DNA of 35,121 nucleotides, taken from NCBI GenBank assembly GCA_014376445.1, contig JACMRM010000284.1:1-35121 (forward strand), given 5' to 3'. Origin of the DNA: Bacteriovorax sp. (GTDB lineage: Bacteria; Bdellovibrionota; Bacteriovoracia; Bacteriovoracales; Bacteriovoracaceae). Below the pieces are notes generated by a model. The model ran no database searches. It saw only the letters and a program-made list of their open reading frames with translations, and was not told where the DNA came from. The position numbers and the translations under genes were made by a program. Of the stretch, positions 1-35,121 are shown one piece after another. Position 1 is the first letter of the stretch, and each line of letters begins with the position of its first letter.

Positions 1-1
1 T

Positions 2-457
2 ACTAACAAAAAGCAAGTTGCAAAAGTTGAAATGAGATTCATTGCCAATATTTCAAATCCTCTTGATCTCGGAGCTATGATAATTTGTGTTCGCGCTTTG
101 ACCGGTACTCATGATTTTTTTAACTTCTATTCGAGCGGTAGCAATGTAAAAAGCACTATCAGAACTATTTCGACTTGTGAGCTATCTGTTGTGAACCCGC
201 ATGATATTTTTACAGGCCAGGTTCTGTTTCCAATTCCCGGAGACCTCCATAGTTGTTATCAGTTTAAAATTGAAGCCAATGGGTTTTTGAAACAAATCAT
301 AAGACATATTGTGAGCGCACTATGGATGGTTGGGAGCGGAAAAATATCGACAGATGAATTCATGACTTTATTGAATGGCCCTGCAAACCCAAACCAATTA
401 TGGAAGGTTGCAGGGCCTAATGGACTTTTTCTTTATCGGGTAAACTATCCCGATTAG
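2..457 (+). CDS. truA: tRNA pseudouridine synthase TruA, C-terminal part (5' cut by window edge)
   Basis: This is the C-terminal part of TruA, which isomerises uridines 38-40 of the tRNA anticodon arm. The frame is open to the left edge of the window, so the real start and the catalytic Asp lie outside. Family signatures visible are LTGTHDFFNF near the start of the second half-domain, an Arg-containing stretch (STIRTI), the FLKQIIRHIVSALWMVGSGK helix that corresponds to the FLxxMVRxIxG signature, and the closing GLFLYRVNYP, which matches the usual GLxLxxVxYP end of TruA. The Met at 32 is internal to the domain and is not the start. No gene follows closely; a 228-base gap separates it from the cupin gene. 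Confidence 0.88.
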   Translation, partial: TNKKQVAKVEMRFIANISNPLDLGAMIICVRALTGTHDFFNFYSSGSNVKSTIRTISTCELSVVNPHDIFTGQVLFPIPGDLHSCYQFKIEANGFLKQIIRHIVSALWMVGSGKISTDEFMTLLNGPANPNQLWKVAGPNGLFLYRVNYPD

Positions 458-644
458 AAATCTCATTTTTTAAAACTTATTTTCTCTCTTTAAAATCTTC
501 ATGGATCACTTTTAAAAAAGTTTATTTTCATGACATGAACTCCTAAACACCTCGATCATCCTTGGCATATCTCATGCTATACCTGCTAGATTAAAATATA
601 ATGTAGTTCTAATTAATATTTTTTAATTCCTATATGCCAGGTAA

Positions 645-663
645 AAAGTCTATAATCTTTCTA
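645..663 (+). promoter_or_regulatory. Possible sigma70-type -10 element upstream of the cupin gene
   Basis: A perfect TATAAT lies at 651-656, which would put transcription start near 663 and leave a leader of about 23 bases before the ATG at 686. No convincing -35 hexamer is seen at 17-18 bases spacing, and the background is very AT-rich, so this is a weak call. I see nothing else in the 458-685 gap. Confidence 0.3.
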
Positions 664-685
664 ATAACATAGAATGGATTAAAAA

Positions 686-1183
686 ATGAAATGTATTGTC
701 AACCTACTCGATCAAACTCAATTAAATTTTGAAAAATTTGAACAAGGAAAATACTCAAGCTCATCCGCTGAATTATCAACTTTATGGAAAACCCAAAAAT
801 TAGGCTTTCACATGGAAATTCTTAGGCCTGGTACATTTTCATGCCCATACCATCTTCACCATTACGAAGAAGAACTATTTATTGCATTCAAAGGATCTGC
901 CATGGTCAGGCAAGATAACGAGTTTTTTGAAATGAAGGAAGGTGACCTGATCGTTTTCAAGGCCGGAGTAGCTCACCAGTTTTATAATCACACCCAATTG
1001 CCTTTTCAATTTTTGGCCCTTTCGAATAAAGATCCGAATGAAATATGTGAATACCCCGACTCTAATAAGACTTGGGACCGTCAGCAGAAAAAACTTTTTC
1101 AAAATGGTGTTGAGGTTAAAGACTATTGGAAGGATGAGGAAAATCCTGATCATTTCTGGCCTGAAAATTTAATTTCGAAATGA
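686..1183 (+). CDS. Cupin-domain protein
   Basis: A 165-residue single-domain cupin. Motif 1 is visible as HLHHYEEELFIAFKG at about residues 56-70, with two His and a Glu in the metal-binding spacing. Motif 2 is GDLIVFKAGVAHQFYN at about 92-107, supplying the third His. The N-terminal half and a C-terminal tail of about 40 residues (KTWDRQQKKLF, then KDYWKDEENPDHFW) flank the barrel. It has no signal peptide and is probably a soluble metal-binding protein. Cupins range from sugar isomerases to dioxygenases and sensors, and nothing here fixes the substrate. It stands alone, with no strong ribosome binding site before the ATG. Confidence 0.75.
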   Translation: MKCIVNLLDQTQLNFEKFEQGKYSSSSAELSTLWKTQKLGFHMEILRPGTFSCPYHLHHYEEELFIAFKGSAMVRQDNEFFEMKEGDLIVFKAGVAHQFYNHTQLPFQFLALSNKDPNEICEYPDSNKTWDRQQKKLFQNGVEVKDYWKDEENPDHFWPENLISK

Positions 1184-1225
1184 GTAATAAGCTTCGGAAC
1201 ATAAAAATTTTTATCTTTATACATT

Positions 1226-1492
1226 TTAAAATTCCATATCATGTACAAGATGTTTTAAAAATGTACGAGAGTTAAGGCTAAGCTGTTTACCTTTCGGTCG
1301 TGCTAACCAAAGATGAAATTCATGAATATGTTCTACAGGAATTTCAAAAAGTTTTCCTTTCGTAATTTCTTCTTTCACCATAAAATTTGTCAGGTAAGCA
1401 ACACCTTCACCGGCAAGGCAATAGCGCTTCTGCGACTCCTGAATTCGATTACAAAGGAAATTATCCGATGGGGGGATTCTATGGCATTTCAC
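1226..1492 (-). pseudogene. LysR-family regulator remnant (C-terminal end of effector domain)
   Basis: The minus strand encodes only the end of a LysR-type substrate-binding domain. The stretch CLAGEGVAYLTNFMV followed by GKLFEIPVEH and LWLARPKGKQLS matches the last 65-70 residues of many LysR regulators (CLAGxGIAYLPxFMV, then GxLxxVL, then YPxxRxLSxxxRxFLxFL). The helix-turn-helix domain and most of the effector domain, about 200 residues, are missing. Homology fades upstream of about 1425, where a plus-strand MazE-like remnant begins. An in-frame Met at 1492 exists, but nothing supports it as a functional start. I read this as a truncated pseudogene, not a small protein. Confidence 0.6.
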
Positions 1493-1621
1493 TTTTAGAT
1501 CAGGAAGATGACTTTAATTTCGGATGAAGCCGCTGAACAACTTGGTTTAAAGCAAGGTGATAAAATGACATTTATCTGTGAAGAATCTACTGACTTTCCA
1601 AATGGATCTGAGTGCAACTAA
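1454..1621 (+). pseudogene. Degenerate MazE/AbrB-like antitoxin remnant
   Basis: In one plus-strand frame the sequence reads KEIIRWGDSMAFHF, then a TAG at 1496-1498, then RKMTLISDEAAEQLGLKQGD and KMTFICEESTDF, ending with TAA at 1619-1621. The two halves, in order and in frame, resemble the swapped-hairpin DNA-binding domain of MazE-type antitoxins (WGNSLAVRIP, then AEQLGLKEGDEVEV). They are separated by about seven extra codons and an in-frame stop. No start codon with a ribosome binding site is visible, and the usual C-terminal toxin-binding tail is missing. The Met codon at 1508 could start a 37-residue peptide, but AGGAAG sits too close to it. This is probably a dead antitoxin gene; no toxin partner is seen. 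Confidence 0.4.
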
Positions 1622-1653
1622 AAATTTAGTAAACGGGCTTCATGATGAAGCCC
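1620..1653 (-). terminator. Probable Rho-independent terminator of the M13 peptidase gene
   Basis: A perfect 8-bp stem, GGGCTTCA (1635-1642) with TGAAGCCC (1646-1653), closes a TGA loop. It begins about 20 bases past the peptidase stop codon. On the minus strand it is followed by GTTTACTAAATTTTT, a T-rich but interrupted tail. On the plus strand the tail (TCCTTCG) is poor. Confidence 0.6.
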
Positions 1654-1671
1654 TCCTTCGATTAGATGTAA

Positions 1672-3675
1672 TTACCAAATCGAACAACGATTCTTAGGCG
1701 CCATCGCCTGTCCTTCACTGCACTGAAATGCTTTCGCAAATTCCGGAAGATTCGAAATGACTCCGTTTACTCTGAATTTAGGTAACGAATGCACATCGGT
1801 ATTAATCACAGTTCTCTCCGCTTCCTTCGTCATCTTTCCGCACCACGACTGTCCATAAGCAATAAAGAAAGTTTTCATATCGTCTTCAGGAATATTTAGA
1901 TTCGTTTTATAAAAAGCAGCTAGTGCGAGTTTTAATCCTCCAAGGTCTGCAATGTTTTCTCCCAGTGACAATTTTCCGTCAAGAGCAATACCTTCATCTG
2001 TTTTATAAGAACTATATTGATCAATAAGACATTGAGCTTTCTTTTTATAAACATCAGCAGATTCTTTAGACCACCAGTTTTTTAAATTTCCCAGTTCATC
2101 GTACTGGCTTCCTGAATCGTCAAAACCGTGAGTCATCTCGTGACCAATAGTAGCTCCTGTTGATCCGTAGTTGGCCGCAAGGCTTGAGTTCGCATTAAAT
2201 AATGGAGCTTGAAGAATTCCTGCAGGGAAAACAATTTCGTTCATTGTTGGATCATAATAAGCATTATCTGTCGGAGGAGTCATTCCCCAGATCGTACGAT
2301 TCACCGGCAGGTTTGCTTTTTTAATAGTCTCATCAAACTGCATAACGTTTGATGCCAGCGTGTTCATGAACCATGAATCATCTGTGACTTCTAAATTCTC
2401 ATAACTTCTAAAGTGATCAGGAAAGCCGATTTTCTGATTTAATTTTCCGATTTTTTTAAGCGCACCGACTTTTGTCTGATCATCCATCCAGTCAAGTTTA
2501 GTGATCATTTCTTTAAGAGAATCTTTTACGTTGAAAACCAGGGTGTCGGCCATATCTTTTGAATTTTGTCCGAAGGCCACTTTAATGAATGATTCACCAA
2601 GAGCTTCCCCCATTGAATTGTCGACTGAAGCAATACACTGTTTCCAATGCGGCTCGCGTTCAGTTGTGCCATTCATGATTTTTCCATAAAAATTAAAATG
2701 TTCATTCTGAAGAGCAATTGTGGAAAACCTTGATGTTTCACGGATTGCATCCCATACCATATAGGCTTTTAAATCTGATAACGATGTTCTGTTAATGAGT
2801 GAAGCGAGTTTTAGAAAATAATCCGGGCCCACAACGTTTAAAACATCAGAGGTTGTGAAATTAATGCTTTTAAAGTACTGGTTCCAGTCCATCGCAGGAG
2901 ATATTTTTTGAAGCGCCATTTTTCCGATAGGATTATAAGTCTTGATCGGATCCTGCTGATCCTGAGCAGATAAACTAATTTTAGCAATTGCATTTTCAAG
3001 CTTAAAAATTTTATTCGTCAGAATAACTGCATCTTCAGTTCTGATGCCTGTAATAAGAAGAGACTGTTTAATATGTTTTTTATACTCTGCTCTGATTTTA
3101 CTGTTTTCTTGATCTGTGTAATAGCCTTTTTCCGGAAGCCCTAATCCGCCCTGATCAATAGTGGCGATCATGCGGGTTGCATCTCCCGGGTTCTGCATAG
3201 AATAGATTCCAAAAAATGGATTGATACCTTGTCTGTGAAGTGAAGCCAGAAGTAACATAAAGTTTTTTTTACTTTGCAGCAGGTGAATTTTTTCCAGAAG
3301 ATCATCCACTCCTTTCTTCGCAGTGACTTCGTTGCCTGATGTATTTAAACAAGCTGAATAAAATTTTCCAAGTTTATCTGACTCTGCCTGAACAGGAGAA
3401 TTATTTCCCGTTTGATAATTTTGCAGAATATTTTTCAGGATAACTAAAGTGTTCTCATCAATTTCTGAAAAACGATAAAGTGCACTTTTATCTCCGGGGA
3501 TTGGCGTAGACTTCAGCCAGTTACCGCAGGCGTATTGAAAAAAATTTTCGCATGGATTCCCGGTTTGATCTATCAGGCTTAAATCGACAACTTCTTTGGA
3601 AGTCGTAAGTTTCGCAGCGAAAGCTGTTTGTGCCATAAAAAAAATGATGATTAAAACAAAAGCTGTATTTTTCAA
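1672..3675 (-). CDS. Secreted M13-family (neprilysin/PepO-like) zinc metallopeptidase
   Basis: About 667 residues, a normal length for M13 peptidases. I prefer the TTG start at 3675: it gives an ideal signal peptide, MKNTAFVLIIIFFMAQTAFA before AKL, with GGGG about 7 bases upstream. A GTG at 3759 would add 28 unlikely residues. Near the mature N-terminus, CENFFQYACGNW is the classic M13 entry motif. The zinc site is HEMTH at about 512-516 with GENIADLGG about 60 residues later supplying the Glu ligand. NAYYDPTMNEIVFPAGILQ is the conserved substrate-site region, and the C-terminus ends CSIW, the family's CxxW. It probably degrades peptides in the periplasm or outside the cell. It lies 207 bases downstream of hrpB and has its own terminator. 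Confidence 0.93.
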   Translation of the reverse strand: MKNTAFVLIIIFFMAQTAFAAKLTTSKEVVDLSLIDQTGNPCENFFQYACGNWLKSTPIPGDKSALYRFSEIDENTLVILKNILQNYQTGNNSPVQAESDKLGKFYSACLNTSGNEVTAKKGVDDLLEKIHLLQSKKNFMLLLASLHRQGINPFFGIYSMQNPGDATRMIATIDQGGLGLPEKGYYTDQENSKIRAEYKKHIKQSLLITGIRTEDAVILTNKIFKLENAIAKISLSAQDQQDPIKTYNPIGKMALQKISPAMDWNQYFKSINFTTSDVLNVVGPDYFLKLASLINRTSLSDLKAYMVWDAIRETSRFSTIALQNEHFNFYGKIMNGTTEREPHWKQCIASVDNSMGEALGESFIKVAFGQNSKDMADTLVFNVKDSLKEMITKLDWMDDQTKVGALKKIGKLNQKIGFPDHFRSYENLEVTDDSWFMNTLASNVMQFDETIKKANLPVNRTIWGMTPPTDNAYYDPTMNEIVFPAGILQAPLFNANSSLAANYGSTGATIGHEMTHGFDDSGSQYDELGNLKNWWSKESADVYKKKAQCLIDQYSSYKTDEGIALDGKLSLGENIADLGGLKLALAAFYKTNLNIPEDDMKTFFIAYGQSWCGKMTKEAERTVINTDVHSLPKFRVNGVISNLPEFAKAFQCSEGQAMAPKNRCSIW

Positions 3676-3882
3676 TTTATACCCCAGGAGCCGACTCTTT
3701 AAGAAACACGAAAACTTTAACAAAGAAATGTACCAATGCAAATAGGTGCAGTTTAGCACCAGCTTATTAATTTTTTGCAGACCTTATTTGGGCCAGTTGC
3801 CATTATGAGTTATTGCAGGAGATTAAAAAATATTAATTTGAACTTTAAATGTCATTTGAGATGTTAGGTTTTTTCCCCTGAA

Positions 3883-6219
3883 TTATTTTACATTTTTTAA
3901 TAATAAAACTGGTTTTGAATTTTTTGGATCTAGAGGCCAGTAGTGCCTTGGGTAATCACGTTTCATTTCTCCATGCAGCTCTTTATAGGCTTTGTCCCAG
4001 AAACTCATAAGATCCTGGGTAACCTGGAGCGCTCTCTTGTGAGGACCGATGAGGTGAATTTTAATTTTCTCTTTGCCTTTTAAAATACTCGGCACATCTG
4101 TCAGTCCATAAAAATCCTGAATGTAAGACTCGCAATGAATGCCATTGGTGGCATCATAATTAATTTCAACTTTTCTTTTATCATTGAGCTGCAAGAATAT
4201 TGGAAGATCACGTTCCAGATCATACAACTGATCTGAATTAAGGTATGAAAAAATTTCTTCAGCATAGACGTTTAAAATAACATCGAGACTATACTGACTA
4301 TCACCTAATAAATACTGCACCTGAGTTTTGAACCATTCAATAAGCGGGTAATCCGATATTTTTTTTTCAGTGTATTTCTCCAACAGATAAAGTCGCTTGA
4401 ATGAATTGCTTTCCATTTTATCTTTAAAAGCACTAAGTAATTTTTTGGCAACAAACTCCAAGGCATTAGATGAAATCTCCTTCGAATTGATTTTTTCTTT
4501 GGAAAGAACGATTGCTCCAACTTTTGTCAGGCGCTCAACTGAAAGTTTCAGGGTTTCCACATCAAAATCAATTTTTTCTACTTCTTCAATAGGAAAGGCC
4601 GGGAGATCATAGAGCCACTCTTCTTCAATCGGCAGAAGTCTAGTAACTTGATTTCTGTTATCCAGATCGAGAATAATCCACAGTGGATGATTAGGATCAA
4701 TGTCACCCATTAAGCGCGATGAAATTGTATAGACCTCACCGTTCATATGAACCAGTTGCTGCCCTTTGAGCCTGGCAAGTTGATCAATATAGCCAAAGAG
4801 AATAATTTTTTCCAGATCTATTGAAGTGCCATTCGATGCTGCTTTGAAAAAAGATTTCACAAGATTTCTAAAACGTGAAGGAGATCTCGGCTCAACCAAT
4901 TCTGCAAGATAGCTGACAACATGATTAAAGGATTCATCATTACCTTTCGAAGCTTCATCAAGAATTTTAGAAATCCTCGGATGAAATGGAAAACGGGAAA
5001 GTCTTTTGGCAAGTGTTGTTGGCTGGCCATTTTCAAATAATCCGATCTGTTCGAGATATTTTTTTGATTTATCAACTTCTCCAGCATTAAGCGGAGCCAG
5101 AAAAGTAAAATGCTCAATGCCTTTATTGAAAACATCAGCGACTGTAATCATCAGTTCACTTAAATCCACTCTATTGATTTCTGGAACATCGAATTGATCC
5201 CTGCTCTGATAATCAAATTCAGAATATAGCCGGTAAGCATAACCATTGTCTTCCCTTGAAGATCGGTTGGCGCGCTGAATGGCAGAAGACTGGCTGATCT
5301 TTTTTAATTCAATGACAGGAAGCCTGGTGACGGGATTCAGCTTGTTGCTTTTATGGAGGCCAGCATCTATAACCGTTCTCACTCCAGGAATCGTTACGGA
5401 ACTTTCTGCAATATTAGTAGAAAGAATAATTTTCTTTTTTGTGAGATCATAAAAACTGTCATCGATAGTAACTCCTGCGACTTCACCGTGGAGAATGACA
5501 ATTTCATGATCAAAATTATTTCTTGCAATCTCCTCTGCTTTTTGAATTTCAAACATGCCCGGAAGAAATACTAGAATATGTCCTGGCCTTGCAGCGGCTT
5601 TAAAAAGTGCATTATAAATTTTCCGCTCCAAGGTATCTTTTAAAACAAGCGTGTCATTCGGAAGATACTCAATCTGTAGTGAGTGCTTTGACTGATTGAG
5701 TTCAACCGTTATAGCTTTATCAAGCAGTAAAGAATCAAGTTCTTTTAAGTCAATCGTAGCCGACATGATAATAATTTTTAGTTTCTTATTTGTTTCTTTT
5801 ATTTTAAGAAGAAAACTCAAGGCCACATCGGTGTAATAATGTCTTTCATGAAACTCATCCAGAATGATGACATCACAATCTTTTAATTCCGGATCGGTCG
5901 CAAGAATTCTCAGGAATGTTCCTTCAGTTAAAAAGATAATCTGGGTTTTATCCGAGACGACCCTTTCATATTTGAAGATATGCCCCACTGACTGTCCGGG
6001 AGCTTCTCCCATACTTTTAGCTACAAAGTTTGAAGCAAGTTTAGCAGCTAGCTTTCGCGGCTCGAGGATATAGATTTTTTTCCTGAATTTTTCTCTTAGA
6101 AAAAGAGGCACGCGTGTAGTTTTACCTGAACCGGGAGTGGATTTGATAATAAGAAAATCTTTTTCTTCAAGCGCATTTAAAATTTCGTCTTTAATTGAAT
6201 CAATAGGAAACGAGTGCAT
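3883..6219 (-). CDS. hrpB: HrpB-type DEAH-box ATP-dependent helicase
   Basis: A 778-residue protein close to HrpB length (about 800-850). Helicase motifs run in order: Walker A STPGSGKTT (27-35), motif II DEFHER (121-126, the DEFH form typical of HrpB), motif III MSATID (152-157), then the second RecA domain with LSTNIAESSVTIPGV (motif V) and QRANRSSRE (motif VI; HrpB usually has QRAGRAGR). The C-terminal HrpB-specific domain is recognisable, ending with DYPRHYWPLDP, like the RKxYPKHxWPxDP end of the family. HrpB is a putative RNA helicase whose cellular role is not well settled. The gene follows the deacetylase by 3 bases, so the two are probably co-transcribed. The altered motif VI is worth noting. 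Confidence 0.92.
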   Translation of the reverse strand: MHSFPIDSIKDEILNALEEKDFLIIKSTPGSGKTTRVPLFLREKFRKKIYILEPRKLAAKLASNFVAKSMGEAPGQSVGHIFKYERVVSDKTQIIFLTEGTFLRILATDPELKDCDVIILDEFHERHYYTDVALSFLLKIKETNKKLKIIIMSATIDLKELDSLLLDKAITVELNQSKHSLQIEYLPNDTLVLKDTLERKIYNALFKAAARPGHILVFLPGMFEIQKAEEIARNNFDHEIVILHGEVAGVTIDDSFYDLTKKKIILSTNIAESSVTIPGVRTVIDAGLHKSNKLNPVTRLPVIELKKISQSSAIQRANRSSREDNGYAYRLYSEFDYQSRDQFDVPEINRVDLSELMITVADVFNKGIEHFTFLAPLNAGEVDKSKKYLEQIGLFENGQPTTLAKRLSRFPFHPRISKILDEASKGNDESFNHVVSYLAELVEPRSPSRFRNLVKSFFKAASNGTSIDLEKIILFGYIDQLARLKGQQLVHMNGEVYTISSRLMGDIDPNHPLWIILDLDNRNQVTRLLPIEEEWLYDLPAFPIEEVEKIDFDVETLKLSVERLTKVGAIVLSKEKINSKEISSNALEFVAKKLLSAFKDKMESNSFKRLYLLEKYTEKKISDYPLIEWFKTQVQYLLGDSQYSLDVILNVYAEEIFSYLNSDQLYDLERDLPIFLQLNDKRKVEINYDATNGIHCESYIQDFYGLTDVPSILKGKEKIKIHLIGPHKRALQVTQDLMSFWDKAYKELHGEMKRDYPRHYWPLDPKNSKPVLLLKNVK

Positions 6220-6222
6220 GAA

Positions 6223-7179
6223 CTAATTATCATTCATATTTGAAATTCTTTTTTCAATATTGCCAAAAGTGATGATTTCCAGATTTCCTGCTTTCTCCTG
6301 GGCCTGTATGTAGAGAAACAGCGGCCGGTAAAAACGTTCAAGGTCATCGGCCTTCATGTTAAGCTCAATTAAATGCATCCAAGGGTGAATAAAACTTTTA
6401 TTTTTTATTCCTATATCCACTAATCTTTTGGCATCATTCAGGCTAAGCATTGCCGGACTGATCCAGAAACCGATCGGAGTCTTGATCAATTCATTTTTAG
6501 AAATATGCCAGTGATTATCTGAACCGCGTGTAACGCGATAGCCCAGTGCGTAAGCCACTTCTTCGTATTTCACTTTATTACAAGGATAAAAAAATGCTTT
6601 TTCAGTTGAAGCAAATTCATGCAGAAGCTCTTTCGCGATTTTTAAGTCTTCGCTGGCCATCTGTTTTGTCACACTAAGATCAGCATAATCGATATGAGCA
6701 AATCCATGAGAGAGAATTTCAAGATAAGGACTCGTCGCTAGAAGTTTTATGAACTCATAAGCTTCATAGGTTGTAATATCTGCATCGGGTTTTTGATACC
6801 AATTGATGTCAGACCATGGAGGAGAAAATTGCAATTCTAAAGAAGGTGCCTTGTCGGGGTCCATAAGCTTGCCAACAACAGACCAGGTGCAATTCATTTT
6901 GACTTCTTCCAACAGGGCATAAAAGCTAAATGAATTGCTTCTGGCGATGCTTGCTTGATGAATACGTTTCTCCTCTGACATGGATGTTCCATGATCAAAG
7001 GCATTGCCCCAGAACAATTCATAATCAATAGAGAAGTTAACAATGGCCAAAGGAAAACAATCAGGTAATTTTTCCTGGACCTTTACTAATTTTTTTTTGA
7101 CTCGGGATTGGTTAGTAATAGCGTAATAAGCACGGCGTATGAACCGGACATTATCTATAAATTCAGCTTCAAAGTTCAT
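6223..7179 (-). CDS. Polysaccharide deacetylase-like (NodB-fold) protein
   Basis: A 318-residue protein with a divergent NodB-type deacetylase domain. Candidate motifs are NFSIDYELFWG (about 48-58, motif 1, with D52 as the likely base), SHGFAH (157-162, the H-x3-H metal site), FFYPCNK (about 197-202, motif 3) and IHPWMHL (about 264-270, the late His motif). The second Asp of the usual TFDD is Tyr here, as in some SxDYE-type relatives. There is no signal peptide, so a cytoplasmic sugar or amide substrate is possible. The ATG has AGGA six bases upstream, and that site lies inside an inverted repeat. hrpB begins 3 bases after the stop. The substrate is unknown. Confidence 0.7.
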   Translation of the reverse strand: MNFEAEFIDNVRFIRRAYYAITNQSRVKKKLVKVQEKLPDCFPLAIVNFSIDYELFWGNAFDHGTSMSEEKRIHQASIARSNSFSFYALLEEVKMNCTWSVVGKLMDPDKAPSLELQFSPPWSDINWYQKPDADITTYEAYEFIKLLATSPYLEILSHGFAHIDYADLSVTKQMASEDLKIAKELLHEFASTEKAFFYPCNKVKYEEVAYALGYRVTRGSDNHWHISKNELIKTPIGFWISPAMLSLNDAKRLVDIGIKNKSFIHPWMHLIELNMKADDLERFYRPLFLYIQAQEKAGNLEIITFGNIEKRISNMNDN

Positions 7180-7481
7180 TTGTATTCCTAGTTAATTTTA
7201 AATTAATTAGGAAAAATGTCAATGTGAATTGAGGGCCAAAGCAGTTTACAAAGAAATAGTTAACAGGGTTTTTTTCAGCTTAGTTATATACATATAGAAA
7301 AGTGAATAACTTAAATCGAGAATAATCCCCTGCACACTACTTATTAAAGAACTATTAATTGCAGTTGAGTCATAAAACCCTTTCCCTAATCCAAGAATAA
7401 AAAAATGCATAAGCTTTCCAATAAATAAATATTCACTGATTTAAAGATTGGAAACTACAGAAAATAACTGATTAATCATAC
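7180..7481. other. 302-base intergenic gap between the deacetylase and cheD genes
   Basis: Both flanking genes are on the minus strand. Apart from the inverted repeat at 7187-7211 I see no RNA gene, terminator or convincing small coding frame. The sequence is AT-rich and probably carries the promoter of the deacetylase-hrpB unit. Confidence 0.5.
7187..7211 (-). promoter_or_regulatory. Inverted repeat covering the deacetylase ribosome binding site
   Basis: Two 11-base arms (7187-7197 and 7201-7211) flank a 3-base loop, with one G-T mismatch. The left arm contains the AGGA that serves the ATG at 7179. It could be a transcription-factor operator or an RNA hairpin that hides the Shine-Dalgarno sequence. 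Confidence 0.35.
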
Positions 7482-7928
7482 TCATACGACTTGATCCAGC
7501 TTCACAACATGAACCGTCTCGCCAGCACAATCAACGACCACATATCGTGAATACTCTCCGCCTACATCTACAGAAGTAATTCTAAAACCGAAAGTTTCAA
7601 GATACCTTTCAGCTGCTTCAATATTTTTTCTCGCGACAGAATTCTTAATATCACCGCCTGCACCTATGACATGCACTTCAATTTCATGGATTGTTTCTTG
7701 CGTGAGATTCATCACCTCGATCATCGAAGGAACCGCCTGACTAACAAACCTGCCGCTTATAATCTGAAGCCCTGTTGGCGATTCTGGTAGTAAGCAATGG
7801 GCCACTCCCCAAAGCTTTTTTTTCTTCCAAACAAAAACTAATCCGAGGTCTGTTCCTAGATTAAGAGTCATGACATCCCGTTCGCTGCCTACGAAAATTT
7901 CACCGATTTTTACATGCACACTGGTCAT
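7482..7928 (-). CDS. cheD: CheD-like chemoreceptor deamidase homologue lacking the catalytic Cys
   Basis: A 148-residue CheD-family protein. CheD deamidates glutamines on chemoreceptors and binds the phosphatase CheC. The fold is recognisable from AHCLLPES (aH-LP motif), GAGGDIKNSVARKNIEAAER (the GGA...iG-RN region) and GGEYSRYVVVD (the GG..gR region). The catalytic GSC triplet after the first strand reads GTD: position 27, which is Cys in the well-studied Thermotoga enzyme as I recall it, is Asp27, while Thr21 and His44 are kept. It may therefore be inactive as a deamidase or act only by binding. GGAG lies 5 bases before the ATG. No other chemotaxis genes are nearby. Confidence 0.85.
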   Translation of the reverse strand: MTSVHVKIGEIFVGSERDVMTLNLGTDLGLVFVWKKKKLWGVAHCLLPESPTGLQIISGRFVSQAVPSMIEVMNLTQETIHEIEVHVIGAGGDIKNSVARKNIEAAERYLETFGFRITSVDVGGEYSRYVVVDCAGETVHVVKLDQVV

Positions 7929-8071
7929 TAATGCTCCATAACAGACTATTTTGGGCTCTCTTGATTATAATTTGCTTTTCGTATGACTTACTTATTAACT
8001 TTAAATGCCCGACCTTAAAAAAAGGTTTTTGCTTCACTTAAAGCTCTAGGATCATAGGGTTCTCATGAAGC

Positions 8072-8094
8072 TTATCCAAAGATTGCTTGGATAA
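8072..8094. repeat. Perfect 8-bp inverted repeat between cheD and the YceI-like gene
   Basis: TTATCCAA (8072-8079) and TTGGATAA (8087-8094) flank a 7-base spacer in the divergent promoter region. Neither strand continues into a T-tract, so it is more likely an operator or leader hairpin than a terminator. Confidence 0.35.
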
Positions 8095-8198
8095 CTTAGT
8101 AATAATCAGCAAAAATAAATAACATTAATTAAAAGGATACAATGAAATTCGGAGTAAAATCTTATTAAAAAATTAAACTAAATGGCAGAATACATCGA

Positions 8199-8810
8199 GT
8201 GAAAAGTAACAAAATATGTTTAAAGAAAGCCTTAAAAAGTACCAATAAAATGGGCTTCGAAACAAGAATTGTTTGCATGATAATTTTGGCAATGTACGCG
8301 CGAGTAGCTTTTTCTGCAGACTCTACTTACACAGGCGAGCTTTCTTTTAGGGCCGATACCAATATTTCAAAAATGAGTATGCAAGGTAAGACTCGAAATT
8401 TCAAAACTCTTGATATAAATTTCAAAGATACAAAACCTCAGCGCCTGACTATTGTAGCTGTTGTTGATACGAGCACAATCCTTTCTACGATCTACTTTAA
8501 CAATTATGAGGTTTATAAAAATAATTTTTTATCAAAAGAAAATCGAAATGCTCCGACATTTCTAAAAATGAAACTAACAAATGCAGCATGTACTCCGTTT
8601 AAAAAAGGATTTGAGTGTACAGGTAGCGGAGAATTCATGCTGTCAAAGGCAGGGTTCACAAAAATTATAAAAATAATTCTGGATGAAAAACTAAATGCTC
8701 TATCCGTTTTTACATTAAGCCAGAAGGAACTCAATTTAAAACCTCATAATTTTGTCGGTGTAGAAATTGATGATCAAGTAAAAGTTTACTTATACGCTTT
8801 TCATAAATAA
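8199..8810 (+). CDS. YceI-like exported protein
   Basis: A 203-residue protein, probably exported. A hydrophobic segment (IVCMIILAMYARVAFSA) ends in a signal-peptidase-like AFSA before DSTYTGELSF. The mature part resembles the YceI lipocalin-like beta-barrel: an opening YTGELSFRADTNI, the following GKTRNFKTLDINF, and alternating beta strands up to the C-terminal KVYLYAF. YceI proteins bind isoprenoid-like lipids in the periplasm, but similarity here is weak and two Cys (AACTPFKKGFEC) may form a disulfide. The GTG at 8199 is the longest start; the ATG at 8250 is an alternative. Neither has a good ribosome binding site. The gene is divergent from cheD. Confidence 0.5.
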   Translation: MKSNKICLKKALKSTNKMGFETRIVCMIILAMYARVAFSADSTYTGELSFRADTNISKMSMQGKTRNFKTLDINFKDTKPQRLTIVAVVDTSTILSTIYFNNYEVYKNNFLSKENRNAPTFLKMKLTNAACTPFKKGFECTGSGEFMLSKAGFTKIIKIILDEKLNALSVFTLSQKELNLKPHNFVGVEIDDQVKVYLYAFHK

Positions 8811-9038
8811 ATCTTTTAATTTATTTACTTAAAGTTTGTAAGACTTATCAATTCTTATAGACTAGTCATGTATAAAACTATGCAAAAAACTTCATAATCC
8901 CATTAGAATTAATTTCGTTTTGATTCTTTAATCTATTGATTCTAAAGCTGAATTCTCAATTAAGGGAATTATTTTCCCAACCACTATTTATAAAAATAAA
9001 GAGCTAATGCTTGTTACAATCTTTATTGAGGACCAAGG

Positions 9039-10052
9039 ATGATTTTGATCACTACGCCAGATTATTTACCCAGACTCGGTGGTTTAACAACACTGACTCT
9101 CGACCTTGAAAAAGTGCTGAATGCTTTAGGAATAAAGTATGAAGTTTTTCATTGGAGTTCTCAATCCGAAATAATTTCTTACCCAAATCAAAATTTAGAA
9201 AAATATAAACTGATCATCAATGTTCACTTTCTTTTTGGTTACTTCAAAAAAAAGCTTCAGGGAAAAATGATTAACATTATTCACGGAAGTGAAGTGATGT
9301 TCTCATCACCTATATGGTGGAAACGCATAGTTAAAAAAGCACTTCGTGCAAAAATGATTGCTCACCTGGAATCATGTCAGACTAATCTTTTTATTTCTGA
9401 ATTCACATTCAACCTTATGACGAAATTTTCTTACAAGACGAATTATGGACGTGATGTCGTTTACCATAATGGTATTGATACTGCTTCAAGTGCTTTCATT
9501 TCGAAAGATCTTAACAGTGCTGAAGTAATTAAGTTTGTATGCATCGCTCGCGATGTAAAGCATAAGAACCTTGCCGGCTGTGTGAAGCTTTGTGAGATGG
9601 CGCAGGACAAATTAAATAAAAAAGTCCAGCTGACTCTTCCAAAGGATGCTCACTATACTTCTTCAAAGATCAGCATCGTAAACCTTAATTCACAAAGTGA
9701 AGAAGATAAAAATAAAGCGTATGCAGACGCACACTTCAATCTTCTTCTTTCTTCATATGATCCGACAAATGGCTTCATGGAAGGATTCGGGCTGACTGTA
9801 CTTGAGTCTGCCGTCTATTCTGCACCAAGTATTGTAATGAGATCGGGTGGTTTAACTGACAGTGTTCATGAAAATGAGACTGGATGGGTTATGAACCACA
9901 TCAATACGCAGGAATTGAGTGATATCTTCGACAACAAAATTTTAAAAGACTACGAACGTGTTTCAAAGAAATGCTTTGACCATACAACCAGTTCTCACCG
10001 TCTTTCTGAATGGGGAAGAATTTTTGGTTCTATCTGTGAGGTAGCAGCATGA
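9039..10052 (+). CDS. GT4-family glycosyltransferase
   Basis: A 337-residue GT-B enzyme and the first gene of the rightward polysaccharide operon. The N-terminal domain begins ILITTPDYLPRLGGL, the usual sugar-nucleotide glycosyltransferase opening with a Gly-rich loop; IIHGSEV supplies a conserved His. VYHNGID (about 148) and FVCIARDVKHKN mark the start of the second Rossmann domain. The nucleotide-binding E-x7-E motif is EGFGLTVLE (248-256), followed by GGLTDSV. It probably adds one sugar to a lipid-linked repeat unit at the inner face of the inner membrane; donor and acceptor are unknown. GAGG lies about 9 bases before the ATG. The next gene overlaps by 4 bases (ATGA). Confidence 0.87.
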   Translation: MILITTPDYLPRLGGLTTLTLDLEKVLNALGIKYEVFHWSSQSEIISYPNQNLEKYKLIINVHFLFGYFKKKLQGKMINIIHGSEVMFSSPIWWKRIVKKALRAKMIAHLESCQTNLFISEFTFNLMTKFSYKTNYGRDVVYHNGIDTASSAFISKDLNSAEVIKFVCIARDVKHKNLAGCVKLCEMAQDKLNKKVQLTLPKDAHYTSSKISIVNLNSQSEEDKNKAYADAHFNLLLSSYDPTNGFMEGFGLTVLESAVYSAPSIVMRSGGLTDSVHENETGWVMNHINTQELSDIFDNKILKDYERVSKKCFDHTTSSHRLSEWGRIFGSICEVAA

Positions 10053-11197
10053 AAGTTGCACTACTTCTAAATACCAATGCACTCGGCGGAGCAGAGAGAA
10101 GCATTATTGAACAGCTTGGACTGGTTCAGGAAAAGATTTCATTAAGCATCTTCATTCCAAAACTTTCAAAAAGCAGCGACAAAGTTCTAGCACTTGTAGG
10201 AAAAAAATTAAATACATCTGCCAGCTATTATCGCATGCCGAAAGCATTCTACAGCCTCAGCCAGCAGGGAAAATTCTTAAGAATAGCCGTTGCTGCTGTT
10301 TCTTTATTAAGCGCTCCACTCTATTTTAAAGACATGGCCCCATTAAAAGATAGCGAAGTTCTTTATTGCAATGGAAACAAAATTGCAATCTGGACATTAA
10401 TCTGGGCATTCATGGCCGGGTATAAAGGAAAAATCATCTGGCACTTTAGAGATTATCCTTCACAAAAAATGGCATTTAAAGATTTCATGAACTTTATGTC
10501 GAAAAAATTTGGTTCTCGCCTTTGCATTGCTGCCAATTCAAAATCGGTCAGTGATTCATTAAAAGAAATCGGAGTTGAACACGTTGACGTAATTTATAAT
10601 ATTGTCGGAGAAATGCCTGAACAGACATTTTCTGCAAATATCGAAACAATCGGTGTTGTTTCAATGATGGCCTCATGGAAAGGTATCCACCAGGTGCTGT
10701 TAATGGCCCATCTTTATGAAAAAGAGCTCAAAGAGCTCGGAATCAAGAATATTGATATTTTCTCGAGTGAAATTTACCAGACAGCTGGTGATCATCTTAC
10801 TTACAGCAACGAACTTCAGGAACTGATGGCAAAATTTCCAAGCTCGTTATTAAACATTAAATATAATCAGACACCTGATCAGATTTTTAAACAAATTGAC
10901 CTTTTGATTCACCCTTCTCTTCAAAAAGAACCGTTTGGAAGAGTAATTCTTGAAGCTTTTCGCTCTAACGTCCCTGTCATCTCAACAGCAATGGGCGGCG
11001 CAAATGAATTGATCGAACAAGGAATGAATGGACTTACATTCTTCAAGTATGACTATGCAGGGCTATTTCTGCAGATTAAAAATCTGGTAATGAATCCGGA
11101 GCTCCGTAAAAATATTGCTGACAACGCTTATAAAAAATCATTTGAAATTGAATCAAATGTAAAAGCAGGCATGGAACATTTACTGGGGGTCGCATGA
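10049..11197 (+). CDS. GT4-family glycosyltransferase
   Basis: A 382-residue GT-B enzyme. The N-terminus LLNTNALGGAERSI carries the GGAE acceptor-site loop of GT4 proteins, and IIWHFRDYPS lies in the central His position. The C-terminal domain contains GVVSMMASWKGIHQ in place of the usual GRL..KG, HPSLQKEPFGRVILEAF as the E-x7-E nucleotide-binding motif, and MGGANELI after it. GAGGT is 6 bases before the start. The gene overlaps its predecessor by 4 bases and its successor by 4, so the three are translationally coupled. It is likely a repeat-unit assembly enzyme; the sugar is unknown. Confidence 0.88.
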   Translation: MKVALLLNTNALGGAERSIIEQLGLVQEKISLSIFIPKLSKSSDKVLALVGKKLNTSASYYRMPKAFYSLSQQGKFLRIAVAAVSLLSAPLYFKDMAPLKDSEVLYCNGNKIAIWTLIWAFMAGYKGKIIWHFRDYPSQKMAFKDFMNFMSKKFGSRLCIAANSKSVSDSLKEIGVEHVDVIYNIVGEMPEQTFSANIETIGVVSMMASWKGIHQVLLMAHLYEKELKELGIKNIDIFSSEIYQTAGDHLTYSNELQELMAKFPSSLLNIKYNQTPDQIFKQIDLLIHPSLQKEPFGRVILEAFRSNVPVISTAMGGANELIEQGMNGLTFFKYDYAGLFLQIKNLVMNPELRKNIADNAYKKSFEIESNVKAGMEHLLGVA

Positions 11198-12243
11198 AGA
11201 ACCTGGTTAACAAAGAAAAAATTTATTTAAATCAAGATAATGATAATCAGGACAATCAGAGCTTCAATGTTGTTGAGGCAGCAGATAAAGTTCTTAAGAT
11301 TATGTACAACTCTACCAGCTATGAACTGAAGTCTGAGCAACATTCAATTACTGAGAGCAAAAAACTAAGAAGATTACCGGCGACAATTGAAATCAGCAGC
11401 ATTACTGTTGATAAAATCAAAGTTACAGAAGCTGCAAAGATCACCTTCGAAACAACGAATGATGAAACCTATACAGTTGCAGGAAGTCAGACAACTTTCC
11501 ATGACGATGTTAACCCTCTTGATGCTGTCAATACTCTTCCAATAGTTCAAAATGATATTGTTGTTGAAACAACACAAATCGTTGAAAAGCAGACTCTAAC
11601 ATATGTAAAAAAAGAGATTCGTCTTAAGAATAAATATTTTTTTAAAGCAAAAGATCACAAGAGCTTTTATCAGGTCGGTGATTCATTCTATCAGGATTTT
11701 AAGAACGGCGAGCGCCTTTTCCTTTTCACAGGACTTAAAGCAAAAGTGGATCAGCAGAAAACGATCTTAGGTATTGCAAGCTTTATCAATTATTTTGATA
11801 CCGCTCAAATTTTGGTCATTACTACTGCCAGTGACAATTCTTATTTCAAAACTATTCTTTCAGAATCTGAAGATAAAAGTCTTCAGCTTGCAGATGGAAT
11901 TGATCTCGATATTCATACACTTGAAGGTATAAACTTTGTAGATCTTGATTGTATCGCAAGGGCCTGCATGCAAAACTCGGAAACAGACTATGAGCAGATC
12001 GTTGCATTATTAAGCGGTCATTTCGACTGTATCCTGTGCGATCTTCCGGAAGTATTGGAAAAAAAATCACCTCACCTGGAATTTTATCTTCCAGTTTATA
12101 AAATTGCTAACAGCGTGAGCTTCATTATGGCATCTAACAAATCTTCATTTAGTAAGGTAGGTAAATTAATGAATTATTTTTCTTCTTATAACATTAAGAT
12201 CAAAGGTGCATTATTTTCAGACAACTTAGGGGAAACTAGATGA
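11194..12243 (+). CDS. Degenerate BY-kinase/CpsD-like P-loop protein, copy 1
   Basis: A 349-residue protein with no standard motif set; I place it by comparison with the next gene and with the kinase domain of Wzc/CpsD co-polymerase partners. Residues 1-140 are a low-complexity, probably disordered extension. From about 147 it has YFFKAKDHKSFYQVGDSF, then LFLFTGLKAKVDQQKT at the Walker A position (175-190) with the Gly-rich loop gone, then FDCILCDLPE (277-286) at the Walker B position, and a final strand NIKIKGALFSD like the GVVLN end of BY-kinases. There is no Tyr-rich tail. It is soluble, immediately upstream of its paralogue and two genes upstream of the Wzz protein. Catalytic activity looks doubtful; a scaffold or regulatory role is inference. 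Confidence 0.55.
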   Translation: MKNLVNKEKIYLNQDNDNQDNQSFNVVEAADKVLKIMYNSTSYELKSEQHSITESKKLRRLPATIEISSITVDKIKVTEAAKITFETTNDETYTVAGSQTTFHDDVNPLDAVNTLPIVQNDIVVETTQIVEKQTLTYVKKEIRLKNKYFFKAKDHKSFYQVGDSFYQDFKNGERLFLFTGLKAKVDQQKTILGIASFINYFDTAQILVITTASDNSYFKTILSESEDKSLQLADGIDLDIHTLEGINFVDLDCIARACMQNSETDYEQIVALLSGHFDCILCDLPEVLEKKSPHLEFYLPVYKIANSVSFIMASNKSSFSKVGKLMNYFSSYNIKIKGALFSDNLGETR

Positions 12244-13049
12244 TGAACAGCTTGGGATTTAAACCAATTATTACGGGCAATGAAGAAGTTTCTGAATCAT
12301 CAGAAAAACAGGCAAGCAAACTAAGACTTCAGGGTGAGTTTACTAATTCACAAAATAACAATCGCCCTTTGGCGAAATATTTTTATAAAGTGACAAATCA
12401 TCACGAGTTTTATCAGATAGGAAATTCATTTCTAAAAGATTTCCGAGAAGGCTTTAAAAGTTTTGCCATTACCTCTACAGGATACAAGCAGTCACAACAA
12501 AGAACAATTCTTGCTCTTGCAAGTTTCTTTGACCACGCAATGCCTATGAAAATTGCCATTGTTACCAATGAAATGGGCGAAGGTGTATTCAAAGAATTGA
12601 TCAACAAATCTTTAGATACGGATCTTGAACTTAGTATGACAAACGCAAATCAGATGAAAGTAAAAAGATTTTATCATCACTTCGATTTTGTCTCTTTTGA
12701 TTCAATTTTTAAAATGGCCCCTGCCGGAGTTCCAAATTACGAATATGAACATGCTATCAGCCAGTTCATCCGCAATTACGATCTGGTGCTCTGGGACACA
12801 CCTGAAATCAGCGCATTCAAAGCGAACAACAATCTATATTATCCGATTGCACTTTATTTTGACTCACTTTCAATTATTGTTTCACAAACTCTTTCATCTC
12901 AGTCTGAAATTATTGAGCTCCAGGAGTTTTTTACGAATTACGGAGTAAATATTAAGGGATTGATGCTTGATTATACGACCCAAAAATCTATAAAGAAAAA
13001 AAGCTTCTTACGGTTTTTAGCGCCATGGAGAAAAGTTGAGAAAACTTAG
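12240..13049 (+). CDS. Degenerate BY-kinase/CpsD-like P-loop protein, copy 2
   Basis: A 269-residue paralogue of the preceding gene without its long N-terminal extension. Shared landmarks are YFYKVTNHHEFYQIGNSFLK (about 47-66), FAITSTGYKQSQQRTILAL (75-93) at the Walker A position, YDLVLWDTPEI (180-190) as a good Walker B/Asp motif, and VNIKGLMLDY near the end, matching the GVVLN strand of BY-kinases and MinD-like ATPases. The Walker A Lys is replaced by Arg and the GxxxxGK glycines are missing. The C-terminus (KKKSFLRFLAPWRK) is basic, with no Tyr cluster. It overlaps the previous gene by 4 bases and the Wzz gene by 14, which supports a partnership with the Wzz protein. Confidence 0.6.
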   Translation: MMNSLGFKPIITGNEEVSESSEKQASKLRLQGEFTNSQNNNRPLAKYFYKVTNHHEFYQIGNSFLKDFREGFKSFAITSTGYKQSQQRTILALASFFDHAMPMKIAIVTNEMGEGVFKELINKSLDTDLELSMTNANQMKVKRFYHHFDFVSFDSIFKMAPAGVPNYEYEHAISQFIRNYDLVLWDTPEISAFKANNNLYYPIALYFDSLSIIVSQTLSSQSEIIELQEFFTNYGVNIKGLMLDYTTQKSIKKKSFLRFLAPWRKVEKT

Positions 13050-14550
13050 TGCCGTCTTAGACGAAGTCACTTTTTTAAACTTTCCATTTTTATGGAAACA
13101 GATCCTTCGTTACCGTTGGTTGATGCCTCTATTTCCGATTTTATTTATTGGCTGCATGTTTATGTTTCAAAAAACTCAATTCACTATTTATAGTCTTAAC
13201 CTTGAAGCGAAGCTCGCCAGTAAACCAGGTACCGGGGTTACTTCAGGTATTGCACAATCAATGATGCTTGACGGACAATCTGCAATTTCTTATGAAGAGC
13301 TTGCTGCTCTCATTGCAAGCTATGAGTTCCAGCATTTGATCGCTCAGGAAATTGTAGCATCATCAGATTTCCAACAAATGAACTTCACCCCAATCAATGC
13401 TTCATCTTTTAGAAAATGGAAGCAGATTTTTGGTTCTTGCGGCGGAAGTAAGGACTGTGAAGTTGATATCGTTACAAATGTTATCAACCGTTTTTATGAT
13501 GTAAAAAAAGGGCAGACTGAAGGGCGTTTTACTTTTTCTGTGACATCCCTTGATCCGATGACTACACAAAAACTTGCGCGCTTCATGATCGATTCAATTA
13601 CAAAATCAAGACTGAAGGCCACTCAGACTGTGTATATCCAGCAGTCACAACATGCTGAAGAGATGATCCAAAAAAGTCGTGAGGAAATGGCGGGACACGG
13701 TGGAGTTGAAGCTCTTGGGCAGTTCAAATCTAATGAAATGAAAATGACTGAACTGAAAGAAAAGATCACAGCTTTACAGAATATGGCCGGTCAGGACCTG
13801 TCTGTACTTTTAACTATGGATTTAAAACTTAAAGAATCGAATCCAACCCGCAATCTGGCTAACGCAACCAGTGATAACCGTTATGCACTTAATGCAGAAA
13901 AATTTAAAAATAAAATTTTAAAAGCAGATGAGTTAAGACAAAACATTGCAACCCTATCTTCGATCTCTCCATCTGAGCGTTCACAAACAGATGAAGTGAT
14001 CTTAATGCAATTGCAAGCAGAATTAAAGAATCTTGAAAAAGAACTCAATTTTTCTACAAAAAACCCAAAGCAATTAACTGATGATGACAATTTTCAGTCA
14101 GCACAGTTAAGCAATAAAAATTACCTGGACTTTGAATCACAGGTTTTAAAAAAGAAGCTTGCGAAAGAGCAAATTGAAATTAAATCGCTGAGTGCTGAAC
14201 TGGAAAAGACTATTCAGAAAAACTTGGCCTTAGAATCTAGTTCATCCTTATTAAGACAAGATATGGAGTATATCAAACTACTCGAATCAAAACTTATTTC
14301 AATTAAGCTGATGATCGCAACTATCACACCAGATCTATTATTCGAAAAATATAATACGCAATTAGATGAGTTCAATCGCAGCTCAGCAATTAAAAATATT
14401 CTATTCGCATTTTTATTTTCATTTTCAATTTACTTCTTCACAGTGTTATTTCGCTATTTCTTAGACGATCGGTTATATGAAGAACACGAAATCAAAAAGT
14501 GCTTCCAAGATCTTGCAATTATTGGAAAGACTCCTGACTTTGATTACTGA
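13036..14550 (+). CDS. Wzz/GumC-type polysaccharide co-polymerase
   Basis: A 504-residue polysaccharide co-polymerase controlling chain length. It has an N-terminal transmembrane helix (about 28-45), a large periplasmic part with long alpha-helical coiled-coil stretches (about 200-445, rich in Glu/Lys/Gln), and a second helix (about 454-474, ILFAFLFSFSIYFFTVLF). The cytoplasmic tail DDRLYEEHEIKKCFQDL then AIIGKTP resembles the linker that joins Wzz domains to kinases in Wzc, but no kinase domain follows; the two degenerate P-loop genes upstream may fill that place. The start is TTG, supported by GGAG six bases upstream. The protein is much longer than E. coli WzzB and resembles GumC/VpsO-like proteins. 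Confidence 0.82.
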   Translation: MRKLSAVLDEVTFLNFPFLWKQILRYRWLMPLFPILFIGCMFMFQKTQFTIYSLNLEAKLASKPGTGVTSGIAQSMMLDGQSAISYEELAALIASYEFQHLIAQEIVASSDFQQMNFTPINASSFRKWKQIFGSCGGSKDCEVDIVTNVINRFYDVKKGQTEGRFTFSVTSLDPMTTQKLARFMIDSITKSRLKATQTVYIQQSQHAEEMIQKSREEMAGHGGVEALGQFKSNEMKMTELKEKITALQNMAGQDLSVLLTMDLKLKESNPTRNLANATSDNRYALNAEKFKNKILKADELRQNIATLSSISPSERSQTDEVILMQLQAELKNLEKELNFSTKNPKQLTDDDNFQSAQLSNKNYLDFESQVLKKKLAKEQIEIKSLSAELEKTIQKNLALESSSSLLRQDMEYIKLLESKLISIKLMIATITPDLLFEKYNTQLDEFNRSSAIKNILFAFLFSFSIYFFTVLFRYFLDDRLYEEHEIKKCFQDLAIIGKTPDFDY

Positions 14551-14566
14551 TTATTCCCCCACGCTC

Positions 14567-14595
14567 TTGATAAAGAAAATTTTCCATCATACTAT
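14567..14595 (+). promoter_or_regulatory. Possible sigma70 promoter just upstream of the SLBB gene
   Basis: TTGATA (14567-14572) and TACTAT (14590-14595) are 17 bases apart. The predicted start point falls at or next to the ATG at 14602, which has no ribosome binding site, so the transcript could be leaderless. Confidence 0.35.
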
Positions 14596-14601
14596 TATCC
14601 C

Positions 14602-15177
14602 ATGTTAAAACTATACAAACTCCCAATTCATTTTTTTGTGATATTTTCTCTGTTTTTTCAAAGCTATTTGACCGTGGCCTCTGCTGCAGAAAAAGCTAAG
14701 GAATCTGAAGAAATTACGCAGCCGACTTACAACCTTCAAGAAATGGCGTTGCCATCAGATCTAAAAGATATGACGAAACAAGGTGGAGCAGTTTATTATT
14801 CTACTCCTTCAAAAAATAAAGTTTTGATGCCTGTTCACTTCTGGGGTTACATGCAAAAACCAGGATTGCACTTCATCCCTACTGAAACTCCTTTTGTTAA
14901 GGCATTGTCTTTAACTGGCGGCCCACTTCCGGGCGCAAGGCTGGACAGCATTTACCTGACACGCCTTGAAAATGGTGTCACTCATAAATATGAATTTGAT
15001 GTAAGCGATGGTGGAACTGAAGAAACACAAAAATTTGCAGTTAAGCCCGGTGATATTGTTTTTATTCAACAAGACCGCTTCATTGAAAATCGCGCATACT
15101 ACACTTCTCTCATTTCAATCGGCATTTCAATTTTAAGCGGTATCCTGCTTTACAGAGAAATCAGAAGAGACAGATAG
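14602..15177 (+). CDS. Minimal SLBB-domain polysaccharide export protein
   Basis: A 191-residue exported or inner-membrane protein. A signal-peptide-like segment (about 1-29, ending TVASAAE) is followed by one SLBB domain: VHFWGYMQKPGLHFIP (about 78-93), VKALSLTGGPLPGARLDSI (about 99-117), YLTRLENG, and VKPGDIVFIQQD (about 147-158). A hydrophobic helix (about 164-183) then ends in a basic RREIR-like tail. Wza-type exporters have an N-terminal polysaccharide-export domain and usually two SLBB repeats; both that domain and the second repeat are absent. It may link the Wzz protein to an outer-membrane pore encoded elsewhere. It follows the Wzz gene by 51 bases. Confidence 0.75.
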   Translation: MLKLYKLPIHFFVIFSLFFQSYLTVASAAEKAKESEEITQPTYNLQEMALPSDLKDMTKQGGAVYYSTPSKNKVLMPVHFWGYMQKPGLHFIPTETPFVKALSLTGGPLPGARLDSIYLTRLENGVTHKYEFDVSDGGTEETQKFAVKPGDIVFIQQDRFIENRAYYTSLISIGISILSGILLYREIRRDR

Positions 15178-15181
15178 TTAA

Positions 15182-16264
15182 ATGAATATTCTCCAGCTTT
15201 CAAAATATTATGATCCTGTTAATGGAGGCATCGAGCTTGTTGCAAAACAAGTAACGAAAGCTTTGGTTCAGGCACACCATAAAGTTACAGTCGTCGCCTT
15301 CTCAAAAAATAATTCAGTCAGAACAGGCAAACTTGGTGAAGAAATCATAGAAGTAAAAGAGAACCTGCACTTTATGTCAGCACCTCTCAGTTTTCTTTTT
15401 TTCTTAAAATTTAAAAAGCTTATCAGTGAAAAGAAAATTGATGTCATATATGTACATCTTCCAAATCCTTTTATGCATGAAGTGATCAGTTTTCATAAAG
15501 GCTTTTTAAAAAAATATAATGTAAAAGTCATCGGGATTTACCACAGTGATATTCTGAATAAAAAATTTATCGGTAAATTGTACCAGAAATACTTCCTGGC
15601 ATTTGAAGGCGCGTACGACTCCTTCATTTCATCGAGCAAAAATCTGCAGCTGACATCTCCTGTATTAGGTGAAGTCAAACCAGATAAAGTAAAAGTTATT
15701 CCATTTTGTGTGGAAGAAATAAATCCCTTTATTTTGCGAAGTAATTTTAAAGGTAAACTATTAAGTATCGGACGGCTTGTTCCTTATAAAGGATTTGAAT
15801 TTCTTATTGATGCTGTAAAAGGCACTAATCTCCAGTTAACAATTGTAGGTGGAGGCCCGCTTTTTAGTAAGCTGAATGAAAATCTTCCTTCAAACGTAAA
15901 ACTTCTTGGCGACATCAGTGATGAACAAAAAAATAAACTTCTGCTTGAAAGCGATATATTGGTAGTTTCTTCCAATAGCCGTGCTGAAGCTTTCGGTATG
16001 ACCATCGTAGAAGCTTTCCAGGCAGGCCTGCCGGTTCTTGCTACTCAAATAAATACAGGAGTTACATTCCTCGTAAATCATAAGCACACAGGTCTCACCT
16101 ACCCTATCAATGATAAAAAAGCTTTACTTGAGCAGTTCGAAGAATTGAATTCAAATAAAAATCTTCTGGGTGAATTGTCGCAAGGATGCTTTAATTTTTA
16201 CAGCTCCCATCTCAAGTTTCAATATTTTCAGGAAAAAATTCTGGGACAACTTAAAAATCTCTAA
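15182..16264 (+). CDS. GT4-family glycosyltransferase
   Basis: A 360-residue GT-B glycosyltransferase and the last gene of the rightward operon. It begins ILQLSKYYDPVNGGIELV, the classic YxPxxGGxE opening of GT4 enzymes. GIYHSDIL carries the central His. LLSIGRLVPYKGFEFLIDAV marks the donor-binding domain, and AEAFGMTIVEAF holds the E-x7-E motif, followed by QINTG. The best overall match is to the mannosyl/galactosyl-transferase-like GT4 group, but the donor cannot be read from sequence. It starts 4 bases after the SLBB gene with only a weak ribosome binding site. Its TAA overlaps the TAG of the convergent ligase gene in the shared bases CTAA. Confidence 0.9.
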   Translation: MNILQLSKYYDPVNGGIELVAKQVTKALVQAHHKVTVVAFSKNNSVRTGKLGEEIIEVKENLHFMSAPLSFLFFLKFKKLISEKKIDVIYVHLPNPFMHEVISFHKGFLKKYNVKVIGIYHSDILNKKFIGKLYQKYFLAFEGAYDSFISSSKNLQLTSPVLGEVKPDKVKVIPFCVEEINPFILRSNFKGKLLSIGRLVPYKGFEFLIDAVKGTNLQLTIVGGGPLFSKLNENLPSNVKLLGDISDEQKNKLLLESDILVVSSNSRAEAFGMTIVEAFQAGLPVLATQINTGVTFLVNHKHTGLTYPINDKKALLEQFEELNSNKNLLGELSQGCFNFYSSHLKFQYFQEKILGQLKNL

Positions 16265-17448
16265 ACAATCTCAAAGAATGCTTTTAAATTTTCCGGCCAT
16301 TTTTTCGTCTCAATTCCGTACTGAGCGAGGACAGTAAATATTGTTCTCTCCAGACCGAAACCAACACAGCCGCTGAAAACAAACTCTTTATTTTCAAAAG
16401 TGATATTGAAGGCCTTCGAAAAATGAAAACCATGAAAATTCATAGAACCGATTGAAACATCATTACCAGAAAACGGGTTCATGACTCTGATTTCAAACTT
16501 GCTGTCTTCTGCAACTTGATAGAACTGTAACGCCCTCGCATTCTCCTGAAAGAATGGATCCGAAGCTGCCTTAATAGAGCTGTTAAGCTTGAATTCTGTA
16601 AGGAAATTTTTAAACCAATTCTCGCATTCTAAAAGTTTTGTCTTAACAAAATCTTTTGAACCAAAATAAATGATTTCTCTGCATGAAAATTCAAAAAGTC
16701 TTTCAAGACTGGTCACTTTTTTATATTCGTGTCTGAAAACTCTTCCTTCGGCCGTATAAACCAGAGACTGGTCATTTTTAAAGACAGCGTTTCTTAAAGT
16801 TGGATAACAGTTCAGACAAACTGCTGACCGACAGATGCATTTGGGCTCTTTTAAATAAGGCTTCAATGAAGTTTCTTCATTCTTATTTTTACCGTCAACG
16901 AGTTTTGAAAAATCAGATATATTTTTTGCCTCTTCCTCTAAGGGAGAAATAAAATTCGCGTGCTGGGGAGTTCTCTGAAAGTAATGGGCAGGAGTCAAGT
17001 CATCAAAATGAACTGTTACCGGAAGCAGTATAGGTTCGGCATACTGTGTTTTAGCAAATTTTTTCAGCTGATCATCAAGAACCATAAACATATGTAGAGG
17101 AAGTCCTTTCAGGGCCACAAACCCTTCCTGGAGAATAATAACATCCCCCTTATCTACCAGTGCTGAAAAGACATCCCCTTTCTCCAGAAAGGAAGCTGAA
17201 CTTTGGTCAAATAAAACTTTCACAGGAATGCTCTTTAAAGGCTTTATTTTTTTAAGCAGCTCGTGAACTGACTGCTCAAGTGCAGTTGTATCTGTTCCAG
17301 GCTTTACTTCCAGATGGATGAAGTCTGAAGTAATTTGATAACTCGTGATCGAAGTTGAAAGGTAAGGAAGATTATTGTCCATACTCTCTTTAGCGTGTTC
17401 ATCGAGAGGTGACTGAAGTTTTATAGAAAGTAATTTTTTATCGGTCAT
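16261..17448 (-). CDS. Amino acid:[carrier protein] ligase, class II aaRS-like
   Basis: A 395-residue homologue of class II aminoacyl-tRNA synthetases of the atypical SerRS-like group that loads amino acids onto carrier proteins rather than tRNA. Signatures in the C-terminal catalytic half are NCYP (C214), motif 2 VFRHE (237-241), FEFSCREIIYFGS (E258), ASDPFF (295-300), KFEIR, SMNFHGFHFSKAFNI (335-349) and motif 3 GCVGFGLERTI (360-370). C214, E258 and C361 are candidates for the Cys-Glu-Cys zinc site of this family. Residues 1-190 are an extra N-terminal region I cannot assign; characterised members are shorter. It follows the carrier protein by 16 bases and closes the Dlt-like cassette. Inferred role: activate an amino acid with ATP and thioesterify it to the carrier protein. 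True tRNA charging is unlikely because no tRNA-binding arm is evident. Confidence 0.85.
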   Translation of the reverse strand: MTDKKLLSIKLQSPLDEHAKESMDNNLPYLSTSITSYQITSDFIHLEVKPGTDTTALEQSVHELLKKIKPLKSIPVKVLFDQSSASFLEKGDVFSALVDKGDVIILQEGFVALKGLPLHMFMVLDDQLKKFAKTQYAEPILLPVTVHFDDLTPAHYFQRTPQHANFISPLEEEAKNISDFSKLVDGKNKNEETSLKPYLKEPKCICRSAVCLNCYPTLRNAVFKNDQSLVYTAEGRVFRHEYKKVTSLERLFEFSCREIIYFGSKDFVKTKLLECENWFKNFLTEFKLNSSIKAASDPFFQENARALQFYQVAEDSKFEIRVMNPFSGNDVSIGSMNFHGFHFSKAFNITFENKEFVFSGCVGFGLERTIFTVLAQYGIETKKWPENLKAFFEIV

Positions 17449-17464
17449 AATTTCTATCCTTTAA

Positions 17465-17701
17465 TCAAGCTATTTTTTCTTCCAGTATTTCGATAATTTT
17501 TTCGACTGTATTAAGTTCTACAATCTCATGCACTTCAAAAGATACATTAAATTCAGATTCGATGGACATCACAAGCTCCAGGTGCTTCATCGAGTCCCAT
17601 TCATCCAGATTATCCATGGTGCTTCTTTCAGTGACCTGCTCAGGATTAATCTCGAGAATGTCTGAAAATATTTTTTGAAGTTTCGCTAAACTATGCTCCA
17701 T
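17465..17701 (-). CDS. Acyl carrier protein (DltC-like amino acid carrier)
   Basis: A 78-residue acidic four-helix carrier protein. The phosphopantetheine site is EWDSMKHLELV with Ser37 in the DSM motif, which resembles DltC and NRPS-type carriers (WDSMxH) more than the DSLD of fatty-acid ACP. AGGAG lies 5 bases before the ATG, the strongest ribosome binding site in this operon, as suits a protein needed in excess. It sits between the microprotein and the aaRS-like ligase, so it should be the ligase's substrate and the donor for the MBOAT. It needs a phosphopantetheinyl transferase, not present in this window. No fatty-acid synthesis genes are nearby. Confidence 0.93.
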   Translation of the reverse strand: MEHSLAKLQKIFSDILEINPEQVTERSTMDNLDEWDSMKHLELVMSIESEFNVSFEVHEIVELNTVEKIIEILEEKIA

Positions 17702-17709
17702 TAAAACTC

Positions 17710-17814
17710 CTAAAACTCATATTGAAAGCCAAAATGACTTTCGCCTGTTATAATAATCATTATCAGCATAATAATCATGAATGCAATTTTGAGATATCCA
17801 AATTCTTTAAGCAT
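17710..17814 (-). CDS. DltX-like single-helix microprotein
   Basis: A 34-residue gene. The ATG at 17814 abuts the MBOAT stop codon (TAGATG), with AGGG nine bases upstream inside the end of the MBOAT gene, and the TAG at 17710-17712 overlaps the carrier-protein ribosome binding site. The product has a short N-terminus (MLKEFGYLK), one transmembrane helix (about 10-23, very rich in Ile and Met), and a polar tail GESHFGFQYEF. Size, single helix and an aromatic C-terminus with a penultimate-region Tyr match DltX, the small membrane protein of D-alanylation operons, whose C-terminal F-x-Y-type motif is reported to carry the acyl group (from memory). Position between MBOAT and carrier protein supports that role. 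It is too short for certainty. Confidence 0.7.
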   Translation of the reverse strand: MLKEFGYLKIAFMIIMLIMIIITGESHFGFQYEF

Positions 17815-19017
17815 CTATTTAATCCCTAAAAGGTTTAAAAAATAATGATATTTATCTGTAAAAAAGAAAAGGCCTAAAATAAAATAATGATATGTTATCA
17901 CCACAGACAAGATTTTAATGCCATTCGATTTATTATAAAATGTTTTGAAGGCAAGTGTACCTTTTTTCAAAAGAAAATGCCTCCAGATCAGATAGATGCT
18001 GTAGCAAATACCGTGATAAAGTCCGTAATAAAAATAATGTTTTGAACTTCCATGCCATAAACCTGCAATGAGGAAAGTGACAAAAAATCCCAATGAAGCA
18101 ACTAGAACGGTATTTTTAATTTTTACTGTTTTAAGCAAGAACATCTGTAATGGGTAATAAACATAATCACGCAGCCAGTGCATAAAGCTTATATGCCAGC
18201 GATTCCAGAATTCCTGAATATTTTTCGAGCTGAATGGACTATTAAAGTTTTCAGGAACCTTAATGCCAAACAGCCCACCTACTCCTACTGCCACATCTGA
18301 ATAGCCTGAGAAATCAAAATAAAGAACCATGCTGTAAATATACATAGAGATCATAACTTTATAAAAAGGTAGCAGCAAGACATCTGGTGTATACATACTA
18401 TCAATTGAAAGATTCGCAAGGAAATCAGCAATAACTATTTTTTTAAAAGTTCCAAGAACAATTCTATAAATATTCTCCAGAAGCTCTTTTATGTCGGGTT
18501 CATTTTCTTTTTCTGTTTCAGAAACAAAGTGTCCATATTTATCGAGAGGTCCGCTTAAGTATGATGGAAAAAAAGTAATATAATTGTAATAATCAATAAA
18601 AGTGATTTCGCGTTTAATGGCTTTGCGTTTTAAATCTACAAACAAAGATATCAGCCTGAATGTCACGAATGATAAACCGATGAAAGCAATCGTCGGAGCA
18701 ATCCCCCTTAAGACCGTAAACTGCAGTGCTGAGTACTTTAACTCAATAAAAACTAGGGCAGTAAAACTCACTAGGAATGCGGACAGATTTTTTCTTTCTT
18801 CTTTTTCAGACAACCATTTTGCAGCAAAATATCCGGTCAGAAGAATTAACTGAAAAGAGGCAAACTGCTTTTTATTAAAATAAAAATACAGCACATGAAA
18901 AAGAATATTTATCACAAAAATTACATTTTTTTTGCTGGTAATTTTCTGCCCGGCGTACAAGAGCGCAACCGAGAATAGAACAAAGTATAAATAATAAAAC
19001 GTCTGATAATCAATCAT
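17815..19017 (-). CDS. DltB-like MBOAT acyltransferase
   Basis: A 400-residue membrane-bound O-acyltransferase with about 10-12 membrane segments. DltB/AlgI signatures are FFPSYLSGPLDKY (149-161), YFDFSGYSDVAVGVGGLFGI (233-252), PENFNSPFSSKNIQEFWNRW (255-274) with H275 just after, and the catalytic-His motif AGLWHG (318-323, H322). The PENFN...WNRWHIS block is the form seen in both DltB and AlgI/PatA. DltB accepts an acyl group from DltC at the cytoplasmic face and moves it across the membrane; the adjacent carrier protein fits that better than an acetyl-CoA donor. AGGCGG lies about 7 bases before the ATG. The start overlaps the SGNH gene by 8 bases. Confidence 0.93.
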   Translation of the reverse strand: MIDYQTFYYLYFVLFSVALLYAGQKITSKKNVIFVINILFHVLYFYFNKKQFASFQLILLTGYFAAKWLSEKEERKNLSAFLVSFTALVFIELKYSALQFTVLRGIAPTIAFIGLSFVTFRLISLFVDLKRKAIKREITFIDYYNYITFFPSYLSGPLDKYGHFVSETEKENEPDIKELLENIYRIVLGTFKKIVIADFLANLSIDSMYTPDVLLLPFYKVMISMYIYSMVLYFDFSGYSDVAVGVGGLFGIKVPENFNSPFSSKNIQEFWNRWHISFMHWLRDYVYYPLQMFLLKTVKIKNTVLVASLGFFVTFLIAGLWHGSSKHYFYYGLYHGICYSIYLIWRHFLLKKGTLAFKTFYNKSNGIKILSVVITYHYFILGLFFFTDKYHYFLNLLGIK

Positions 19018-20011
19018 GCTTAACCGCCTGAGTGTTTATCTTCAAGTTAAAATCCATGCTCAGTTGCTTCCCGAGAATTTCATACCCCTCAGGTGTCAAG
19101 TGAATAAAGTCGTGGAAGTAACGTGCATCGCTTGGTACTAGATTAACGTAATCAAAAAACTCAATATTCTCATTCGCGAGAAGATCCTTGACCTCTGAAC
19201 GGTATCTATTGAAGTCATTTACATTATAAAATTTCTCTACCCAAAGCTGAGGCTCAAGAAACACGATCAGTTTTATATTGTTATCTTGGCATGTTTGATT
19301 CAGTTTACGTATTAAGCGATAAGGATCTTTTCGTTTAAGGACCGAATCCATCGAAAGCACTTTTTGACCACCGATATTTTTATCCATAATATCGCCGTAT
19401 AAAATCTTTCTGAAATTATAGATTTTTGATCTGATTGCTGTGATAACCACATTAGGAAGAACATTCGTTGAGTATATTTCTAAGTAAGTTTTTCCCACCA
19501 ATTTTCTTTTTCGCTCAAGCTGAACATTCTTAACAATATCCTCAGGAAGTAGACCCTGTAGATTACTAGCTTCGTACATGGCCATAAAACTTCCGCTACT
19601 ATCTGAAAAGAGATCTGGGCTGATCCCTAAAATGACATATTTAGGTTTTTTATAATTCATGCCTTTATTGAGCATAATGACAGAATCTACAATTGTTGCC
19701 TGTAAGGAAGCAAGATTGTAAGCGTAATAATTATTTTGAAATTTGTTAAAGTAATCAGCGGTCGTTGTATCTTCAGGGATATTACTCCCTGCAGTTCCTG
19801 AACTTCCCAGCATAAAAATACCAGGCCTTGAAATCGCATTCGTTGAAATAATATGCTGCTTTAAATTTACTGATTCAAAATAAAAATAATTAGGTTTTGC
19901 TTCCGGCGATACCTTATGGGCCAAAAACTTATTCAAAAAGCAGATTAACAAAAAGATAAAAAAAATGGCTCGTTTCATTGCTTTTAGTTTACCAGATATT
20001 GAATTTTTCAT
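19010..20011 (-). CDS. DltD-like SGNH-hydrolase-fold membrane-anchored protein
   Basis: A 333-residue protein with one N-terminal transmembrane anchor (about 15-30, IFFIFLLICFLNKFL) and an extracytoplasmic SGNH domain. Block I is FMLGSSGTAGSN (66-77) with the nucleophile likely S71; YNLA (98-101) supplies the Asn-region; the C-terminal block V is FHDFIHLTPEGYE (299-311) with D301 and H304. DltD and AlgJ/PatB-like proteins with this plan partner with MBOATs and perform or assist the final transfer to the polymer outside the membrane. The gene overlaps the MBOAT gene by 8 bases. An alternative start is the ATG at 19978, which would shorten the cytoplasmic N-terminus. It follows a methyltransferase by 50 bases. 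Confidence 0.8.
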   Translation of the reverse strand: MKNSISGKLKAMKRAIFFIFLLICFLNKFLAHKVSPEAKPNYFYFESVNLKQHIISTNAISRPGIFMLGSSGTAGSNIPEDTTTADYFNKFQNNYYAYNLASLQATIVDSVIMLNKGMNYKKPKYVILGISPDLFSDSSGSFMAMYEASNLQGLLPEDIVKNVQLERKRKLVGKTYLEIYSTNVLPNVVITAIRSKIYNFRKILYGDIMDKNIGGQKVLSMDSVLKRKDPYRLIRKLNQTCQDNNIKLIVFLEPQLWVEKFYNVNDFNRYRSEVKDLLANENIEFFDYVNLVPSDARYFHDFIHLTPEGYEILGKQLSMDFNLKINTQAVKHD

Positions 20012-20061
20012 CTTGAAAATAAAAGGTCTCTTAAACCCGACTATCCTGGTAATGTTCGGTC

Positions 20062-20727
20062 TTATTTTTTTGCGATGAAGATAAGATTGTCAGAAAATAC
20101 TCCATTGATAAAAAGATTACGACTACCAGGAAATAGCCTTTGCCAGTAGCATTTTAGCCCTGGCATTCTTCCTAGCTGGCTTGGATAGACCTGGATATTT
20201 TTCATCTGCAGTTCACCAAGAATTCTCAGTATATCTATTTTATGCAGAGGCGTGATGTGAGCAGGGTAATTTTTTCCTGCAAAAGCAGAATGCACACCTC
20301 TGAAAATTAAACTTAAAAGGCTCGTCAATGAATGAAGATTTGGAATACTCACAATAACATATCCAGAATCACCAAGATGCAGACTTGCCTGTCTCATCAA
20401 GTGACGCGGATTTTCCATAAAGTGCAACACTTCAACAACTGTTATAGCATCAAACTTTTTCTGCAAATCAAAAAGCTCATTGAGATTCAACTGATGAAAC
20501 ATTTCTCTTTTTTCTGAAAATGTATAGTCTGCTTCTTCGATCTTGTAGGAATTATTTTTTGCTAGAAATTTTTTTAAATTTCCTATACCAGCGCCAAGAT
20601 CCAGAATCGTGGCAGAATAATTTAAATGCAATTTTAATAAAGCTTCAATCTCTGAATACAAATGCTCAGCAGAAGTGCCCTTGCTATCCTTGCATCTCTT
20701 GTTTAACAAAGAATCTATATTGCTCAC
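20062..20727 (-). CDS. Class I SAM-dependent methyltransferase
   Basis: A 221-residue Rossmann-fold methyltransferase of the UbiE/Methyltransf_11-12 kind. Motif I is ILDLGAGIGNLKKFL (about 41-55), the acidic post-I region is EEADYTF, and the FDAITVVEVLHFMENPRHLM stretch with GYVIVSIPNLHSL (about 125-142) gives motifs II-III. It has no membrane segment. Its ATG overlaps the flippase stop by 4 bases, so it acts with the polysaccharide operon, probably methylating a sugar or the chain end before export; methyl capping as in O-antigen termination is an inference. Confidence 0.8.
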   Translation of the reverse strand: MSNIDSLLNKRCKDSKGTSAEHLYSEIEALLKLHLNYSATILDLGAGIGNLKKFLAKNNSYKIEEADYTFSEKREMFHQLNLNELFDLQKKFDAITVVEVLHFMENPRHLMRQASLHLGDSGYVIVSIPNLHSLTSLLSLIFRGVHSAFAGKNYPAHITPLHKIDILRILGELQMKNIQVYPSQLGRMPGLKCYWQRLFPGSRNLFINGVFSDNLIFIAKK

Positions 20728-22232
20728 AATTTTGCACCTTTCTTTGCAAATAATTTTTGAATTCTTTCAATCATTTCTCTTTTCTCACTCTTGCTGAAAA
20801 AAATGGCAACTGACAAAGAGAGGAAGATGACTCCTACAACCCCGCCTTTGAATGCAAATTGAAACCAACCATGGACCTCAATGAGACCTCCATTCATTTC
20901 AAGTAACTTACCAGCAAATCCTGCAAATGCCAGCGGAAGAATCCAACTCAAGTGCAATCGTAGAAGAGAAGTATTAAAGTGCCTTCTCAGTAAAAAACTA
21001 AGCCAGAATGTCGTAACAAAAATATAGGTAATAAGGGTTCCGGTAATCGGTCCGATTGCACCAAAATATTTTGTTAAAAGGACACTTAATATAATGTTGG
21101 TTCCGGCCTGAACCCACATCGCCTTAGAAATTTTATCAACCAGCTGAGAAAAGTTAAAGCACCATCCCCATAAAGCAAGAATAGGAAGAAAAAATGCATT
21201 CAGGCAAGCAATCAGAGTAAAAAGGCGACCTGCATACTCTCCCTCACCTGTCCAGAGACTGATGAAAGCATGATTAAAAATATAAATACATAGTAAAAAT
21301 GCTGATCCAAAAACAGAAGTGATTTTCGTAAGCTCTATAAGTCTTTTATTGAAGAGAGGCATATCATTCGAATGATAGATAGCTCCTAATGTCGACCATG
21401 TAGAATTTCCAATATTAAGAAGCTGAGTTTGAACTAGCTGCGGTAGCTTTTGAGTAACAAAGAATGGAACGACAAACTTAGGCCCGAGAAAAAGTGCAAT
21501 GATCAGGTTGTCGCACATCAGGCATACTCTTCCTGATAATTCATTGAAGAAATAGGCCACTCTCAATTTATTACTTGAAAGATCTTTATGAAATTCTTCG
21601 CTTGCCGTTTCAACATTAATATTTGCAAAATACTTAAGAAGTTTGAAGTTAATGTATGATGCTATCACGGTTGCCACAACCTGCCCTGTAAGGCTCGAAT
21701 GAAAATAAGCAATCGCAACAGCACTCAAGGTAAAGATCAGGGAATTTAGCATCTGAAGCCAGTTCACAATATAATTTTTATGGTTGGCTTCCAGATAAGC
21801 TTTATAAGGCAGCATCGGAAGAACAATAAAAAATGCCTGGCATAACACTAATGAGATTATCAGGTCACCGCGGTTATCTGATAAAGCAAAACGATGATAA
21901 AACCAGATAGAAAAAAAAATTGAAACAATAAAACTGGTTAAAGCTACCTTTTTATAGGATTTCACTCCCCACTTAACAATTGAAAAAGCTTTTCCATTTT
22001 TAGTATGAACTTCTTTAACTAAAAATCCTAAGAGGGTACTATAAAGACCGAATTCAAGTATTGAAAAGTGACCAAAAAAATCAATGAGTGTTTTATAAAG
22101 TCCAAAGTTGCTGTCACCAATGTGCCTGATGAGATACGGCGTAGTGAAAAGCCCCAGCAGCATTGTGATAATATTTTTAATACCGCTAGAACCAAGATTA
22201 ATTATAGGAGTACGGGCACGGTTTAATTTCAT
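20724..22232 (-). CDS. Wzx-like polysaccharide flippase (MOP superfamily)
   Basis: A 502-residue integral membrane protein with about 12-14 hydrophobic segments. The opening INLGSSGIKNIITMLLGLFT followed by TPYLIRHIGDSNFGLYKT is the recognisable Wzx/PST N-terminus. Pairs of charged residues interrupt helices as in lipid-linked oligosaccharide flippases. It would move the undecaprenyl-linked repeat unit from the inner to the outer face of the inner membrane. It overlaps both neighbouring methyltransferase genes by 4 bases. It is the only flippase seen in the window, so it probably serves the whole locus. Confidence 0.88.
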   Translation of the reverse strand: MKLNRARTPIINLGSSGIKNIITMLLGLFTTPYLIRHIGDSNFGLYKTLIDFFGHFSILEFGLYSTLLGFLVKEVHTKNGKAFSIVKWGVKSYKKVALTSFIVSIFFSIWFYHRFALSDNRGDLIISLVLCQAFFIVLPMLPYKAYLEANHKNYIVNWLQMLNSLIFTLSAVAIAYFHSSLTGQVVATVIASYINFKLLKYFANINVETASEEFHKDLSSNKLRVAYFFNELSGRVCLMCDNLIIALFLGPKFVVPFFVTQKLPQLVQTQLLNIGNSTWSTLGAIYHSNDMPLFNKRLIELTKITSVFGSAFLLCIYIFNHAFISLWTGEGEYAGRLFTLIACLNAFFLPILALWGWCFNFSQLVDKISKAMWVQAGTNIILSVLLTKYFGAIGPITGTLITYIFVTTFWLSFLLRRHFNTSLLRLHLSWILPLAFAGFAGKLLEMNGGLIEVHGWFQFAFKGGVVGVIFLSLSVAIFFSKSEKREMIERIQKLFAKKGAKL

Positions 22233-22963
22233 TTTTTCTTAAAGCCCAAAAATACGAAAGACATCTGATGACCTAAAAAATCTATCGGGTATTCGCTATT
22301 GGTCCATCCATTTTTTAATTCACTTGAGATGAGTTCAAATCCGTTGCTTTTAGCTTCTTCAACCAGTTTTAGGATTTCTTCATTGGAAAAGATCATATAG
22401 CTCAAGTTGAAAATCTTGAAATTTGGATCAATTTTTATTTTTTCAGCGTGAAAGTCTGTCGTAATAAGCACAAGTCCATCAGGTTTTAAAAGTCCATGAC
22501 ATACCTTAAAAAAATTTACCTGTTCAAAACCATGCTCGATCACTGATAGGGCCGTGATGACATCAAGACTTTGAGAAGCAACGGTTGATTTGTAGAAATT
22601 TTCCTGGCGGAACTGAATCTTGTTTCCATACCAGTTGATCGCTCTTCCAATTGGATTAAAATCTGCGGCCATAATATTGCGATAGCCACTCCACCAGAGC
22701 GCCAGAGGAATTTCGCAATTATATGAGCCCATATCATAGATGGCCGTATTTTTATCCGGCTTCATCTTTTGAATTGTTTTAAGAATGGTAAGTACATCCC
22801 ATGATTTATTAACAGCGACCTGCTCGGCAGGCTTTCTGAATCTAAGCCAATAAAGTGCTTGATAAACTCTGCGAGCAAACTTAGTGCTACTGTCTACTCC
22901 AGCTTCCTTTAACTCAGCTCGTGCTTCTCTAATCTGTTCTTTAGATTTTAAAACTTCAATCAT
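22229..22963 (-). CDS. Class I SAM-dependent methyltransferase-like protein
   Basis: A 244-residue Rossmann-fold protein. AIYDMGSYNCEIPLALWW (about 78-95) lies at the motif I position with a non-canonical loop (GSYNCE rather than GxGxG), followed by NIMAADFNPIGRAI (acidic post-I) and SLDVITALSVIEHGFEQVNF then GLVLITTDFHAEKI. The N-terminal 60 residues are basic and helical. It probably methylates a sugar, but the altered motif I leaves some doubt about cofactor binding. It overlaps the GT4 gene upstream and the flippase gene downstream by 4 bases each. Confidence 0.7.
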   Translation of the reverse strand: MIEVLKSKEQIREARAELKEAGVDSSTKFARRVYQALYWLRFRKPAEQVAVNKSWDVLTILKTIQKMKPDKNTAIYDMGSYNCEIPLALWWSGYRNIMAADFNPIGRAINWYGNKIQFRQENFYKSTVASQSLDVITALSVIEHGFEQVNFFKVCHGLLKPDGLVLITTDFHAEKIKIDPNFKIFNLSYMIFSNEEILKLVEEAKSNGFELISSELKNGWTNSEYPIDFLGHQMSFVFLGFKKK

Positions 22964-24087
22964 ATACTTTTCTCATATAAGTTCATGCGGCCTTTAATAT
23001 AACTATCCCATGAATAATTTTCGTTAAGGAGCTTAATTTGATCTTTCATTCCTTCTAGCTGTGAAGGATTGCTGACGATGTCTGATAAAATGCTGGTCAT
23101 ACCAACAGGATTTTTATAGTCGTAAAATTTTATTCCTTTATTTTCCAGCAGAGTTTTTTCTGTTGTTTCACTTTTTGAAGTTATTACCGGAATTTGATGA
23201 GAGACATAGGCAGCAAGCGAGCCGTTTTTAAATGAAGCACCTTCCGAAAATGGAAGAATTCCAAGATCAGAAATCTGAAGGATGGCCGAGACTTCTTTTT
23301 CATCAAGTCGTTCAGTAAAAGTAACAACTTTTTCTAGGCCCATATTCTTAATAAGAAGATTGAGCTCTCTATGATAGGAGTTTTTATCCGGAGTAAACTG
23401 ACCGATGAGAATCAGTCTCAGTTTATCAGAATTAATTTCTTTCATGGCATTTAAAATATCCTCGATTCCTCTATTCGATGAAAAATGACCAAAGTAACTC
23501 ATATAAATTAGCGAAGGGTCATGGCCTTTAAAACTTTGAGTTAAAATCTTTTTCAGCGGTGTAATTTCAAGCTGAGTGATATTGCTTGGAAAAGGTGCCA
23601 GGTGAAACTTGGGCTGCATTCTCGAATAAGTCACCAAAGCTTTTTTCATGAAATGTTCAGAGTAAAAAATGACTTCCTGAAATAAAGTATATTGAATCAA
23701 TCGCCAGAACTTTTGGCTTAATTTAGGAAGATGCTCTGAGTGCAAAGTAAGGATTTTTTTAATTTTTCTTGGAAGCAATAATGGAAGCAGAAGAATCACT
23801 CCGCTATTAGCATACATAAAAGACTCATACTGTATGTCTACCACATCAAAATTTTCTGCTTTAATCCATTCGGCTATTTCTTTTACTTTAAAAAAATTCC
23901 ATTTCCCGTCAAAAATTTTGACTTGGATATTGTCTTTTTTTATTGAGTTTGTATTCGATGTGATTAAGGATACTTGATGATGTTGCGAAAGCTTTGTCGA
24001 TAAATTATCAACGAAATCTGCAGCACCACATGGGTAACCCATGGTGGGAAAATGTGGACAAATAATACATACTTTCTTGCTTTCCAA
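22960..24087 (-). CDS. GT4-family glycosyltransferase
   Basis: A 375-residue GT-B enzyme and the first gene of the nine-gene leftward operon. It begins VCIICPHFPTMGYPCGAADF, a GT4-like opening with the Gly-Ala acceptor loop. TLHSEHLPKL gives the central His. YMSYFGHFSSNRGIEDIL opens the donor domain and LPFSEGASFKNGSLAAYVSH replaces the standard E-x7-E region: the first Glu is present, but the second position is less clear. GT4 members with this EGxSxRxGSL-like form are known among glycosyltransferases of O-antigen loci. The sugar is not predictable. It is divergent from the WecA-like gene, with promoters expected in 24088-24166. Confidence 0.83.
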   Translation of the reverse strand: MESKKVCIICPHFPTMGYPCGAADFVDNLSTKLSQHHQVSLITSNTNSIKKDNIQVKIFDGKWNFFKVKEIAEWIKAENFDVVDIQYESFMYANSGVILLLPLLLPRKIKKILTLHSEHLPKLSQKFWRLIQYTLFQEVIFYSEHFMKKALVTYSRMQPKFHLAPFPSNITQLEITPLKKILTQSFKGHDPSLIYMSYFGHFSSNRGIEDILNAMKEINSDKLRLILIGQFTPDKNSYHRELNLLIKNMGLEKVVTFTERLDEKEVSAILQISDLGILPFSEGASFKNGSLAAYVSHQIPVITSKSETTEKTLLENKGIKFYDYKNPVGMTSILSDIVSNPSQLEGMKDQIKLLNENYSWDSYIKGRMNLYEKSI

Positions 24088-24166
24088 TGTGAATCCTCAG
24101 GCTTGTAAATCTTTCGGCAATATTTACCAAAGAAAATTTTATCTGCATCCGAACTTTAATTTAACT

Positions 24167-25396
24167 ATGATTATACATATGAATTGGCTTTTAAATACTT
24201 CAAAATTTATTCTTTCTTTCCACACTCCGATGATGCTTTTATGTACATTGTCAGCTGTGGGCTTTGCACTTCTTTTTTTGGCAAAAAAATCAAGCTATCA
24301 ATCTATTAGGTATTTTTTTTACATCCCTGCAAATAAATCACATAATAAAGCTCTTCAACTCGGCGGACTTCCAATTAATATATTAATGATGGCCATAGTA
24401 GTTTGGCTGGCGAATAAAACAACGACGACTGTGCAGGAACAAACTGTACTGTTTTCCTCGCTTGTTCTTTATACAGGCGTTCTATTTTACGGTTACTTTG
24501 ATGATCGTTTTGAAATAAGGCCAATCTTCAAGCTGGCCGGTCAGCTGTTTATTTCACTGACTTTCTCATTGGCAACAGCCCACACACTATATCCTCAAAA
24601 TTCTTCACTTTCATTTTTATTCAATTTTTTTATGATTATGGCAACTATAAATGGAACAAACCTTTTAGATGGTCTTGATACCATGGCCTTTAAAATATTT
24701 GCCGGGACACTTGTGTATTTTGTTTTATTAGCGACAGTAATTTGGTCGCCTACTCTTGCTTATTTCGCGCTAAGCCTTCTGGCAGTTTTAATTCCTTTTT
24801 ATTTTCTAAATCGTCCCCCTGCTAAAGTTTATCTTGGAGAAATCGGAGCGGGCTCACTTGCAATGTCTGCAATCATCCTCTCTAACTTGTCTTTTCTCAC
24901 ATTGACTCAAACTAATCAGCCGCTGAAGGCAAGCACTTATGCAGTACTTCCTTTATTGATACCGGCAATGGAGCTTGCAGTTAGCTTCATAAGAAGATTC
25001 CTAAATAAAAGATCACCTTTTAAGGGAGATCGGCTGCATATTCATCATATTCTTAAAGATCACTATAAACTTTCAAGCACACTTATCACAAATTATTATC
25101 TGACGGCTCAACTTAGTCTCTGCTCAATTGGTGTTTTTATGATTTACAGTGTGGGAAGTCTTTTAGGCGTCGTTGCTACGACGATGATTCTGAGCCTCGT
25201 TCTTCTGAAGTTCGGCCAGAAGCACTGGGTAACGAAAGATCTTATCCCTATTAATTTAAATTCTCTTTTTCAATTAAGCTTAAAAAGTAAGGTTAAGATT
25301 ATCTCGGGGAATGCTCTCAATGATTTTCAGATTCATTTTGTGGATACACCTCATAACGATGACTATACTCAAGAAGAAAAATCACAAGCTTCATAG
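24167..25396 (+). CDS. WecA/MraY-like polyprenyl-phosphate sugar-1-phosphate transferase
   Basis: A roughly 410-residue integral membrane enzyme of the PNPT family that starts repeat-unit synthesis by moving a hexosamine-1-phosphate onto undecaprenyl phosphate. Signatures are LGGLPINI (early GG), YFDDRFEIRP (the DD pair), INGTNLLDGLDTM (catalytic NxxNxxDGxD), PPAKVYLGEIGAGSL (usually FxGDxGS; the Asp is Glu here), and KGDRLHIHHIL (the HIHH donor-recognition motif of WecA/TagO). About ten or eleven membrane helices. I take the ATG at 24167; one at 24179 is equally plausible, and a longer frame back to 24041 would overlap the divergent gene's start. It is the only initiating transferase seen in the window. 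Confidence 0.87.
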   Translation: MIIHMNWLLNTSKFILSFHTPMMLLCTLSAVGFALLFLAKKSSYQSIRYFFYIPANKSHNKALQLGGLPINILMMAIVVWLANKTTTTVQEQTVLFSSLVLYTGVLFYGYFDDRFEIRPIFKLAGQLFISLTFSLATAHTLYPQNSSLSFLFNFFMIMATINGTNLLDGLDTMAFKIFAGTLVYFVLLATVIWSPTLAYFALSLLAVLIPFYFLNRPPAKVYLGEIGAGSLAMSAIILSNLSFLTLTQTNQPLKASTYAVLPLLIPAMELAVSFIRRFLNKRSPFKGDRLHIHHILKDHYKLSSTLITNYYLTAQLSLCSIGVFMIYSVGSLLGVVATTMILSLVLLKFGQKHWVTKDLIPINLNSLFQLSLKSKVKIISGNALNDFQIHFVDTPHNDDYTQEEKSQAS

Positions 25397-25418
25397 TTTT
25401 CATATATAATCTCTATAA

Positions 25419-26513
25419 ATGAAAAAAACACTTTATGTTTCGCCAAATGGGTATATTGGGGGAGCAGAAAAAATTTTAATTCAGATCGCCAGTCTTCACT
25501 TTCAAAATGAAAGTCACGTTCATACCCTTTTCTTTAATTATGGCCTGGCTTCTCAGCAACTAGCTTCAAAAAAAATTCCCCACTTCATTTTAAAAAACTC
25601 TTTTCGTTTATCAAGCCCGATCAGGTTACTTAAGGCGCTCAGGGAAATCAGAAAAATTATTAAAAATGAAAAGATAGAACTTATTCATTCAACGATGGCC
25701 TATGGCCACCTGGTTATGTCACTTGCCAGCTTTGGAATGAACATAAAGCGTGTGTGGTTTCAACATGGACCTGTGAATGGAATACTTGACAAATTCGCTA
25801 GCCTTTTTCCTGTCGACGCTATTTTTTTTAATAGCGAATATCTTTTATTACTCCACAATAGCTCAAACAAATTACAATTTCCTGCCCGCAAAGAAATTAT
25901 CCCTTTAGGAATAGAAAAACCTGCTCATCTGAACCCCGTAAAGAGTTCACTGCTACGTTTTGCTCTTATAGGCAGGCTCTCACCGCTCAAAGGATTTGAT
26001 CGAGTTATAAAAGCACTCATTCAGCTCAAAGATAAGGACTCACTAATTTTAAATAAAATTAAATTGAATATTATCGGTGAGACCAATTATCCACATGAAA
26101 AAATCTACGCTGATAAATTAAAAATTTTAGCCACGAAACTTGGTGCCGTTGTTGAGTTCATCCCGTTTCAAAATGAGATGTCTGTAATTTATAATTCAAA
26201 TGATATTCTGGTTCAGTCTTCACTTTATGGCGAAGGATTCGGACTAGTCTTAGCAGAGGCCATGAGTTACGGGCTGCTTGCTGTCGGGCCTAGCTACGGC
26301 GGTGGAACACAAATTTTAACAAACAAAAAAACAGGTTTATCTTTTGACTTTGCAAAAAGCTCTATCGATGAGCTGGAAATTTTTATGTGTGATCTGATTA
26401 ACAACTTTAAAACCTATTCAGACATCCGTGAAAATGGCCGGAAACTTATAGCGGAAAAATATACAAATGAAATAATGATCGTAAAAATTTTAAAGATATA
26501 TGAACAACTCTAA
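25419..26513 (+). CDS. GT4-family glycosyltransferase
   Basis: A 364-residue GT-B enzyme. NGYIGGAEKILIQIA gives the GGAE acceptor loop, WFQHGPVNG the central His, LIGRLSPLKGFDRVIKAL the donor-domain opening, and EGFGLVLAEAM the E-x7-E motif, followed by YGGGTQIL. The start ATG has no Shine-Dalgarno sequence; a perfect TATAAT at 25405-25410 lies only 8 bases before it, so a near-leaderless transcript is possible, or it is coupled to the WecA-like gene 22 bases upstream. It overlaps the following GT2 gene by 14 bases. A repeat-unit extension role is inferred from context. Confidence 0.9.
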   Translation: MKKTLYVSPNGYIGGAEKILIQIASLHFQNESHVHTLFFNYGLASQQLASKKIPHFILKNSFRLSSPIRLLKALREIRKIIKNEKIELIHSTMAYGHLVMSLASFGMNIKRVWFQHGPVNGILDKFASLFPVDAIFFNSEYLLLLHNSSNKLQFPARKEIIPLGIEKPAHLNPVKSSLLRFALIGRLSPLKGFDRVIKALIQLKDKDSLILNKIKLNIIGETNYPHEKIYADKLKILATKLGAVVEFIPFQNEMSVIYNSNDILVQSSLYGEGFGLVLAEAMSYGLLAVGPSYGGGTQILTNKKTGLSFDFAKSSIDELEIFMCDLINNFKTYSDIRENGRKLIAEKYTNEIMIVKILKIYEQL

Positions 26514-27441
26514 AAAAAATACGATTACAGTTCTTATTCCGACATGGAAGAGGGCAGATAAACTTACATTATGTCTTCAGCATATTTCCAGGCAGTCAAG
26601 AAGTGCTGATGAAGTTGTCGTAGTCATTAGAAAAGAAGACACTTCTTCCCTTGAGATTATAAAAAAATTCAAAGAATTAATGCCTGTATTAAGAGAAGTG
26701 TACACTGAAAAAATCGGCGTCATTGCTGCCGAAAATGCAGGACTCAGAACAATCAAAAATGATCTTATCGCTTTTATAGATGATGATGGCTACGCTCCTT
26801 CGGACTGGTTAAAAAAGATTGATGACTTTTTTTTATCTCATTCTGAAGCGGCTGCTTTTGGCGGATCAGATATTATTGTTTCAGAGCCATGGACATATAC
26901 TGACTTCCCTGCTGAAGTAGTCGGCAAGCTGACATGGTATGGAAAAATTATTGGCAATCATCATAGAAAAGCATTGGGAACATTGCGCACTGTAGAGGTA
27001 CTGAAAGGTGTCAATATGATTTTCAAACGCTCAATGGTGGATTTACTTGATGAAAATCTGGCAGGAGCAGAAGGTCATCTTGGAAACGGTTCACAATGGG
27101 AGCTGGACCTTTGCATGAAAGTTAGGAATAAAAATGGAATGATCTATTTTTCTCCTGATCTAGTCGTCAATCATGACAGCAATCACTCACATCATGACTA
27201 TGTGAAAGCTGCAAAAAATAATACTCATAACCTTTGTTACGTCATGCTTAAGAATTTATCGTTTAGTAAAAAATGTATTTTTCTTTTCTATGCGCTTGCA
27301 ATCGGAAATGTTCAGCTGCCTGGACTCTTAAAAAATGTCAGTGATATTATTTTATGTCCAAAAAAATTCACACTTCAGCTTATCACTTCAAAGTACATTG
27401 GCTTTTTTAGCGGCATCAAAACCTGGTGGCGTCTCCATTGA
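26500..27441 (+). CDS. GT2-family glycosyltransferase
   Basis: A 313-residue GT-A glycosyltransferase. It opens TVLIPTWKRADKL (the nucleotide-binding VxIPTxxR motif), has AENAGL (about 77-82), the metal-binding DDDG (94-97), GGSDIIV and, near the acceptor site, GNGSQWELDLCMKVR (about 196-210), where ED/EWD-type residues serve as the base. A C-terminal hydrophobic region (about 255-275) may bring it to the membrane. The gene starts inside the GT4 gene and ends 54 bases inside the convergent Wzy-like gene, an unusually long tail-to-tail overlap. Donor sugar unknown. Confidence 0.87.
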   Translation: MNNSKKNTITVLIPTWKRADKLTLCLQHISRQSRSADEVVVVIRKEDTSSLEIIKKFKELMPVLREVYTEKIGVIAAENAGLRTIKNDLIAFIDDDGYAPSDWLKKIDDFFLSHSEAAAFGGSDIIVSEPWTYTDFPAEVVGKLTWYGKIIGNHHRKALGTLRTVEVLKGVNMIFKRSMVDLLDENLAGAEGHLGNGSQWELDLCMKVRNKNGMIYFSPDLVVNHDSNHSHHDYVKAAKNNTHNLCYVMLKNLSFSKKCIFLFYALAIGNVQLPGLLKNVSDIILCPKKFTLQLITSKYIGFFSGIKTWWRLH

Positions 27442-28914
27442 GAGCCTGTGTCCCTGAAAACCCATCGCGCACCAGAACCAGAACATGAATGAAACAGGAT
27501 TGTAAGGAATTCCTACACCTCCCCAGTTGGCCAGTACAATGGTAAAAACTGTGATAAAAGCAATAGCTATGACTTTAAAATGCTGTTTCTTTTTTCGCCT
27601 AAACGCATTCACCATCATGCTGAACAGATAACAAGGCATCAGAATAATAATTCCCGCGTAAAAAATTCCGGCCACTCCAAATTCAAGTGCGATGGTTGCC
27701 CAAAGATTATCATAGCTCCAGCTGTAATCCAGATTGTAGACAGGATCATTATCAATTGTCTGTCCCATCAATTCCGTTACAGCATGAGTTCTTCCAGGTC
27801 CAAGACCAATAGGGTTTTCACTGACCTTATCAATTACTGCACGGGTAAGATCGCTGACACCCAATCTGGATTTTTCATAGGTCTTCGTTTCAAAAATTGT
27901 TGTGAATCGCCCAAGAGTCATATCAACAAAACGCTGTTCTACACCTTGTGATAAAAAAGAATAAGTGCCCTGAAGAATAAAAAAGAAAGCAATGAAAGCT
28001 GCAACCATAGTCATTGAACTTTTAAAATTTAATTTGGAAGCCCGCAAATAGATATAAGAAAATTGTGTGAACATTAAAACATATTGAATCATCGCTGTTC
28101 GTACCTGGCACAAAACCAGCATAACAATACTTGAGGCAATAACCAGAAGAAATTCAACCGAACTGATAGGCGCAAGAAAAAAAAGTCCCAGGGTTAAAGG
28201 CAAATATGTTGAAATACCGCCGGCTGCATAAGTTGTTCCGTAGGGTCGAAACGTAAATTTAGTGAAACTGTTAAATCTTAAAATTTCTCCATAATGTGTA
28301 GAAATAGAAAGAATCAGTGGAGTATTTTGAGTGTACTGGTATGCGGAGATAATACCATTTCCAATTGTCAACACACTGACAGTGAGCACCAGTCGTCGGA
28401 AAGCTTTACTAGAAAAATCAAGAGGCGAATCCAGCATGATAAAAAATGTTAAAAAGGGAAGAATATAAACTTTGATCATCGGAATATTAACCCAGACACC
28501 GGCCCCTTTTACGTTAAAGAGCGAAATAGTAAACACAATGAAGTGGGCAAGAATAAAAAATCGCAATAAGTTCGGGAAATTTTTCTCAGGAAATATCTTT
28601 TTATTTTTAATAATATATTTTGCAATAAAGATAACGATTATCAAATCGAACATGATCCGCGCGAGTGGATTGTAGCCGAAAACAACACGCCCCTGCCCTT
28701 CAATAAAAAAGTGTACAAATATCAGGACAAGTGTGTCTTCATATTCAAAGATGACAGCGCCGACTGTAACAATGGCGGTGATGGCGACATAAGTCTGAAG
28801 AACATAGGGAGAGCCAAGGTAATTAAAGATAAAGTAAACAACGACAAGAATCATCGTAAGCCAATAAGCTCTGGTAAATAAGACAGACGTTTTATGAAAC
28901 TGGGGTTTATCCAT
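27388..28914 (-). CDS. Wzy-like O-antigen polymerase/ligase family protein
   Basis: A roughly 508-residue membrane protein with about 11-12 helices and a large extracytoplasmic loop (about 315-410) containing RFVDMTLGRF and NPIGLGPGRTHAV, the loop pattern of the O-antigen ligase/polymerase (Wzy_C/WaaL) superfamily. VLCQVRTAMIQYVLM carries the conserved membrane-edge Arg. In this locus a Wzy-type polymerase role is more likely than lipid A ligase, but sequence alone does not decide. I choose the ATG at 28914, which overlaps the preceding GT4 stop by 8 bases and has AGAAGA upstream; a start at 28947 would overlap more. The 3' end overlaps the GT2 gene by 54 bases. Confidence 0.8.
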   Translation of the reverse strand: MDKPQFHKTSVLFTRAYWLTMILVVVYFIFNYLGSPYVLQTYVAITAIVTVGAVIFEYEDTLVLIFVHFFIEGQGRVVFGYNPLARIMFDLIIVIFIAKYIIKNKKIFPEKNFPNLLRFFILAHFIVFTISLFNVKGAGVWVNIPMIKVYILPFLTFFIMLDSPLDFSSKAFRRLVLTVSVLTIGNGIISAYQYTQNTPLILSISTHYGEILRFNSFTKFTFRPYGTTYAAGGISTYLPLTLGLFFLAPISSVEFLLVIASSIVMLVLCQVRTAMIQYVLMFTQFSYIYLRASKLNFKSSMTMVAAFIAFFFILQGTYSFLSQGVEQRFVDMTLGRFTTIFETKTYEKSRLGVSDLTRAVIDKVSENPIGLGPGRTHAVTELMGQTIDNDPVYNLDYSWSYDNLWATIALEFGVAGIFYAGIIILMPCYLFSMMVNAFRRKKKQHFKVIAIAFITVFTIVLANWGGVGIPYNPVSFMFWFWCAMGFQGHRLSMETPPGFDAAKKANVL

Positions 28915-30076
28915 GATTTTCTTCTGTCGCCTGGAGCATCTTTTCATAAAATAAAGATGCGCTTTTTTCCCATGAAATTTTTTGAAAAAAATCCTTTCGA
29001 TCCTTCGAAATTATATTTTTTTCATTTATGCTGAAAGTTTTAATCTGTGAAAAATCAAAGCTTGTTTCATCAAGAAAGGTTGTATTCGCATCATCGTAAA
29101 GAAGCTCACTAGCTCCTACATTATGTTTCGGCACAAGTATATGAAGCCCCGTAATTGCCGCTTCAAGAATTACCAGACCAAAAGGTTCATAACGTGTAGG
29201 AAAAATAAAATAATCCGCCAGGTTATAGTAGAAGTTAATTTTTTTAGTAAATGGTACATAAAATATCTTCAGCGATTCAGACTTTAATATTTCTTTTGCT
29301 CCTGATTCAGATTTTCCTATAACAATAAACTGTAGGCCAGGATTTTTTTCAAGCAGCCCCATTGCAACATCCAGTCCTTTGCGTTCAAAAGCTCCCACGA
29401 ATAAAAAAACAGGACGAGAAAAATCAATACCGTTTAAACACAGGCCCTCATCACCAAGATCTCTAACGATGGAATCTTTTGGAGCATCAATGACAAAAAA
29501 AGATTTCATGTTAACATTTGAATAGGTCAAAAGAACATTTGTTTCTTTTAGAGAGAATTTTTTTATCAGGTAATCTTTTGAAAACTTCGACAAAACAATA
29601 AATTTCAATCCTGATTTTGTATAAATCAATCTTTCCAGAACGTTGAAATATTTAAAAAGAATCCACTTGTAAAAACGTTTATGACGGCTTGATTTTTTAT
29701 AAAGTTTATTTAACTCATCCCAGTGGTGATGGATAAACTGAATATTAACGATATCGGGAAATAAAAATGCGATCCCGACGCTCAGATGGATTACGTCTTT
29801 TTTACTGCTGAAAAGATAAGTAAAAGCAGTCCAGGTCTGGAAGAAAATTGATTTAAAAATAAATGGATATAAATTTGGAAAGGGAACCTTATCAAAAACT
29901 ATGGTAGCGTCGGGAAAATCAAGTAGCCTGACAGGATCTGTCGCAGTAAATGAGCAAATATGAATTTCAGTAATGCCTGACTTTTGTACTGCAGTTAAGT
30001 GATTCAGCAAATCAATTGTAGCGCGTGTGTGCCCAATCTCCTGGTGAAAGTCATGCACATATAACTTAAGAATCAC
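28907..30076 (-). CDS. GT4-family glycosyltransferase
   Basis: A roughly 389-residue GT-B enzyme. I choose the GTG at 30076 because AGAGGA lies 5 bases upstream; a TTG at 30100 has no such support. The N-terminus is VILKLYVHDFHQEIGHTRAT; IQFIHHHWDEL supplies His residues. The donor domain starts FLFVGAFERKGLDVAM, and EPFGLVILEAA is the E-x7-E motif, followed by NVGASELL. It is co-transcribed with the Wzy-like gene (8-base overlap) and divergent from the next GT4. Donor and acceptor are unknown. Confidence 0.88.
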   Translation of the reverse strand: MILKLYVHDFHQEIGHTRATIDLLNHLTAVQKSGITEIHICSFTATDPVRLLDFPDATIVFDKVPFPNLYPFIFKSIFFQTWTAFTYLFSSKKDVIHLSVGIAFLFPDIVNIQFIHHHWDELNKLYKKSSRHKRFYKWILFKYFNVLERLIYTKSGLKFIVLSKFSKDYLIKKFSLKETNVLLTYSNVNMKSFFVIDAPKDSIVRDLGDEGLCLNGIDFSRPVFLFVGAFERKGLDVAMGLLEKNPGLQFIVIGKSESGAKEILKSESLKIFYVPFTKKINFYYNLADYFIFPTRYEPFGLVILEAAITGLHILVPKHNVGASELLYDDANTTFLDETSFDFSQIKTFSINEKNIISKDRKDFFQKISWEKSASLFYEKMLQATEENHG

Positions 30077-30148
30077 AATGTCCTCTTTGAGAAAAAACAA
30101 TTATACCTTATATTATAGCCTAGAGAATGAAATTTGAGAAAAGTATAT

Positions 30149-31261
30149 ATGAAAATTTTAGTTATAGGTCATAGCCTTGTAGTGGATTCGAATCGCAAAT
30201 TCTGGTCTGTACTTGCAAAAGATCAGCAAGTCGACGTTCATCTTGTCGTACCAAGCGAATGGAATTCAAATCTGGTCAATGCTCTCAAGTTCTGCAAGCA
30301 GTCTGCAACTGACCAAGAGTTAACTATTCATCCTATCCCCGTTTATTTTAAAGGCAGCGGATCGTTTTATTTTTATAAAATCCTTCAGCTTTACAAAATT
30401 TTAGAAAATGAAAAGTATGACGCTATTATTGTGACTCAGGAAACTTGGTCGCTTTCTGCGTTTCAATTAGGATTTCTGAAAAAGATAACAAAAAATGCCA
30501 AAACGCCGGCCCATCTTTCTCTTTGCCAAAATATTATCAAACCGCAATTAAAATTTGCGCAGCCTTTTGAACGTCTTATTACATCTTTTTACGATACACT
30601 TTTTTATTGTGACTCTGCGATCTGCAGTGTTCTGGACTGGAAAAAAATTAGAAATCGTACCGCTTACTGGCCTTTCAGTTTCGACTCAGACATTTACAAA
30701 AGATCATCTGATAAGCTAACCAAAACATTAAAGATCGGTTATCTCGGCCGCATTTCAGAAGAAAAGGGATTGAGATCGCTCATAGCTGCCTTTGAAGAGC
30801 TTCGCGATGAAAATAAAATTCCGGTTCAACTTGTGATTGCGGGCAACGGTCCTCTCAAAGATCTCGCAAAAGGAAAAGATATCGAGTATCTCGGAGTTCT
30901 TCCGCATAACCAGGCACATTTATTTTATCAAAAAATTAATATATTCATTCTTCCTTCTCTCACAATGCCATTCTGGAAAGAACAATTCGGAAGAGTTATT
31001 GTTGAATCTGTAGCCTCAGGTGTTCCCGTGATCGGCAGTAGCTCGGGTGCAATTCCTGAGGTGCTTTCAAAAATCGGATTAAAAACTGTATTTGAAGAAG
31101 GAAATAAAAGTGCATTAAAAAAAGCAATTATTGAACTTTGGGCAGAGATGAACTCTGACCGATGGGGGGAAGAAATGGATCATTATTTTACAAACAACAT
31201 GCAGTTTTCCCATAAAGCGGTAGCTGAAAGAATATATAATGAAATTACAAACCAGCGTTAA
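30149..31261 (+). CDS. GT4-family glycosyltransferase
   Basis: A roughly 370-residue GT-B enzyme. The ATG at 30149, preceded by GAGAAAAG, gives the natural N-terminus MKILVIGHSLVVDSN; a TTG at 30134 would add five residues. QNIIKPQLKF lies in the middle, IGYLGRISEEKGLRSLIAAF opens the donor domain and EQFGRVIVESV is the E-x7-E motif, followed by SSGAIPEVL. The 3' end overlaps the first acyltransferase-3 gene by 23 bases. It is divergent from the GT4 at 28907-30076 across a short AT-rich promoter region (30077-30148) containing two minus-strand TATAAT hexamers. Confidence 0.9.
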   Translation: MKILVIGHSLVVDSNRKFWSVLAKDQQVDVHLVVPSEWNSNLVNALKFCKQSATDQELTIHPIPVYFKGSGSFYFYKILQLYKILENEKYDAIIVTQETWSLSAFQLGFLKKITKNAKTPAHLSLCQNIIKPQLKFAQPFERLITSFYDTLFYCDSAICSVLDWKKIRNRTAYWPFSFDSDIYKRSSDKLTKTLKIGYLGRISEEKGLRSLIAAFEELRDENKIPVQLVIAGNGPLKDLAKGKDIEYLGVLPHNQAHLFYQKINIFILPSLTMPFWKEQFGRVIVESVASGVPVIGSSSGAIPEVLSKIGLKTVFEEGNKSALKKAIIELWAEMNSDRWGEEMDHYFTNNMQFSHKAVAERIYNEITNQR

Positions 31262-32339
31262 TCAGGATCGTCTTTACGGCCTCGATGTTGTCCGTGCTAC
31301 AGCTATTATTTTAGTTGTGCTCTATCACTGGCCAAAGACTGAATCACAGCAGATTTTTAGAATCATCAGCCACTTTGGTTATTTAGGTGTCGATCTTTTC
31401 TTCGTTTTAAGTGGATACTTAATTACTGGACAGTCATTGGGACTTATTTCGAAAGGAAAATTTGGGCTGAAAAGTTTTTACGTCAGACGATTTATGCGCA
31501 CACTTCCAAATTATTACATAATACTGCTTATCAGTGCTTTTCTTGAAGGATTAAACCGTTATGACTGGCGCTATCTTTTTTTCCTGCAGAATATCGGTGG
31601 CATTTACTCATTTACTCATTCATGGTCACTTTGCGTAGAAGAGCATTTTTACTTATTCCTTCCACTAATTCTTATTTTTATTGCCAGGAAAAACTGGTTT
31701 AAATATATTCCTACTCTAACAATAATGATTCTTGCATCTGAAATTATCATTCGATGGATTATCTGGAACAGGCATCGTCCCGATCTTGCCTACGCTGCTG
31801 ATGTTAATCAGGGCTATGAAATATATTTCAAACATCTCTTTTACCCGACCTATACACGACTGGACGGATTGGCGATTGGAAGCTTTCTGGCTTATCTTAA
31901 GCATTTTCAAAAAAGTTTATGGTCTGTTTTAATGGATAAAACGCACTATCTTTTTGCTATGACATTTATTATTCTGCTTCCCGTATTTTATCTGATTTAC
32001 AACAAAACTCATTTCTTTAATTCTGTACTAGGCTATAGTGCGATCTCAATCGGAATGGCTTTTCTTGTTGTCTCTTCTCTTTCTGAAAAATCTGTTCTTC
32101 AAAAAGTTAAAATCCCTGGAATTACTTTTGTCTCGATTTTGAGCTATTCCATTTATCTAACTCATGGACATGCGCTTGATTTAAGTTATTTTATCGGCAA
32201 ACACTTTTCACTTTCTCCTTACGGCCTAATCCAGATAATTCTGCAGACTTTCCTTATTCTTGGAATTGCCTCAATGCTCTATTGGGGATTAGAAAAGCCG
32301 ATTCTTAAAAGAAGGGATATGATCCTGAAAAAAATATAA
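31239..32339 (+). CDS. Acyltransferase-3 (AT3) family O-acyltransferase
   Basis: A 366-residue membrane acyltransferase of the OafA/AT3 family, which uses cytoplasmic acetyl-CoA to O-acylate extracytoplasmic sugars. Marks are GLDVVRATAIILVVLYHW (14-31, essential His30), GVDLFFVLSGYLIT (50-63), FYVRRFMRTLP (80-90, the RxxR motif) and WSLCVEEHFYLFLP (about 130-143). Ten or so hydrophobic helices, with no added SGNH domain. It overlaps the GT4 upstream and is one base from the next AT3 gene. It probably adds acetyl groups to a repeat-unit sugar. Confidence 0.9.
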   Translation: MKLQTSVNQDRLYGLDVVRATAIILVVLYHWPKTESQQIFRIISHFGYLGVDLFFVLSGYLITGQSLGLISKGKFGLKSFYVRRFMRTLPNYYIILLISAFLEGLNRYDWRYLFFLQNIGGIYSFTHSWSLCVEEHFYLFLPLILIFIARKNWFKYIPTLTIMILASEIIIRWIIWNRHRPDLAYAADVNQGYEIYFKHLFYPTYTRLDGLAIGSFLAYLKHFQKSLWSVLMDKTHYLFAMTFIILLPVFYLIYNKTHFFNSVLGYSAISIGMAFLVVSSLSEKSVLQKVKIPGITFVSILSYSIYLTHGHALDLSYFIGKHFSLSPYGLIQIILQTFLILGIASMLYWGLEKPILKRRDMILKKI

Positions 32340-32340
32340 T

Positions 32341-33459
32341 ATGAATCAAAAAATTGAAATTAAAGAATTAACTAGCTTAAGATTTTTAGCGGCCATGCAC
32401 GTTGTGCTTTTTCATAACATGAATATGCTGGGTACCGATATAACCAAACTCCCTAACTGGCTATTGGCGATAATCAGCTACGGTTATTGCGGAGTGACCT
32501 TCTTTTTTGTCTTATCAGGATTTATTCTTGCGTATGTTTATTCAGACAGCATGATGAAGTCAGAGACAAGCAGTGCTCAATTTTATTATGCCCGCTTCTC
32601 GAGAATTTATCCGATTTACTTTTTAGCTTTGATTGTAGATCTTCCAAGAGGAATGGCCTATTTCATTGAAAATCATTCGCCGCTAAAGATGGCCGCGAGC
32701 TCAGTTGCCTATTTAGTAATGCTTCAATCATGGCATCCACGCCTGGCAACTATATGGAACAGTCCTGCATGGTCACTTTCTACAGAAGCTTTCTTCTATC
32801 TTATTTTTCCTTTTGTTCTACCGCACATTATGAAAACCAGAAAAAACATTATCTGGATAATACTTTTCTACATGGTACCACTTATTATTTATTACCTAAT
32901 AACCTCAATCTTCAGATTCAATCTGGAAGCCGGTATTCATGAAGTTTTTTGGAGAAGTTTCCCTCTAATTCGCATGTTTGAATTTTTAATTGGTATTTAC
33001 TTAGGAAAACTTTTTCTTCATGATCACAAAGTAGTTCAAGCAATCAGAAAAAACACCTACTTGTCTGGAATTATTTTTTGGGTTCTTGCCGGAGGAAGTC
33101 TTATGTTGATTACCCAAGAGTCTTTTATACCACAATCACTTTTTCCGAATTTAATTTTACTGCCGGTTTTTTCATTGATGATTTTAATTTTAATAAGCGT
33201 AAAAGTGCCGTTGGCATTTATGCTTAGAAATAAAGCAATGCTTATTCTTGGAAGTTCTAGTTATGCACTTTATATACTTCATGTGCCAATGAAGCCTTAT
33301 ATTGAACGCATCAACGATCTGATTCCATTAAGCTTCACAGGAAGTCCGCTATTCATTTATTTAATTCTAATGGTGGTGATTTCACTAGTAGTTTATTATT
33401 ATATCGAAATCCCTGCCCAAAAAATTCTTAGACAGAAAATTTTCTCGCCCAGGAAATAA
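32341..33459 (+). CDS. Acyltransferase-3 (AT3) family O-acyltransferase
   Basis: A 372-residue AT3 protein of about ten helices. Marks are LTSLRFLAAMHVVLFHN (10-26, His25), GVTFFFVLSGFILAYVYS (51-68), FYYARFSRIYP (81-91) and WSLSTEAFFYLIFP. It starts one base after the stop of the preceding AT3 gene (TAA-T-ATG) with no ribosome binding site, so it is probably translated by re-initiation. Its 3' end overlaps the convergent third AT3 gene by 32 bases. The Thr in VTFFF, where Asp is common, and the Ser-Thr-Glu variant of WSLxxE separate it from its neighbour, suggesting a different acceptor. Confidence 0.9.
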   Translation: MNQKIEIKELTSLRFLAAMHVVLFHNMNMLGTDITKLPNWLLAIISYGYCGVTFFFVLSGFILAYVYSDSMMKSETSSAQFYYARFSRIYPIYFLALIVDLPRGMAYFIENHSPLKMAASSVAYLVMLQSWHPRLATIWNSPAWSLSTEAFFYLIFPFVLPHIMKTRKNIIWIILFYMVPLIIYYLITSIFRFNLEAGIHEVFWRSFPLIRMFEFLIGIYLGKLFLHDHKVVQAIRKNTYLSGIIFWVLAGGSLMLITQESFIPQSLFPNLILLPVFSLMILILISVKVPLAFMLRNKAMLILGSSSYALYILHVPMKPYIERINDLIPLSFTGSPLFIYLILMVVISLVVYYYIEIPAQKILRQKIFSPRK

Positions 33460-34558
33460 TAGGCTTTTCCAACAGGCGATAACTTAGTTCAGTCAGAAAA
33501 GCTGTTAAAATAATCCATATTCCTGCCATCTGATTAACAGAAAGATGATTTCCTTTCGACACATACTCATTAACCATTATTTCTGCAGGAATGTGAATAA
33601 GATAAAGTCCATATGAACGGCTGCCAATCCAATTTAATAAGGGTGTAATAAATTTAAGTCGTAAAAGGTAATTAGTTTCAAATGTTGCGACCACAACAAG
33701 AACTGCTGCTGAAATAGCAAAGAGTAAATGATTAAACCGGTCAGCATCTTGATAGTCACTGAAAATGGCCGGAACGATCAAAATCCCAAGTAAACAGATG
33801 ATGCTTATGATCCAGACCTGTAATCTAGATGGAGAAAAATATTTTTTGAATTGAATCTCTTGATTGAGAATGTAAACTATCACGCCAATGCATAGGGCAT
33901 CAAACCTGTTGTGTGAAGCAAACCTGATCCATGACCAGGTATCCTCCGCTGAAATAGCGACTGGAGCATTAATGAATCTGAAAACAAAAGCAATAAGAAC
34001 TGATAAAACTAAAAGCCATTTAAGTCTTTTGTAATTGGAAGGAACAAAAATAAAAAATAGAGGAAGAATGAAATAAAATTGTTCTTCAACTGATAAACTC
34101 CAATAATGTCCTAGCAGCCTCGGCACAAAATTGAAGATATAAAAATAATTATAAGTAAAAGTCATGATACTGGTAAACTCTCTAGCCAGATCAATCATCT
34201 CAAGACCCAGATATTCTTCCTGGATAGAAAGCCAGATCAATATCAGTGGAATCACTGCCCAGATAATGGCCATCGGAAGAATTCTTGCCAATCGTTTGTA
34301 GTAAAAATTTTTTAATTGTCTAAAGCTTAACTTTAATCGTTCAAAAAATGTAGATTCTTCAGGAAAAGCGGGAAAACTTCTTAAAAGAGAAAGGCTTACA
34401 ACATAGCCAGAAATGACAAAAAATAAATCCACTCCCGACCATCCATGTCTGAAAACTCTGGGAAAAATATCCTTAAGAAGATGGCAGTGAGCGAGCATCA
34501 CACCGATGACGGCCATGGCGCGGAGACGTTCAATCTCCATATTTTTTTTTGCAATCAT
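33428..34558 (-). CDS. Acyltransferase-3 (AT3) family O-acyltransferase
   Basis: A 376-residue AT3 protein. Marks are IERLRAMAVIGVMLAHCH (9-26, His24), GVDLFFVISGYVVSLSL (42-58), FYYKRLARILP (about 81-91) and YWSLSVEEQFYFILPLFF. It has about ten membrane helices and no C-terminal SGNH domain. It overlaps the GT4 gene upstream by 4 bases (ATGA) and the second AT3 gene tail-to-tail by 32 bases. Three AT3 proteins within 3.3 kb suggest several acylation positions on the surface glycan. Confidence 0.9.
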   Translation of the reverse strand: MIAKKNMEIERLRAMAVIGVMLAHCHLLKDIFPRVFRHGWSGVDLFFVISGYVVSLSLLRSFPAFPEESTFFERLKLSFRQLKNFYYKRLARILPMAIIWAVIPLILIWLSIQEEYLGLEMIDLAREFTSIMTFTYNYFYIFNFVPRLLGHYWSLSVEEQFYFILPLFFIFVPSNYKRLKWLLVLSVLIAFVFRFINAPVAISAEDTWSWIRFASHNRFDALCIGVIVYILNQEIQFKKYFSPSRLQVWIISIICLLGILIVPAIFSDYQDADRFNHLLFAISAAVLVVVATFETNYLLRLKFITPLLNWIGSRSYGLYLIHIPAEIMVNEYVSKGNHLSVNQMAGIWIILTAFLTELSYRLLEKPIISWARKFSV

Positions 34559-35121
34559 TTTAGAATCTCATTATAAGTTTGCATTGTTTCTTTCGCCATT
34601 GTCTTCCAGTCATATCTTCCGGCAACTGAAAATCCACTTTGCGTAAATTTTTCAAGTGAAATTTCATTTAGTTCTGCTTTTATGATAAGCTCAGAAAGTG
34701 CACCTGTCTTTATAGGATTAAAAAAGAAAGCTGCTTGATCTGTAATTTCTTTAAAGACTTCAATGTCAGAAACAATTAAAGGGGTGCCCATTTGCATAGC
34801 TTCAACCAAAGGAATGCCAAAGCCTTCAACAAGTGAAGGTATAATGAGCGCCTTTGCCTGCTGATAAGATGCAAATAAATCATCATCAGATAAATCTTCA
34901 CAAATCTGGATTGAAAGGTCAGAATTTTTAATTTTTTCTTGCAGAGAAGCTTCTGCAGAATTTAACTTTGAAATACATTTAAGATAAATTTGCTTTTTTA
35001 ATTTAAGCTGAGCAGCTTCCAGTTCATTAATGAGAAAAGAAATATTTTTTCTTTCTTCCAATCCTCCTACATAAAGATAAAAATCTTCTTTTTTGACTGA
35101 TCTATTTATCTGGTGTTTCGA
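34555..35121 (-). CDS. GT4-family glycosyltransferase, C-terminal part (5' cut by window edge)
   Basis: The frame is open to the right edge, so the gene is truncated by the window. The visible part is the GT4 donor domain: FYLYVGGLEERKNISFLINE opens it, followed by ICEDLSDDDLFASYQQA and EGFGIPLVEAM (E-x7-E), then SDIEVFKEI. The TTG at 35061 is inside the conserved VGGLEERKN motif and is not a real start. It overlaps the third AT3 gene by 4 bases. Confidence 0.88.
   Translation of the reverse strand, partial: SKHQINRSVKKEDFYLYVGGLEERKNISFLINELEAAQLKLKKQIYLKCISKLNSAEASLQEKIKNSDLSIQICEDLSDDDLFASYQQAKALIIPSLVEGFGIPLVEAMQMGTPLIVSDIEVFKEITDQAAFFFNPIKTGALSELIIKAELNEISLEKFTQSGFSVAGRYDWKTMAKETMQTYNEILK

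Follow-up and report, generated by a model that had tools for sequence, protein, structure and literature searches.

The window, a stretch of 35,121 nucleotides of a Bacteriovorax sp. contig (JACMRM010000284.1), was found to carry five minus-strand genes at 16261-20011 that together resemble a Dlt system, with an enzyme of aminoacyl-tRNA synthetase (aaRS) type where DltA would be expected. The cassette is likely to be a Dlt-type variant with an exchanged loading enzyme, each chemical step being inferred from studied systems. Its members are:

19010-20011, minus strand: DltD-like SGNH protein, 333 aa, one N-terminal hydrophobic helix
17815-19017, minus strand: DltB-type MBOAT, 400 aa, C-terminal shuttle motif absent
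17710-17814, minus strand: DltX-like membrane microprotein, 34 aa, one helix, C-terminus GFQYEF
17465-17701, minus strand: carrier protein, 78 aa, WDS motif, phosphopantetheine site S37
16261-17448, minus strand: SerRS-core class II ligase, candidate amino acid:[carrier protein] ligase, 395 aa

The SGNH and MBOAT genes overlap by 8 bases, the microprotein gene directly abuts the MBOAT stop, and the carrier gene lies 8 bases from the microprotein gene and 16 bases from the ligase gene. The five-gene minus-strand cassette without a gap over 16 bases, as proposed in the initial annotation, thus held in coordinates, strand and families. A Pfam search detected no AMP-binding gene in the window cassette, the aaRS-core ligase standing in its place, and for this reason we say that the cassette works like Dlt and do not class it as Dlt.

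The MBOAT matched the DltB model TIGR04091 (3.3e-75, 253.7 bits, under the cut-off of 375) as well as the DltB structures 8jem and 6bug (about 4e-42), and its histidines H275 and H322 are present in 10/10 and 9/10 aligned sequences, respectively. It ends at residue 400 without a fused shuttle motif, unlike MBOATs of the PatA/AlgI type. The match of the SGNH protein to the DltD model TIGR04092 was weak (1.7e-5, under cut-off) and no DltD chain was matched by sequence at E 1; in the fold search DltD structures ranked first (3bma, E 1.2e-6, TM 0.44, rmsd 13.6), with general GDSL esterases close behind. Residues S71, D301 and H304 of the SGNH protein are kept in all six aligned sequences. The carrier protein matched PF00550 (4.3e-9), and its phosphopantetheine serine, S37, is kept in 10 of 10 aligned sequences.

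The ligase scored under the cut-off of both the SerRS model PRK00960 (2.4e-35, 122 of 611 cut-off bits) and NF005479, the model for amino acid--[acyl-carrier-protein] ligase (2.9e-31, 109 of 357 cut-off bits). With the window ligase alone, phmmer placed SerRS (3w3s, 4.5e-23) ahead of a carrier-protein ligase (3.6e-12); a profile of nine ligases placed the carrier-protein ligase 4h2w (1.3e-39) ahead of 3w3s (2.9e-32), and five of the six relatives scanned singly (L022, L023, L024, L025 and L030) were closer to carrier-protein ligases, L018 being closer to SerRS. The fold search ranked archaeal SerRS at the top and also matched Bll0957, with which the ligase core shares ~22% identity. The ligase has R239 in motif 2 and R368 in motif 3, and C211, E258 and C361, which we take to be Zn-ligand positions, align with Cys, Glu and Cys of Bll0957. 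Compared with Bll0957-type ligases it carries an extra N-terminal part of ~110 residues; this part aligns partly with archaeal SerRS, though Pfam gave no match to a tRNA-binding domain. In the ligase tree, eight of the ten MBOAT-linked ligases form one group (95/94), L025 and L030 falling outside the ligase clade. As part of the whole Dlt-type reading, the enzyme is probably an amino acid:[carrier protein] ligase, the loading reaction being inferred in the absence of biochemistry.

The possibility that it is the cell's SerRS was ruled out, as SerRS models score it under cut-off and a separate, full bacterial SerRS is encoded elsewhere in the genome (452 bits, above the model cut-off). An attempt to read the amino acid from pocket residues was also abandoned: the S-x-N-x-H stretch is common to the window ligase, the SerRS of M. 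kandleri and a glycine ligase, and the pocket therefore cannot decide the amino acid. Judging from relatives, serine, glycine or alanine may be the amino acid.

The microprotein has one hydrophobic helix and no Pfam match, and ends in FQYEF (FXYXF), one residue shorter than FXYXXF. The C-terminus of DltX is FIYNEF (PMC5541007), and the tyrosine of the DltX FXYXXF motif bears the acyl group (PMC12148441); by this analogy Y32 may be the acyl-shuttle tyrosine of the microprotein. Between the window and L017, 17 of the 34 codons are identical, 12 differ synonymously and 5 non-synonymously; 15 of the 21 base changes fall on the third codon position. Nine genomes encode a similar protein behind the MBOAT (GFQYEF in seven, GFQYNL in one, NFQYVQ in one). 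The codon comparison shows coding constraint, and with these nine genomes it indicates that the gene is probably real. It was not found in L023, where the contig ends, or in L025, and in L030 the MBOAT itself carries the motif as a fusion. A phylum-wide DNA pattern search for the microprotein end matched 17 of 368 genomes (4 in the backward control); eight of these matches are the microprotein beside its MBOAT, and the other nine, having no MBOAT within regions of 1.8-3.0 kb, were taken as chance. A rule by which a separate microprotein implies a carrier-protein donor was rejected. It is contradicted by L073 and L074, whose microproteins are separate and end in F.Y..F and whose regions yielded no carrier protein, and by fused-motif MBOAT regions, 8 of 20 of which contain a carrier protein; these 20 were drawn from near the top of the MBOAT match list and some are truncated by contig ends.

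We rank a natural exchange of the loading enzyme as the strongest support for the Dlt-type reading. Genome G015, from the window's genus, has the same SGNH-MBOAT-microprotein-carrier core and no SerRS-core ligase at 1e-5. A divergent gene 37 bp from this core contains FDVS and matches AA-adenyl-dom (3.1e-73) and DltA (5.7e-73), both under cut-off; by sequence, the enzyme in G015 is DltA-like and of the amino-acid-adenylating type. The initial claim that an aaRS homologue replaces DltA is supported by this pairing of the same core with a DltA-like enzyme and no ligase. A FadD/MenE-like enzyme lacking FDxS precedes the core in G038; the core is therefore not sufficient to define the cargo, or to prove it to be an amino acid. 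Three kinds of loader thus occur with the core in the phylum, namely the aaRS-core ligase, the DltA-like amino acid adenylating enzyme and a FadD-like acyl ligase. In a 33-row MBOAT tree the DltA-linked and FadD-linked rows are nested among the ligase-linked ones (94/85 and 94/84, neither starred), and an AU test on 12 rows, with the six ligase-linked MBOATs constrained as one clade, gave p 0.043, whereas in an 8-row SGNH tree the DltA- and FadD-linked rows are not nested (80/86). These results leave the direction of the exchange unresolved.

The ligase was found in 15 of 368 Bdellovibrionota genomes. An MBOAT adjoins it in ten of these and none lies nearby in the other five; MBOAT matches of any kind at 1e-30 occur in at least 138 of the 368 genomes. 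On these counts the adjacency of ligase and MBOAT exceeds chance. The initial annotation had proposed a search for co-occurrence of the cassette genes, and held that its reading would be refuted if ligase and MBOAT never co-occurred; the search, run in this phylum, recovered all five parts together in six genomes (the window and L017-L021), and the adjacency in 10 of 15 genomes means that the refuting outcome was not met. A seventh genome, L022, has MBOAT, microprotein, carrier and ligase. The SGNH-MBOAT-microprotein-carrier order is kept in the window, L017-L021 and L071. The ligase gene follows the carrier gene in the window, L017 and L022, lies beside it in L018, L019, L023, L025 and L030, and is divergent and not adjacent to it in L020 and L021.

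The genome-by-genome survey was limited to Bdellovibrionota and does not show absence in other phyla. A wider scan of genome contigs used a single peptide pattern and may have omitted records near the window's genome; 9 of 27 matched stretches encoded a ligase relative. No Dlt-like neighbour was found for the Clostridium tunisiense ligase (L039). Distant ligase relatives were matched in 91 plasmid records, of which 10 regions were read, without finding an MBOAT in any. In seven of the nine annotated regions the ligase has an acyl-CoA-dehydrogenase-family gene in its vicinity, accompanied by DUF1839 in three of these seven and by NRPS-type genes in others.

The cassette lies within a polysaccharide cluster, the relevant features of which are:

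9039-34558, strand not assigned: surrounding polysaccharide cluster with glycosyltransferases, an initiating enzyme, a Wzy_C/O-antigen-ligase-type protein and three AT3 acyltransferases
20062-24087, minus strand: upstream genes co-directional with the cassette, encoding a methyltransferase, a flippase (PF01943), a methyltransferase and a glycosyltransferase (domain search)
24041-25396, strand not given: PF00953-type initiating enzyme
27388-28947, strand not given: Wzy_C/O-antigen-ligase-type protein

Four genes at 11194-15177 gave no Pfam match at 1e-5. The genes at 20062-24087 may share a transcript with the cassette. The methyltransferase-flippase-methyltransferase-SGNH order is kept in L017, and some neighbouring genes in L020 and L071 resemble the glycosyltransferases of the window. 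The flippase and glycosyltransferase genes around the cassette make a surface polysaccharide the probable acceptor, most likely that of the surrounding cluster, an inference from location alone. The proposal that the cassette aminoacylates a Gram-negative surface polysaccharide is consistent with this location, and both acceptor and amino acid remain inferred.

The best reading of these data, and a likely one despite the lack of biochemistry, is Dlt-type envelope aminoacylation with a SerRS-core amino acid:[carrier protein] ligase as the loader. The parts, their order, the conservation of catalytic residues, the co-occurrence and the loader exchange are shown by sequence; each chemical step is proposed by analogy with the studied Dlt and PatAB systems. 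The ligase would use ATP to adenylate a small amino acid, which it would then place on the phosphopantetheine arm of carrier S37. On the inner side the MBOAT would take over the carrier-bound aminoacyl group and, on the outer side, hand it to Y32 in the FQYEF motif of the microprotein, after which S71 of the SGNH protein would receive it and esterify a hydroxyl of the cluster polysaccharide. The overall initial reading, of an aaRS-like ligase feeding a Dlt-type export machine, is supported by the sequence tests run, the loading reaction, amino acid, chirality and acceptor being inferred or undetermined.

One possible alternative is that the same machine aminoacylates another acceptor, such as lipid A, LPS core, peptidoglycan or a protein. 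The dlt genes of soft-rot enterobacteria, which are Gram-negative, are thought to modify LPS (PMC5541007), Dickeya dltBAC is a Gram-negative dlt precedent (PMC3544676), AlmEFG of V. cholerae glycylates lipid A (PMC12930378), and the neighbouring frames in L018 and L019, read by eye without a domain search, include no obvious glycan genes. Against this, the window and L017 cassettes lie among flippase and glycosyltransferase genes, co-directional with the flippase, and L020 and L071 have similar glycosyltransferase neighbours. It is unlikely that the carrier bears a fatty, acetyl or hydroxy-acyl group while the aaRS-like ligase serves something else. The FadD/MenE-like enzyme preceding the G038 core speaks for such a cargo, as do the acyl-CoA-ligase-like neighbours of three MBOATs of the fused type that occur with a carrier protein (L122, L124 and L128); nevertheless, the window cassette has no AMP-binding gene, the ligase gene follows or adjoins the carrier gene in eight genomes (window, L017-L019, L022, L023, L025 and L030), and the exchanged enzyme of G015 is of the amino-acid-adenylating type.

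Two further explanations are very unlikely. The ligase might be a tRNA synthetase, SerRS or a duplicate of it, located here by accident, as suggested by the first rank of archaeal SerRS by fold and by the single-sequence phmmer and PRK00960 results; however, the genome has a separate SerRS, the PRK00960 score is far under cut-off, no Pfam tRNA-binding domain was matched, and the nine-ligase profile and five of six single relatives are closest to carrier-protein ligases. Alternatively, the aminoacyl-carrier might enter a pathway to amides or modified amino acids, the role predicted for the Bradyrhizobium and Agrobacterium ligases, with the MBOAT using another donor. The acyl-CoA-dehydrogenase-family genes in seven of nine annotated plasmid regions with distant relatives favour this, but the window cassette has no such gene (neighbours of the relatives were outside the domain search), its MBOAT is of the carrier-using DltB type, and the SGNH-MBOAT-microprotein-carrier order is kept in the window, L017-L021 and L071.

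Dlt systems, known from Gram-positive bacteria and a few Gram-negative operons (Dickeya, Pectobacterium), share with the window the carrier, the DltB-type MBOAT, a one-helix microprotein with a candidate shuttle tyrosine, a DltD-like SGNH protein and a tight gene set. They differ in using DltA, an AMP-binding D-alanine:carrier ligase, in place of a class II aaRS-core ligase and in the DltX motif FXYXXF in place of FQYEF. Their product is a D-Ala ester on teichoic acid, whereas the window comes from a member of the Bdellovibrionota in which a surface polysaccharide is the probable target. This host is a relative of predatory bacteria. The amino acid:[carrier protein] ligases typified by Bll0957 of Bradyrhizobium (3mey/4h2w) likewise have a SerRS-type core, aligned Zn-ligand positions and a carrier gene nearby, but their partners are acyl-CoA-dehydrogenase-family and DUF1839 proteins, whereas those of the window ligase are an MBOAT, a microprotein and an SGNH protein. 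The PatA/PatB and AlgI/AlgJ acetylation systems also have an MBOAT and SGNH pair and a shuttle tyrosine; PatA carries the motif as a fusion to its MBOAT and takes acetyl-CoA as the donor (PMC12148441), in contrast to the separate microprotein and carrier protein of the window. AlmEFG of Vibrio cholerae similarly moves a carrier-loaded amino acid to an envelope molecule (PMC12930378), but AlmE is an AMP-binding enzyme, unlike the aaRS-core loader of the window. The full combination was not found in print in the open-licence PMC literature searched, preprints excluded. The initial statement that no such system is described held with one qualification, a note added in proof of 2010 that predicted ligation of an amino acid to a cell-surface sugar by a SerRS-like ligase and carrier protein, via Atu2574 and not via MBOAT/SGNH (PMC2922099).

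If the Dlt-type reading is true, it would give aaRS-like carrier-protein ligases, so far treated as open in this respect, a defined downstream pathway, and the Dlt-type loading step would be naturally exchangeable between two unrelated enzyme folds. It would also widen the sequence range of the acyl-shuttle motif, draw attention to an easily overlooked 34-residue protein and make Gram-negative amino acid decoration of surface glycans testable with five small genes. A bolder reading, which could as readily prove wrong as right, is that the MBOAT-microprotein-SGNH-carrier core serves generally as an export chassis with its cargo set by an exchangeable loader, and that the aaRS-core version decorates a surface polysaccharide with an ester-linked proteinogenic L-amino acid, for example serine, glycine or alanine. 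This would provide a non-peptide outlet for aaRS-core ligases and a new kind of polysaccharide decoration.

All five minus-strand genes that the initial annotation had read as an aminoacylation cassette were confirmed in position:

19010-20011, minus strand: SGNH protein, matching DltD
17815-19017, minus strand: MBOAT, matching DltB
17710-17814, minus strand: microprotein of 34 residues
17465-17701, minus strand: carrier protein (PF00550)
16261-17448, minus strand: ligase, matching NF005479 and archaeal-type SerRS models

The SGNH and MBOAT genes overlap by 8 bases and the later gaps are 0, 8 and 16 bases; four further genes, mutually overlapping and in the same direction, lie upstream (20062-24087). 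The family assignments of that annotation also hold, within the limits of match strength: the ligase's matches are all far below cut-off, the MBOAT scores 253.7 bits against the DltB model (cut-off 375), and the SGNH protein matches the DltD model at 1.7e-5 only.

A profile of nine ligases found the glycine:[carrier protein] ligase Bll0957 of Bradyrhizobium as nearest relative (4h2w, 1.3e-39), followed by archaeal SerRS (3w3s, 2.9e-32), while the window ligase as a single query found SerRS first (3w3s, 4.5e-23 vs. 3.6e-12 for the carrier-protein ligase). Residues C211, E258 and C361 correspond in the alignment to the Cys, Glu and Cys that have a Zn role in Bll0957, and the two arginines of the class II motifs are R239 and R368. 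In a fold search, the AlphaFold model of the ligase (nine rows, mean pLDDT 76.9) had an archaeal SerRS as best full-length match; its core matches the Bradyrhizobium ligase with a target TM of 0.81 at 4.4 A, but unlike that enzyme the window ligase keeps about 110 extra N-terminal residues. The same genome encodes a separate bacterial SerRS (452 bits, above cut-off). Relatives of the ligase point to serine, glycine or alanine as substrate, and one of these is, by analogy, the amino acid expected here, a choice that the sequence did not decide.

The MBOAT matches DltB structures at about 4e-42, with H275 present in 10/10 and H322 in 9/10 aligned sequences. In region L025, an MBOAT adjoining a ligase and carrier protein (6394-7614) has asparagine (FNG) in place of the second conserved histidine (WHG), and the region yielded no microprotein. 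SGNH residues S71, D301 and H304 are present in 6/6 aligned sequences and S37 of the carrier protein in 10/10. The SGNH model (mean pLDDT 73.6) retrieved DltD structures first (1.2e-6, TM 0.44, rmsd 13.6); general GDSL esterases ranked close after them (7.7e-6).

The microprotein has no match in Pfam; it has a single strong hydrophobic helix and ends in GFQYEF. Of its 34 codons, 17 are the same in the counterpart from region L017, 12 carry synonymous changes and 5 nonsynonymous ones; third positions hold 15 of the 21 base differences. Nine genomes (window, L017-L022, L071 and L072) have a similar microprotein after the MBOAT, with C-termini GFQYEF (7), GFQYNL (1) and NFQYVQ (1), and the carrier protein comes next in all except L072. 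A degenerate DNA pattern (GFQY, then Glu/Asp/Asn/Lys, Phe/Leu and stop or Trp) matched 17 of the 368 genomes of the phylum, vs. 4 for the backward control; in 8 the match is the microprotein adjoining its MBOAT, and in the other 9 no MBOAT was found within the short regions read. The DltX of Bacillus thuringiensis ends in STFIYNEF (PMC5541007), and the tyrosine of FXYXXF is the acyl group carrier in Dlt and PatAB (PMC12148441); compared with that motif, the window microprotein has one residue fewer after the tyrosine. Separate small proteins adjoin short MBOATs in L073 (5157-5309, minus strand, 50 residues, QFVYFNF) and L074 (7762-7929, plus strand, 55 residues, GFIYVNF), regions in which no carrier protein was found; possibly these are DltX-like microproteins working with an acyl-CoA donor.

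As a query against the same 368 genomes, many of them incomplete, the ligase matched in 15 (threshold 1e-5). An MBOAT adjoins it in ten (G000, G009, G034, G036, G037, G069, G093, G150, G157 and G336), six of which have all five parts (window and L017-L021); none was found near the ligase in G013, G019, G159, G164 and G275. The ligase gene is divergent from the SGNH gene in L020 and L021 and faces the carrier gene in L018 and L019. In the ligase tree 8/10 MBOAT-linked ligases form one group (95/94); those of L025 and L030 are placed elsewhere, which may reflect separate recruitment or long-branch error.

Outside the phylum the survey was shallow (one pattern scan). A distant ligase relative occurs in 91 plasmid records; an MBOAT was not found in any of the 10 regions read, and in 7 of the 9 annotated ones a gene of the acyl-CoA-dehydrogenase family lies close to the ligase. 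On Streptomyces plasmids (L106, L115), SerRS-like ligases that are annotated as hypothetical proteins belong to sets with a carrier protein, an acyl-CoA dehydrogenase, a hydroxyacyl-CoA dehydrogenase and an acyltransferase-domain protein; such sets resemble aminomalonyl-type extender gene sets. The relative on an Apilactobacillus kunkeei plasmid (L109), also annotated hypothetical, neighbours genes annotated as D-alanine--D-alanine ligase and aminotransferase.

Two genomes without the ligase, G015 and G038, are among the phylum's best MBOAT matches. G015, of the window's genus, has the SGNH, MBOAT, microprotein (GFQYEF) and carrier protein genes (L071), and a divergent gene 37 bp before the SGNH gene encodes a 496-residue enzyme with an FDVS motif; its matches to AA-adenyl-dom (3.1e-73, 246.9 bits, cut-off 317.4) and to DltA (5.7e-73, 246.2 bits, cut-off 476) both fall below cut-off. 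In G038, which shares its genus with G036 and G037, region L072 encodes a carrier protein, a protein of 324 residues, an AMP-binding, FadD/MenE-like enzyme that lacks FDxS, an SGNH protein, an MBOAT and a microprotein with the C-terminus GFQYNL. The 324-residue protein (4566-5540) has no match in Pfam or NCBIfam; judged by eye, we take it to resemble M29-type aminopeptidases. One core thus pairs with different loading enzymes. MBOAT trees nest these ligase-free exceptions with moderate support, and an AU test of the ligase-linked MBOATs as one clade gave p 0.043; the SGNH tree does not nest them, and the order of exchange is unresolved.

Elsewhere, in the following regions, a shuttle motif (FIYFNF/FIYFQF) is fused to the MBOAT C-terminus, and the MBOAT neighbours a carrier protein and a DltA-like enzyme that contains FDxS:

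L120, 4908-8044
L125, 3173-5902; enzyme truncated by the contig end and assigned on similarity only
L133, 482-3609
L134, 4407-7544
L075, 7274-10326; MBOAT split over two frames

This set, seen in 4 of 20 re-read fused-motif regions plus L075, is inferred from sequence alone to be a Dlt-like system without separate DltX. A fused-motif MBOAT in L122 (5609-8946) is accompanied by a carrier protein and by an enzyme resembling acetate--CoA ligase (634.5 bits against a cut-off of 729); its surface acylation donor may be carrier-bound rather than CoA.

The dlt genes have been reported in Gram-negative Dickeya and Pectobacterium. A review that describes aaRS-like carrier-protein ligases names no MBOAT in the parts bearing on them (PMC9437257). 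In a note in proof from 2010, the system of the SerRS-like ligase was predicted to attach an amino acid to a sugar of the cell surface by way of the uncharacterised neighbour Atu2574 (PMC2922099). No paper on the ligase combined with a Dlt-type core was found in the open-access literature searched. The DltA feature was looked for and is absent, so the cassette is not counted as a member of Dlt; we regard it as a variant of the Dlt kind not previously described in that literature.

Only the parts and their residues are established from sequence; the reactions rest on analogy with Dlt and PatAB, without experiment. The likely best reading is a four-step scheme in which the ligase would load a small amino acid onto the carrier protein at the expense of ATP, the MBOAT would move the aminoacyl group to Tyr32 of the microprotein, the group would pass from there to Ser71 of the SGNH protein, and the SGNH step would end in an ester on a surface polymer. 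Three consecutive AT3-family (PF01757) acyltransferases lie at the edge of the polysaccharide cluster (31239-34558). Because the cassette is surrounded by these, a flippase, an initiating and further glycosyltransferases and a Wzy_C-type protein, the acceptor inferred from the neighbourhood is likely the cluster's own polysaccharide.
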